A stretch of DNA of 64,000 nt from Siphonodentalium dalli. Lineage: Eukaryota; Mollusca; Scaphopoda; Gadilida; Siphonodentaliidae. Below the pieces are notes generated by a model. It worked only from the letters and a program-made list of their open reading frames with translations. It had not been told where the DNA came from and did no database searches. A program made the translations under genes and the position numbers. Of this stretch, positions 1 to 64,000 are shown in pieces (the stretch's first letter is position 1; each line of letters begins with the position of its first letter). Location of the stretch: the NCBI GenBank assembly GCA_032622095.1, contig CP136067.1:80068705-80132704 (forward strand), given 5' to 3'.

Positions 1-1280
1 TTTTAACGCTGCACCAGTGCATCTCCCATCATGAAATGGTTAAATAGCCTACATTTTGGCAATGATATGCATTGCTCTCTGAACGTATAATTAAATATTT
101 TGTATAAATTCAAAATTACTGAGAAATGGCCTTGAATTTCAGAATTAACGTCTAGTTTCCTCTTATATTTCCATAAAATCAGATAAATTCTTTGAGAGCA
201 ATAATTATGTCCTGTGAACAAACACCAGTCATCACGCATCCAGAAGAGGAAAAACTTCATTTCCATCATTTTCATTGGTCGGTCAGTTTAAATCAACAAT
301 GCTGGCATCTTCGCAAAATTATGTGGAGGGGTGCTGTCTGGAAACCAGTTCATGCACATGTGTTTTCTGGAAGGGTGACCAACATCAATTAAGGTTATTG
401 GTGCATAACCTGAATGGCTTATTAAGCGACATCCCAATTGTTTTACAATATTCCATGAATTGACATTGCTAGATATAAATGGCTGTAAACATGAAGGGAT
501 ATATGCCATCAATATGTCTATTATATCACTATATATTATTGCCGTTATGGCCATGTTTTAGGGCCTTGTTATAATTTATCCATTTCTGAACTGAAGAACC
601 TTGTGTCATATTTAGGTACCAAGTAAGTTTAGAGCTGTGACTGATTTTTGTCATGGACCTGTGATTATCTTGTGCATTTTCCACTTTTTTCATAAATTTT
701 AACTGGACGTTATGGTGCAGGAGAATTGTATGGCTAAACAAACCTTATTTCAGCTTCATCCTGTTTGCCGCAATGGAATAGTAACAATTTTGTCAACAAA
801 AGCACAAACAGGTGGATCAACCCCAGTGATAACCGTGCACAAAGTGAATATAGTCTCTACACTTTAGGCCAAAATAAAAAGGGTTTTGGTTCTCAGGCCC
901 ACTGCATTGAATAAATAGGGCAGCATTAGGTGTTTTTATTTTGATTCCTGATGTTATGACCAAAAAAAAAATCAAAAACAAAAAAAATTATATATATTTA
1001 TTATAGTATATGAATATGGAGACTTTGTTGCCTTTTAGCAGTTATGCCCTCCAATTTCATGACAATTTTATATTTGTTCACGCTTAGTTATATTGGTTGC
1101 TTATATTAATAAACAGCCCATTGAATGTGAACTTAGTTGTCAATAAAAAGCTTATTCTTTGAGTGCCCCCTCATTTCCTGATACATAGGGTTAATTAGAT
1201 TCTAAAGAACATAAATGTTTTTACCAACATGTCCATTAGTGTGCAAAACAATCAGCTTTGGGACTGTTGAACATAAACTC
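1..1280. other. Intergenic DNA, no feature recognised
   Basis: AT-rich sequence with stops in every frame and only short open frames lacking family resemblance. It contains A/T runs near 961-1010. I see no gene, inverted repeat or named repeat here. Confidence 0.6.
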
Positions 1281-1282
1281 CA

Positions 1283-1925
1283 AGCCATCAAGTCAAGGTC
1301 AGGTCCTGGTCACGATTTGACCTGTCCAATACACTCCCCGGACAAAAGTACACCTGGCGTGGTTCGTCCCATGGCTTTGTTTGAAAAAGCAATTACAACA
1401 GCTTCAGAGACAGACAATTTTGAAGGTCAAGGTCATGTCGTGGTCAAGATTTGACCCGTCCAAAACACCCCCCCCCCCCCCCCGGACAAAAGTACCCCTA
1501 GGTATAAAATTTCGTCGAAATCCGCCAGTTTTACCCGATTTGACACACACACACATATATATCATTTGTGGGTAGCCGTTTCAAAGTCACCGCGGAAAAA
1601 CTGGAAAAAAATCTCCGCCGTTCCTTGGAACCCCTAAGTACGAAATTTTGTCTCGAGAAGGTCGATTGAGCCGTATTTATACTCGTCTTGTATATAAACG
1701 CTCTTTATCAACGACACTGCGGATACGAACACTCTTTAACTATCACGCGATTAACCCCACAATTCCGGCAGTGGGAATGGAGAAGGAGTGCTCGGACATT
1801 CTCAGAAGCGGTCCGACGACACTGTCCGTGGGTTTTTACCCTTAAATAGGGAGTTTGGGCTCAATCGGTCCCGCCGTTTTCGAGTCTATAGCGTCTACAT
1901 ATACATACATGTATATACATCTAAT
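1283..1925 (+). repeat. Dispersed repeat family D, copy 1 (plus orientation)
   Basis: Shares long stretches with the copies at 1926-2576 (reverse), 11695-12297 and 41277-42058. Diagnostic phrases are 'gacccgtccaaaacac', 'aaatttcgtcgaaatcc', 'ttggaacccctaagtacga', 'gcggatacgaac' and 'caatcggtcccgccgttttc'. A C-run (about 1467-1483) and a short CA/TA microsatellite interrupt it. Copies elsewhere start near 'CTAGC' and end near 'atatatattaga'. The class is unknown, with no protein or terminal inverted repeat seen. It meets copy 2 head to head at about 1926. Confidence 0.7.
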
Positions 1926-2576
1926 ATATATTTTGGGACTTCTGTTTGTCTGTCTGCTATGGCTGGGAAAACGGCTGGACCGATTGAGCTCAAACTTCCA
2001 ATCTAAGGTTAAAAAACCACGGGCAGTGTTTACTGCCGTTTTGGAGAAGCTCCCAGCACCCCTTCTCCACCCCCAGTCACCAAAATGACCGTCATTGGCA
2101 CTGTGGGGTTAATCGCGTTGATAGTTAAAGAGCGTTCGTATCCGCAGTGTCGTTGATAAAGAGCGTATGCGTGAATCGTGTGTCTGGGGCCAGACGTGAG
2201 TGTGTCTGTATCCAGACATCAGTGTGATTCTTATGTCTGTCTTCGTATTTAGGGGTTCCAATGAACAGGGGAGATTTTCATCGGATAAGTTTTTCCGCCC
2301 GAGGTGATCTTCACCTTGAAACAGGTACCCACAAACGTACCTCTTTTAGGGACGGGTACCATCATGGGATGGGTACCATCATTTCTCTTTATTAAAAAGG
2401 CAGAATTAACTCAAATTAAATTAAAAAATTAACGGATTACGACGAAATTTGATACCTAGGGATACTTTTGTCGGTGGAGTGTTTTGGACGGGTCAAATCG
2501 TTACCCTGACCTGACCTTGACCTTCAAAATGGTCTATTCAAGGTCAAAGCCCGGACAAAGTCGGGTCACCTGCTAG
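1926..2576 (-). repeat. Dispersed repeat family D, copy 2 (minus orientation)
   Basis: Reverse complement of the copy at 41277-42058. It begins with 'tctaatatatattttggga' and ends at 'cgggtcacctgctagtata', which is the 'tactagcaggtgacccg' start of the family read backwards. It holds the same internal blocks ('gggtacc', 'aaagagcg', 'ggttccaatg'). Several single-base indels break any reading frame. It is followed by a short TA microsatellite. Confidence 0.75.
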
Positions 2577-2749
2577 TATATATATATATATACGGAGTTC
2601 TCAAAATATATAGTAGATTAAATGAATTTATATGCATAACAGTTGCCTCTACATGTTCTGGTTATTACTAGACTAAGTAATGTGTATCATTGTCCATGCT
2701 TACTGTGTGCAGATAAAATTAAAAATAAAAGCCTCCCTCACTGATTTGA
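2577..2749. other. AT-rich spacer
   Basis: Short TA microsatellite followed by unremarkable AT-rich DNA. Nothing recognised. Confidence 0.5.
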
Positions 2750-3240
2750 AGAAAAAAAATTGTCTGATAATTTTTTGTATGCAATCTCCTTAGGATGGTA
2801 TCTCCGCATGATGCTAATTGCGGTTTCAAGTTACACCTCTTTTTCGACTTATTTTAACTTAGAAAATTCTTTCCAACTTAATAGCTTTAACAAATATGAA
2901 CCGATTTCAATAATTTTTGGTATACATGCTTCTCACAATAGCCTCTCTACATGATGCGGCTAGGGATTGGCTCAGACTGTTTTTCGTAATATTACACCTC
3001 ATTTTCGACTTATTTTGACTTAGAAAATTCTGTCTGACTTAATAACTTTAACAAATATGAACCGATTTGAATAATTTTTTCTGTACAAGCTTCTTGTGAC
3101 ACCATATCGATATTATTAGTCCGAATTTTTCTTTAAAGTTAAAAATCTTTTTGGTTGAGTTTACGGATAATGCGGGTTGAATTTGCCATGGTGGGGGTAT
3201 GCTAGCACTCGAGTGCACACCTCTTGTTATTTTCGGAAAA
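2750..3240 (+). repeat. Mollusc-style degenerate repeat with an internal duplication
   Basis: Two direct sub-repeats about 160 bp apart (roughly 2838-2900 and 2998-3060) share 'cttagaaaattct', 'ctttaacaaatatgaaccg' and 'aataattttt'. The block ends in 'gtgcacacctcttgtta', which resembles the end of the repeat at 34815-35410. No coding capacity is visible. Confidence 0.6.
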
Positions 3241-4189
3241 TAAATATTTTCTTTTGAATCAGATTGCATATATGATAAGCGTCATATGTAATTATTACAT
3301 GCAATTATTTGAACAGTTTTGTATTGAGGTTGAAATCTGTTTGTGTGCAGTCGTGGACAAAAACCTTTCTCGGCATATATCAGCAACTCATTGGATTTTT
3401 CAGCTCAGAAGCTGGGGATTCAACTTTTTTAAGAAGTGTACCATAATTGCTCAATCTTTGGTTATACTGAGAAGAATATAGGACTATGCTACTTTAACAG
3501 ATACATGTATGTGGTCTCTCTCACCTGTACTACTGGTCAGCGACAAATTGAGGTGGGACATGTATAAAAAAAAAAAATTGAGAATAGGAAATTGAACACT
3601 TTCAACACAAAATTTAGTCATCAAAAACTTATCTATATGCCAACCCTCCTTCAAAACAATTGTAATTGTATTCTATATATGTAAAAAAATTACAATACTG
3701 AGCTATTCTGTGATAATGTTTTACAAAATATATTATATACATTGTGCTTTCTTTTATTAAGCCTGCTGCTGTTGGAATATTCTGTTTTAGTTGAGTTATT
3801 AATGTATAAAATACAAATTTTAGGTTTTATTCCCAATGTGACTATTATATCATATCAGAGTTAGACATCAACTCATTGTGAAATAAACATTTTCAATTGC
3901 ATAGTGGCATTGGTTTATTGTGTGTTGTGGGCCATGCATGGTCTTCCACCATGGTCCGATCCCCTGCCTCCACCCATTGGCACGAATAGTTCAATGCAAT
4001 GGAAATGTCTGTTTTTGTTATAAATGCAACCTATTTTGAGAATAATTCACTTCTTCTTGGCACTAAACTGAGTATTGGAGCACATGGTGGTAAATGTTTC
4101 AATCTTGCGAGAGCAGTCAAATTCCCAATCTGAATGCTAAATATTATCAAAATATTTTACTCCCCCAGCTGCCCACATTGACCAAAACT
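3241..4189. other. Intergenic DNA, no feature recognised
   Basis: AT-rich with no convincing open frame, inverted repeat or RNA gene. Confidence 0.5.
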
Positions 4190-4989
4190 GATTTTCAGAA
4201 ACAGTCAGTCTGCAGTGTGGAGGATCTGTTCCTCGAAATATCATTCCGCCCGAGCAAAATTCCCATTCCGAGCGGTAGAAGATCCGATTCTGTGAAAGAT
4301 TTGCTTGATTTTCCATGACCATGTTTACTAATTGGTGTATACCGAGGGAGCAACTAATGGGATGACACATTCAAATGATAGGACTGGCTTCTAAGGTATT
4401 TTACTCTTCACTTACTTATTCTTTAGTCCCATATATAACACTCTGCATGAAATTACAAGGGTCTGCTAACTCAAATCCACACACAAAGAAGAAAAGTATT
4501 GTGTACAAATGTGAATTTCGAAGCGAAAGAGTTAAATGTTTTGTAGAACAAATTGTGTATGTGTGTCCGCAAACATCCCATGGTTACTTTAAAAATACAG
4601 TTGATAAAAATACGCAATTTTAGCCTGACATAATGCCTTCAAATTAACACTATCATACATTCTGATTCTTTCGGAGTGTTCCGATTCACAACACGCACAT
4701 TCTCAGCATTCCGATTCCTGACATGGATAATGTTCACCGTAATCCAGTTAATTGCGTCATTTTGCTGGCTCCACGGCCGTTCTACACATGTACATGACGG
4801 TAAATTGTCCTATAATGATTGACTAAGTACAACGAATTAGTATCTTATACTACAACAGATCTATGTCACTGGTGTTGATTTTGATGCAATGTTTTTTTTA
4901 TATATATTTTTCTATAATATCTTGAGGTAGTTTATTAAAAATACCAAACATACATGTGCATGTATATGGGAAGCCAATTTACATTTAAT

Positions 4990-5440
4990 AAATAATTGAG
5001 CTTAAAGGTACTCAATCTGATTCTATGGTCCCCATATCATCAGATTCCAATAACAATTTTTTTTTTAAATGCAGCTCCAGTTATCAGAATCGATTAATTG
5101 CCCAAAAATAATGCTAACCACAGTCTATAGTACAACTATAGTACAAAATTGCCCAAAACCTGTTATTTGTCAACATTTTGTTCAACGAAATTTTGCCGGT
5201 TTGTCAATTATCTGACACAAAAAAGCCACTTGATTTTAGAGACTTAGAGTTATCCATCTTCATCCGCAATTTGGTCAGAGACCGTCTTCTCGTCGACCTT
5301 TACCCGGCCACTAAAAATTATCGGTGGAGAAAAATAATAGATTTCAAAAATCGATATCTGATCACTCTGAACTTTGATGGGTGGGTTATTCAACTCGATT
5401 TCAAATATTTTTTATCACCGAAGCCAAGGATACAGTAATT
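4990..5440 (+). repeat. Core repeat of family A elements
   Basis: Shared with 32300-32745 and partly with 23375-23530. Common phrases are 'gtccccatatcatca', 'ttatcagaatcgattaatt', 'aataatgctaaccac', 'caaaaatcgatatctgatca' and 'tttgatgg'. An 86-codon open frame at 5178-5438 lies wholly within it and is not conserved in the other copies, so I do not call a gene. Confidence 0.75.
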
Positions 5441-5449
5441 CAGCATCTT

Positions 5450-6165
5450 TCAGGAATCTCTAATCGCGCTTAACCATAATATGGGAAGATCTAATTGTGC
5501 TTAAATGCATAAGGAAATATCTAATTGCTCAATAATTAATATTTGATTGCGTTAAGCACAATAAGGAATATTTTATTGCGCTTAAGCGCAAAAATGAGTC
5601 TCTAATTGCACTTAAGCGCAATAAGGACTATTCTTATTGTGCTTAAGTTAAATAAGTGCTAATTGTGCTTAAGTGCAATTAAAAATCTTCCTTGTTGCAC
5701 TTGAGAGCAATAAGCCACATTACATTATCTCCCTGTAATTCAAATGGTGTAGTCCATAGTACAATGGGTGGCGTTTACCTGTATTGGTGACCTGGAGACT
5801 GTCCACATGTAGGCCTATTCGGATTCTACTATTTGCAGAGGGGTGATCTCATGAGGGAGATATTAATTGCACTTAAGCGCAATTGCATCTTTATTGAAGT
5901 GCAATAAGGAACGTCTTATTTCGCTTAAGCTCAATAAGGAATCCCTAATTGCGCTTAAGCGCAAAAAGGAAAAATCTAATTGAGCTTAAGCGAAATAAGA
6001 GAAGATCATATTGCACTTAAGCACAATAAGGAATATATAATTGCACTTATGGGCAATAAGAGAAAATCTTATTTCACTTGAGCACAATAAGGAATCTCTA
6101 ATTGCGCAATTCTTATTGCGCTTAAGCACAATTAGAGATTCCTTAAAGAGCTTAAGCTTAATTAT
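5450..6165. repeat. Arrays of a palindromic 'TTGCGCTTAAGCGCAA' unit
   Basis: Two blocks (about 5455-5715 and 5850-6165) contain about twenty degenerate copies of the self-complementary core 'attgcgcttaagcgcaat', usually joined by 'aaggaatctcta'-like spacers. A related but different palindromic unit occurs at 20220-20660. Each unit can form a small hairpin, and neighbouring units can also pair. No coding potential. Confidence 0.8.
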
Positions 6166-6615
6166 TTATTAAATGTCAATATGGCTTCCCATACATGTAC
6201 ATTATATACACAAAATAATGTGCGCATATTACGTTAGTCAGTGGAGGTACTACTACCTTAATCAACAGCAATTTAGTAACTGTGTCGGGGAATATGTTGG
6301 GATTTTTTGCTTTTCGTATTAGCCTTCATTACTTTGCTATCGATGACGTAAAATGATGTCATCTACTTTTAAGATGGCGATAGTCCGTACTGACATAGAT
6401 TTTAGTCTGTGGTACTGATCTCTGATGGGAATGCATGTTACAGAGCTTCGTGAAGTGTTTTATCTATGAGCCAGAGACGAGTCATTCAGTTGGCAATCAG
6501 CTGATTCGTTTTGTCTACATTGTCGACGAGGGGGAAAAACTCACAACGGAGTCAGCATTTGCTCGGTCGGAATGATATTTCGAGGAGCAGATCCTCCACA
6601 GTGAGTCTGACTAAT

Positions 6616-6861
6616 AATATATACCATCTCATGTGTATAATAAGAATAATTTAAAGATAATGTCATTCAATTTAGAAGCCATGATAGCTATGATGGCTTT
6701 TTAAAATTTGGACCAAAATATCATCTGCAAAAGTTTACTATCGCCTTGACTACTTGTCTGTTAATTGGTTACAGAAACTACATTAAAAAATTCTGATATA
6801 TTATCCATTATCTTATTTAATAAGCATGAAAATAATAAGTGGTATAATTATTTTAAAGTAG
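6616..6861. other. 3' flank of the SOCS-box gene
   Basis: AT-rich DNA that would carry the 3' UTR of the minus-strand gene. Apart from a possible polyadenylation signal, nothing else is seen. Confidence 0.5.
6816..6821 (-). promoter_or_regulatory. Possible polyadenylation signal (ATTAAA)
   Basis: The minus strand reads ATTAAA about 41 nt after the stop codon of the SOCS-box gene. This is the commonest variant of AATAAA and sits at a plausible distance for a short 3' UTR. The hexamer alone is weak evidence in AT-rich DNA. Confidence 0.4.
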
Positions 6862-8079
6862 CTAGTGAGCAAATTGCAGGTATTCCTTGAGATTTTCTGG
6901 GATAGGCAGGCATCTGATATCACTCAGATGTACAAGATGTAGTAAAGCCCGTCTGCAGATATGCTTCAACGAGTCTGTTATTATCGGAAGTTTGTACACA
7001 TAGATCCTACGTTTGTATGTAGTGTTTTGCATCATAGCAATTGCAGCTTCACTGGGTGAGAAATGTGGAAAGACTTGTAGATTAGTCACCTCTGAGATGG
7101 GCCAATAACGGCCTTTTACATTCACCATAAAAAGCAGATCCAACTCTGGGAAATTAAAAACTCCAATCATATTAACAGTAAACTCATTAGAATGAACAGG
7201 GGTCACGCATCTCACAGTTATGAAATCCCCTAATGCACTCGATTTGATTTGCTGAATTCCTGCTGGAAGACACAGAAAAGATTCCTGCCTCATAAGTTCC
7301 CATGAATCAGTGCGCCTCACCTCCAAATCACGGCCATAAGCAGTGACAAACATCTCATCACCTAATTTGATGTTGAACGTCAAACAATGCTGTCGCAATA
7401 TAGGAGCAACGACTCTCACTTTGAGTTGTGCACAATTGATATTTAGGTTCTGTACAACATAGTTATCTGGAACGACTAACACCCTGTTCAGATGATCAGG
7501 TCTGATCAGAATTCTTGTTTTGTTTGGAGAAATGTAGCATTCGTACCATCGTTTCGATTGATAAACCATAATGAAAGAAGCAACACATTCCTTCTTTTCC
7601 AGATCAATAACGTAAAATTTTGGCGTTAGATATCTATTATCTGTGAAAGCCTGGATGACCAGTAGGCCATCATGGTATGCAACTACAGACGATTCATGAC
7701 GCATCTGATGACGTGGCTGTCGTACCCAACGGTCATCATGTACATCAGGCAGAGGAACTCTGGGTAACTTCACTGCATTTGCAGTCCATGACTCTTTTTC
7801 TAAAATTAACACCTCGTGAGATTTTTTAAAATGTGGATGAAAATATCTTCCATTTGTCAGGTCAGGTTTCACTAGGATTCCTTGGCTTTTACATGGATCT
7901 CTTACTGATACATAGTCTGCTAGATCTGTGAACCCACACAATGTCTTTGAACTTTTAGCCCATCTACTGAGTGAACATGAATGAAGTTCTTCACCTTTAT
8001 GAGAGGAGTTGATCTTTTCAAGAAACTGGATGCGGTTTATCTTCTCATGTTTTTGTTGTTTGCCTCTAATATTTCCCAT
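6862..8079 (-). CDS. SOCS-box protein, probable cullin-5 E3 ligase substrate receptor
   Basis: An uninterrupted frame of 405 codons, by far the longest in the window. The C terminus (about residues 370-403) is a textbook SOCS box. The BC box has S370, L371 and C375 in 'SLKHICRRALL', for elongin C binding, and the Cul5 box is 'LPIPENLKEYL' at 391-401. Known SOCS-box proteins bridge a substrate to the elongin B/C-cullin-5-Rbx2 ubiquitin ligase. Residues 1-360 are soluble and rich in predicted beta strands, with recurring aromatic/hydrophobic strand patterns ('VVAYHDGLLVIQAF', 'KFYVIDLEKKECVASF', 'MFVTAYGRDLEVRR') that suggest a degenerate beta-propeller. I recognise no SH2, SPRY, ankyrin or clear WD motif. 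The ATG has G at -3 and +4 and an in-frame TGA three codons upstream, so it is the likely start. There is no signal peptide or membrane span. The substrate is unknown, and an upstream non-coding exon is possible. Confidence 0.85.
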   Translation of the reverse strand: MGNIRGKQQKHEKINRIQFLEKINSSHKGEELHSCSLSRWAKSSKTLCGFTDLADYVSVRDPCKSQGILVKPDLTNGRYFHPHFKKSHEVLILEKESWTANAVKLPRVPLPDVHDDRWVRQPRHQMRHESSVVAYHDGLLVIQAFTDNRYLTPKFYVIDLEKKECVASFIMVYQSKRWYECYISPNKTRILIRPDHLNRVLVVPDNYVVQNLNINCAQLKVRVVAPILRQHCLTFNIKLGDEMFVTAYGRDLEVRRTDSWELMRQESFLCLPAGIQQIKSSALGDFITVRCVTPVHSNEFTVNMIGVFNFPELDLLFMVNVKGRYWPISEVTNLQVFPHFSPSEAAIAMMQNTTYKRRIYVYKLPIITDSLKHICRRALLHLVHLSDIRCLPIPENLKEYLQFAH

Positions 8080-8269
8080 TCCAATATATCAGAAGTTTTG
8101 ATATCGTTCATGAATTGCAGTCTAGCTTCTGACCATTATGTGCACTCCAATTTCAAATTCTGAAAGAGAAAATCACATAGCAAATTTAATAAAGAATGCA
8201 TGTTTTTCAGTGCTATATCAAAGAATTGTCAGAAATATTCTCCTAAAGGACCTTTAATTATTGGGATAT
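8080..8269. other. 5' flank of the SOCS-box gene
   Basis: Would contain the promoter or 5' UTR of the minus-strand gene. I see no clear TATA box or initiator and make no finer call. Confidence 0.35.
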
Positions 8270-9420
8270 AAAACATGTGGATGTATCTTTAATAAATCAT
8301 GTCAAGTTTTCTAATAAGTCATGTCAAGTTCAAATGCTACTTGCCGCATGGAAAATTGTTCTCATTAGCCAAAATATAATTTAAAATAATTGTGCTGTAA
8401 TAGACCCCCCCTATAAAAAAAAATACGGAGACTAGGAATGACAGGTGTCTGTCCAAAACGTCCAGATGATAACATGAATAATATTTGAAAGGATTTTATG
8501 AAACATGGTATATGGTCATCATATGAGAAAGTCTTGGTCAAGTTCAAATCTGGGTCTGGACTGACAATTTCTGATGGAGTTATGCACCTTTTCAACTTTA
8601 ATAGAATTTGTTGTCTGCCAGATAACTTGCATATTAAATGACAGAAATTCATGAAACTTTCAACATGGTCTTCTAATGAGACAGAGTAATGCCCATTTTT
8701 GAGGAATTTGCTGATTATATTGTTGTCCAGATGATAACTTGCATTTTATTTGATAGTATTTCATAAAAGTTGATAAAACCAGATCCAGATCCAGGTGATG
8801 TTCGAATTTGCGTCCAGTACAACCATTTCTGGTCAACAGATTTATGTTCATTTTCAACTCAGAATTTGCTGATTATTTTGTTGTCAGAACAAACTGGAAC
8901 TAGAGTTTTAGCTTTTAAAATTTATTATGTGGATTAATAACATGATACATGTCAAGGTCAAATTTTGGTCTGGTTCAACAATGTCTGATCGAGTTATGCT
9001 CCTTTCAACTTAGAATTTGCCCATGGTTTTGATTTCTGAATGATAACTGTAGTTGTTATTTGATTGCTCTCAGATGTCACCCGAAGTGTATCTCATCGCT
9101 CTTGGCGACAATTTCAACTCAAAAGTAGTTCCGGCTTATACTCCACTTGTGGTTTACAACAAAATGTAATCAATGGCTGGGATTCCATTGAATACATGTG
9201 CCTCACGTCAACGGATGTGGAATAAAAATCTGCATATTTGTCTGTCTGAATCATAACTTTGACAATACTAATCGGAATTCCATGGGATTTGGTACATAGT
9301 TAATATTTGAGAATGTGCAGGTTAAGATTGAATTTGGTCAAGGTCCGATGATTTTTGGCAGAGTTAAAGATACATTGGAATTTGTATACATTGCAAATGC
9401 CATTGTTTTTTTATGACTGA
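8270..9420. repeat. Degenerate internally repetitive mollusc-style repeat
   Basis: Roughly 200-bp modules recur with 'tccagatgataact', 'gcacctttcaac'-like, 'gaatttgctgattat' and 'ggtcaagttcaaat' phrases, as in the repeat at 34815-35410. A few short open frames on the minus strand are by-products. No gene is supported. Confidence 0.6.
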
Positions 9421-9446
9421 AATTTATATCCATATTACATTATGCT

Positions 9447-9580
9447 ACAGTAATGCCCTAAATAATCGACTCCTTAACCACAGCAGAATTATTGGTAATT
9501 TTTCAGGATTTAGTCGGAAATATGGCTTGTTGCCATTCATCGGAAAGCTCTCACTCTCTCCTTAACCACAGCAGAATTAC
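9447..9580 (+). mobile_element. Half copy of MITE family B
   Basis: Begins 'tacagtaatgccctaaataa' and continues through 'ttcaggatttagtcggaaat' and 'atggcttgttgccattcatc', which is the left arm of the full foldback element at 63425-63614. The right arm is missing. Part of the arm ('ccttaaccacagcagaatta') is repeated immediately afterwards. Further copies are at 25600-25752 and 60964-61075. Confidence 0.75.
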
Positions 9581-10815
9581 CAATAATTACCGTCTTTTTA
9601 GTATGACGCTAGGTCTTGTTGACCGTTCGTTTTCTGAGAAATTGGATGTAGTTACAGAATACTTGTGGAAATAATCAGTAATATGGTATACCGCGTTGTG
9701 ATTTAAGAATTCAGTACCGAGTCTGTATTTTTATTTGCCAACATGTACCGGTACATGTACACTGCCAAAGTACTAGGAAGATTTCAAGAAAAATTATATG
9801 TACATGAGGTTAAGGCCAAAGGAGAGTGTGCAAGCAATTATTAAAGCAATGCATCCGGCCGATGACAATGGTGTATTGTTAGGTACCTCATCTAAACAAG
9901 GCGATTATACCGAGGTTGACGAGTCAGTAGCGACAAATTGTGAAGATCTCACTTTCCGGGGTGTTGGTCTCAGGGTTGGCACAGGACCAAAATTTTCTCT
10001 TGCCAAATGAATTTTTGTTTTGGCCAAATTTAATTGAAGGTATAATTGTGGGAATTGAAGGAAATGATCATTTTTTCTCTTTTAAATTAACCAGACACAT
10101 TTAAAATGAGCTAATAAAGCAAGTTAGTATTATTAATAAATATCTAAGGGACAATAAGCATACATAATATGAATCGTACGTTACACGTAGTGGAGCAACC
10201 ACACAGGCTGTGCCTCGAAATTGTCTTTTATCGGCGACATAACGCTAACAACAATTTATATAATATCATGCAGTGGTCATGACGGAGACAACATGACATA
10301 CTGACAAGAATTGTCGTGGATGTGCAATCTTGTCTGGATTCTGGTCCACAAATCCAAAATGACGTCAGAAACTGTGTCATGGTGTCTTCAATTTTTTTTT
10401 TCATTATTAAGCTAACCAATGAAATTGGTCTAAATGAAATTGATAGGCCTAAATCAGATGGGAATTCTTCGTAAGTTGTGAAGTAGCTACTATAATTTTC
10501 ATTGCGATGCTCCATTCCCGATTCCGCATTTTGGAAATATCCACACTGTTGCTAACCAGAAGTCATGTGACAATTTATCCAAAATCCATACCCTGTGATC
10601 TTTGAAAATTCACTGATGGATATAGAAAAAAATATAGGATGTCATTCACCTGCGTCTAAGGTATAAACAACCACACGTGCCTACTGCGCACTGGTGGTTA
10701 ATATTATTTCACCCTGTAGGCTGTACCAGTGCTGGCAACAATGAGCCACAAATTAATCCATCGCTCGCCATTCACAATCGGCTGATCTGATCAACCTATT
10801 GTCATATACTCGCTG
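9581..10815. other. Intergenic DNA, no gene supported
   Basis: A 70-codon plus frame at 9798-10010 has no recognisable family, and its end overlaps a small repeat ('ggaccaaaat', 'tgccaaatgaa') also found near 25110. A 95-codon minus frame at 10228-10515 is equally unsupported. Confidence 0.5.
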
Positions 10816-10902
10816 CACAGGTTCCTGGGAAATTTTTTCCACAATAAGTAGAGTACTATAGTTTTATAGGTATTGAAGAAAAAATTTCCCAGGGACCTGT
10901 GT
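10816..10902. repeat. Short inverted repeat (hairpin)
   Basis: 'cacaggttcctgggaaattt' at 10816 pairs with 'aaatttcccagggacctgtg' near 10880-10902, with one mismatch and a loop of about 37 nt. No terminal duplication is evident. Confidence 0.75.
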
Positions 10903-11694
10903 AACAAAGTACGTTCTATCTTTAATGTTGACTACCTGGGGTTCCAATGGGTTATAATTATGACATAAAAACAAACGACGGGCTTATTTAACTTTTTTGT
11001 GGTACTGTATGTATATACATGTGTACCCTACCAGTATAACAACATAAAATGATCAATGGTTACATCAATTGAATGGCTACATGGTATGTTTATGGTTTAC
11101 GTGGCTGTGAAATAGACCCGATGATTATAATTCAGTTATATTAATCGACTTTCCGTAAAACAACTTTTTATACACGTGTTCCCTCACAATTCTAAGAATT
11201 TTCAACGTACAAAAATCGTTCTTGCCAGCCAAAATATTTATTTCAATGGGTTTGGTTTGCTTTATTTAGTTCAACCATCGGGACAGACCTCATGATTATA
11301 AATCAAGTACCTTAAGCCTAAAACTTTAAAGTACTTGGTAAAATGTCGCACATTTTCATTTTCCGGTACTTGAATGTGCCCTGGTAACTTCCGCCACGAG
11401 GCATAATATTTCCCAATACAGAAATCTGAGAAAATGGGATCGCAAATCGTACCAGATCTATGTCGTGGCTATATAAAGAGAACATACGGTGAAATATGCG
11501 ATGCTAAATATGTATGTCACAGGTGGTCAGATTGATGTATAATAGTCATATAACATCAATGTACCGGTATATGGAGATCTCGGCAATCAATAATGTGTTT
11601 ACAGTTTCCTATTTCCAAGTGAAATAATTATCAATCAATATTAATAGGTCAAATTGTTAATCCTCTAGTTACAATCCTAGTCTTTTATATACAT
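10903..11694. other. Intergenic DNA, no feature recognised
   Basis: AT-rich, with short 'ccggtac' motifs and no open frame or structure that I can support. Confidence 0.5.
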
Positions 11695-12297
11695 ACTAGC
11701 AGATTAGCCCGCCACTGGCAGGATTGGTTCCATGGCTTTGGTCGATCCATTAATTTGTGTTTTTCAAGGTAACCCCATACTGGCACGCCGACAGCATGTT
11801 GGGTGGACAACATAACCCGACAAAAATATTCCCCGTCCCGAGTTAACCATACATAACAAATTTCACGTCGATGTCACCGCTGACGACCGAGATATCGCCC
11901 AAGGTCATTTGTGGGTACCCGTTTCAAGGTGAAAGTCACCTCAGGCGTACAAACTGACCCGACGAAAATCTCCCCCGTCCCTTGGAAGCCCTAAGTAGGA
12001 AATTTTGTCTCGATATCCCCAGATTGAGCCGTATTTATACTTGTGTATATAAACGCTCTTTAACAACGACACCGCAGATACGAACGCTCCTTAATCATTA
12101 ACCCATCAATTCCAACGATGGTGGCAGGGTGAAGGAGTGCTCGGACGTTCTCAGAAGCAGTGTGATGGCACTTCTCGTGGCTTCTTACCTTAGATAGCAA
12201 GTTTGGGCTCAATCGGTCAAGCCGTTTTCGAGTCTATAAAGGATATAAGGATATATAGATATACACATGTACGGAAGTCTCAAAATATATAGTAGAT
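11695..12297 (+). repeat. Dispersed repeat family D, copy 3
   Basis: Starts 'actagcagattagcccg' and ends 'caaaatatatagtagatat', matching the family ends. Internal blocks 'tttgtgggtacccgtttc', 'ccctaagtaggaaattttg' and 'tataaacgctcttta' correspond to copies 1, 2 and 4. It has diverged and no frame is open. Confidence 0.75.
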
Positions 12298-12403
12298 ATA
12301 GGACTATCTATTATTATTTTTATTATCATTTTGACAAACTCCTGTGGTCCCACACAATTATACAAATTCTGTTCTGCAGTTTCAACTTTCAGTTTCAGTA
12401 AGT

Positions 12404-12640
12404 TTCAAGCACAGTTGTTGGAAATTTGTGTCAGAAAAACAGATATCCCCACCCCTACTTATTATATATTTATATAAGATGGGGAGGGGATATCTGTTTT
12501 TTTCACAGTTGTTGGAAATTTGTGTCAAAAACCCAGAAAAACAGATATCCCCACCCCTACTTATTATACAATTATAAAAGTAGGGGTGGGGATATGTTTT
12601 TTCGGGGTTTTTGACACAAATTTCCAACAACTGTCGTTTA
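12404..12640. repeat. Nested foldback repeat
   Basis: 'cagttgttggaaatttgtgt' occurs twice in direct orientation (about 12413 and 12509) and once inverted (about 12618-12635). Between them 'acagatatccccacccctac' pairs with 'gtaggggtggggatat' around small TA loops, giving two adjacent hairpins inside a larger one. Open frames here are palindrome artefacts. Confidence 0.8.
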
Positions 12641-13072
12641 AAGTTTCATGAGTTTGTCATTTTGACCAGGTCTGGTAAATGTGAGAATACAGCTACAATA
12701 TCTGTATTCAGCTAGCCTAGCTGAATTCAGCTTTATATTCTACTCTCAAACCGGCCTTTTTTCAATAATAAACTAGAAGCGCTAACTTGCGAATAAAATT
12801 TAGGTCACCCTATTATCCGGTCACTTTAAACCAAATCAAAAACGTCACTTGTTTTGTGACAAAGTGCTGCAATTTATCGACACAGCGATTTCGATTTTTG
12901 TGTGGAAACTTAGTACAACAGGAGGTGAATGTAAATATCCTACCTGCATGGGGACTATTTTTTGTGAAAACATGAAATAAATAATTTGTAAAACATGCAT
13001 GTAGATATATACTCCATCAAAGACACTCCTGTATTTCTTCCCGCTGCTAAAATGGAAAGGAGCATTACTAGT

Positions 13073-14539
13073 AGTGTCGGCGCACACGATCCCGATTGTG
13101 CCCGGTTAAATCCGGCTGTCCGATAAAATCGGGGGGTCAGCGCACACGAATCTAACACTAAACTTCAGCCCAAAATGTTCTTGACGGGGAAGTCGTATGA
13201 GATTGCCATTTTCTGCTCACCAGCCGTTGTTCCTTGTCGATCGATCAGACTTCTTGATTTAATTTTGAATAGCGGTCGCCGCTAACTATTCCGACATTTT
13301 GAATGAGGTATTGGTCATGTGACCAAGGGCGAAGTTTTAGGTACGGCCGGAAGGTTTTGGCCGTACCAATATTTCACCAAAAAATAATACTGAATAGGCC
13401 CAATATTACCGGCCACGTTCTCCAATCACTTGATAAATGACGCACAACGTGTTACAATGTGATTCAGTCACACATTTAACCATCTATATATAGGTAACCC
13501 AGATTATTTACGTCGTATTATGCCTCGAGTTCATTGGGTCTATAAGGATACGTTGTCGTATAGCGGTTACGTTGTATAACGTACGTCAATCGATTACATG
13601 CACGAGATATGTACTGCGCGATCAAAGGGGCATAACCGAATGTTTTTGTCGCGCGTTATTTGAAATGGTAATTGCTGAAAGCTACGATGCCCAGGGAGGG
13701 TTCAATGCTAGTCCGGCCATAGTATTACTATCGTCTGACTATATATCCCTGCACCAGGCTTCGTGACTTTCAGTTGTCCCCATCAAATGATCAATTATGT
13801 CAACTAAAAATTCGAAACAGAAGAAACTTTTGAATTATTTCAAATCAAATGTTACAGCTAATGAAAACACAGGACAAGATCAAGTTATGCCTGGTGTTGA
13901 TTCTGTCGAACATGAACAAATGCTATCCGAAACGGCCAATACTGGCGATAAAGCTAAGAGTACGGCCACTGAGACTGAATCCATCAGACCCTTGTCTAGT
14001 GAACATGAAAATACTACTAGTAGTAGGCCTACCGCAACCCAAAGTCGTATTTATGAGGTTGGCATCGTTCATGTTTTCAAAATGATTGTCTCATCATTGT
14101 CATGCATATATCATTGCGTTGACCAGTGTACTATCGCTTAAAAGTAAGTACTCTCATCATACACGCGAATTGACAAAGTGAATGGATGTCCGTTAAAAAC
14201 GCTCTAGATTGCACAGGATAGCTCCATTTCAATCCAAGAATGAATTTTTTTTCTCATTTTGGTAGGGGGGACAACGCCCTTCCAAACCATCCCCATCTCG
14301 CCGGTATGCGGCTCGATGTCAATGTACCCAATATTTATATAGCCGTACCAATAATTTATTGGCTGCTATGCCCCTGCATGTGACGGTCATGTGACAAGCA
14401 AAACATGCGCGTTGCCATCGTCACGAGCAGGATTTTCCTGATAGAAATCAAACTCATTTTGATCAGTCCAATTAAATTGGATCCGACAAAAACCGCTCCG
14501 GATTAATCGGGGACAATCGGGATAATGTGCGCTGACACT
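13073..14539. mobile_element. Inverted-repeat element with a short internal open frame
   Basis: The left end 'agtgtcggcgcacacgatcc' and the reverse complement of the right end 'agtgtcagcgcacattatcc' begin an imperfect terminal inverted repeat of about 45 bp that continues with 'cgattgt', 'cccgg/cccga' and 'ttaa..atccgg'. No clear target duplication is visible. The element is about 1.47 kb and carries the frame at 13797-14141 near its centre. Confidence 0.65.
13797..14141 (+). pseudogene. Possible N-terminal remnant of a transposase-like protein
   Basis: A 114-codon frame starts 'MSTKNSKQKKLLNYFKS' and continues as a Ser/Thr/Glu-rich low-complexity stretch to about residue 85. An opening of basic residues followed by 'LxxYFK/FFK' is common in hAT-type (TTF zinc finger) transposases and related zinc-finger proteins, and its position inside an inverted-repeat element fits. 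No zinc finger or catalytic domain follows, so if the reading is right the rest has been deleted. It could equally be a chance frame. Confidence 0.25.
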
Positions 14540-14588
14540 TAGAGTGGTGGACAGAACCTCAAGCATTTGAACTCACACACCACTTACG

Positions 14589-14997
14589 CTGAAATGGTCA
14601 TTGTCACCCCCTTTCGTTCAGTTGGGTACCCAGCTTTTTAAAACTTTCAGTTGGGTACCCAGGTTTTATAAAATTTACAGTTGGGTACCCAGCTTTATGA
14701 GCAGTCAATCTGCAGTACTTACCTATGTCCTAGCTTAGCATACAATTCTTCTCCACTATTATTTTCAAACATCGTGACCAATAGACATCATAATTCATAT
14801 GTAAACAAGAATTCACACATTTACCAGGTTCATTTCGCAATCGACTGAAGGCAATCACTAATTAAATAAAGATATGTGTGAGATTTCATAAATCTGGGTA
14901 CCCAAATGCAAATTTTACAAAAGCTGGGTACCCAACTGAAAATAAAAATAAGCTGGGTACCCAACTGAACGAAAGGGTGTGACAGTGACCATTTCAG
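14589..14997. mobile_element. MULE-like miniature element with 11-bp target duplication
   Basis: The ends are 'ctgaaatggtcattgtca' and the complement of 'tgacagtgaccatttcag'. They are flanked by a perfect 11-bp direct repeat 'caccacttacg' (14578-14588 and 14998-15008). Each arm contains three copies of 'cagttgggtacccagctttt' (some diverged) around the palindromic KpnI-like core GGGTACCC. A 9-11 bp duplication points to the Mutator-like superfamily. There is no coding capacity in the 409 bp. Confidence 0.8.
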
Positions 14998-15230
14998 CAC
15001 CACTTACGAGTTGGGAGCGATAACGATTACTATTCATAAGGGTATTATACAGATACGGTAGTGTGTCACAGTGTGGTAAGCTAAAGTGGTAAGTACAAGT
15101 GCTCGCTCTGTTAATCTCGGGCTAGAGCTGTCCCCCTTTTCAACTATTTAATAATTTTAGAGCACCAATCAAATTGCGTTGGAGCAACATCGGAAGACAT
15201 TGCATCTTTGGTGTTGAATATTGCGGTGAC

Positions 15231-16202
15231 GCGTTATGCAGTAGGTCCCTAGATTTGCGTAGGTCTCCGTAGGTCACTCAATTCGCGTAGGTCCCCGCAG
15301 TAATGTAATATATAGTAGGTCCGGAAAAAGCAGGACAGTTCTTTCTTTATTTTTGATACTAACGAGCGTGTGAATTGGTTTCATTTCATAATTAATGAGA
15401 GAAATTGTGCTTTTTAAATAAAAAAGCATGTGGTTTTTAAATAAAAAGCATTTCATATAATAAACCTGTTATCGCTGCAGTGAATTGATCTGGGCTTCGC
15501 ATCACGTCTCGTTGAAGAGGTCAGATCGCTGGATCAAACTCGACGCCTGCGGCGGCTCGTTTGATCCAGCGATCTGACCTCTTCAACTCGACGTGATACT
15601 TCGCCCCAGATCAATTCACTGCAGCGATAACATGTATGTATTTTTGCATTTATTTAGGTTCCCGTAGTAATGCAAGAGTGCATGCTTTATAGATGAGTGA
15701 CAAATAAATAATTTAATTTCAATGTTATACTTACCATTTTATTTGTATATTTTTATATTCAATAAACTATGAACATTATCAAATTCTCCTAGCTAACGCA
15801 TCCATGCCCACTCACCTATAGTTAAGAATCGAGAAATCTGATAATCCTCTTATTTTCTGCTCCAAAAGCCACACAAATCAATGCAAAAATACAATCAGTT
15901 ATCCTCCAGTTAATCTTATCCCGAAGCCAGCAAGTTAATCCTCTTATTTTCCCGATCAGAAATCACGTAATTTTAGTTAGGCTTCATCCTCTAGTCTAAG
16001 TATCACTTAGCAAACAAACCCATCAGATTTGGGAAAATTAATTATAACAAAAATATGCAAAGTAACATATAACATGATCATTTAGTGGTATCAATCCATT
16101 TTATCAGTCAATAAATATATATTATTACATTACTGCGGGGACCTACGCGAATTGAGTGACCTACGGAGACCTACGCAAATCTAGGGACCTACTGCATAAC
16201 GC
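15231..16202. mobile_element. Inverted-repeat element with GTAGGTC sub-repeats
   Basis: Terminal arms of about 80 bp (15231-15311 and about 16123-16202) are nearly perfect inverted copies starting 'gcgttatgcagtaggtccct'. Each arm contains four spaced copies of 'gtaggtcNc'. The interior holds the hairpin at 15468-15631 and AT-rich DNA with no gene. Confidence 0.85.
15468..15631. repeat. Long, GC-richer hairpin
   Basis: Arms of about 70-75 bp: 'gttatcgctgcagtgaattg' pairs with its complement ending at 15631, and 'gaagaggtcagatcgctgga' pairs across a loop of about 19 nt around 'cgcctgcggcgg'. Only a few mismatches are present. The arms are far more GC-rich than the flanks. Confidence 0.85.
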
Positions 16203-16603
16203 AGTACCCGAATATTGTATTAAATATAGTTTTCAAGGTATTCTGCAATGCATGAGAGAGTTATAAACCGTTATGACCGACATCAATCGCCGTAGTGAGC
16301 TTTCACACATAATCGAAATCGCTGTGTCGATAAAACGCAACACTTTGTCACAAAACAAGTGAATTAATCAGTGATGGTTTTGATTTGTTTGAAAATGAAA
16401 GTGATTGGAGAATGGCGTAACCTAGTTTTGATACACAAATTAGCCGTAATCTAGTTTTGATGCACAAATTAGCGTTTCTAGTTAATTATCGAAAAAACAG
16501 CCGGTTTGAGAGTAGAATATATAGCTGAATTCAGCTGGGTTAGCTGAATACAGCTATTGTAGCTGTATTCTCACAGTCACATTTGCCATACCTGTTAGTG
16601 TTA

Positions 16604-17107
16604 CTAGTGTTAGGCTGTTGACAGTTTTTTTCCAGCATGACCCGCAGTTTGTCATGTCCCAAACTTTTTTGAATTTGAATTTATTTGACCTTGGTTATTT
16701 AATATAATGTGTGTCTGGTCAATTAGGTCTTGTCAATCAATAAATTGCTGTGAATCCACGACATACATGAAACTCCCAATCAATTTGCGTTGGTCTCTCA
16801 AAATGTAAACAAAACTACTTCCTGTAGACAGAAGATACAAAATTCGGAATTGGAACTGGAATCGATTGTATTTTAATATTCATGATCCTGTGTTGGAAGA
16901 TTAGAAAGTTTTTGAGGATGATGGTCGGGGTTTGTTTCATAAGGGTCTCTCAGAAGAGAAAGTCTAAAGTCTAATGTATTCTAGACCACACTGAGGTTGT
17001 TCGAAATCCAGATTGTGACAATTAATGCAGTCTCACTCAGTAAACTGTCAACAGATTAAGGACCACTTAATTTTCGAACCCCGTGACGGTGATCACATAT
17101 ATAAAAC
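16604..17107. other. Intergenic DNA, no feature recognised
   Basis: No open frame or clear repeat beyond short AT-rich tracts. Confidence 0.5.
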
Positions 17108-17262
17108 ATTAGTCCAACAAATTAGACTATTCGGGTTAAGATATATTTTCATATTTGGACATTTACGATTATCTTAACCCTTCTAAGGATTAAAAGGTCC
17201 ATAAATGTCCAAATATTAAAATTCCTATTAATCCGAAAGTCTAATTTGTTGGACTAATAAAA
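17108..17262. repeat. Foldback repeat
   Basis: 'ttagtccaacaaattagact' near 17110 pairs with 'agtctaatttgttggactaa' near 17245-17262, followed inward by imperfect pairing through 'atatttggacattta'. The interior is a loop with a second small hairpin. No terminal duplication recognised. Confidence 0.75.
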
Positions 17263-17419
17263 CATATGCCATATAATATTATGTAGCATACCATTCGAAA
17301 GAGGAAGCTCCAAAACATTTGTATTTTCAACTTATCCGGTGTAATAAACTGTGAACATGTTGTTTTTGTTGAGTTACTGACTTGCTTTTTTCATTTGGAT
17401 TGTAAATTTGTAATTGACC

Positions 17420-18922
17420 TCAAGCTTTCATGGTGTTGGAAATTTCAAACCTCATGATACTCTCCCTTAGTTTGGAAATTTTCCAACTGATGACCATTTC
17501 AGTCAACAATTTGAACCAATTGTTGTAAAATATTGTTTACTTAGTATTTTTTTTTATTGACCACGGGGAGGGACCAGGACACACCGGGCCGACCATGGTT
17601 CGGCCGCGGTGTGCGAAAATTTTGAAATCTGAACAAGAAAATCGCAAAATCCTAGCATCTAGACTATCCTCAAGCATTCATAGAGTTGGAAATTTCAAAC
17701 CTGACACACCTTAAGGTTGGAAAATTTCTAACTGATGGCCATTTCAGTCCCAAATTTTTACCAAAAGAAGGAAAATATGCAAATATTGGTCCAAAATCAA
17801 TAAATTGTTTGAAAATCAAACAAGAACATTTTCAACCTGTTGTTGGTGTGAAATTTCCAACTAATGTTGTGTCAGGTATGAAATTTCCAACAGTTACTGT
17901 TGAAAATTTGGACCAAAGTTGGGGGTGAGACACCCCCCCCCCCCAACAACAACAACCCCCCCCCCCCCCTGTCGCCACGTCTCTGACAATAGGTTGAAAA
18001 TGTTCTTGTTTGATTTTCAAACAATTTATTGTGGGAATTTATTGTATTTGGACCAATATTTGCATATTTTCCTACAGTTGTTGGTCAATATTTTGGACTG
18101 AAATGACCGTCAGTTGGAAATTTTCCAACCTTAGGGGGGGGGGGGTGTAAGGTTGGAAATTTCCAGCACTTGGAAAAGCTTGAGTCCTGGTCCCTCCCCC
18201 GTGGCCAGTCAAAAACTGCTAGTTAATTTAAGAAAACAATATTGTCCTGCATTTGGTCAACATTTTCATTGGAATTGTCATCAGTTGGAAATTTTCCAAC
18301 CTAAGTGGGGGTGTCAGGTTTGAACTTTCCAATTATAGGGTTGAGGCTAGTCTAGATGCTAGGATTTAGCAATTTTCTTGTTCAGATTTCACAATTTTCA
18401 TGGGCCCCCCCCCCCCCCCCCCCCCGTGGCCAATAAAACACTCTTAATTAGTTTTTACTACCTTTGGTCAAAATTGTGGACTGTTCAAAATGGTCATCAG
18501 TTGGAGAATTTTCCAACCTAAGGGTGATTATGAGGTTTGAAATTTCAACACTGGGAAAACACGCTTGAGGCCAGTCTAGATGCTAGGATTTTGCGATTTT
18601 CCTGTTTAGTTTAAAAAAAATTCTCACACTGGGCCGAACAACCATGGTTGGCCCGGTGTGTCCTGGTTTAGTTGTCCGTCGCCGTGTGCATTTGTCTGGA
18701 GTTGGCACTACATGTTAGGATTTATGCAATTTTCAGTTTCAAATGTTTGAATGTTCTCATACCGGGTATATAGAACCATGGTTGATAAATTTATAGGGTT
18801 GTTAGGTTCCATGCAACACTTGTGCACATGTTCTGTCGGATTCAAGGGGGGGGGGGGGTGCAGTTGGAATTTCCCAAAGTGGACACCCCCTCACAACGAA
18901 GACCCGCTAGCCACGTCCCTGG
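17420..18922. repeat. Dispersed repeat family E, copy 1
   Basis: Dozens of 'ttggaaattttccaac' and 'aaatttccaac' palindromic motifs, 'tagtctagatgctaggattt', 'tgcatattttcc' and 'ctagccacgtccctgg'. It runs parallel to copy 2 at 21525-22588. Part of it is also internally inverted (about 17690-17960 against 17980-18160). Poly-C/G tracts occur near 17932, 17956, 18135, 18408 and 18846. Short open frames across it are repeat artefacts. Confidence 0.75.
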
Positions 18923-19169
18923 ATTGTTATGGGTGGGTCAGTGAACAATTCCGCTTCTAATGGTGTATATATATTCTACTTACCGTTACCGTTGAGCGTG
19001 TTCTTTGACCCAGATTAGCGGACACAATGTATCGAACGAGTGAAATTTTACAGCCGGTTTGCGTCAGACCTGCACTCGATCATTAAAACCAGAGTTTTTC
19101 TGAACCAATTTATACACCGGATACATTTAATTGAAGAGTAATAAAATATCGTTCTACCTATATATAATA

Positions 19170-19822
19170 CGGTGGCTGGTTTAGGACATTGTAAAAAAAA
19201 AGCTCGCACGTTCGAACGTGCGAGCCCTTACGTTCGAACGTGCGAGCCCTTACGTTCGAACGTGCGAGCCCTTGCGTTCGAACGTTGCATTCGAACGTGC
19301 GAGCCCTTGCGTTCGAACGTGCGAGCTCTTACGTTCGAACGTGCGAGCCATTGCGTTCGAACGTGCGAGCCCTTGCATTCGAACGTGCGAGCCATTGCAA
19401 TACTTGCTTCGTTCGAACGCACGTGATACATGCTCGCATGTTCGAACGTAAGAGCTCGCACGTTCGAACGCAAGGGCTCGCACGTTTGAACGCAAGAGCT
19501 CGCACGTTTGAACGCAAGAGCTCGCACGTTCGAACGTAAGAGCTCGCACGTTCGAACGTAAGAGCTCGCACGTTCGAACGCAAGGGCTCGCACGTTCGAA
19601 CGTAAGAGCTCTTGCTTCGAACGCAAGGGCTCGCACGTTCGAACGTAATGGCTCGCATGTTTGAACACAAGAGCTCGCACGTTTGGACGCAAGGGCTCGC
19701 ACGTTCGAACGCAAGGGCTCGCAAGTTCGAACGCAAGGGCTAGCACGTTCGAACTCTTGCGTTCGAACGTAAGGGCTCGCACGTTCGAGCTTTTTTTTTA
19801 CCATGTCCTAAACCAGCCACCG
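19170..19822. mobile_element. Foldback element built of a 22-bp satellite, flanked by TA
   Basis: The ends 'cggtggctggtttaggacat' are exact inverted copies bordered by TA on both sides, followed by an A-tract and then arrays of about 22 bp ('gttcgaacgtgcgagccctt' plus two bases). The left arm (about 19200-19395) runs forward, the right arm (about 19436-19790) is inverted, and a spacer of about 40 bp lies between. The unit itself contains the palindrome GTTCGAAC. A TA target suggests Tc1/mariner-type mobilisation. Long Arg/Ala/Ser-rich frames on both strands arise from the repeat period and are not genes. Confidence 0.85.
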
Positions 19823-20219
19823 TAGGAATCAGATATAGTTCTGGATTAATTTATTTCAGGTATAAGTGTTGAAATATATTCAGGCCCACCCTACATCCCT
19901 TCTGTTTGATTCAAGTCTCATGGCAGCCTATGAGCACCACGAGATTTTAAGTGAGGATATGACCGCTGGATGATGTAGTTAACACCGGTTGTGTAAAAAA
20001 GGTGATCCATGAATAGGTAGGGTGAGATACGGTGTTTTTGCGTCGATGTTGTGAATAGTTCAAGATGAATAATATATTTCAGGTAAGTATAGTTTATTCA
20101 TAAAACATGGACTTGTTCCAAATTTAACATTTTTTTCAATTTGGCGAAGTTTTCCACCCTGTACTATGATTTAGTTATGTAGTTTTATTTTGATCCCCAG
20201 ATTATGGGATGCCAAATTC
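19823..20219. other. Intergenic DNA, no feature recognised
   Basis: AT-rich DNA with no supported feature. Confidence 0.45.
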
Positions 20220-20660
20220 ACATATATTAATAATTGCACTGAAGCACAGTTCATTTGCGCTGTACATAGCGGATGATGGCCTAATTAGTATTCTTATCTG
20301 ACAGACTGACACCCCTGCGAGATGACTGGTTTAAGCTATGTGCAGCCATTTGGATTGGATTGCAGGATGAAACTATTGATGTGCTATTCCTTAGCCAGTT
20401 GGGTTATTTTAATTTTACTCTGAGGGGTTACCCATGTAAATAATTGCACTGAAGCACAATTCAATTCTGCTGAAGCGCAATTAATTTATAATTATTATTA
20501 ATTATTAATTGGATTATGCTTTAGTACAATTCAATTACACTTCAGTGCAATTGATTGTGCTTTAGTGCAATTGATTGCACTTCAGTGTATTATTTGATCG
20601 TGCTTCAGTTCAATGTGACAAGCATAATTGTGCAATTGCAGTGCAATTAATATTAATAAT
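20220..20660. repeat. Palindromic 'TTGCACTGAAGCACAA' repeats
   Basis: Clustered copies of 'attgcactgaagcacaattc' and its complement 'ttgtgctttagtgcaatt', mostly at 20435-20650, with outlying copies at 20232-20262. The layout resembles the array at 5450-6165 but the core sequence differs. Confidence 0.7.
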
Positions 20661-21524
20661 TGTGAATTTGGCCTACAATACAAGTTGGCATCTGGAAGGA
20701 TACAGTATAGGGGTATTGGCAGTCGAACGTGTTAGTTAAGTGAGATCAACATTTTCCGGTGAAACATTAGATCATGCCATGAACCTCTGCTCTGGCTACA
20801 CCCGTAAAGATCATATTCCACCAGTACAAAACCTGGGAACTTTTTGATATTCTGGCCCGTTCTGGCAGGAAACTTTATAACATTGAACAAACAAGGCAGG
20901 GAATATGTTTCTTTGTTAATACTTGTTCCTCAATAATCTACTTCAACATGATTATATGGGGATGTCACAGCTCGAGACTGCATGCTTTTGTGAGCCGATA
21001 TCACAATAAACATTGAATTAATTACCTGAGAGAAATTCCATATTTATAAGAAACACAAAGCATGAAAGCAAAATCGCTCACAGTCACTAAGTAGTGCAAT
21101 TTAGATCTGGGACCTTCATCTACTGTAACAGTGAAGGGATGCATGATGACTCGGGCCAAATAGTGTTTTTACAGCAAAATGTTGTATAAATATATAAGAA
21201 TGGTAGCTGTGCGTTGTCAATTTGGATATAATAATTTTAAAAATAACGACTGTGAGTAAGACTATTCTTCATTTCTATTTCATCACCCTAGGTGAGAGTG
21301 TTTTACATAACTTTAAACACTTCCCTGTCACAACACAACATCAAAAAGTTCCCAGATTTTATAGTGGTTGAATATGATATCTCTATGGTAACAGCCAGAG
21401 TTTAATTCATAGTGAACTCAGTACTAGCTGCATGCTTCCATATTAAATTAATGTAATGACCACGAATTCGCTGTGAATTAGCCAGAGTAGAGATTCATGA
21501 CATGATAGAGTGAAACATGAGCGC
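20661..21524. other. Intergenic DNA, no feature recognised
   Basis: No open frame or structured repeat that I can support. The short motifs 'ttcccagattttatag' and 'aaaacctgggaacttttt' are only loosely related. Confidence 0.45.
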
Positions 21525-22588
21525 GTGCCCAGAGACGTGTTGACAGGGGGGGGGGGGCGGGGTGAGACCCCAACTTTGGTCAAAATTTTCAACAGTTGAA
21601 AATTTCATACCTGCCAAAACATTAGTTGGAAATTTCACACCAACAATAGGTTGAAAATGTTCTTGTAGTTCGATTTTCAAACAATTTATTGGGGGGGATT
21701 AATTGTTTTTGGACCAATATTTGCATATTTTCCATTTTTTTGTCAAAATTTTGGACTGAAATGGTCATCAGTTGGAAATTTTCCAACCTTATGGGGGGGG
21801 GGTGACACGTTGGAGATTTCCAACATTTGGAAAGCTTGTGTCCTGGTCCCTCCCCCGTGGCCAGTCAAAAACTGCTAGTTAATTTAAGAAAACAATATTG
21901 TTATACATTTGGTTAACATTGTCATTGGAATTGTCATCAGTTGGAAATTTTCCAACCTAAGTGGGTGTGTCAGGTTTGAAATTTCCAACTCTAGGAAGGC
22001 TTGAGGCTAGTCTAGATGCTAGGATTTTGCGATTTTCTTGTTCAGATTAAAAAATTTCCCCACACCGGGCTGAACCATGGTCGGCCCGGTGTGTCATTGT
22101 CCCTCCCCCGTGGCCAATACAAAACTGCTAATTAGTTTAAGAAAATAATCAACAATTTTACTACATTTGGTCAAAGTTGTGGACTGAAATGGTCATCAAT
22201 TGGAGAATTTTCCAACCTGAGAGGAGCATGAGGTTTGAAATTTCCAACACTAGGAAAGCTTGAGTTGAGGCAAATCTAGATGCTAGGAATTGCGATTTTC
22301 TTGTATAGTTTTCAAAATTTTATCACACCGGGCCGAACAACCATGGTCAGCCGGTGTGTCCTGGTCTCTTGCCCGTATGCAATGTTTCAGGTTAAAATAT
22401 TTTATTTTTCTCATACCGGGAATATAGAACCATGGTTTATTAATATATAGGCCTGAGCACTGAGGTGCAAAGGGGGGGGGGTGCAAATGGAATTATGTAT
22501 TGTGTTTGGACTGATTCTGATTCAAGGTGCAGTTGGAATTTCCCAAGGTGGACACCCCCAACGGAAACCCTCTAGCCACGTCCCTGCG
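21525..22588. repeat. Dispersed repeat family E, copy 2
   Basis: Direct copy of 17420-18922. It shares 'tgaaaatgttcttgt', 'ggaccaatatttgcatattt', 'tcctggtccctcccccgtgg', 'tagtctagatgctaggattt' and 'ctagccacgtccctg' in the same order. Poly-G tracts replace poly-C at homologous places. No gene. Confidence 0.8.
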
Positions 22589-23055
22589 CGTGCCTCGAAA
22601 TGCCCTGCAAGAACTTCTTATTTTGATAGCTTCATCGTGATCATGTTCTTTTGGCTTTCACGATATATCAAATACCAGTGTATATCTCATTGTTGAGAAT
22701 GAGAGCCCTCTGTTAAGCGCGCCGCACAGGTGCCATAATATGGTACAACAAATATCCTGCAATTACCGTTAATTATAAACCTGCAAGGTTCTGGTCGTTC
22801 TCACAAGTTGATTAGAAGATAGCTAACCCGCTGCAGCAAGATAGTTAACTTGCTGCAGCAAGATACCAATATAATTCATCTGGCGCCTCTACGCTTCCGT
22901 ATTAGCGTGAACAAATTCTCATTAAAAGATTATATGTAAAAATCTTAAATTATAGTTTCTGACCATTTTTGCCCAACCACCTCGTCCATTGCCAATAAGT
23001 GTTTAGTTATTGCATGGACTCATCTGTTACTGTGGACTGATTTTGTCACTCCTTA
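22589..23055. other. Intergenic DNA, no feature recognised
   Basis: Contains a short direct repeat ('gctgcagcaagata', about 22832-22865). Nothing else supported. Confidence 0.45.
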
Positions 23056-23530
23056 AAGCTGAAGTGGTCATTGTTGCCGCAGTTTGGTGTATTGGGTGTA
23101 TTTTTGCGAATAGGCGTTACATTTTGGGTACCCAGCATACGTATTCGTACATTAAAAAAACGTGATATACCGATAAAAAGCAATTATAGTCAGAAATATA
23201 TGTTTTAAAGATGATTACCCATGCGCCTTTTGATAGCATGCGATAGTTCTTCAAAATTTCTGTGATAAAAACCATGCAAAGGTCAAGCTGCCGGGGTACC
23301 CCAAAATACCAAGTTCCCTGAAGCTGGATACCCACCACATCAAAATATGGCGACCCATTCAGCCTTATTAAAGGTACTCTCTCCGAGTTGATGGTCCCCA
23401 TAGCATCAGATTCCAACAACAACAACAACAACAACAACATTTCTTGAAATACCGCTTCAGTTATCAGAATCAATTAATTGCGAATATTAATGTTAACCAT
23501 GCACTGTCATCTATAGTATAAATTTTCCCC
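23056..23530 (+). repeat. Partial family A-related repeat with an AAC microsatellite
   Basis: Starts 'gctgaagtggtcattgttg', resembling the ends of the element at 14589-14997, and carries 'ttttgggtacccagc'. From 23375 it follows the family A core ('gtccccatagcatcagattc', then an (AAC)n run, then 'ttatcagaatcaattaattg'). The 118-codon minus frame covering it is produced by the repeat and is not a gene. Confidence 0.6.
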
Positions 23531-24125
23531 AAATATATATATAAATATATAAATACTTATCAAATACATTGAACTTAACAGCTCCTTAATGCAATGTAAA
23601 TAATGTAAATATTCCTGATCACTCAGGATCACTCACCGTTTGAAATCATCTCCAATTGGGTCGTAGTGTGGTCAAATTATTGATTTTCAATTTGCTTTGG
23701 CTTGTGACGAAAAATGGTGAGAAATTTAACATGGTATAATCCTCTCTGCTTTCCCTTTCCTTTCTCTTCATCTAAACTTTATTATTCGGACCATACGTAT
23801 ATACATGCATATGAATTTTATAAAACTGGGTTTCGCATAATTTCGCCTATTTTTTTATATCTCAGATTCGATCCACGTGCATAATTTTGTGTAACGTTAT
23901 AGACGACGTCTCACGTCAAACTTACGTTACTGTCAGTCTAAACCTGTAACGGATATATGCATCATTTCGCCCAGGCTAACGACAAACATATGCTTGACAA
24001 TATACAGTGACACTGTGACACTGCTGAGCTTCAGCTGGTCCAAGAGACTTCATCCTTGGTATGAGTACCAGTATCTCGGTTGAAAGGCAACTGACATACT
24101 GCTTTAATGAAACACATCTGAAAAC
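23531..24125 (+). promoter_or_regulatory. Upstream region of the exchanger gene
   Basis: No TATA box or CpG cluster stands out. A tiny upstream frame (ATG AAA CAC ATC TGA, 24107-24121) ends five bases before the predicted start codon and could dampen translation. The transcription start cannot be placed, and a 5' non-coding exon may lie here or further left. Confidence 0.35.
24107..24121 (+). promoter_or_regulatory. Short upstream open reading frame before the exchanger start
   Basis: Four sense codons then TGA, ending five bases before the main ATG. It matters only if the transcript includes this stretch. Confidence 0.3.
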
Positions 24126-24234
24126 ATGACTACCGTTACCACTGCAAATCCAGAAAGCACCCTGAATCATGAAGTTGATGAAGAGAGCGACCCGACTGTC
24201 ATCCTCTTTATTTTTGCCAGCTGTGCTATCGGAG
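24126..24234 (+). CDS. SLC9C: Exchanger exon 1
   Basis: Codons 1-36 plus one base. The ATG has A at -3 and is preceded by an in-frame TGA. It encodes an acidic, Thr-rich N terminus and the start of the first membrane segment ('PTVILFIFASCAIG'). The donor is 'ggag|gtatgt'. Whether translation starts here or in a further upstream exon is inferred. Confidence 0.75.
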
Positions 24235-27200
24235 GTATGTCGACATAATGAATAACCACGTATTCTTACACCATGCACTCCGTTTGAACAAAATACACCG
24301 CAATTTATTTATTGCACCGGTTTGGGTTTTCCCGCCAAAATGTTAGATAATTAATTCTTCAAGTTATCAAAATCAGCTGATTATTGAAAACATGCACGCA
24401 CATCCATTCAATTTTAAATATATATATTATAATGTACCAGTAGTAATATTTATTATAATTTTGTACTATAGACGTATATTCGCTATCTTGGAGAAAATTT
24501 CTGGTTTGTATAATATTAAAAAAAAAATTAATAATCAAATTTGTGAGCTTGCATCAAGTAGCAATTTACCTCAAAGGTTTTTGGAAAAGTACATGTGATT
24601 GTTTAGATATTTATGTTTTCAGAGGGGGAGATAACTACAAGCATATGTAAATTAAAGCAAAAAAAAAAAAATTCCCATTATTCTTTTTTTGCCAAATTTT
24701 TAAAGTTCGGGCTTTGAAATAAAATGTCTGTAAGGTTTGGGCTTCGTTGGGGGAGCAAGAAGAGCCAAAATTTCTTAGCCATTACTTAAATCAGTGCCCA
24801 TACAATCTAAAAAAAATAGTAAGTAGTTTGTCTCGCCTCTGTTTTCTGCCACTTTTTTGACCAGCAAAATTAGGTGATATAAAACAAAACCACTATTTCA
24901 GGAAGATGCAAATAAATATGAACAAATGGAGTATAAAAATACTTAGAAAAGTAAATAGAATAAGAGTTAGTTGTCATGTATAGTGGGAAAAAGGAAATAA
25001 TCCTGGTATAAAGTGAGTTTACAATAGAATAAACATTGTGATGTAACATGTGTCCAGATAGGCACTGGAAATGAAACTGTGGAAGTGAGGTTGCTACATC
25101 AGGGTCAGCGCTGGACCAAAATTTACTTTTGCCAAATGAAAATATTTTTTGTCAAATTCTGTTTATTGATATGATAGGAAAGCATTTAGTGAATAATTAT
25201 ACTCGCATCTCTGTTGTGGTTTATCATACAACATTGTCAACAATAAATCAATCACCGAACAATAATATGATATTGAGCGTTGCTTCATCAGAAGGGCGCA
25301 TCACATTGCAAGAGGAATAGCTATGTAAACACTACCACCACCACACAAAATACCGGTAATCACTCTACCCATCAATACTAATGCTATCAGATTAACTTCA
25401 TCTTTATAGATGTGTTAACTGTTCCTAAACCATATAAAACACCACTAATTAATATAATTATATTGTATAAGAGTTTTCTGAAATGAATGGTATTGATTGA
25501 CAAATATTTTTTCAACTTTCTTCAGGAATTAAAAAGTGACTTGCCAAAACTTTTGCCAAACGAAAATATTTTTTGACAAATGTGAATTATTTGCCAAGTG
25601 GCAGAAACATGGCTTGTTGCTATTCATCCGAAAGCTCTCAGTGAGAGCTTTCCAATGAATGGCAACAAGCCATATTTCTGACTAAATCCTGAAAAAAAGT
25701 TACCCATAATTCTGCTGTGGTTAAGGTGTCGATTATTTAGGGCATTACTGTATTTTGTTCATGGTTGTCAGTTTGTGTAAGGCTTCTCACCAAACCATTC
25801 TATCAGTCATAATAGCATGGGAAAATGACAATATTTGAGATATTAACATGTTCACTGCCGACTATGAGTTATCTCGTGCTTTTAGATGTAATTGAATGGG
25901 CGTCAGCAGTGAACGTGTTAACATGCTGGTTTTAATAAAATTATTTTTATTCCCAAAAAATGATTTCAAGTGAATATATTATGAGATTTGCATTCATCAG
26001 GATTGTGTTCCCTCCTCCATCAAGAGATTTATTTATTAAACCAACTAATAAAATTATGTGGCCTTATTTGGTTTTTTAGCTGATTAGAATATAATATCAA
26101 AATTTTATATAAAAATAGTTCATCAATTTGGCTAATATTTCATTTGTACATGTAAATGCATATTTACGCAGCTCTTGAAATTGGATATTTTACTAGTACG
26201 GCATTTGTCTAGAACTGCATGAAATTCTATATATTGGCTTAGAGAGCTACATATTTTTTTCTATGGCGTAGCTAATTTTAAGTAATAATAATTATTAATA
26301 CATATATATTGTTCTCTCCTGATTCCTCTCATTCAATACCAAATATAAGAGAGCGTAACTCAACCCTTCCATCAATGCACCTTTTGTTGTATGAAATTAA
26401 AGAATTAAATAATGTCCATCAGCATTATAATTTGATTTGAGTACCATGCTATACTGTACTTGAATATTTATTTTCAGTTTTCACAAGGAGGGTGCTCTCT
26501 GCTTTCAAAGAAAAATTCAAAATTCAACTGCCTTACACTGGACTAGCACTTTTGATTGGAATTGCCTTTGGACTGGTGGCAAGATACAGCAAGCATGTTA
26601 ACAGATATGCATCCATCATAGAAGTCAACCCTCATGTCATCTTACATTTGTTCCTGCCTGTGCTCATATTTGAATCAGCATTCGGCATGGAGTCACACTT
26701 ATTTGTGAAGTCTAAGCTGCAGGTGATAATCCTGGCTGTTCCTGGATTGGGTATGTATGTATTTGGAGTATTCTTTTGGAAATCCCCCCCTAATATTTAT
26801 ACCCCCACTTTTGACCAGGGTTCCCGTGGATCCTTGAAATCCTAGATTAACCTTGACTTTGACAAATTTACCATTCAAAGTCTGGGAAATGCTTGAATTT
26901 CCATGGTAGGTGAACCTTTTGTTTTGGCGACATTAGCATCTCTTGCCAAATTCGTATTAAATTGATGCCAATTGCATTTTACCGTATAATTTAAGGTCAT
27001 GAAAACAGCTTAATATTGTCCAGAAATGGCCTTTTAGAATTAAGACATTTAATCCTTTCTTGATGGAAGGCCCTGGTGCAGCATTAAAGATCCTGTGCCA
27101 GTGCATACTCTTACATATGTGAGTCTCCCATAGGGAGCCTCGCATATATAAGAGAATGCACTGATTTACAAGATCAATGTAAATATTGTTAGGCCAATTA

Positions 27201-30200
27201 TATATTGATGCATTCTCTTAAAGCAAGGCTCTCTATGGGAGACTCTGTTTATATAAGAGAATGTATTGGCACAGGGTTTACGCAAAATTTCAGGAAGCTC
27301 CAGTCATGGAAGGCGCGGTTAAGGGCCTTGAAAAAACATGAAACAATTTGAGAACCCTGTTCATTCAAAAAAGGAGGGAATGATTAATTTTAAGTCCTCC
27401 CTGTTCATACCGAATGATATCAACATGAAGACACAGGTACACATAGTTGGTGTGGATTGTTTGGCCATTGCCAAATGGTGGGTTCAGGAAATGAAAGTTT
27501 AAGAAGAAAGCGAGAAGCCATTTCATTCAAAGCCTTGATATTGCATACCGGTATGATAAATTGATCAGAATATATTTATAGTTCAAAGTGTTTGAGATAT
27601 ATGGGGTTTTTCTATTCCAGTGCTATCAGCGTTTTTGACATCTCTTCTTGGAAAATATATGTTTACATACAATTGGGACTGGTACACCGCAATGATGTTT
27701 GGCTCTATATTGAGTGCAACAGACCCTGTAGCTGTGGTTGCAATGCTGAAAGAAATAGGTTTGTAATAACTTTAAAGGGACCCAAGCACTTTCGTGTTAA
27801 ACCATTGTTATGTAAGGCCAAAGAAAAAAGATACTATGTTTTCGGTCTAGATAGTTCAATATTTCTGCAGTTTGATAAAAAAAAATCAAAATAAATTAAA
27901 AAAAAAATCCCTACATACCTACCTTAATTTTCGCTCCGTTAGTGGAAACATACAATCTTTTTTTTTTGGTCTAAACAAAACTGTTACATTGATTTCAACA
28001 AACTTTGTTAATCTTTGTAAACTTGGAGGTAGCAGTTTGAAAATTCTGACCAGTGGGGCGGTGCGAGTTTCTTTTGAAGCTGGTTAAACAGACCATCTGG
28101 CCTCGTCGCTGAGAGAGACGGTCTCCCAGGAATCGGTAAACAAAATGTGTACTGTCGAATGTAAGACAAACATACTTGAGTTCGATTAGGAACTAAAAGT
28201 TCTCCGGGGCGTGCCATAAAACGACAATAAATCGAAACACTTGAAGGAGAGATATTTGTACAATTATATACATACATCGATACTTACACATGTTCTGAAA
28301 ATGAAATGAAATAGAAACAATGTAAGATATTTGGGATAATTGGCATATTGGACATATGCTATCGCTCTCTCTAGGCGCGAAACGCTGAATGAATACCTGG
28401 AAAGCATATCCAAACATATATAGCTTATTCTATTGGGCTAGGGATGCATGTGGCTACATGCGGATCATGGTGTCAAGCTCAACAGGACTGGTCTTATTTA
28501 CGACCAATTCTGTATGTTTAAATTATTATAAACTGTTGACAAAATTTAATGTCAGTCCAATTCCTCACTGTTTTTGAAAAATTTGAAATTCCTATTTCTA
28601 CATTAATTAATATGATTATTTTGAATCAATACATGGAAAAATCCTACTTTCAGTCCAACAAAGGGCTTTTCCTCATTGGGGTTCACATTAAAAGTGTACG
28701 CCATATTAGTTAAATAGGTGTATTTTAGTTTATGGCCTTGTAATATTTTCGTTATAATAACCCTTCATAATAATGAACATTCATAAACAAAACATGACTC
28801 CTATCCAAAATCGGTAATTATATGGCATTTATAACTCGTTTTTGTTTTCCCACTGAAAATTTGATTGGAATACATAGCATAGAAAATAGAATATCAAATT
28901 TGTTCACTTTATTTGTAAATAAATCGGCATATGGCAATACAAAATCATGCACATACCACATTGTAACAAATCATAAATGTTGTCTCTCTTCCCATTAGTT
29001 TCATGTCATTGTGATGACAGGCTGTACATATAGTACCACACACGAACATACAAATGTTTGACTAAAACATGATATTTAGTAATTGGTATACCACAAGTGG
29101 GCAACGCATGTAAAACTGTCCAGATACAAGAAGAAAGAAATACCAATTTAATGATATCCAATCTGATAATGAGGACAATTTTAAATGACTTTGACCTGCA
29201 AAACCTGTTTCATATGGATATAGAATCAATATCATATATTTCCCTTACCCCCATTTCGAAAGGAAAATCGTCGCATCGTTTTAGTTACATGTCCGTGCAG
29301 CCGTCTGTCTGTTAAGCTACATTCCGCAGATGATAAAAATATTCTGGCAAATTGTCATCAAATTCCTCATAGATGGCTATCTATTTTATATTTTTGGCTG
29401 ACACATTTTGGTGAAATACATGGCAGATTCTTGACAGATATTTGAAGGCAAATTTAGAGCAATTTATAGTCAGTTGCATAATCCCCCTGCATGCTACTGG
29501 TAAACGGTAAATTAAGAAATTTATCGTTCATATCGTAGCATACACCATCCTCCACGATGAAGTGTCCATACAATTTTGGTGGTATTTTCCTGATTTGTTG
29601 CGGGAATCCCAAGTTATAGAATTCCATGGCCAATTGCTTCAGAAAAGCCACCAGCCTGTGTCTCACAATGGTCTCATCTGAAGATATGTGGGCATGTCGT
29701 CAGTAGTATATAGCACCTGGAATTACAAAATACTGTCTTTTTCTTGCACTGGAAATTGGGCCAATGTAAAAATGGCTATACATGTATATACCGGTTCACA
29801 TATACCTGTTTTAGTCTCCTCCTGCTTGTTTTTCTTTGGATAATTTTGATGTAAACTTTTTCTCATGCCTTAATCGTCAAATTACGTTTCAATGACGCAT
29901 TATTCAGTCTATTATGGTAAAGAAATATCTAGAACTGACCATGGTCAGACTTCAGGATATGATCAGTTTCAGTGTCGCGTGTATAAGACATTGCTTAAAG
30001 ATCATGTTGTAGCCGGGGTGAAGGAGAAGATCACTCGATCTTTTCGACCATCCCGGGCGCTTCGCGCCCATCTACTCACTCTCTGTTGTAGCCGGGGAAA
30101 TATAAAGGTCCTGGACACCATGACTGTCATCGCCATGCTAAAATAAGATGAAGAGTATATATAATATGCGAAAAAGTGTCTTTTTCCACAATAAATTGTT

Positions 30201-33200
30201 GAGGATACTCTTTAGTCGAATCACGACTATTAAAGCGGACAAATATTTAGTGACTAATAATTAACATTTTTGGACTAGCCGGACAGTAATTTCGAAGCAG
30301 ATACCTGTATATAAATTGGAAATTTGGAATACTGAGATATTCCATGACAATACTCGATATATGCATTTGTGAGAGGAGGACAGGCGCTTCGATCGATATA
30401 ATGGTTGTGGCGAAAGTGGCTGAGATTATTGTGAAAATTTACAATTTCTGGGATATTTTGTGGAAGAAATTGTCGCGCGCCGATGATTAAATTGCATTTT
30501 TTCCATGGTAGAGCAGATAAAAATGCTATATTAACTGAGTGAGAGAATCCATTTAGTATTGAATTGGTTAATTCAAGTGAAACATGCACATTTTGTTATC
30601 AGAGCTCCTTCACAAAAATTTATATTATGTATGTGGACACCAGAATTATGTATGTACATAGTTTTTGACACCAGAATTATGTATATATACATAGTTATTT
30701 ATGAAACAACCAAATTGGCATGACTTTCCATGTTGACCGATTCCCAGGTTGTTGAAATTTTTTATGATAAATTATATGGAATTGGACTTCATGATAATCA
30801 AATTTTTGTTTTTATTTCTACTGACAGGTGCATCAAAGCAACTGGCTATGTTGATTGAGGGTGAGTCCCTCCTCAATGATGGAGCAGCGATTGTTATCTT
30901 CAATGTTTTCCTAAAATTGGCAGCATCAGAAGAAAACACGTCTGGTAAGTTCACAAAATCAGAACTTAGATTGATCAACTAGTACAGATAGTCCTTTCTA
31001 GGTTGAGTTCCTCTTAGGGCTGCCACGATTAATCGAATAATCAATTTAACCCTTTACCCAACAGAAGGGCCCTGTGCCAATGCATTCTCTTATATATGCG
31101 AGTCGACCATAGGTCGCCTCGCATATATATAAGAGAATGCATTGGCTTAACACATTAAAAATTATAAAATTGTTAAAGAATGTAAGAAAAAATGGTAAAA
31201 AGTGTTAAAAAAAGATTTTTTTTAGGCCAATGCATTCTCTTATATATGCGAGGCGACCTATGGTCGACTCGCATATATAAGAGAATGCATTGGCACAGGG
31301 CATAACTGTAACTATCACAATGTGGTCAAGGAGCCGGTTCCAATGATATCCATATTTGTATGGTTCTATTGAGACAGACCGAAGATATTTTAGGCTGTTG
31401 AAGCTTTATTTGGCCGGTTTTGGCCGGTTTGTTGGGTAAAGGGTTAACAACTGTTGATAAAGTGGATAAACGATTACCATTTTGATAATTGACTATTCGG
31501 TACTATTGTATAACAGTATATTGTGCTTTTCGGCAGTGTTTTATTTTCCGGTCGCACTGTTGAAGATTAACATGCACTGGTCCTTGATTGGCATAAATGA
31601 ACAGTATTTTAACAAAACGGACATTTCCCAACCTGGATAATTCCACCTTTGCTCATCTGTTCCTCGAAAATCATTCCTGTCCCGTTTTATGTTCCACTTC
31701 GAAGTTGTTTTTTGTTTACCTTCTTATTGATTTTTTTGACAAGATGGAGGTACCCGCACAGAAAAAGATGAGCTGCTGGACTATTTATCACATTTAGATT
31801 TGTTGCCGTTCACATCGAGGCCCGATAGGTAATAACCAATGGCTATATATGGAAATTATTTGGTTGTATATGTTCTTAGTCATACTGAATTTTACTAGTG
31901 GAAATTACGCTAGCATATAGTTCTACAAACCTGCGATTCTAAATTACGATAAAATACATCTTTACAAATGATTCACGACCTGTGTTTCAAGAATTACATT
32001 TATGGGCAATAGATATTACTTTTTCGACGAACCATATGTATGGGTACCACTTCTTAGTTAACAGGTGCTCCCCTTCTTAGCTCCAGAAATCCAGCATGTT
32101 TCGATTCTTATCAATTATAAATGTTCCACTTTTAAGATGAAAAATCATTGAGTTTTTACATGGAATCCTTTAGAAATTACTGTTTTAGTGATTGTGAGTA
32201 ATTTATATAATAATTTTTACAGTGACTAAATGGTAGAAACATGTCTTGTTGTGAATATATATAATTTAGTATGTATAATTGCCACAAATTACATTGGTAA
32301 TATTAAAAGTACTCAATCCAATCAGACAGTCCCCATATCATCAAGTTATAACAACAACAACATTTCTTCAAAATACGCTTTAGTTATCAGAATCGATTAA
32401 TTACAACAAAATAATGCTAACCACTGTCAACTATGGTATTACATTTCCCAAAACGTGTTATTTATCAACATGTTGCTCAACGAAATATGGCCGTATTATC
32501 ACTTGAGTATCACAAAATTTGGCTGTATTATATAATTACCATATGGTTTTAGAGTTATACATCTTCATCCGCAATTTTGTCCGAGACCGTCGGTTTGGCA
32601 ACTTTTTTATGGGCCACAAAATGTACACATTTAGAGAAATAAAAAATTTCAAAAATCGATATCTGATCACTCTGAGCTTTGATGGATGAGTTCCTAGAGT
32701 CGAATCAAATATTTTTTACCCCCGAAGCCATTGAAGAAATAGTAATTTGGGAGATCCTGCATGCATGGGTGTTTGTTTGAACGTTGAGGACATCCTGTGT
32801 GTCTTCTTGCACTAAACCATGCGACAATGACCAATTCAGCATTACCCGGTAGTGTGTATCATGTATGACTCTGAATTACTTTATGGTTCCTTGGTGCATT
32901 GATTTATCTTGATCACTAGACTATAGAGCATAGAGCGAGCATGTACTATATGTTCAATCAAAGGGTTTGATAACTGTGTGCAAATATTACATTATAGATC
33001 TGGTAGATATATAACTATGTCATAAAGTAAAACTTCAAAGGAATAAAATACAATCCATAGCACTAAATATTTAGCAGTTTTGATTCACGTTATCATATTC
33101 TCTGTATTGCGGAGATCGAGATTTGATTGAAATCGGTAACACCATTTTTATTATTTTATTTGATTAATTATGGCTCCCCCACTGTGTTCCTCCCCACCCC

Positions 33201-36200
33201 ACCACTGAATCGGGTGAAGCGATGTAGGCAATTCCAAATGACATAGCTATATTATCCATATCACGTACGGTAATTCTTTCAAATGAGTTTGACAGAAATC
33301 AGCGACGAAAACATTCTTATCAATTTTGATTCCCCTCGATATGCATCTCGAGTCACAGATCACCCATTTCTGCAAAACTTGAACTAACCACTTCGTGAAA
33401 AGTTATCACCAGAACCAATTTTGAAGCCCCTTTAATTTCTATAGTGTTTCACAGAAAACATATAGGCCTGAATAATTTGTTGTATGCATGCATGTTATAT
33501 CATGGGTATGTTGCGTCAAATGTGTTCTGTTTTCTCATGAATCAAGCTCATGTGTGGTCAGGAAATTCATATAATAACGGATTGTCATAGAAGTAGGGAA
33601 GATGGCGTGAATTCGATGAGTTTTGAGCATGGCACGTCTTCGCGCAGCAGCAGCTGCAAGATACGGGTTCCTGACTTTGTCTAATTGCATCTTAACATTC
33701 GACGGAAACAACTGGAAAATACGATATTGAGCATTAGATTATCATGAAGATTCTTATTCTGCAAAAGATGGCATCTGATTGATTGGAACCATGCTGAGAG
33801 CCATATGTTTCAATACCTTTGCATAGTTTTTCTATTGAGTATATGGACAAAGGAGGTTGTTGTTTTACTGGAAACTGTGAGTAGACACAATGCAATGGCT
33901 CGACCACTGAATCTTCCTGGTGTTAATGATTCTCGAAATGACATACATTTTAGTCGAATCCCACCAAGAATTTATTCTTTAATAAAGACACTAGGTAAAT
34001 GCCAACGCAAACCAACAAAAGGGGGTGTCAGGCTGGCAAATGAGTAAAATGGACCAAGTTCGACTCTCATTGGATTCTGATTTGAATTCTCTCCAGGACA
34101 TAGAAGTGATTCAAAATTCAACTCATCATGTTATACATAAGGAATTTTCCCATTGCACTGTTAAACCTGACAATCTAATAGCAGTTCACCCAACCATCAG
34201 TGGAAGCAATGTCAACATATGCATCCTGAACTGTCACTCTGTTAACAATAAGGCGGACTATACATTGCAGATTATGTAGTTGAACACAGCATCGATGTTA
34301 TGGCTATGACTGTAACATGGTTGTCTGAAAATTAATGCCAGATGATTCGTGACCTTACGCCGAGAGGATATAACTTCCATCATGTATCTAGAATATCTCT
34401 GGAATTCTCTACCGGTGATCATCCGCAGCTGTCCTGGATATGATGAATTCAAAGGTCTTTTGAAAACTCAATTATTCACGGAATATTATTCTGAACATTT
34501 AGGCGCGGAACTAATGAACCAGCTCTCAATGCGGGCTATATAATTATTGCATGTTTGAACTGTAAATTTTGGAATTTGTTTATTTATTTTAATGTTGTCA
34601 AGCACCTTGAAACTTCGGTGATATGTACGCTATACAAGAAATGTGTGATATTATATGATAAATCACCAAAGAAGTGGAACAGCAAAGAAGTGATCAGGAA
34701 AACAAAAAATTGTCTAACAAGTGGAACATATTAGGGTGAAATTTTCCCACACTTTTCACATGGAAACGATTATAGGATCATGCTGATTTGCTGCATGTAT
34801 AGCTAATGGTACCCATTTATTATGCCCCCGACTTGAAGTCGGCGGGTATATAGTCGACGTCTCCATCCGTACGTACGTACGTCCGTCCGTACAAACATTT
34901 TGCATTGTTCAGCAACCGCTGGGCAGATTTAGCTGATATTTGGTATGGTGATAGAGCAGCATGGGGGAACAGCTACATGCATAGCGCGGGTTTCGTCCAC
35001 CCATTTTCACCAGAGCTATGGCCCTTTTTTTACTTAGAAAATTCAATTTTTCTCTTGTTTTTTGGGTTTCCAGATGATAGCGTGAGCTTTGGTGGTACGA
35101 TTGCAAATCCCGTATTTTTGTGGATCAGTTATATGAAAATACATGTCAAGTGCGAATTTGGGTATGATCTGATGATTTTTGCCAGAGTTATGGCCCTTTT
35201 TTCAACTTAGAAAATTTGAATTTTCCCTTGTTTTTGGGTTTCCGGATCGCTTGTTTTTGGGTTTCCGGAATTTCTAGAAGTGATGATTGTACGAACTTCT
35301 TTTGGAATGGTCATATAGACCTCCTCGGATATCCGCAGTTTCGTCCATGCTTAATCCGAATTGCTACGGTCGGGGGCAAATGCCACGTGACAGCGTACCT
35401 CTTGTTATAAATCTCAAGATTCCATGACGATATGTCGGGTTGATTTGCAAGAAATCAACTCAACAGTTTTCCTTTGTATCAACACTTGAATTAGTTGAAA
35501 TGCTATTTTAATGGAAATTAGAGTGAAATAACAGTTTGACACAAGCTGTATTTATTTATCATCCTCACACTGGCCAAAATACATGTTGACAAACTCACTT
35601 ATCTGCCATTTTGTGGAAGTTTTCCAGCCTTTTCAGCTTCCAAAACATTAAAAAATCATAATCGAAGGGGGACAAGATTAAAATCGAAGTGCAACATAAA
35701 ACAGGACAGGAATGATTTATTGGGAACAGATGAGCAACAGTGAATTCCCCACTGGACATTTGTTGGTCAACATGTTGGTCACCTCGGAAATTGATCATTG
35801 TGACATCCAATTTGTCTCGATTTAGCTGGCGGCGTAATAGACACACTTAAATTCTTGTGCTTATTTTTAGTAGCACCACACAAAGGTCTCAGGACAAGCT
35901 CACTGTCATATTTTTTTACAAACATCAAACGCCGCCTTGTGAAGCCTTCTCACTGTCAGTGATATATGCTGTCATGTGGTTTTACAAACACCAAACACCG
36001 CCACTATGGAGCCATCTTAATATATGTCACTTATTATCACCTATAGCTGTGTTAATTGTCCTGTGGACTATCGCTTATGTGATTGCATGAGCTGTATATG
36101 TACATCATGGCCACCACCCCATTTGGGTTGATCTAATTGTCCCCGTAGGTCGTAGCTCTGTGAAAGTTTGATCTAGCAGATTAACGCGGGAGTCTGGCAT

Positions 36201-39200
36201 AAGGGTTAGCTCGATTATAAATACCCTAGATGACCCAATTGCATCTGTACCATATTAACAAATCATTACACTATACTTCATTTTATTATTTTCCCACTGG
36301 TGGCCATCTGTGTATTCCAATTTCCCACATTTTGTTCGTAACTCAAAGTAACCATTTTTTGTTGTGAATTGCTTGTCCTGGCAATAATAGACATCCAAAA
36401 CAAACAGCAGTACGTTAGTTATTGAATTATAATTCGCCATACCAGATACATTTTGAAAAGTCTTATATTGCAGTCATTATACGTACGATTAATCGATAAT
36501 TATCAATTATTGTTGGCTGATAATTGCAAGTTTCTTGTGGACATATATAGTTTCCACATACTTGAAATTGATCCCTGATATTTATGTCCAATTTCCACCA
36601 AATTTTATTTTTTTATTTTATTTGAATATTTCATAATGACAATATCTGAACTGATTCCATCGCACTGTCTTTGAACATGAACTTGAACAAGAATGTATGG
36701 ACTGTGTTATCCATGCTGTTCTCTATCCATCTATTGTAGGAAGTAGCATTGTGGGATACTTTTTACGGGTTACATTTGGAGGTCCAGTCTTTGGATTTAT
36801 TATGGCGAAAATAACCCTGTTCTTCCTGTCGGGAATCTTCAACGATGCTCTGGCTGAGATTACGCTCACACTCTCATCGACGTACCTCACATACTACATC
36901 GGTAAGTAAACTGTGCTTGATGGAGCTTTATCCCTTTCTATACTAAATGGGTTCTCCCTGTCAGTTAAAAAGTGTACATCGGAATGGTCTATTATTGATT
37001 TAGAGGGATGATAAGGTGATAAAAGCAGATGACAGATAAATAAAAGTGCAGAAGAAGTCCTATTTATTGAGGGAAATGTTTAGATAATAAGTTCAACAAA
37101 TGACGGTCAACAAATGAGTTCAACAAATGACAGTCATTTGTTGAACTTATTATCTGAACATTTCCTATGGTATTCTAACTACTCATCAATGATGCTTTAG
37201 TATAGAAAGGGTTAGACTTATTATCTGAACATTTCCTATGGTATAACTACTCATCAATGATGCTTTAGTATAGAAAGGGTCAGGAGATATGTACACTTTT
37301 TATCTGAAATCTCCCTCAGTCTAGTATGCCCCAACAATAAATAACAATGCCCTCTTTTTAGTAGCTTTCTGTCTCACAGCCTTTATTAGCTAATAGTCAG
37401 CCTCCAGTTGGCCTGTTATGATTTATGACCTGGCCATCTGCCTTTCAGCTGATCAGTTTTGTATCCTAAACGGGTCGCAAACAGCTCATGACGAATTTCG
37501 GCCTCTGCAGACGACATAGAGTTACTAATTCCCTCATGCTATCATAAATCAATTACCAGTTACGAGTACAAGTTTACAGCAATAAATTGTTTGCATGTTC
37601 CAATTTTATATCAAAATGTTGATCACAACAAAAACAAATTAATTTTTCTTTCTCTTTAAAAAAAAAAAAACGGAATAACCGGGGGACACACTAAAAGGTG
37701 TTGTCCGAGTTCGAGCCCGAGCCCAGTAAAAGGTGTAGTTGGGATTTTCAATTTCGTTTATTGTCGTTAATATAGCACGTACTGTACCCCATTTAATGTT
37801 GGAACGAGCATGAAGTGATCGATATCACAACTCTTGAAACTTGAAACTACTAAGTGGTTATACATTACGATTTATGTAATGGATAATATTCTGAGCAGAG
37901 GGGATTCGGTAAAAGAATAGACGAACTTGCGCCGAGTCTATTCTTGACCAAATTCCTGATGCTGAGAATATTATCTAACTTAAAACCCACCCATTGAATT
38001 GTCATTTGAGCCAACTATCCATTTGGTCTGGTCCACAGCTCTGTCTTGATTACCTGAGTATATGCCCACAGTTCAGCATGGACAGTTATTGTTGTCCACG
38101 GTTTCAATTATTATTTAATTAGAATTAGGACTCGCCAGTTGAGAGACGTTTCCTCCGAAGTTTGCGGTTGCGCTATGGATTCGGCCAGTGTATGTGAGCA
38201 ATTTATTTCTATCCAATTGTATTTGTTTATTTTTTTTCTTTCTTGATTTAAAGATGCCCCATCCAATTTGACATCAAATAAGTTAATATTACATAGAATT
38301 TATCAGGCAATAAAACATGAAAATAATGGTCCTTATGCATTACCAATACAGCACCACAAGAAACATCCAAAATAATGTGATCAGAATCATAAATAGCTTA
38401 TTTTCAAAATTTCTCTTCAATTTTCATTGTTGGTTGGTAATGAAGAAAAAACGCTCTTTATAAAATGTGATTTTCAGATATTCTGCCGCCAAACAACATG
38501 AAACCTGGTAAACTGCCTTATTATTAAGAAGTTGAAAGCACACAAGAAGCTTGCATAAATGGGTTTACTGATTCTTTCTCATTGTTGTCTTGTGTAGAAT
38601 ACGCAAGAATAGAAGTATTGAGAGACGTTTCCTCCGAAGTTGCTTACAACCCAGTGGCTTGGAATTTCCTAACTGTCCCTATTGTTGGGAGGAATCATGA
38701 AACAATTTGAAATATGAGTTTGAATACCGTAAAATGGGGTGACTTTGCCACCAACAGGGTGACTTTGCCACGTCACTGAGAAAAAGTTAAGAATTAACAG
38801 CTCAGCACCAATAACCAGATAGCTAAATGTTTCATATTTACTAATGATTTTACAAGTTCAGATTGTATCACATGTGCCACAAAACTTGATGTATACAAAT
38901 TCTGAAGGTCAAGGTCACCACGCGACCTTTATAGAACATTTTGGCAAATTTTCTACATAACTCCAAATTTGAAGGGTTTCTTCGACACCAGCAATGATAC
39001 ACACCTAAGGGAAAGTTCATGTTTATTGCTCTTTGGTCTTGTTTCCATGAATATATTTACTTTTTCCTGGTATTAGATTATTTAATTGTAATTTGGAAAA
39101 AAACAATTTCCATGTGAGAATTGAAATCGCTCGGGGTCACTTTGCCATAGTGGCAAAGTAACCCCGCATTAAATTAGAACAGAAAAATTTACAAGCCACA

Positions 39201-42200
39201 TATATTTATATAGAATCTATCACTTTACTTCAGTTAATACTGTTATTAGTATGAAAACTTGCATCTTCATGTATAAAAATTTAGCATGGTATTTCCTGAT
39301 AAGCCCTATTGCATAAAAACTGCAAAAAGCCTATAGATGGATATTTTTACCATTGAAGGCAATACCGTTTCGAACCAATATAATACATGTATTTGTACCA
39401 TTTTAGAATCATCGGTTTTATTCAGCCATGACTGTGGTGAACATTAAGTTACTAAGGCATTATCAAGCTCACAAATCTTCTCATTGCTTGGTAAACCTGT
39501 TATGTGGATTTCAGTCATTGGGAAGTATTTCTAATACAGGTGAGGGGGTGATATATCTTATACCACAAAAACCATCGCCGCGGGTCACCCACCTCCACGC
39601 AAAAACATCTCTGATGTGTAATCACACCACTACTCAAAGTTAATTCACATGTGTGTGCTGGTCACATACTATAGTATCAAACAATAGGACTAGAGTAAAT
39701 ATATGAATACAGGTGTAAAGTAAAGTGATTCAAGTGATCATCACAGAATACTATGCATTAATCCAGATGCCCAGCGACTGTATTATATGTACTGGATTAA
39801 CTGTAATTATGGTCTATCACTCATTTACAAAGTATCGGTACCTTCATCACAACCTGAGCAGATACATGTATCTTGGTGAGATCATCACCATAATCCATTG
39901 TATTGGATGCAATCTGGAAAAACCTGTGACTTGAAATTCTTAAGAGTATTTAGCTTAGGGCATGCTTTTTTGTGACTTTTCAGTGATAACCAAGACGCTC
40001 AAGATTGCGGAGTGAAGTTTATGATATCGTCCCATCAGTAGCATAGTTTTCTCCATGTGACACCAAAAACAGCCTATCCTAGTAGTTGTACAATATTAGC
40101 ACATGTATTATTTTGACAATTATGTGTTCTCTATATTTCGTAATCAAGATTATAAAGACATTTGTGATGCAGACCAGACTGGACCACCCTAGGTGGTCCA
40201 GTCTGGTCTGCATCACAAATGTCTTTATAATCTTGATTACGAAATATAGAGAACACATAATTGTCAAAATAATACATGTGCTAATATTGTACAACTACTA
40301 GGATAGGCTGTTTTTGGTGTCACATGGAGAAAACTATGCTACTGATGGGACGATATCATAAACTTCACTCCGCAATCTTGAGCGTCTTGGTTATCACTGA
40401 AAAGTCACAAAAAAGCATGCCCTAAGCTAAATACTCTTAAGAATTTCAAGTCACAGGTTTTTCCAGATTGCATCCAATACAATGGATTATGGTGATGATC
40501 TCACCAAGATACATGTATCTGCTCAGGTTGTGATGAAGGTACCGATACTTTGTAAATGAGTGATAGACCATAATTACAGTTAATCCAGTACATATAATAC
40601 AGTCGCTGGGCATCTGGATTAATGCATAGTATTCTGTGATGATCACTTGAATCACTTTACTTTACACCTGTATTCATATATTTACTCTAGTCCTAGGTGG
40701 TCCAGTCTAGCGTGGTCCAGTCCATTGACTAGGCAGTCCTGTCCGGTCCAGGCCATTCTGGTCTGGTATTCTTGTATGGAGTTGGACTGGTCCAAAGCGG
40801 TCTGGTCTACTTACATGTGAATGAATTACCCTTTTAGCCAAATCTATACATTATACTATACCAGGCCCATATAAAATGGACAATAGATACATGTGGCACT
40901 GTTATTTATAACACACATAGAAGCATACAGAGAATCGTACCGACAGGTGGCAAAGTCACCCCAACCCATGGGGTGACTTTGCCACCCAACTTTTTCAGTA
41001 CATGGACCATAACCACACATGAAATATATAGCATGAAGTTACCTGAGTTAAATGACTGTAGAACTGTTTTCTGAATTTAGCTTGTGACTGAATGCTGCAT
41101 AGAAATATGCCAAAAAGGTGGCAAAGTCACCCCGTTTTACGGTACTGTAAAATACTAGCATCTATATAAAAGTCTAACTCCATGAAAACTCAGGCCTCGA
41201 TTTGTTTTTTGTTTTAAACATTTTTAAAATCTGAACCTGACTGAAATCTGTAGTCTTACAATATATTATACTAGCAGGTGACCCGACTTCGTCCGGGCTT
41301 TGACCTTGAATTGACCATTTTGAAGGTCAAGGTCAGGTCGGGGTAACAATTTGACCCGTCCAAAACACTCCCCGGACAAAAGTATCCCTAGGTATAAAAT
41401 TTCGTCGAAATCCATCCGTTTTACCCGATTTGACCTTGAATTGACCATTTTGAAGGTCAGGTCGTGGTCACGATTTGACGCGTCAAAAACACTCCCCCGA
41501 CAAAAGTATCCCTAGGTGTCAAATTTCGTCGAAATCCGTTAATTTTTTTATTTAATTTGAGTTAATTCTGCCTTTTTAATCAAGTGAAATGATGGTACCC
41601 GTCCCGTGATGGTACCCGTCCCTAAAAGAGGTACGTTTGTGGGTACCCGTTTCAAGGTGAAGATCACCTCGGGCAGAAAAACTTACCCGATGAAAATCTC
41701 CCCCATTCCTTGGAACCCCTAAGTACGAAGACAGACATAAGAATCACACAACACACTCACGTCTGGCCCTAGACATAAGAATCACACTACACGCATGTAT
41801 ACGCTCTTTATCAACGACACTGCGGATACGAACGCTCTTTAACTATCAACGCGATTAACCCCACAGTGCCAAGGATGGTCATTTTGGTGACTGGGAGTGG
41901 AGAAGGGGTGCTGGGAGCTTCTCCAAAACGGTGGTAAACACTGCTCGTGTGTTTTTAACCTTAGATCAGCTGCTTAGATCGGAAGTTTGAGCTCAATCGG
42001 TCCAGCAATTTTCCCGGCCATAGCTAACACACAGACAGAAGTCCCAAATATATATTAGACTAGCTGGGTACCCGTCCTGACGGGGTAGAGACGTTGTGTT
42101 GTTTTTTTACATCAACACCCTGAAAATGGTGGAAATCGGCCCAGCGGATACCGAGGTACAGGCTCAAGGTCATTTTAAAGGTCAAGGTCACGCCGCAGGG

Positions 42201-45200
42201 GCATCCGGGTGTGACGAAATTGATCAGTGCATCAAACTACCCGTCCCGAGATAGAGGTATCAAGCTTCAAAAGAATCGAGTTACGCAATTTCAATGTAAA
42301 TAAACCAAACGTCTGTTACACGGCTTTAACAAAAATTTCGGCCTGTGGACAATGATGTTTAGAAGGTGATTCTTCCGTCCACTATTCTCCTCAAACCAAC
42401 CTCGAAGTCCACTGTGGGGACGTATCAGGCGCTGATCTGAGAAGAACAGATACTACACTTTGATCTCAGCCAAAAGGCCGAGAAGCGTAACTCTACAGGA
42501 CTTCGCACTAAGCGAGGTGTGGAAAATAAATGCTCATTGAAACTATCAAACTATAAAACAGTCAACAGTCTGAATTAACAAAAAGAATGTCTGAAGTCGA
42601 AGCGTTGCGTCGAACAACAAAACCTTCACCAGCCTCATATACAAACATAACTGTACAGGACTTCGCACTAATCGTAAATGCTCATTGTAAACTATAAAAC
42701 AGTCAAAAGTCTGAATTAACAAAAAGTATGTCTGAAGTCGAAGCGTTGCGTCGAACAACAAAACCTTCGCCAGCCTCATATACAGATAAAGAGCGTTGTT
42801 AAGTTAATCAACCCGAATATGGAAAATATAAAGAGCGTTGTTTGTAAGGCAATTTAGCTCAGCGGATCCGGAGATATGAGTTTTGAAGGTGAAGGTCACG
42901 CCGCCGAACAAATGGATGGGCCTATGTTGGTCCTCGGGTGATACTACGTGCCCGTACCAAGTTTCGTCGAAATCGGTTTAGCCATTTTAGAGTCCATCGC
43001 GGCCACACACACAGACACACACACAGACACACAAACTTTCCTCAAATATATATTAGATGTATAGCTCTAACTACAGACAAATTCAGACCGCCATTCTGTT
43101 TTAGTTTGATTTATTTGTAATTTGTAATTGATTAGCAGGTTTTGACTTGCCAATGATTAGTGAGATGGGAGAACAATTAAAATTTTTAATTGGAAAATTC
43201 CCGTCAAATGTTTTGACCGAATGTAGGAAATTCCCCACTAATTACTAATTATCCCCACCCCCATATTTACGCCCGAGTCCCTGTTACGACAGACGTTGTA
43301 TGTATATTTTTATTCTATTCTCTCAACTCACGACAGGAGCTAGCATTCTTAAAGAATGCCCTGGGTATTCTTAAAGAATGCCAATGCCCACGGGCATTCT
43401 TAAAAAAGAATGACCATGGGTGTTTAATAATGCTCATGCGATCAAAAAGCTTGAGCATTCTGCCAGATAAGAGCCGTGTCAGGGCAAAGGGATAACACGC
43501 CAGTGGGTTTTAATAAGAAATAATATCAGTTTCCTAAGGTGATTACAAAGCTAAAATGCATCATACATCATCATATAACTACTAAGTGATTATACATTTA
43601 CGATTTATTAAGAAACAATTTGGTTGATATAAGTACCCTATTACTTTATACTTTATACTCGGTAATTATATATGCACACACACAAAGAAGCTTCCATTTG
43701 AAGATGAATTTGAGATATTTGCATGCAAACTGTAAACTCGCCTTTATTTAGAAGCACTCGCATTGGGCTGAATTGGTGTCAAACCAGGAGATAGTTATTT
43801 TTTATATTGACTTCTTTCTTTGTCGATCGATCCGGTTCGATGGCAGTCGAGGGTCTTCTGCGCGGTATATTTGAAATCTTGAACAGATGGATATATAAAA
43901 GTAATATCTCATCAATTTATTGTACTAATTTTGTAGATTATATATATAATTATTTTTGTTTTTTTATGTGTTCAGAATCCCGCCGATATCACAACGGGGC
44001 GGCGCATCAGTAGTTACATTACAACTGGAAATAATATTCCGATGCTCTGACATAACCTGATTTCGCAAAGTAAATTTGTGCAATAAAAGCAGAAAGATCC
44101 ACTTTGAGTCATAAATTTGGAATTGCAATGGTCGAGTTCTCAAATTAAACAACAATTGTGACACTTAATGAATATGTTTCACAATTCGTTTGTGAAGAGG
44201 TTCACCTAAATTCAATATTGAGACAAATTTTTTTTTTGACGCAAATTTGCAACCAGTGAACCAGAGTGAACCATGTGTTTCTGTTTCGTTTGTTTTCATT
44301 TTGTCAGCCAATACGAGACTGAGTATATCAACATTTTGTAATTATATAGGAACATTTTGTAATATATAGGAACATTTTGTAATATATAGGAAGGCAAGAT
44401 GTAAATTTGTGCCTTCATTATAATTTTAGTTGATTAAAACAAATTTATTATAAAAGTCTTTTTTCATGGCTGAAGTGACAATCATAATGGAACTCGACAA
44501 GAAAAACATACGAGTGGCCAGTTCCGCAACTGTGATGTTGAGATTTTGCTTAGCTGTGGCCGATTTTAATTAGGACTGGGAAAATTTTTCATATTGCACT
44601 ATTTGAAAACATAAAATCACCATCTAAGATTCCAATAAATATCAATTTCAAGTTGTACGCAATTAATCAACAAGGAAGCATCTCTGACAACAAATTTTGT
44701 CTTCGTCACAATCACGTGTTTCTATTTCGTTTGTTTTCATTTTGTCAGCCAAAACAGTATTCTAAATCACCATTTTGCAAATCTAAAGCCTAGTAGAACA
44801 AAACACAATCAATGTAAATCGTCATTATTCCTCTTTATTCGCGTCTCAAATCCGAGTGTTGAAAATGCAAAAAATTAAAGACGTCAAAAGACGATATGGA
44901 CGCTACAACAAAAGACATCACATGCCGATATGGATGCCACATCAAAAGACGATACGTTGGAATAAGGGTAAATTGCCTCACCCCTTTATGACTGTGAGGT
45001 TGTTATTATACATGTACTTTGATTTGTGTGAATCATGTGATTACAAATTCAGCATGACCTGGACACACCCTCCTGTAAAATGTTATTTCACTTTAAGGAG
45101 AGACGTTCCTTGGAGTATCAGGCGTGCTAGCTGTTGTTGTCCTTGGAGTAACAATGAGTGCTGAGAGAACGTCTATTAGCCCTGAGGTGGAGAGATTCCT

Positions 45201-48200
45201 GCACAGGTATAAAACTGATATTAGCCATGAGGTGGTGCGAGTCCTTAACAGTATAAAACTGATATTAGCCCTCTGGTGGAGCGAGTCCTAAACAGGTATA
45301 AAACTGATATCAGCCCTGATGTGGAGTGATTCCTGCAAATGTATAAAACTGATATTAGCCCTGAGGTGGAGTGATTGCTGAACAGGTATACAACTAATGT
45401 TAGCCTTGCCTGGAGTGATCCTTGAAAGAGACCTATGTGAAACTGATATTAGCCCTGAGGTGGAGCAATTCATGTACAGTTATAAAACTGATATTAGCCC
45501 TGAGGTGGAGTGATTCGCGTACAAGTATTAAACTTATATTAACCTTGCGTAGAATTATTCATGCACAGACCTTCATACAACTAATATTAGCCCTGAGTTA
45601 GAGATATTTCTTCAGAGGTATAAAATGTATATTAGCCCTGAAGTGGAGGATTCCTGCACAGGTATAAAATAGAGAGAAATCAATTGGTGAAAAATTCACA
45701 AGGGGAGCCATCACTAAAAGGAGCTATTCTAAAGACAATATGTGACAAATAGTCCCGATCAGCTGATGCGCTCACCACGGACATAATTCACAGGTGTGGT
45801 ATTATCACTTTTAATTTACTGAGAAATCCTTATAAATCACGACCGAGTGTGTAATAAATAGAGAGTACTCAATTTGTTCTGAGAATTATATTAAATAATT
45901 CTCAAGAGGCGAGAGACGTCAATAAGAAATGAGTGCGCGTTAGCACACAAGTTTCTTGCCTAAAGGTCTCTCGCCTCAAGTCAATGATGTCACAAGAAAT
46001 AACGTTAATTCACTAGTGACATTACCATTTTTAATTAACCGCGTTTTCATTGGAACTCGCGAAGAGAAGTGTAATTGACTGATATTAACCCTGAGGTGGA
46101 GATCCAGTTGCATACTGGAAGTTTGATCGTTCTGCAGTGAAGTCGTCACTGAGACAAATTTAGTTTAAACAATATTTTATTCCAAATCAAAAGATATAAC
46201 ATAAACATTACACATACTGGTACATAAAGATTCAGAATGAGTATCAGACAACAAGTTGATATTAGCTTCTTTAACCCTTTCATGACGGGAGCTTATTTAG
46301 GCGCCCTATGGGTGACTCCCATATATATAAGAGAATGCACAATTGCACAGGGTTTTCGCCAAAATTCAGGAAGCTCCAGCCATGAAAGGGTTCGATCAAG
46401 ATTTGTATTTACATTAACAAACGTTTATTGGGGTAACTCAGTTCAGCGCCCGTACAACTTCCTGTTAATCGTACCTAAAGTAAACAACTTTCTGGTTGAA
46501 CTCAATTACATGACTCCTAGCTGCATGGTGACTTATTTGACATGCATTGTCAATGACAGACACTCTACTCCAAATTTGTGCATGCTTTACAGATGGTGCT
46601 GTTGAAGCGAAAATTAAAGTTAGTAGCTCTTGACCAATCAGAATGCATTGTTTAGCAACAAATATCCAACTTGAATTACAATGCAATTAACATTCTCACT
46701 ATTTCTTGATTTTTTTTGGTGCAAATTATAGGTTTTGGGAAGTCCTAGCTTATCTGACCAACACGCTGATATTCATTATTGTGGGCGTCGTCATCTCCCA
46801 GAAGGCGATGAACCAAATCCATGGAATTGATTGGTTCTACATGTTTGGATTATACTTTGGACTGAATGTCATCAGGTATTTAACCCTTTATCAAATAACA
46901 TATCTAGTTACGCCATATAGTCATATAGCCAACATCGCCAGGTTCAAGTTCAAAGGCAATTACGTTAGCCAACTAGTATGGTCTTTGGAGGTTAGACCCA
47001 GAAAATAATTGGTAAATTTTGGCAATTTTGATGTCATTCGACACGGGGAAAATCTCTTTTATAACATATCTGAAATCCACTAAAATCTAATTTGGGTAAA
47101 ATCCGGAATTCAAGATGGCGTCCAATATGGCCGCCGATAATAATGGAAATCACAAATAGGTAGTTATTCATGAAAATCTACAATGAAAATGCGAATTCGG
47201 CACCAACATATATCACTGATTGCAACCAGTATGTTGTGGAAGGTGTGTGTAGCCAAGCATGAATCAACATTAAAGATGGCTACCAAAATGGTCACCGAAA
47301 ATTGTCAATTTTTATGTTTTGTTCAGATGAATGCCAAAACAACTCTTCAGTTGTGCATAACCGATGCTAGACTCATTAAATATTTAGTCAATACTATTTG
47401 CCACCACAATGAGTCCCACATATTAGAGCCAAATTGTTCCAACGAAGCAGTATCTACTGCAGGACCAAACATGATGCACACTTACAATGGAGGCTTCCTG
47501 GAAATTATGTAGAGATTAATCAGATTGCTTATGAAACTGTATAATATTGCCATAGTGTCCATTTTTATGTATAACCACAATTCAGAACTTTTCCATCAAA
47601 TATATGGACATCAGTGGTCTAGTCTGTATGGTGCATAAGCAATGACATTATGCGGCAATGGGTCATCCAGGGATGGCGAAGCTGGAAAGGACACTGAAGA
47701 GCACGTAATCTGGGGTTCATGCAATTGCAAAGGGAGGGTAGCATAAGTATAATTTGTGTATGTGGTCAAACTAGGAGTTTTATATCCCTCTAATATGAAA
47801 AATGTTGAATATTTCTTCACTTCCATCCATTCAATTGATATGGAGATGTATTTGAAAATCACAATTAAAATTTACCTAGTTGAGGGTCATTTTCGAAATT
47901 GGTTGGACCTGATTTGGACAAGCCTTCTGGGGTTGCTTCAGTCAAGCGCACAACTCTGTGAATATTTTCGAGGAGGAAAAATGTAATGTTGCCCACATAG
48001 AAAATTGATGTTTCTAAGTATCTTCTTAATAAATTTTGTCGTTACAAGTTCCAGAATGATGGTAACGGACGTACCTATTTTCGGTAACTGACGTACCCTT
48101 GTGAAACTAAGATCATTGGGCCCATCAATTGTGGCCAAAATCAATTGAGAAGTTATTGAAACATAACAAAGTAAACAGTCTAATATCATTGTAGCAAGTG

Positions 48201-51200
48201 AATCACATTCAAAATATAATACTACTACTGTAATACATGTACTAGGAACCAGTCATTTTTTGGGAGTCGTAGTCTACAAGAAATTAATTATGTGGGTGCT
48301 GCATCACAATGTTGAAATTGAAGATAAATCCAGCATGCAGGAAAACTGTTTTAAGGTGCATATTCAGGTACTGCATCGTAATCCCTATTTTAACAATGAA
48401 AATACAAGAATCCCCTGGCTGAAAGTCCAAAATTAGGATATATAATATACTATATAAATTCTTAACATTCAACCAGTGAATTTGGATATTATCTTTAAGT
48501 GTTGATGGCATACGGTATATATATGTATCTATGATCAATAAAAATAGATAGTTAAATGTACATGTACACATTTGGATAAATAGACTGCGCATGCGCTGGA
48601 AGTTAGGAAGCTTGTTGCATCCAGCTGTTTCGAAGTCTCTCTATAGTATTTTATGAACTTCCGTGATAACAGACTTCCTGGCCGGACTTTCAGGTTCTTT
48701 GAAATTTAGCATTGGCGAGTACCATTGGGAACAATCATTGAAAATCAAATCAAAATCAAAATATCAAAAAGGATCACGGACAATAGTATAACACGTAACC
48801 ATTGATAGTATGATAAAACTTTTCAAATATATGAGGCAATGGCTCCCGAAACGGCAACAGCTTTCATATTTCTCCACAAATTAATAATCGTGCTGACACT
48901 ATTATTAGGCACCTGAGAGTAGGTTTATAAATAACTGAAACTGAAATACTTTTAATGCATCAGAAATACTTTAATAATGAAGTCGTATAAATGATAACTT
49001 TGGAGAATAAAAATGGGCCAATTTTTCCTCCATAAAATTATAAGAAACAGGGTTTTTCCGCCAAGGAAAGCCCTTCAACTGCTCTATATGGATTGCATCT
49101 CCGGCCTTGTTTCAATGAGGAGGGTTAAAATTTTATTGTCCTACTCTGCTCACACCGTGCTCAGATTAGTCACGCATGAATACGCCCAGGTAAATCCCGC
49201 ATTCTTTAATTATTAAGTCAGTTTTTATTCCTCCTCGCTGTCCACAGGACGTGTTTTTCTAAAGGGAGTATTTTTCTGAATTGCGAGTTTATCGACTCAA
49301 TATTTATTGTTGATAACAAACTTGCAATTTATTTGTCGTCCTACCCGCTCGTTAATTAATATTTCTCACATCCGATCGGAAACTGTTTCGTTTCATTGTA
49401 TAAGTAATTTGTTTCCGTGTTTTTGTTTTATCATCGGGATGGCTCTTTCTAAAAAATTAGAAATAAGATGGCCATCTTGACAATGACAAAAGACAGACAT
49501 AGCTTACTTGTGGCGAAACCAAATATTGCATTTTTGTGCTACATATACGGCGTGATGACTAACGACTGAGGACGCTCGTGGTATGGTATGTGAAGTCTCC
49601 AAATTTCGTGCTACACGTGTTCACTTTCAGTCAACTCGCTTCGCTTATTTAATAAGTTCCGTTGCTATGTGAATAAAGTATACTGCCATATCATACATGG
49701 AACTGCTCTTTTAGTTCGCAGAAAGTTGCACAGGACAGCAATGTCTCCTTTGTAATAATTTACATGAATAAATACGAAAGATAGTCCTTGTTATCAGATG
49801 ACATTTGACATTTCTTTTGACTGAGCGATCTGTAACATTGTTTTAAAGATCAATACCTGCGAATCTACGCCCGCCAGTATGTATGAACGTGAGGTCTTGT
49901 CTTAGACACATGGCAAATGTAATAAAACATTACAGCGACTTCAAGGTTTTTAGAAAATTCTGTCTTGTCTATCGTGATTAAATATCTTATAACTCATTGT
50001 ATCATCAGTACAATGGTTACTAACACTCAGTAACAGGGAGCTTATATTCGTTATCACATATATAACCACACTTCCATTGATGTGTTATCTGTTGATATAA
50101 ATATAGTGTTGCATTCTCTACATCCATGTATGTACAGTCTGGGTTACTACGAGTCAGGCGATTGGTTTGGTTGGGGCTCAGGACAACCTTCATCGATGTA
50201 CAAGCCTTGACGACAGCCAATTTTCATTCAACAGTTTTTGTTATCAAATGAATTCTCAATCAAATCATACTTTGTCATTATTTCGGCGAAACTTGGGTAT
50301 ATTTCTTTACACCCACTCTACAATCTTGTTGAATAGGCTTCCCTGATCAAAGACTGCATAGATCTGAATACGTAGTAACCTGACACTCCAGCTACACTTG
50401 GCTCACTTTACTTAAATATACAACGGTGATTCTACCCGTGGTAAGAAATCTGTGGAGCCGTCTTGGATGTACGCCTTGACGTGAGCCCACTGGCCTACTT
50501 GTGGCAAGTAACCATATCCAATGGGAACTTGGTAAAACGGGAAATCTTTGTCTTCAATACAGAGCACCTTGTTCATAAGGGGCATGGTCAGGGTGTTTTA
50601 TTGGCTTGCCAGCATCTCACTGAATTTCAATTAAATCGATGTTTATCCTTATTCTCATCTGCCAGATGATTTACAATTTCCGACGTCCACAGTTTAGCAA
50701 TTAAAATTGTGACTCTTTGTGATGTAACGACTGTGATCAGTGTCACCAATTTGAAACATCTGACCTCTTATCCTCAGACATTCATGTTTTTAGATAAATT
50801 CAAATAATTCGGTCCCATTGAAATATTATGGTTTAAGTGCCTCAATGCCATAGTACCGTAGGACCTAATATGCATCGAAAATGGCGAGCATGCTATGTAT
50901 TGCAAGCCGTAATAGTTCCATACATTGTACATGGCAATAATATGGTATCAGGACCTCCCGACACTATGCCGTCAGAACTGACTATGCTTACATATGGTGA
51001 ACAGTTTTCACCCCAATACTGACATACTTTGCGGTTTTAATCGGTGCATAATAAAGGCCAACAGCGAAATAGAAAGCATATATATTGTCACGTGCTCCAG
51101 AATCACTGCCAATAGTCTTTCCAATAGAGTCCATCACTTGGCTCCTTAACTCCTATTTCCACATATATCGAAACGATAATCTGACAAATAGCTTTTACTC

Positions 51201-51936
51201 ATGTATGAAGCGCAGTTACATGAAACACATTTATATTACGCATGACCACTGCCCATATAATTTCCATAAAAGAGTCCAAACCATGACTCTTTTCCTTCTA
51301 TTGCCACATATCCAAATGATTATCTGGCGAATATCAGAAAGGACTGCATTTGTATTGTCACATGTCTAAAGCGCGATTACATGAACAGCGTTTATATTGC
51401 GCATATCCACTGCCAACATAATTCCAAAGAGGCCAAGACATGGCTCTTCTCCTTCTATTGTCACATATCCAATGATTATCTGGCAAATAGATTCGATACA
51501 AGCATAATGACAATGAAGGCATTTGTATCGTCACGTCCGCTGTCAGTGCACTTTTCTAACGGAAACCGCCTAGTTCTTGCACATGTGCATTCGGAACTCA
51601 TCGTCCTCATAAACGAGAAAAGACAGTATCTTACCTGTAATTCAATTTATAGCAGGTAAGATCACGTGGCCAGGAGAATAGAGTAAGTTTTATATTAACC
51701 TTACTTTCAATTCAATAACTAACAGACTGTATTGTATATTAACCTTGGTTTGTAATAACTAACAGAATGTCTTGTCTTGCAGTCGAACGTGATTCGACTT
51801 TGATGGCCATATACTGTGCGGGTTGCTCAATAACGGGTGTATTACTTGTCATAGTTGGGTGAGGGCATATTAGTCCATGATTACAAAATTTGAACAAACC
51901 GTACCAGTCTTTACCTCGGGCAGGACCAGTTCTGGC

Positions 51937-51985
<49 letters not shown>

Positions 51986-54900
51986 ATTATTGGGCACCTG
52001 GGAGTAGCCTTTGGCGGCTGTTCTGGGTGGGGAAGACTCATCACGTGACGCTATTGCTCATAGCGCACCAGCCAAATGGCCTTCTGACTCTTCCCCATGG
52101 TGCAGTGGCCAACATCTCCACAAGATGGGGTCCAGTCGATCCCCTGGAATCGTACACCTTCGGGTTACCTCCGGGCCTGCTCCTCTGCCGCCATGTGATC
52201 ATAGTGGTATGTCATCGACATTTATTCCAGTTTGGTCAGGACCACCTGCATTTGGGGGATTCCATGGAAGGGGCTTCCTTTGGTCAAGTGGCTCATCAGA
52301 ACTTATCCCTTCTGCCCTTCTGGCCTTGGGGCGCAGCCTATTCTACCTGGGCCATTAATGATGCACCAGAATTTTTGGAGGGGGGTGACCTTGGACAGGA
52401 AATAGCTCCTTAACCCAAATGCAAGAGCATTTGTCTTGCGTCGAACCATTTCAGAGTAGGCCTCTTCCATAGTATGGCATCCCAACTTGATGCAGCCAAT
52501 TCTGTTGCTGGCGTCAATCCTGACATGCTTCTCTGCATCACATGGCGTCGGCAGGTTTGACGATGATGAGCAAGAATCGCGGGTCGACAGTGGGTCCCCA
52601 GGCACACTGTTGGACGAGGATTCTGACATTGCTCTGGTAAGTGATTTTGTAAAAAGGACGAGGACACAGGTTGATATACACTTCTTCCAAAAGCTATATT
52701 GCTTAATTTAATTAAACAATTTGCACAAAAGTACCAGTATTTACCTCAGTCAGGAAAGCTCCAGCACTGTAGCCTTTGAAGGATGTTCTGGATGGGGAAG
52801 ACTTGTTGTCGCGTGCCTCCAAGAGCTGCACCAGCCAACCAGCCTTCTGACTCTTCCCCACGGTGCAGTGGCCCACATCTCCACAAGATGGGGTCCAGTC
52901 GATCCCCTGGAATCGTACACCTTCAGGATACCTCCAGGCCACTCCACCGGTCATTTTGCAACTTTGATCATTCTGCTAAATTTGATCATTTTGAAATGTA
53001 CCAGAAACTTGTCATGTGCGCCATCATAGATCACTGATGCTTATATGCCTGTTCATCAAGTCATCAGTGGTGTTCTCTAATCTCTATATATACTGGTATG
53101 TAATACCTTGGATCATGATGGCGTTCCCTGCTCTATACATTATACGAGGTTGGAGTAGGCATTTGTGGCATGATATAATGATACGTACATCATACATCGC
53201 TATGATATCTGCAGCATATCATTTTTACATCTGGTTTGTGTATCAGGGAGAAAATTACTTTTGAAATTTTGATTAGCAAATAACCTCACATTGACATGAT
53301 TAGATAGCATTTTATAACATCATATATATAAAATTCCTAGCTATTATCCACATTTCAGTAGCATATTGCGATGCGATACCAGTTCATTTGTTCCCTGGTG
53401 TATCATAAGCATCCTGATATCTTATGACATACACAATGGCTACATGTGATGTCAGTTCAAAATGTGAACTGTTGAGAGAATGAAGAAGATGACAAAGAGA
53501 ATAGGATGAAGCGACGGAAGAAGTGAAGGGAAAGAAGTCTCTTCAACAGTTATACTTGCTTGGTTGTCTCGCTAGCATGAATTATATGGCATTACCTGGG
53601 ATGTTTCTTCCAAAAACAAAGGGGGGAGGTCCACGTTTGAGCAATGTCGGAATCTGAATTGTGAGCTCTTTCACGTAACATAATCCAGGGTTTCCGCTAG
53701 GGGGTAGGGGAATGGGGCCGGTAGCCGTCAAGGGGAAAAATCCAGGTAAAAGTGGCCTGTTTTAGCACTGGTTGAACTACTTTCGTTATATCGGCCAATA
53801 GAATTGTGTGAGAGTAGAAATGGCAGATTGTTTTGTTCCATTTCTGCCCAAGTGCCAAGCTATCAAACCTTATACATGTACCTCTAACTTTAAAACTAGT
53901 AAATTTATTAGATATAAATTAATTTACGAAGTACAGAACACCATTAATTTGGATCTCGAGTTAAACGTGCTCGTTAATGTTAAAAGACTCACTGTGGAAG
54001 ACCCAGCAGATATTTTGGATGCATAACGTAATCGGAATATATTTTAGCAGCTGCAGTGTAAATATAGAAGGCTGATTACATATCTGGCCGATGACTATTC
54101 TTTGTGGGCAGTGGTAAGATGCCTTGATGCCCGGTGCGGCTACTCCCACATTTCTCTCTCGCTCTATTACAAAGTGAACAGTATATTTTGCAGTATAAAA
54201 CATGACAGGTATGATTAAAATACTGCTCTTTTGCATAACATAACCGGGTACTAACCGCAACGTAACTAACCAGCATCAAAGGCATAGCTTCTAGTGATGT
54301 CAGTTCCGATCACTTCCTGTTTCAATTTTCTGTATAACAATGCGTTTAGAGTGTGTACACTCACAAGATATAAAATAAATTCACCTTTTAAAATTCCTTA
54401 GTACTATTCCAACAAAATTCAGAAGTTTTAAACATCTTTATACCTTTATAGACATGCAGTATGTCCTGGGGTATGGCATGAGGGGAAAACTTGGCGAGGG
54501 GAATGGGTCATGGGGACCCCCTGCCGGTATAGCGGAAACCCTGCATAATCATATCAGATTCATGACTAAATCACATTTACATGAAATCTGTTTCGGAAGA
54601 GTGCATTCCCATCGAATTTGGATATTAATTAACTTTATTGCTCGTGCCTCCTCCTGGGCTTGCATTCTAATTCATATAGTTCAGTTGAAGGGCTTTCCTT
54701 GGCGGAAAAATATAATTAAAAAAATTATAATTAATTTTTCCTTAATAAGGGAAGCCCGAAACTGAACCATCATGGATCCCTCCCATGATGGTGCCATTCC
54801 CAACCCTGCGGCTCGCAAATCTCATAATTAGGTCGGAAATAAAAACTGACTTGATAATTAAAGAATGCGGGATTTACCTGGGCGTATTCATGCGTGACTA

Positions 54901-57900
54901 ATCTGCATGAGCACTGTGTGAGCGTAGTAGGACAACAATAAAATTTTAACCCTCCTGATTGACACAAGGCCGGAGATGCAATCCATATAGTTCAGTTTCG
55001 GGCTTCCCTTAAGGAAAAATTTATTATAATTTTTAAAATTATATTTCTACTAGTGGTTGGGGAATTGGATCCATATAGCAAACTGAATATAGATCTAGCA
55101 AAAGACCTCTAAATTAAAAAAATAATAATTATTAGCCAATCACTAATGTCGACTTTGATATGTTCCACAATAAATTTATTTTGTTGGATTAAATTGTTGA
55201 TGTGCGAATTTTTTAAGAAAATTATATTTCAGGAAATCAAGAAAAATGGTTTACTATAGTAGCCAGCATTATCTGACATTACAAATAAAATTCTCTTCAT
55301 TACCACCCCTATCTGTTTAACCCTTTCTCAACTAAATACTCATTGATGAGCAGTTCCCTTATGAAATATAATTCAGATAATAAGTTCAACATTAGCCGTT
55401 TGTTGAACATTTTCAGAACACCACCAGTGAATATAAAGCATCCAAGTGACATGACAGTAGGCTGAAAAAACTTTTTTCCAGATCTTTGGTACCCACCACA
55501 CCCTTATTTGAAGGAAAAAATATTTTTTTCCAATTCCATGCGGGGTACCCACCCCCATTTTTACCTCCAAATCTGTAGTCTCACACCATTTAAGCTTGAT
55601 GGTCAGTATTACAGTTACCCTATTTCTGTTTCTGGTTCTTCTAAGTCATTTCAACATTGAGAAGAACCGCATGAAAAAATGAATGAAACAGAAATTTCAG
55701 TCTGAGAACAGATAAGAATCGTATAAATCTGCACCCAGTGTTGTCCAGTTTGTTTTTGTAGACTAATTGATGCATGACAGTATTGACTTGTAAACAAGTT
55801 AGGCCAAAAAATAAAAAGATAGTATGTTTCCGCTAACGATGTGAAAAAATTAGGGTGGGTAGGTAGGGAATTTTTGTTTTTTTTACCTTTTTAAATTTTT
55901 TATCCAGCTGCAGAATGCAGAAATATTGAACTACCTCGACCGAAGTTACATAAAATACCGACTCATGTTGTGGGGAAAGTATCGCTTGAACAACACAGTG
56001 GAAATATACATTAAGATTGAATAAAAGATCAAACTTGGTTTATACTTAATTAATTAAGTGTGTGATTTGTTATGCATTTTCATAATTTTGGCTATATTAC
56101 TTGGTATGAAATTGTTGTCACTAATGTTTTATGAGAATTTTACCCATAATACATAGAGGATATCTACACTTTTTGGTTGGATATGGGAATTATCTCATGA
56201 GTAATGGCAAAAAAATGAATTACCACGAGTGGAAATTATTTTTTTTTTGTCATCACGAATGAGATATTTTACCATGTCCAACCAAAAAAATGTAGATGTT
56301 CTGTTTATTATATGCTCCACTCAGTTGGACCATGACTCAACTCGAAAGAAGAGTAAAGAGATCAAATTTGTATACCCAAGCACAATTAACCATTAATGAG
56401 CTTGTGCATATTAAAATAGTTCCATTTTCAGACAGATTGGTTGAGGGATAAAGGGGTTAACATCACAGTATATTTAAGAAAATAATTTAATTGATCATAT
56501 ATCACAGTTTTTTTCAAACTGAACACTCAGGGACTTTTAGCTTAGTCTTCCATCTAGAAACCTAATCACTTTTAATTTTAGCGCGGATGGATACGAGTGA
56601 GATATCGATATCTCACTAGACGGATAACGGTTTATATCTGATACAAAAATACTACTATTTGATAGCTTAGCATATAATAAATGATAATACCACCATTACA
56701 CCGGTACTTGTATTGTGATGACTACGTCCCATTTTCTGGAGGTAGCCAGTACATGTACATTCAACCTACTAGTAGCATGCCTGGTTTTTGGAAACAGTAC
56801 ATGTAGCTATATAGATACCCCTTCCATATGTGGTGATAACCTCTATATTTATACCTATACACACCCACCATGTCTGTTGATAGTTCCCAACCAAGGCTTA
56901 AAACAGGCCTGATATCCACTCTCAGGAAACTAAAATCGCAAAATCATGCCCATCAATCCATGAATCCACACCTGAACTTTTAACTGTTGAGATCCAGCTG
57001 TCACTTTATGGTCACTTTACACAGGGATATGTTAGAAACCATGTGTTTTGCAACTATAAATGAACATCATTATGTATGTGCATTGGTGGGGGTTTTTTTT
57101 ATTTTTATTTTTCAGCTTTTTCTCAAAATATCAATAAAAAGATTAGGGTTGGCGGTTATTTTTTAGGGTCGGTCGATGTGCTTAAACATAGTATCTTTTT
57201 TCTTTGGCCATATATGAACATTTTATTAAATTTCTACTGATTTTCAGTAATCACCTGAAAACTCTTATCAAAATAATAAAATATCAATTTTGGCAAAACA
57301 TTTATGCTAAATAATACTGGATCCACAAGATCTTACACCATCTCACACCATGGCTTTTAACAGATTTATCAGCATCCATGTGGCTTTGATGTGAAATTTA
57401 ATTTTGTGTCCATAAACAAACAATAAATACAACTAAATAAAACAAACAAAAGTTAACACTGGATGTTGCTTTAAATAGGATTCAATAATTTCTAGCATGA
57501 TGAGATTTCCATGTTTTTGCCTCTAATTATGTCTGTCTGATCAGGTATATAATGAGTAAATATTAATGCTATAAATGAATAGCTTTTTTCATTTTATTTA
57601 CATTAAAGTTTATTCATGTGCTACATAACTGTCCATTTTCATCTGGAACCAGTAGCATTGGTACATGGCAATGTGATCGGATGTAAAAGGCGAATTCCTG
57701 AAAGTTGGTTTGTAATCTGGATTTATGAGAAGCATCATGCCAATATCCACACTAACTACCCCCCCCCCCTCCCCAAAGCACTGCCCTAAGTGTCATACAC
57801 ACCTTAACAATGATGCTGAACACTTTGAGGCAATTATATTGCAGAAATGTTGTAAGAGGAAAAAGTTGCGACCACTCAGGAAAAAAGTGACTTTTTTCTC

Positions 57901-60900
57901 AGTTGAATCACCCACCCACCCCGGCCTACTGTATGGAAAAAAGTGGATGACCCCCCCCCCCCCCCCCCCATTCATCTACTTATATTTCCTGAACATCCCC
58001 CACATGAATAATAGATCATGTATACTTCTATAAATGACTGAGAATTCATTCAGTAAAGGAATGGTTAATTTCAATTGGATAGAGGCATCGTGATAGGATT
58101 ACTGAGTCCAGTGCTGCGCCACACAGGCTATGGTATGACGTGGAAGGAGGGATGCGTTATGACCTGGGGAGGTTTGAGAGGAGCTGTTGGATTAGCCCTC
58201 GCTCTGCTAGTTGCTGAGGAACATTCATTGGATAAAGACAATGTGAGACTGAAAGTGAGTTTTTAAATTCGCAGGTTTCAGGTAATATAATCAAGTGCTC
58301 AATCCCTTTGACAATTTATGCTTTCACTTCCATATAATAATTTTAATAACTGTTGTGTATGTTGCATGGTTTTCTCTGTTAGACAGTCGGCTTAAAATTT
58401 ACTGTCACAAATTTAAACATACCATATTTGAAACAGTAAAACTAGTGGTCTACCACTGAAAACTATGTAGCACAATTTTATTTTATCCCCCGCAAATTAA
58501 AGCCACATGGCGGTTTGTGCTCCAAAATATATACACCCAATAATATTCCCTTTTTAAAAACATTCTGTTATCGAAAGATGTCAATAAATACCTGAACTAA
58601 ATATGTCAATAAATACCTGAACTACCATTCTACGAGCATTATATGTCACAGAAAGATGCATTGAAGTCATAAAAAATACAACTTCGAACAAAATGTACGT
58701 GTCCTGTACAAAAAACAGTGTCAGTTGTATTCATCAGAAAAGGAATGTCCAGAAAAGGTTTATTGTGTTATCATCACATGAAACTATTTACAAACTTCAC
58801 GCCCTGCTTTTTATTAGGTTTAATCAGCAAAATTATACAGTACCATAAATGTTACAGACCGACGACAGCTCAAGATTTTATTCCCATGGCCTACAGTTGC
58901 AATTTGTATGTGACTACTGGTTGAACAAATTTAACCGACACAAGAAACAAAACATGTATTTTCAGCACTATAACAACAAATTTGTTCGTAAATCTTCCAC
59001 ATAGGTATGTTTTGAAATACCTCTTACCACATTATGTATACATAATTTTGGGGTTCTAAGAAGCCATGTCCGTTTAAATGAAGTTTGGCAGGGGATATAT
59101 CAAAATGGTTCTGTCCGTCCGTAACAACTTTGGATCGAGCTCTCAACCTAAAGTCATTATAGGTCAGATTTCAATTATCTTTGACACTTATGAACCGCCA
59201 TGGGGAAGGGAAATCTAAACGGAACTGGTTTTGTCCATACATTTGTTGCAGAGTTATGGCTTTAGTTGAAAAGTCATCTGTGACAAGCCTGATTTTAATG
59301 TGTCTGACATTTGCAGAATGAGGTCCCCAGAGGGTGAATGTAGTGATGCTAAGCCGCACAGTGGGCTAGCATCACCAAATTCACCCTCTGGGGACCTCAT
59401 TCTGCATGGTCTCATCTGCTATGGGAGACAAATACTCAGATTAATGTTCCCAAATGGTGAATATTGTGATGTACACCATTTGGGAACCTTGATTATGCAA
59501 TGTGTCATCTGCCAATTTGGGAAATAGAGAAACTAAACTAATAAATAAAATAGAATCTATGTGAAGAAGTTTCTTTAGAAATTTGATAATTATAATAAAG
59601 AAACTTTTCCAAGAAGATAAGTCCTAAGCAGAATGAGGTCCCCAGTGGGTGAATTTACTGATGCTACCCACTATGCAGGATATCGTCACTAAATTCACCC
59701 TCTTGGGACCTCAGTTTGCAAATGACAGGCACCTTATTATGTGCCAACTTTTGATCTGTCATGTTTGAATGATATTTAGTAGAAGCATGAAGGGAACAAT
59801 ATCCACATGTAAAATGTTTTGTCCATTTATCAGTTATGGCCATTAGACTGTAAATTACATCTATCCCTGTATCTTCAGGACGTCATATTACATAGGATGA
59901 GATTAATCTTTGGTACAGTCATGACAAGGTTTATGCTAGCCGAAAATAAATGAGACCATTTGGCGGGAAACTCCAAACCCGACTAGGTGACCAATGGTGT
60001 GGCCCATCTGGAGACAATTTTGGCTTTTGCGAATGAAAAGTAGCCATTTTTCTTGCACTTGCACCTGGGACAAGAGTCAGGAACTTTGAAGATTTATACT
60101 AAAAACAAATTGAATGTGGATGTGAAATAATACAAGTAATGTACCTAAAAAGAGTGGCAGCCTGGTCATAAATTTACGTCAGAATTCAGGTGACAACCAC
60201 ATGCTTCTTAAATTATCGGGATTAATATGTATTTTTATTATTTATTGAGAGTAAATTATAATTTTTGCTTTGGCAGTTTAGAGGTGCTATGAACAAGTAA
60301 ATATATATTTTCTTACAGATCCTTGTTCATGTTTCCGGCATTGTGTTCTTGACTTTGATTCTCAATGCTACAACAATTCATCCACTGCTGACTCTTCTAG
60401 GTTTGTATTTATTTCCACTTGTAAAGATGGAAATATATTTCATGTATTAATTTTTTGCCGAGTTCTATAACAAAATAACCGATGGTTTGATGAATGACAG
60501 TGGTCATTTGTGTCAGTCCATCCATTTGTCTGTATGTCATGACATGACATAAGCGAGATAACTCCAATAAAATTTACCCTATTTTAATCACGTCTGTATC
60601 GCAATGCACACTGCTCTTCTAGGTCTGCATTCATTCATGAAAATAAATATTATATGTAATTTTATATTATATAAATATGCAGAATAGAACAATAGGGAGG
60701 TTTAGATCGAAAGCTTCTAATTTCAAACCTTTCTTTACTAAATGGATTCTCCCAATCAGTTAAAAAGTGTACATCGGAATGGTCTGTCATTGATTTGGAT
60801 GGATGTTAAGGGGATAAAAGCAGACGACAGATAAATAAAAGTGGTGAAGGAGCCCTATCTATTGAGGGAAATGTTTAGATAATAAGTTCAATGAACGACC

Positions 60901-63178
60901 TTTGGGATAACTACTCATCAATGATGCTTTAGTATAGAAAGGGTTAAGGTGCTGTCAGCTAGGGTAATGCCCTAAATAATCGACTCCTTAAACACAGCAG
61001 AATTATGGGTAACTTTTCAGGATTTAGTCGGAAATATGGCTTGCTGCCATTCATCAGAAAGCTCTCACTTGCACCATTCAACAATTACACGTTGCTCAGT
61101 TTGGCCAAGCCACTGTTGTGTGAAACTTACATTAGACCAGCGGTGAGCTGCAAACTCATCTCGATGTATTTACAGGGAAGACAACTCCAACATGCTAACC
61201 ACTGGATCACGGAGCTCCATAGAGATGGATCGTATCTATCCATTTGCAAAAAATCTCTAGCAATCACATGCTGGAGACTCAGTGGAACTGTGCATTTAAG
61301 TGCTGTATCAGGTGTGGTCACGTTTGTAAATACTCGTGGAAGAATTTATGTGTTGCAAAAACTGAAAAATAATCTTCCCATTTACACATCTGAATTTTGC
61401 ATTAAAATTACTCTTAACACTTTCTTTACTAAATACTCATTGACAAATAGTTTCTTCAGGAAATGTTCAGATAATATGTTCAAATAATAGCCACAGGCCG
61501 TATATTGTACTTGTTATTTCAAAAATTCTATTAATAGGAATCCTTCTGCACTTGTACAATCTTTTGTGAGCTTATATTCCCTAAACATCCCTCGTGATGA
61601 ATAATATACCATTCCAATGTATACATTTGTAACTGAATGGGAGAATCCATTTAGTAAATAAAGGTTAACCCTTTCATGATGGGAGCTTTTCTGGTGAAGT
61701 ATTAAATATCCTGTGCCAGTGCATTCTCTTTTAATTGCGAGTCTCCCATAGGGAGCCTCGCATGTATAAAAGAATGCATTGGCTTACACGATCAAGGTAA
61801 ATATTGTTAGCCATAATATTGTTAGGCCAATGTCTCCCTATGGGAGACTCGCATATATAAGAGAATTGGCACATATGGTTTTTGTAACATTTTAGGAAGC
61901 TCCAGTCATGGAAGGGTTAAGGTAGTCAGTATCACCACGTTAGTTCCAGAAGCGAAGTAATTCTTTAATCCATTTCATGAGTAAAGGTGCCACGATTATT
62001 GATTTTGATAATCAATAATCGGTCGTCAATAATCAACTATAATCGATTAATTGTACCTAATAACATCAGTGGAAGTATTCTGTAATATGGCATATTGGCT
62101 GGGTGCTGGTTAACTGCACTGTGGCAGTACAAATTGAACAATGTATTCAAACAGCACAATTCTCGACAATGTTATGGTTATAATATCTGTGAGTTCATTA
62201 GAAAGAACGTAGCTATTAATTTTAGTGTTATGAATAGCCAAACATACAGACAGTATAAAAGTAGGAATGCATGACGGATGGCTGACAGTTCCTAAAAAAG
62301 GAAACTATTAGTTTCATCAAACTTCGAGAGCGTAGATAACAATCACAAAGGTGTGCCCCCACCCGCAAATTGCAGGACTCAGAACAAGTTAAGTATTTGG
62401 TAATATCGAGTTTCATTCAGCAATCTGTGCATGATCGATACACGATAGCCTGTACTAGTAACATCTAAGTATACTTATACAAACAAAGTATACTCGCAAA
62501 TGACATCGCGGAGAACATCGCTGATTAAAATGCCACAGGTTCCCTGGTTTCCAGAAAATGTCAATCAACTCCCCATTGGTTCAATCAGATTCAAGGGCAA
62601 GTGCATTCACGGTGCCAGTCGGCACATTTCAAAGATGTAGTGCCGCCTTTCAAGTATAAATATACAATGACGTCGCCATAAGTTCAAAGCTGCAGTGCCG
62701 CCAATTTGTAGAATATACAACGACCCGAAGAGTAACCATGTCATCAAATGAACTGCCAACTGTTTGCAACATAAGTTAGTAGTATTCATCTTGTTGGAAT
62801 CTCTTTGATATGCGATCAAAGGTTGTTAACCCATCGGTTGTAGATTAAACTGCATGTGTAAAACAAATACGGTATTCAATAATAACCGGCATTTTCCGAT
62901 GTCAAAATAAATAATGCAGATTAATCAACGATGGAAATGGTAGTCGATTATCGGCTTTACCAACGGTTCGTAGATTATACGATTAATCATGGCACCCCTA
63001 TTCATAAGTAACTTAGAAAATAACTCTTGAGAAACTCATTCCCAAGAAAGCAAATTGTTCAGGATTATATTTTAGGAATGAGTGATGTATCTGTTGCCAA
63101 ACGAATGGCCATGGCAAACTCTGTGAGGTATCTACAGGATGTCAGAATGAAAACACTAAACATGCTCAAGACTGACAG
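24126..63178 (+). CDS. SLC9C: SLC9C-type (sperm) Na+/H+ exchanger, ten exons, 3' end outside the window
   Basis: Ten exons (24126-24234, 26478-26750, 27621-27758, 30828-30944, 36740-36901, 45098-45206, 46732-46875, 58083-58254, 60319-60400 and 63076-63178) join with matching phases (1,1,1,1,1,2,2,0,1) into 469 codons without a stop. The product is a cation/proton antiporter. Visible marks are 'FLPVLIFESAF' (95-105), 'TDPVAVVA' (161-168), 'GESLLND' with E186 and N190-D191 in the ion-binding pair, 'FWEVLAYLTNTLIF' (304-317) and 'WGGLRGAVGLALAL' (379-392, R383). 'EGESLLNDGAAIVIF' and 'GLRGAVGLALAL' are closer to SLC9C and plant SOS1 than to NHE1-9. SLC9C proteins continue with a voltage sensor and a cyclic-nucleotide-binding domain and alkalinise sperm. 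Those parts are not in this window, so the subfamily call rests on the transporter domain. The gene appears intact. Confidence 0.9.
24235..26477 (+). other. Exchanger intron 1
   Basis: AT-rich, without exons. It holds a small repeat near 25100-25160 ('ggaccaaaattt', 'gccaaatgaaaatatttttt') shared with about 9980-10030 and partly with 25547-25590, and the family B half copy at 25600-25752. Confidence 0.6.
25600..25752 (-). mobile_element. MITE family B, copy with shortened left arm
   Basis: 'catggcttgttg' to 'gaaagctctcag' forms a short left arm, and the right arm runs from 'gagagctttcc' through 'atttctgactaaatcctgaa' to 'agggcattactgta'. It is the same foldback as 63425-63614, truncated on the left. 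Confidence 0.75.
26478..26750 (+). CDS. SLC9C: Exchanger exon 2
   Basis: Acceptor 'tattttcag', donor 'ttgg|gtatgt', phase 1 to 1, codons 37-127. It encodes hydrophobic segments 'GLALLIGIAFGLVA' and 'HVILHLFLPVLIFESAF', the latter being the conserved transport-domain helix with the acidic residue E102 typical of NHE proteins. Confidence 0.92.
26816..27359. mobile_element. hAT-like miniature element interrupted by a TTAA element
   Basis: The ends 'cagggttcccgtggatcctt' and the complement of 'ttgagaaccctg', with 'ccttgaaatcct' near the left end and 'ccttgaaaaaac' in complement-like position near the right, fit hAT miniature elements. An 8-bp target duplication is not preserved. A second element (27053-27318) sits inside it. 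Confidence 0.55.
27053..27318. mobile_element. TTAA-flanked foldback MITE, family C, nested copy
   Basis: Inverted palindromic cassettes 'atgtgagtctcccatagg' / 'gggagcctcgcatatataag' and 'cctgtgccagtgcat' match the copies at 31050-31443, 46275-46390 and 61669-61916. The right arm ends 'aggaagctccagtcatggaa'. TTAA lies at both ends (27049-27052 and 27319-27322). Confidence 0.7.
27621..27758 (+). CDS. SLC9C: Exchanger exon 3
   Basis: Acceptor 'tctattccag', donor 'aatag|gtttgt', codons 128-173. It contains 'FGSILSATDPVAVVAMLKE', the conserved unwound helix of the exchanger core around D162. The donor is slightly weaker (gtttgt) than its neighbours. Confidence 0.92.
27759..30827 (+). other. Exchanger intron 3
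   Basis: No exchanger exon. It contains a short dispersed repeat near 27812-27860 ('ggccaaagaaaaaagatact'), also seen near 55800 and inverted near 57195, and an unrecognised minus-strand frame at 29454-29677. The remainder is AT-rich with no supported feature. Confidence 0.5.
29454..29677 (-). pseudogene. Exon-like minus-strand frame, family not recognised
   Basis: About 74 codons read from a good-looking minus-strand acceptor ('cccacatatcttcag') to a stop. The peptide is non-repetitive and protein-like ('HRLVAFLKQLAMEFYNLGF', 'YGHFIVEDGVCYDMNDKF'). It is antisense to the exchanger and inside its intron 3. It may be the last exon of a nested gene or a retrocopy fragment. I found no upstream exon, and chance is possible. 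Confidence 0.3.
30828..30944 (+). CDS. SLC9C: Exchanger exon 4
   Basis: Acceptor 'ctactgacag', donor 'tctg|gtaagt', codons 174-212. It contains 'ASKQLAMLIEGESLLNDG', with E186 and the N190-D191 pair expected to coordinate the transported ion in electroneutral antiporters. Confidence 0.93.
31014..31500. mobile_element. hAT-like element remnant, host of a TTAA element
   Basis: The left end 'tagggctgccacgattaatc' is a widespread hAT-type terminus. The distal part after 31447 contains 'gataaacgattac' and 'gataattgacta', as expected for the displaced interior. The right terminus was not found, so the end is approximate. Confidence 0.5.
31050..31443. mobile_element. TTAA-flanked foldback MITE, family C
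   Basis: Termini 'ccctttacccaaca' are inverted and bordered by TTAA on both sides (31046-31049, 31444-31447), the target used by piggyBac-type transposases. Inside are two hairpins ('caatgcattctcttatatat' with 'atatataagagaatgcattg') that are themselves inverted relative to each other. Confidence 0.85.
32300..32745 (+). repeat. Core repeat of family A, copy 2
   Basis: Parallels 4990-5440 over about 440 bp, including 'ttatcagaatcgattaatta', 'aaaatcgatatctgatcact' and 'gccgtattatc'. It is followed by 'gcgacaatgaccaattcagc' (32822-32841), related to the end at 14589 and 23056. Confidence 0.75.
33800..34640 (+). pseudogene. Internally deleted non-LTR retrotransposon (CR1/L2-like)
   Basis: Three consecutive frames read like a single LINE polyprotein with the middle missing. 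First comes an N-terminal stretch ending 'KPTKGG' (about 33805-34020). Next is the start of an AP-endonuclease ('VNICILNCHSVNNKADY', then 'DVMAMTVTWLSE' after a frameshift near 34278). Then, from about 34380, comes the usual LINE C-terminal tail ('YLEYLWNSLPVIIRSCPGY'). The reverse transcriptase is absent. The 3' end 'tgtcaagcaccttgaaactt' followed by 'gctatacaag' matches the 'aagcgc..gag' and 'gcgctatataa' tail of this clade. Defective. Confidence 0.75.
34815..35410 (+). repeat. Mollusc-style dispersed repeat
   Basis: Starts 'atgcccccgacttgaagtcg', then '(cgta/cgtc)cgt' runs, two modules with 'agagctatggcccttttt' and 'ttagaaaatt', and ends 'cgtacctcttgttat'. A 101-codon frame across it is not conserved in related copies, so no gene is called. 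Confidence 0.7.
36740..36901 (+). CDS. SLC9C: Exchanger exon 5
   Basis: Acceptor 'tctattgtag', donor 'atcg|gtaagt', codons 213-266. It encodes the membrane segments 'FGGPVFGFIMAKITLFFL' and 'ITLTLSSTYLTYYIG', with the family's 'FND' between them. Confidence 0.92.
36929..37330. mobile_element. Foldback MITE related to the TTAA group
   Basis: Left end 'ccctttctatactaaatggg' and 'gttaaaaagtgtacat'; right end the complement of 'gtacactttttatctg' with 'agtatagaaagggt' twice (about 37198 and 37262). The middle is a hairpin around 'gttcaacaaatgacagtcat'. A related copy is at 60729-60947. Confidence 0.65.
38141..38643 (+). repeat. Short direct repeat pair
   Basis: 'gagagacgtttcctccgaag' occurs identically at 38141 and 38620 and resembles the first bases of exon 6 ('gagagacgttcctt'). 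It does not translate into the exon 6 peptide, so it is not called an exon. Confidence 0.4.
38727..41142. mobile_element. TA-flanked foldback element with repeated 'GTGGCAAAGTCACCCC' sites
   Basis: The ends 'ccgtaaaatggggtgacttt' and (complement) 'ccgtaaaacggggtgacttt' are inverted repeats bordered by TA at 38725-38726 and 41143-41144. The motif 'ggggtgactttgccac' or its complement recurs near both ends and internally (about 38736, 38756, 39132-39165, 40950, 40973, 41117). The centre is the palindrome at 39686-40694. A TA target and short inverted termini suggest Tc1/mariner-type mobilisation. No transposase is present. Confidence 0.8.
39686..40694. repeat. Near-perfect 1-kb palindrome
   Basis: Two arms of about 500 bp, identical wherever I compared them, meet with almost no spacer at 40190 ('ggaccaccctaggtggtcc'). 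The 17 bases 'cctaggtggtccagtct' occur both at the centre and just past the right arm (from about 40692), followed by an array of 'ggtccagtct'-like repeats to about 40815. Mirror-image open frames on the two strands follow from the symmetry and are not genes. Confidence 0.92.
41277..42058 (+). repeat. Dispersed repeat family D, copy 4 (most complete)
   Basis: Begins 'caggtgacccgacttcgtcc' after 'tactag' and ends 'cccaaatatatattagac'. It matches copy 2 (1926-2576) in reverse nearly throughout and copies 1 and 3 in part. The first part is itself a duplication of about 110 bp ('gacccgtccaaaacactccc' and 'gacgcgtcaaaaacactccc'). Confidence 0.8.
42407..42488 (-). ncRNA. Truncated U2 snRNA copy (pseudogene or chimera)
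   Basis: Read on the minus strand from 42488, the sequence follows the 5' half of U2. It has the start 'acgcttctcggccttttggc', the branch-site-pairing GTAGTA (complement at 42451-42456) and the stem IIa region with 'ctgatacgtcc'. After about 80 nt it departs from U2 and lacks a convincing Sm site and the 3' stem-loops at the usual spacing. It therefore looks truncated or fused. The identity of the 5' half is clear; function is unlikely. Confidence 0.8.
42490..42785 (-). repeat. Tandem duplication of the U2 5' flank
   Basis: Two direct copies of about 135-155 bp (about 42492-42649 and 42651-42785) share 'caggacttcgcactaa', 'atgctcattg', 'actataaaacagtcaa', 'tctgaagtcgaagcgttgcg' and 'ccagcctcatatac'. 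On the minus strand both lie upstream of the U2 start, where the promoter's proximal sequence element would be. The outer copy lacks a 17-bp piece and is followed by no snRNA. Confidence 0.8.
43340..43460. repeat. Cluster of small hairpins
   Basis: 'gcattcttaaagaatgcc' is repeated with variations and is self-complementary. A further 'aatgctc'/'gagcatt' pair follows. Nothing coding. Confidence 0.6.
45098..45206 (+). CDS. SLC9C: Exchanger exon 6, with its end copied into a minisatellite
   Basis: Acceptor 'ttcactttaag', phase 1 in and phase 2 out, codons 267-302. It encodes 'GVSGVLAVVVLGVTMSAE' and then 'ISPEVERFLHR'. The donor is 'cacag|gtataa', weaker than the others. The last 40 or so bases and the donor are the first unit of the minisatellite at 45207-45665, so several near-identical potential donors follow. 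The chosen donor is the only one that keeps the frame into exon 7. Confidence 0.88.
45207..45665 (+). repeat. 45-bp minisatellite derived from exon 6 and its splice donor
   Basis: About ten units of 44-49 bp, each like 'actgatattagccctgaggt' then 'ggagtgattcctgcacag' then 'gtataaa'. The first unit is the end of exon 6 itself. Units 2, 4, 9 and 10 keep an AG|GTAT(A) donor-like junction, while others have lost it by point changes. A partial unit recurs at about 46080-46107. In-frame TGA codons inside many units would stop translation if later donors were used. Confidence 0.9.
45666..46731 (+). other. Rest of exchanger intron 6
   Basis: Contains a hairpin at 45905-45977 ('aggcgagagacg' with 'gtctctcgcct') and the family C MITE at 46275-46390. 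Otherwise no supported feature. A 122-codon frame at 46237-46605 overlaps the MITE and is rejected. Confidence 0.55.
46275..46390. mobile_element. Short family C MITE
   Basis: 'ccctttcatgacgggagctt' faces 'aagctccagccatgaaaggg'. TTAA precedes it; after it the sequence is TTCG, so the right target copy has mutated. The internal cassette 'atatataagagaatgcac' is kept once only. Confidence 0.75.
46732..46875 (+). CDS. SLC9C: Exchanger exon 7
   Basis: Acceptor 'caaattatag', donor 'atcag|gtattt', phase 2 to 2, codons 303-350. It encodes 'FWEVLAYLTNTLIFIIVG', one of the best conserved SLC9C/SOS1 stretches, and the segment 'WFYMFGLYFGLNVI'. Confidence 0.92.
49055..49230 (+). repeat. Dispersed repeat family F, copy 1
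   Basis: Shares 'atatggattgcatctccggc', 'gagggttaaaattttattg', 'gattagtcacgcatgaatac' and 'ggtaaatcccgcattcttta' with the reverse complement of about 54840-54990. Confidence 0.75.
50020..50217 (-). pseudogene. Exon-like minus-strand frame, family not recognised
   Basis: About 65 codons without an ATG at the start ('KVVLSPNQTNRLTRSNPDC', then 'WKCGYICDNEYKLPVTEC' and a stop). Four cysteines and varied composition look protein-like. It lies close to, and in the same direction as, the frame at 50412-50585, so both may be pieces of one antisense gene or retrocopy. Confidence 0.3.
50412..50585 (-). pseudogene. Short exon-like minus-strand frame, family not recognised
   Basis: 57 codons from ATG to TAA: 'MPLMNKVLCIEDKDFPFYQV' then 'GYGYLPQVGQWAHVKAYIQD'. 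Aromatic- and Gly-rich composition differs from the AT-driven chance frames around it. A GT suitable as a donor follows 'DFLPR'. I cannot name the family. A decayed gene or internal exon is as likely as an active gene. Confidence 0.35.
51085..51545. repeat. Degenerate tandem repeat, unit about 165 bp
   Basis: Three units share 'ttccttctattgccacatat', 'aatgattatctggc(g/a)aata', 'catttgtatt/cgtcac' and 'cgcatatccactgcc'-like phrases. Open frames spanning it are artefacts of the period. Confidence 0.7.
51938..51984. repeat. 47-base C homopolymer
   Basis: Uninterrupted cytosines in the + strand. The true length is uncertain, because such runs are poorly resolved by most sequencing methods. Confidence 0.9.
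52018..52955. repeat. GC-richer block with a 160-bp direct duplication
   Basis: 52018-52180 and 52786-52945 share 'ttctgactcttcccca', 'atctccacaagatggggtcc' and 'gatcccctggaatcgtacac'. The intervening DNA contains a minus frame at 52303-52629. The block stands out by base composition from the AT-rich intron and may be an inserted gene fragment or retroelement. No family recognised. Confidence 0.6.
52303..52629 (-). pseudogene. Minus-strand frame of 108 codons in the GC-richer block
   Basis: Ser-rich start, then 'EEAYSEMVRRKTNALAFGL' and 'SYFLSKVTPLQKFWCIINGP'. An acceptor-like 'atcacttaccag' lies just upstream of the ATG on the same strand. Composition is protein-like but the family is not recognised. 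It could be a retroelement remnant. Confidence 0.3.
53686..54543. mobile_element. hAT-like non-autonomous element with target duplication
   Basis: The termini are 'cagggtttccgcta' and the complement of 'tagcggaaaccctg', with a perfect 7-bp 'cataatc' directly outside both ends (53679-53685 and 54544-54550). The CAGGG end and 7-8 bp duplication fit hAT. The 858 bp carry no transposase. Confidence 0.8.
54674..55050 (-). repeat. Dispersed repeat family F, copy 2, with inverted ends
   Basis: 'atagttcagtt' followed by 'gggcttccctt' and a T/A-rich stretch occurs near 54675 and 54985 in the same direction, and inverted near 54745 ('gggaagcccgaaactgaac'). The middle is the reverse of 49055-49230. Confidence 0.65.
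55320..56456. mobile_element. Possible long member of the TTAA/CCCTTT group
   Basis: Left 'ttaaccctttctcaactaaa' and right 'ttgagggataaaggggttaa' are imperfect inverted termini with TTAA on each side. The inside has no transposase and contains the foldback at 56153-56307. The pairing may be fortuitous. Confidence 0.4.
56153..56307. repeat. Foldback repeat
   Basis: 'atctacactttttggttgga' pairs with the complement of 'tccaaccaaaaaaatgtaga', with further imperfect pairing through 'gagata' and 'catg'. A separate small palindrome 'gagatatcgatatctc' lies at about 56600. Confidence 0.7.
58083..58254 (+). CDS. SLC9C: Exchanger exon 8
   Basis: Acceptor 'caattggatag', donor 'gaaa|gtgagt', phase 2 to 0, codons 351-408. 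It carries 'WGGLRGAVGLALAL' (379-392) with R383, the arginine conserved across NHE-type transporters. The preceding intron, about 11.2 kb, is the longest in the window. Confidence 0.92.
58255..60318 (+). other. Exchanger intron 8
   Basis: About 2.1 kb holding mollusc-style degenerate repeat DNA (about 59040-59300) and a cluster of hairpins (59313-59720). No additional exon fits the phase. Confidence 0.55.
59313..59720. repeat. Three related hairpins
   Basis: Hairpin 1 (59313-59405) pairs 'gcagaatgaggtccccagag' with its complement. Hairpin 2 (about 59447-59493) pairs 'gttcccaaatggtgaata' with 'caccatttgggaacc'. Hairpin 3 (about 59630-59720) repeats hairpin 1 with several mismatches. All share 'ggtccccag..ggtgaat' and contain 'gtgatg'. 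Confidence 0.8.
60319..60400 (+). CDS. SLC9C: Exchanger exon 9
   Basis: Acceptor 'ttttcttacag', donor 'ctag|gtttgt', codons 409-435. It encodes the last membrane helix of the exchanger domain ('VSGIVFLTLILNATT') and the start of the linker. Confidence 0.9.
60729..60947. mobile_element. MITE related to 36929-37330
   Basis: 'cctttctttactaaatggat' at the left and 'agtatagaaagggttaa' at the right, with 'gttaaaaagtgtacatcgga' and 'gataataagttcaa' between, all shared with 36929-37330. TTAA follows on the right only. Confidence 0.65.
60964..61075 (+). mobile_element. Half copy of MITE family B
   Basis: 'taatgccctaaataatcgac' to 'tcagaaagctctcact', the left arm of 63425-63614 without the right arm. 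Confidence 0.75.
61669..61916. mobile_element. TTAA-flanked foldback MITE, family C
   Basis: The ends 'ccctttcatgatgggagctt' and (complement) 'ccctttccatgactggagct' are bordered by TTAA at 61665-61668 and 61917-61920. It contains both hairpin cassettes with the 'gagtctcccatagggagcct' palindrome. Confidence 0.85.
61985..62998. mobile_element. hAT-like element, defective
   Basis: The left 'ggtgccacgattattgattt' and the complement of the right 'ggggtgccatgattaatcg' match the terminus at 31014. The interior of about 1 kb has short frames only. A hAT assignment rests on the ends. Confidence 0.55.
63076..63178 (+). CDS. SLC9C: Exchanger exon 10
   Basis: Acceptor 'attatattttag', donor 'gacag|gttagt', phase 1 to 2, codons 436-469. 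It encodes a basic amphipathic stretch ('VRYLQDVRMKTLNMLKTDR') after the last transporter helix, as in SLC9C proteins before their voltage-sensor part. The next exon is not in the window. Confidence 0.88.
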
Positions 63179-64000
63179 GTTAGTTGCATTATATACCTTC
63201 CATGTTACACATCTTTCTTTCTTGTTTCAGCTTGCCTCATAGTGATGAGCGAGTAATAGCCTGTTACGTTTTGTGGGCTGTTAATTTTTTAGTAACTTTC
63301 TGTTAATGACATCTATCTCCTCCAAATTTCCATGGACTCTAATATTTGTGAAGTTTTCTGGCTATAATATACCTTTTATCATGATGGAACAGACTTGTTT
63401 TCTGCCTAATTCTCGTTGAGAAGGTACAGTAATACCCTAAGTAATCGACTCTTTAACTACAGCAGAATTATGGGTAACTTTTCAGGATTTAGTTGGAAAT
63501 ATGGCTTGTTGCCATTTATCGGGGAGAGCTTACCGATGAATGGCAACAAGCCATATTTCCGACTAAATCCTGAAAAGTTACCCATAATTCTGCTGTACTT
63601 AGGGCATTACGGTATATTGCCACATCATGCTGTTGCCTATTTCTGAAAAGCCAATATTTCAAACAAAAAAACACACCTTTTCAGAGATGTGTGCCCATGT
63701 AGCTTTAGGCCCTGTGAAGATTCGAAGAGTTGCATGGTTTGGTGTCGAATCTCCAATTTGTAGATTTCTAAAATTGGGTTAATCTTGTTCATTTACAAGT
63801 CAAAGCTATATATCTAATTTATCCATGAGTGAAGATCAATGAATGGGGCAACTCCAACATTGTACAGAGAGGTCTCATGTCGATCGACACATATTTCACA
63901 AAAAATATCAGATATTGACACTAACTGATGACCTCAATATCCTCATATCTCTAATATTAGGTCACATTTAATTGAAACAGCCAAGATATAAAGTTACAGT
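63179..64000 (+). other. Start of exchanger intron 10
   Basis: Contains the full family B MITE and AT-rich DNA. A stretch after an acceptor-like 'accttttcag' at about 63684 stays open in the needed phase but does not resemble SLC9C, so it is not called an exon. Confidence 0.5.
63425..63614. mobile_element. MITE family B, full-length foldback copy
   Basis: About 190 bp. 'tacagtaataccctaagtaa' through 'tatggcttgttgccatttat' pairs with the right half ending 'cttagggcattacggta', leaving only a few bases of loop. TA lies at each end, fitting Tc1/mariner-type insertion. Confidence 0.85.

Follow-up and report, generated by a model that had tools for sequence, protein, structure and literature searches.

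A decayed minisatellite probably derived from an exon and its 5' splice site in an SLC9C1-like gene of the scaphopod Siphonodentalium dalli

Introduction

Where does a tandem repeat come from that begins inside a coding exon and carries the exon's 5' splice site into the following intron, and do the copied donors matter for splicing? The question is raised by a 45-bp array in the window, the whole 64,000-nucleotide stretch of Siphonodentalium dalli DNA analysed here. Repeats of this type are already known in lancelets and in human ABCA7. The 'mirage' minisatellites of cephalochordates, found in amphioxus Adh3, the globins BflGb6 and BflGb9, troponin C and PGBD5, have a unit that spans an exon-intron boundary and carry AG/GT in many, but not all, copies; they are length-unstable, and regular splicing in amphioxus is reported to be undisturbed (PMC3087553, PMC3902484). 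In the ABCA7 VNTR, a 25-bp unit opens with the donor GT, and the donor one unit downstream yields an out-of-frame message (PMC5954066). We conclude, with a probability of about 0.78, that the scaphopod array is a mirage-type minisatellite that arose from an exon and its 5' splice site and has since drifted without detectable constraint.

Results

Homology supports the host gene as an SLC9C1-type sperm Na+/H+ exchanger, in agreement with the earlier note, which had placed the repeat in an exchanger and fertility gene. For all five queries, which cover six exons, the best PDB matches are 'Sperm-specific sodium proton exchanger' chains, with plant and other exchangers ranking below; the matched residues, in 8otq_A numbering, are 97-174, 222-253, 265-314, 315-399 and 402-443. 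The matched chains are presumably sea urchin proteins. Exon F, in which the array begins, and exon G, the next exon, have compatible splice phases and when joined match residues 315-399 (8otq_A) with an E value of about 7e-29; the intron between them is in phase 2, at FLHR|FWE. A genome search with the peptide of these two exons, in which 13 candidates were scored, returned this locus only and hence no paralogue for comparison. In SLC9C1, voltage-sensor and cyclic-nucleotide-binding domains follow the exchanger domain. A crude motif scan for these downstream domains across 58001-64000 and the 80 kb beyond yielded three hits, of which none was convincing, and the gene may extend further downstream of the scanned region.

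The array was delimited by Tandem Repeats Finder at 45174-45669 (10.9 copies, 73% matches, score 447) and was also divided into 11 units of 44-49 bp across 45174-45674 (Table 1). Both layouts agree with the minisatellite described in the earlier note, with its repeated 5' splice site running about ten units into the intron from the exon edge. Its 44-bp first unit is misplaced: the exon-spanning unit is 45 bp long, and the 44-bp length belongs to the first intronic step, 45207-45250 (unit 2 here). The consensus of the 11 units is matched at 98% by unit 1 and at 70-91% by the other units. Blocks of about 124 bp lying 139 bp apart (45301-45424 and 45440-45563) are 80% alike, and units 6 and 9 share an inserted ACCT together with a one-base deletion.

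Table 1. Exons, repeat units and associated features of the array
Feature	Positions	Strand	Description
Exon F (exon 6 of the earlier note)	45098..45206	+	109 nt; encodes ETFLGVSGVLAVVVLGVTMSAERTSISPEVERFLH(R); authentic donor CAG|gtataa after 45206
Unit 1 (founder)	45174..45218	+	Final 33 nt of exon F and 12 nt of intron; authentic donor after 45206
Unit 2	45219..45262	+	44 bp; one G missing from junction (ACA|GTATAA)
Unit 3	45263..45307	+	CAG|GTATAA kept after 45295; holds TAA 45289-45291
Unit 4	45308..45352	+	Junction AAT|GTATAA; Arg codon is TGA
Unit 5	45353..45397	+	CAG|GTATAC kept after 45385; Arg codon is TGA
Unit 6	45398..45446	+	49 bp, degenerate; AG|GT junction absent; Arg codon is TGA
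Unit 7	45447..45491	+	Donor lost (TACAG|TTATAA); Arg codon is CAA
Unit 8	45492..45536	+	Junction CAA|GTATTA; Arg codon is TGA
Unit 9	45537..45584	+	48 bp, degenerate
Unit 10	45585..45629	+	GAG|GTATAA kept after 45617
Unit 11	45630..45674	+	CAG|GTATAA kept after 45661; final 5 bases diverged from unit
Stretch of about 408 bp	45670..46077	.	Splits the unit-11/unit-12 junction at GTATAAAA / ACTGATATTA
Stray fragment of a twelfth unit	46078..46102	+	24-nt matches to array, 96%, E 2.6e-5
Exon G (next exon)	46732..46875	+	Encodes FWEVLAYLTNTLIF...; acceptor ttatag|G

The array derives from the exon, since the end of exon F is conserved in solved SLC9C1 structures. Chance similarity was rejected: in an ungapped comparison of unit 1 with its own intron, the top six matches share 36-40 of 45 bases, whereas the best match in 300 first-order Markov introns shares 26. 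A dispersed satellite that merely abuts the exon was also rejected, within the sensitivity of a tool that skips very common words and simple repeats, because 45098-45440, searched against the genome, had no match but its own place. Such copies occur at one of the 12 junctions inspected in the window, which lends no support to the idea that this gene is prone to them.

Beyond unit 11, a further unit fragment (46078-46102), absent from the earlier note, lies on the far side of the 408-bp stretch. The letters at the two junctions suggest that this stretch is probably a later insertion. It contains inverted repeats and, at E 0.01, has no match elsewhere in the window, its internal inverted repeat being the only one.

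The intronic copies appear to have changed freely. Across the 10 copies, the donor columns carry 1.89 changes per column against 1.67 for the rest of the unit (19th of 37 windows), so that donors are neither preserved nor purged by this count, a low-powered one drawn from a single alignment of 10 related copies. Changes at codon positions 1, 2 and 3 average 2.36, 1.64 and 1.60, position 3 changing no faster than the others, and adjacent units have the same mean pairwise identity as all pairs, 76%. Since the donor columns change like the rest, no codon-position pattern is seen and neighbours are not closer, the copies seem to be without constraint. The array is real, though it is old and decayed, and its copies look like drifting relics. 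The arginine codon of the unit is CGA in units 2 and 3, and its TGA and CAA states elsewhere (Table 1) look like CpG decay of CGA; alternatively, the TGA common to units 4-6 and 8 could have been inherited through multi-unit duplication rather than by independent decay.

An AG|GTAT junction is retained in 4 of the 10 downstream units (units 3, 5, 10 and 11), or in 5 of 11 when unit 1 is counted, which bears out the earlier count of at least four. Read-through from exon F meets its first stop at the TAA in unit 3, and the frame ends at this same TAA (45289) after any of the four downstream donors. The truncation anticipated for later donors thus holds, by a different stop codon from the TGA that had been ascribed to most units in the exon frame: TGA stands at the arginine codon in only 4 of the 10 downstream units (6 of 10 if every stop codon in the register of the unit itself is counted) and in no case is it the stop reached first, the frame being shifted by the first 44-bp step. 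A translated extension of exon F into the array was rejected because read-through stops at 45289.

The donor copies are similar in predicted strength to the authentic site. By a weight-based donor score, the four downstream copies reach 2.99-4.82, compared with 4.03 for the donor at 45206. At 45295 and 45661 the 9-mer is identical to that of the authentic donor; the copy at 45385 equals the authentic donor in predicted U1 pairing and exceeds it in score (4.82). With equal or better copies at these three positions, sequence alone leaves the choice of 45206 unexplained. Among six exon donors, the authentic site is the lowest by the weight-based score and the fourth by U1 pairing energy; given this weakness, leakage to the copies may be sizeable.

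Discussion

The history that best fits these observations would begin with tandem duplication, into the intron, of a 45-bp segment across the junction of exon and 5' splice site in an SLC9C1-like gene. The array would then have lengthened as one unit or several at a time were duplicated, while selection, acting on the protein and the authentic donor, presumably held unit 1 in place. The intronic copies would have drifted, losing junctions and gaining stops, partly via CpG decay of the CGA codon, and an insertion of roughly 400 bp probably followed near the far end. Under this history, the donor at 45206 would serve in most transcripts, and splicing now and then from a copy of similar weakness would yield a message that is truncated and non-productive. 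The sequence relation, the source, the pattern of decay and the frame behind each donor are seen directly in the DNA; which donor is used, and that the array lacks a function, are inferences. Such leaky use is credible because, in ABCA7, a downstream donor is in use and gives an out-of-frame transcript.

The earlier note went further and suggested that the array could act as a tunable source of non-productive splicing or make the allele length-polymorphic. A tunable regulator is unsupported: change in the donor columns of the copies is on a par with that in the remaining columns, and the DNA gives no sign that the array regulates splicing. In a working source of this kind, weak donors of like strength would compete and the downstream share would lower SLC9C1 output, perhaps varying with array length or cell type. 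The range of donor scores and the single early stop that awaits all four downstream donors speak for it, mouse Slc9c1 is listed among the genes with altered splicing after RBMXL2 removal, and in human ABCA7 splicing at a donor one repeat unit further on causes a frameshift and skipping of exon 19 increases as the repeat lengthens (PMC5954066). One-unit retention in ABCA7 is, however, independent of repeat length (PMC5954066), amphioxus mirages are reported without aberrant mRNA (PMC3087553, PMC3902484), the copies preserve their donor columns no more than the rest of the unit, and the nearest copy, unit 2, lacks AG|GTAT. We therefore consider a working source quite improbable. Even less probable is the proposal that an exon-edge array outside lancelets supplies a sperm exchanger gene with several competing 5' splice sites of like, weak strength, donor choice setting the productive share of the message and array length tuning it. 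Copies that resemble drifting relics make the array weak evidence of regulation.

Two other readings concern the array's present state and its beginning. The array could be length-polymorphic today, with the reference as one allele, given that the amphioxus Adh3 and globin mirages differ in length (PMC3087553, PMC3902484), that ABCA7 ranges from about 12 to 427 units (PMC5954066) and that the 124-bp blocks point to past multi-unit duplication. The decayed units, seen in one assembly, nevertheless argue for low present turnover, and neighbours are no closer than distant units, unlike in arrays under active turnover; current polymorphism is thus unlikely. The intron, or its 5' part, might instead have been born when an exon segment with AGGT was duplicated in tandem, with the array as its relic, following the Rogers model (PMC4974935), which has also been proposed for amphioxus mirages (PMC3087553, PMC3902484). 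The unit length, 45, is divisible by three, and unit 1 is open in the exon frame as ISPEVERFLHRYKTD. By eye, the intron start (TAT AAA ACT GAT) shares 6 of 12 bases with the exon (GAG AGA ACG TCT), but this is near chance, and the interval from 46103 to the acceptor holds just 10- and 18-nt matches to the unit, with none by BLAST. We regard an origin of the intron in this way as the most doubtful of these proposals. Tandem copies of an AG|GT-bearing segment near the boundary resemble that model, but the copies here lie inside an intron already opened by the authentic donor, and no new intron is shown.

As in the amphioxus mirages, the unit spans the boundary and many, not all, copies carry AG|GT; units of 44-49 bp fall inside the 10-72 bp quoted for Adh3, and they are imperfect, as reported for PGBD5. 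Unit identity is, in contrast, below the 81-100% of BflGb6, and splicing and length variation have been observed in amphioxus, whereas this array is known from the DNA of one assembly. The ABCA7 intron 18 VNTR likewise begins at an exon's 5' splice site (PMC5954066), but its first two bases are the intron GT and it is highly variable, whereas the present array is decayed and its unit draws 33 nt from the coding exon.

The array likely extends mirages beyond lancelets, and arrays of the kind named there probably occur in other animals. As a coding-exon minisatellite it is also a clean case, for the sequence itself shows where the repeat came from and in which direction the copying went. Finally, with two exact copies of the true donor close by, the locus is a natural experiment in spliceosome choice among equal donors.

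The exchanger gene and its exon-edge array

Exons on the plus strand of the window belong to a sperm Na+/H+ exchanger gene of SLC9C1 type (PDB searches, five queries, six exons). The best PDB matches for all five queries are 'Sperm-specific sodium proton exchanger' chains, collinear with gene order, which we take to be those of sea urchin SLC9C1.

Exons of the exchanger gene, array fragment and donor-like sites (window positions; residues in 8otq_A numbering)
Feature	Position	Strand	Remark
Exon	26478-26750	+	PDB match, residues 97-174
Exon	30828-30944	+	PDB match, residues 222-253
Exon	36740-36901	+	PDB match, residues 265-314
Exons joined as one query	45098-45206 + 46732-46875	+	PDB match, residues 315-399
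Exon	58085-58254	+	PDB match, residues 402-443
Unit 12 fragment	46078-46102		beyond array proper
Donor-like site before TAA stop	45231		GAG|GTGGTG, out of frame
Donor-like site before TAA stop	45234		GTG|GTGCGA, out of frame
Donor-like site before TAA stop	45275		CTG|GTGGAG, in frame, adds 23 residues

By TRF, a 45-bp repeat covers 45174-45669. Phased to the exon, it comprises 11 units of 44-49 bp each (45174-45674), the first made of 33 nt of the exon 3' end and 12 nt of the intron start, so that the array begins in the exon and includes the donor, as previously proposed. Identity to the 11-unit consensus, gap columns excluded, is 98% for unit 1 and 70-91% for the remaining ten. Aligned ungapped with its own intron, unit 1 has its top six matches at 36-40 of 45 bases, against a best match of 26/45 in 300 first-order Markov introns; its copies in the intron are more than chance. 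Tandem repeats are not rare in the window (32 of 2520 sampled 45-mers match at least 38 of 45 bases within 500 bases downstream), and only one of the 12 splice junctions tested, the array donor, has copies nearby. One of the 12, an acceptor, gave a match of 18 nt (E 0.022) that was set aside as chance.

The relation between exon end and array is real and neatly readable at the level of sequence. The repeated exon part codes for ISPEVERFLHR, and the solved sperm exchanger carries SISPEVEVFLHR then FWE, the present gene likewise having FWE after this part (PDB match); the exon part is thus old coding sequence and the source from which the array was derived. Within the search tool's stated limits, 45098-45440 hit no place in the genome other than the array locus, and no second locus for the two-exon peptide was found.

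Approximately 408 bp separate unit 11 from the twelfth-unit fragment, with the break falling within a unit at GTATAAAA / ACTGATATTA. This stretch is probably a later insertion that split two neighbours; no target duplication was recognised. The same stretch (45670-46077) holds a 23-nt inverted repeat (45895-45917 / 45966-45988, 78%), and two alike 27-nt stretches (81%) lie in it or at its edge (45662-45688 / 45851-45877). Elsewhere in the intron, 46273-46392 contains a 22-nt inverted repeat (91%, AACCCTTTCATGACGGGAGCTT / AAGCTCCAGCCATGAAAGGGTT), and relatives at 27226-27313, 31070-31300 and 61667-61918 suggest that the stretch from 46299 is perhaps a dispersed element.

Decay of the copies and consequences for splicing

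The earlier note proposed that the array might regulate splicing or vary in length. AG|GTAT junctions, which it placed in at least four downstream units, are retained in four (4/10; after 45295, 45385, 45617 and 45661). Scored with donor weights, two share the authentic 9-mer CAG|GTATAA (4.03), the donor at 45385 reaches 4.82 with U1 pairing equal to the authentic one, and that at 45617 scores 2.99. These weights put the authentic donor below the other five of the six exon donors (5.58-10.61) and at rank 15 among the 95 GT sites of exon and intron together; when U1 duplex energy is used instead, its -7.7 comes fourth of the six (range -5.7 to -10.9). The top-scoring GT in exon plus intron is CAG|GTGTGG after 45793 (9.8, U1 -9.2), outside the array and within the probable insertion. 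Spliced to 46732, all four donors in the array would run into a single premature stop, TAA 45289-45291 in unit 3, in line with the truncation foreseen for later donors; 45793 joined to 46732 ends there too. Unit 2, the nearest copy, has lost one G and its AG|GTAT with it.

The copies also bear stops. The Arg codon, AGA in the exon, is CGA in units 2 and 3, TGA in units 4, 5, 6 and 8, CAA in unit 7, TTA in unit 9, ATA in unit 10 and one base short in unit 11. TGA, which the earlier note gave for most units, occurs in only 4/10 downstream units, and an in-register stop of some kind in 6/10. CpG decay turns CGA into TGA on one strand and into CAA on the other, so CGA is the probable founder codon, and TGA would need no selective explanation.

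Constraint was assessed from the number of changes that the 10 copies show relative to unit 1, a gap scoring as one change. Per column these average 1.89 over the nine donor columns vs 1.67 elsewhere, and 2.0 vs 1.68 for the five AGGTA columns; among 37 windows, that of the donor comes 19th. Codon positions 1, 2 and 3 average 2.36, 1.64 and 1.60, with no third-position excess in the 10 copies, and the mean identity of adjacent units (76%, by hand) equals the all-pair mean (0.757). With donor columns, codon positions and neighbour identity all unremarkable, the copies look unconstrained and not lately homogenised, at the low power of a single alignment of ten related copies. Such a decay pattern does not favour splicing regulation or length variation.

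Comparison with known exon-edge repeats

Mirages, minisatellite-like duplications of intron-exon boundaries, are described in amphioxus globin genes and Adh3; they vary in length, may seed new introns, and, according to Adh3 data and globin RT-PCR, appear to leave regular splicing undisturbed despite AG/GT signals in many repeats (PMC3087553). PGBD5 and troponin C are further cases (PMC3902484). The present array is of this known kind and probably extends mirages to an animal group other than lancelets. In humans, the ABCA7 VNTR unit starts with the exon 18 donor; one-unit retention occurs, out of frame and independent of repeat length, and exon 19 skipping depends on repeat length (PMC5954066). 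Related papers concern novel intron formation and minisatellite variation at the exon-intron boundaries of human paralogs (PMC2812944), an AGGT intron-gain model (PMC4974935), and Rbmxl2 knockout mice, in which Slc9c1 is among the genes with splice changes (PMC6345566). No prior report of an SLC9C1 exon-edge array was found among titles, abstract openings and passages, a coverage outside which most subscription papers fall.

Other elements in the window

Between two exchanger exons and antisense to the gene, 42297-42489 (minus strand) matches the U2 snRNA model over its full length (66.2 bits, gathering 46). Its 5' part through GUGUAGUAUCUGUUCUU is a good match with one inserted A and its 3' part is decayed, so it is probably either a pseudogene of U2 or a variant that has diverged. 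Adjoining it is a direct repeat of ~140 bp (42490-42790), both copies of which carry text like ctgaattaacaaaaagtatgtctgaagtcgaagcg and in which one 45-mer matches 44/45 within 500 bases. TRF also reports, at 19208-19754, tandem repeats of 22 bp built around TTCGAA, one block per orientation (ACGTTCGAACGTGCGAGCCCTT, then GCTCGCACGTTCGAACGCAAGA, 14.7 copies), and 47 uninterrupted C at 51938-51984, likely an assembly trouble spot.
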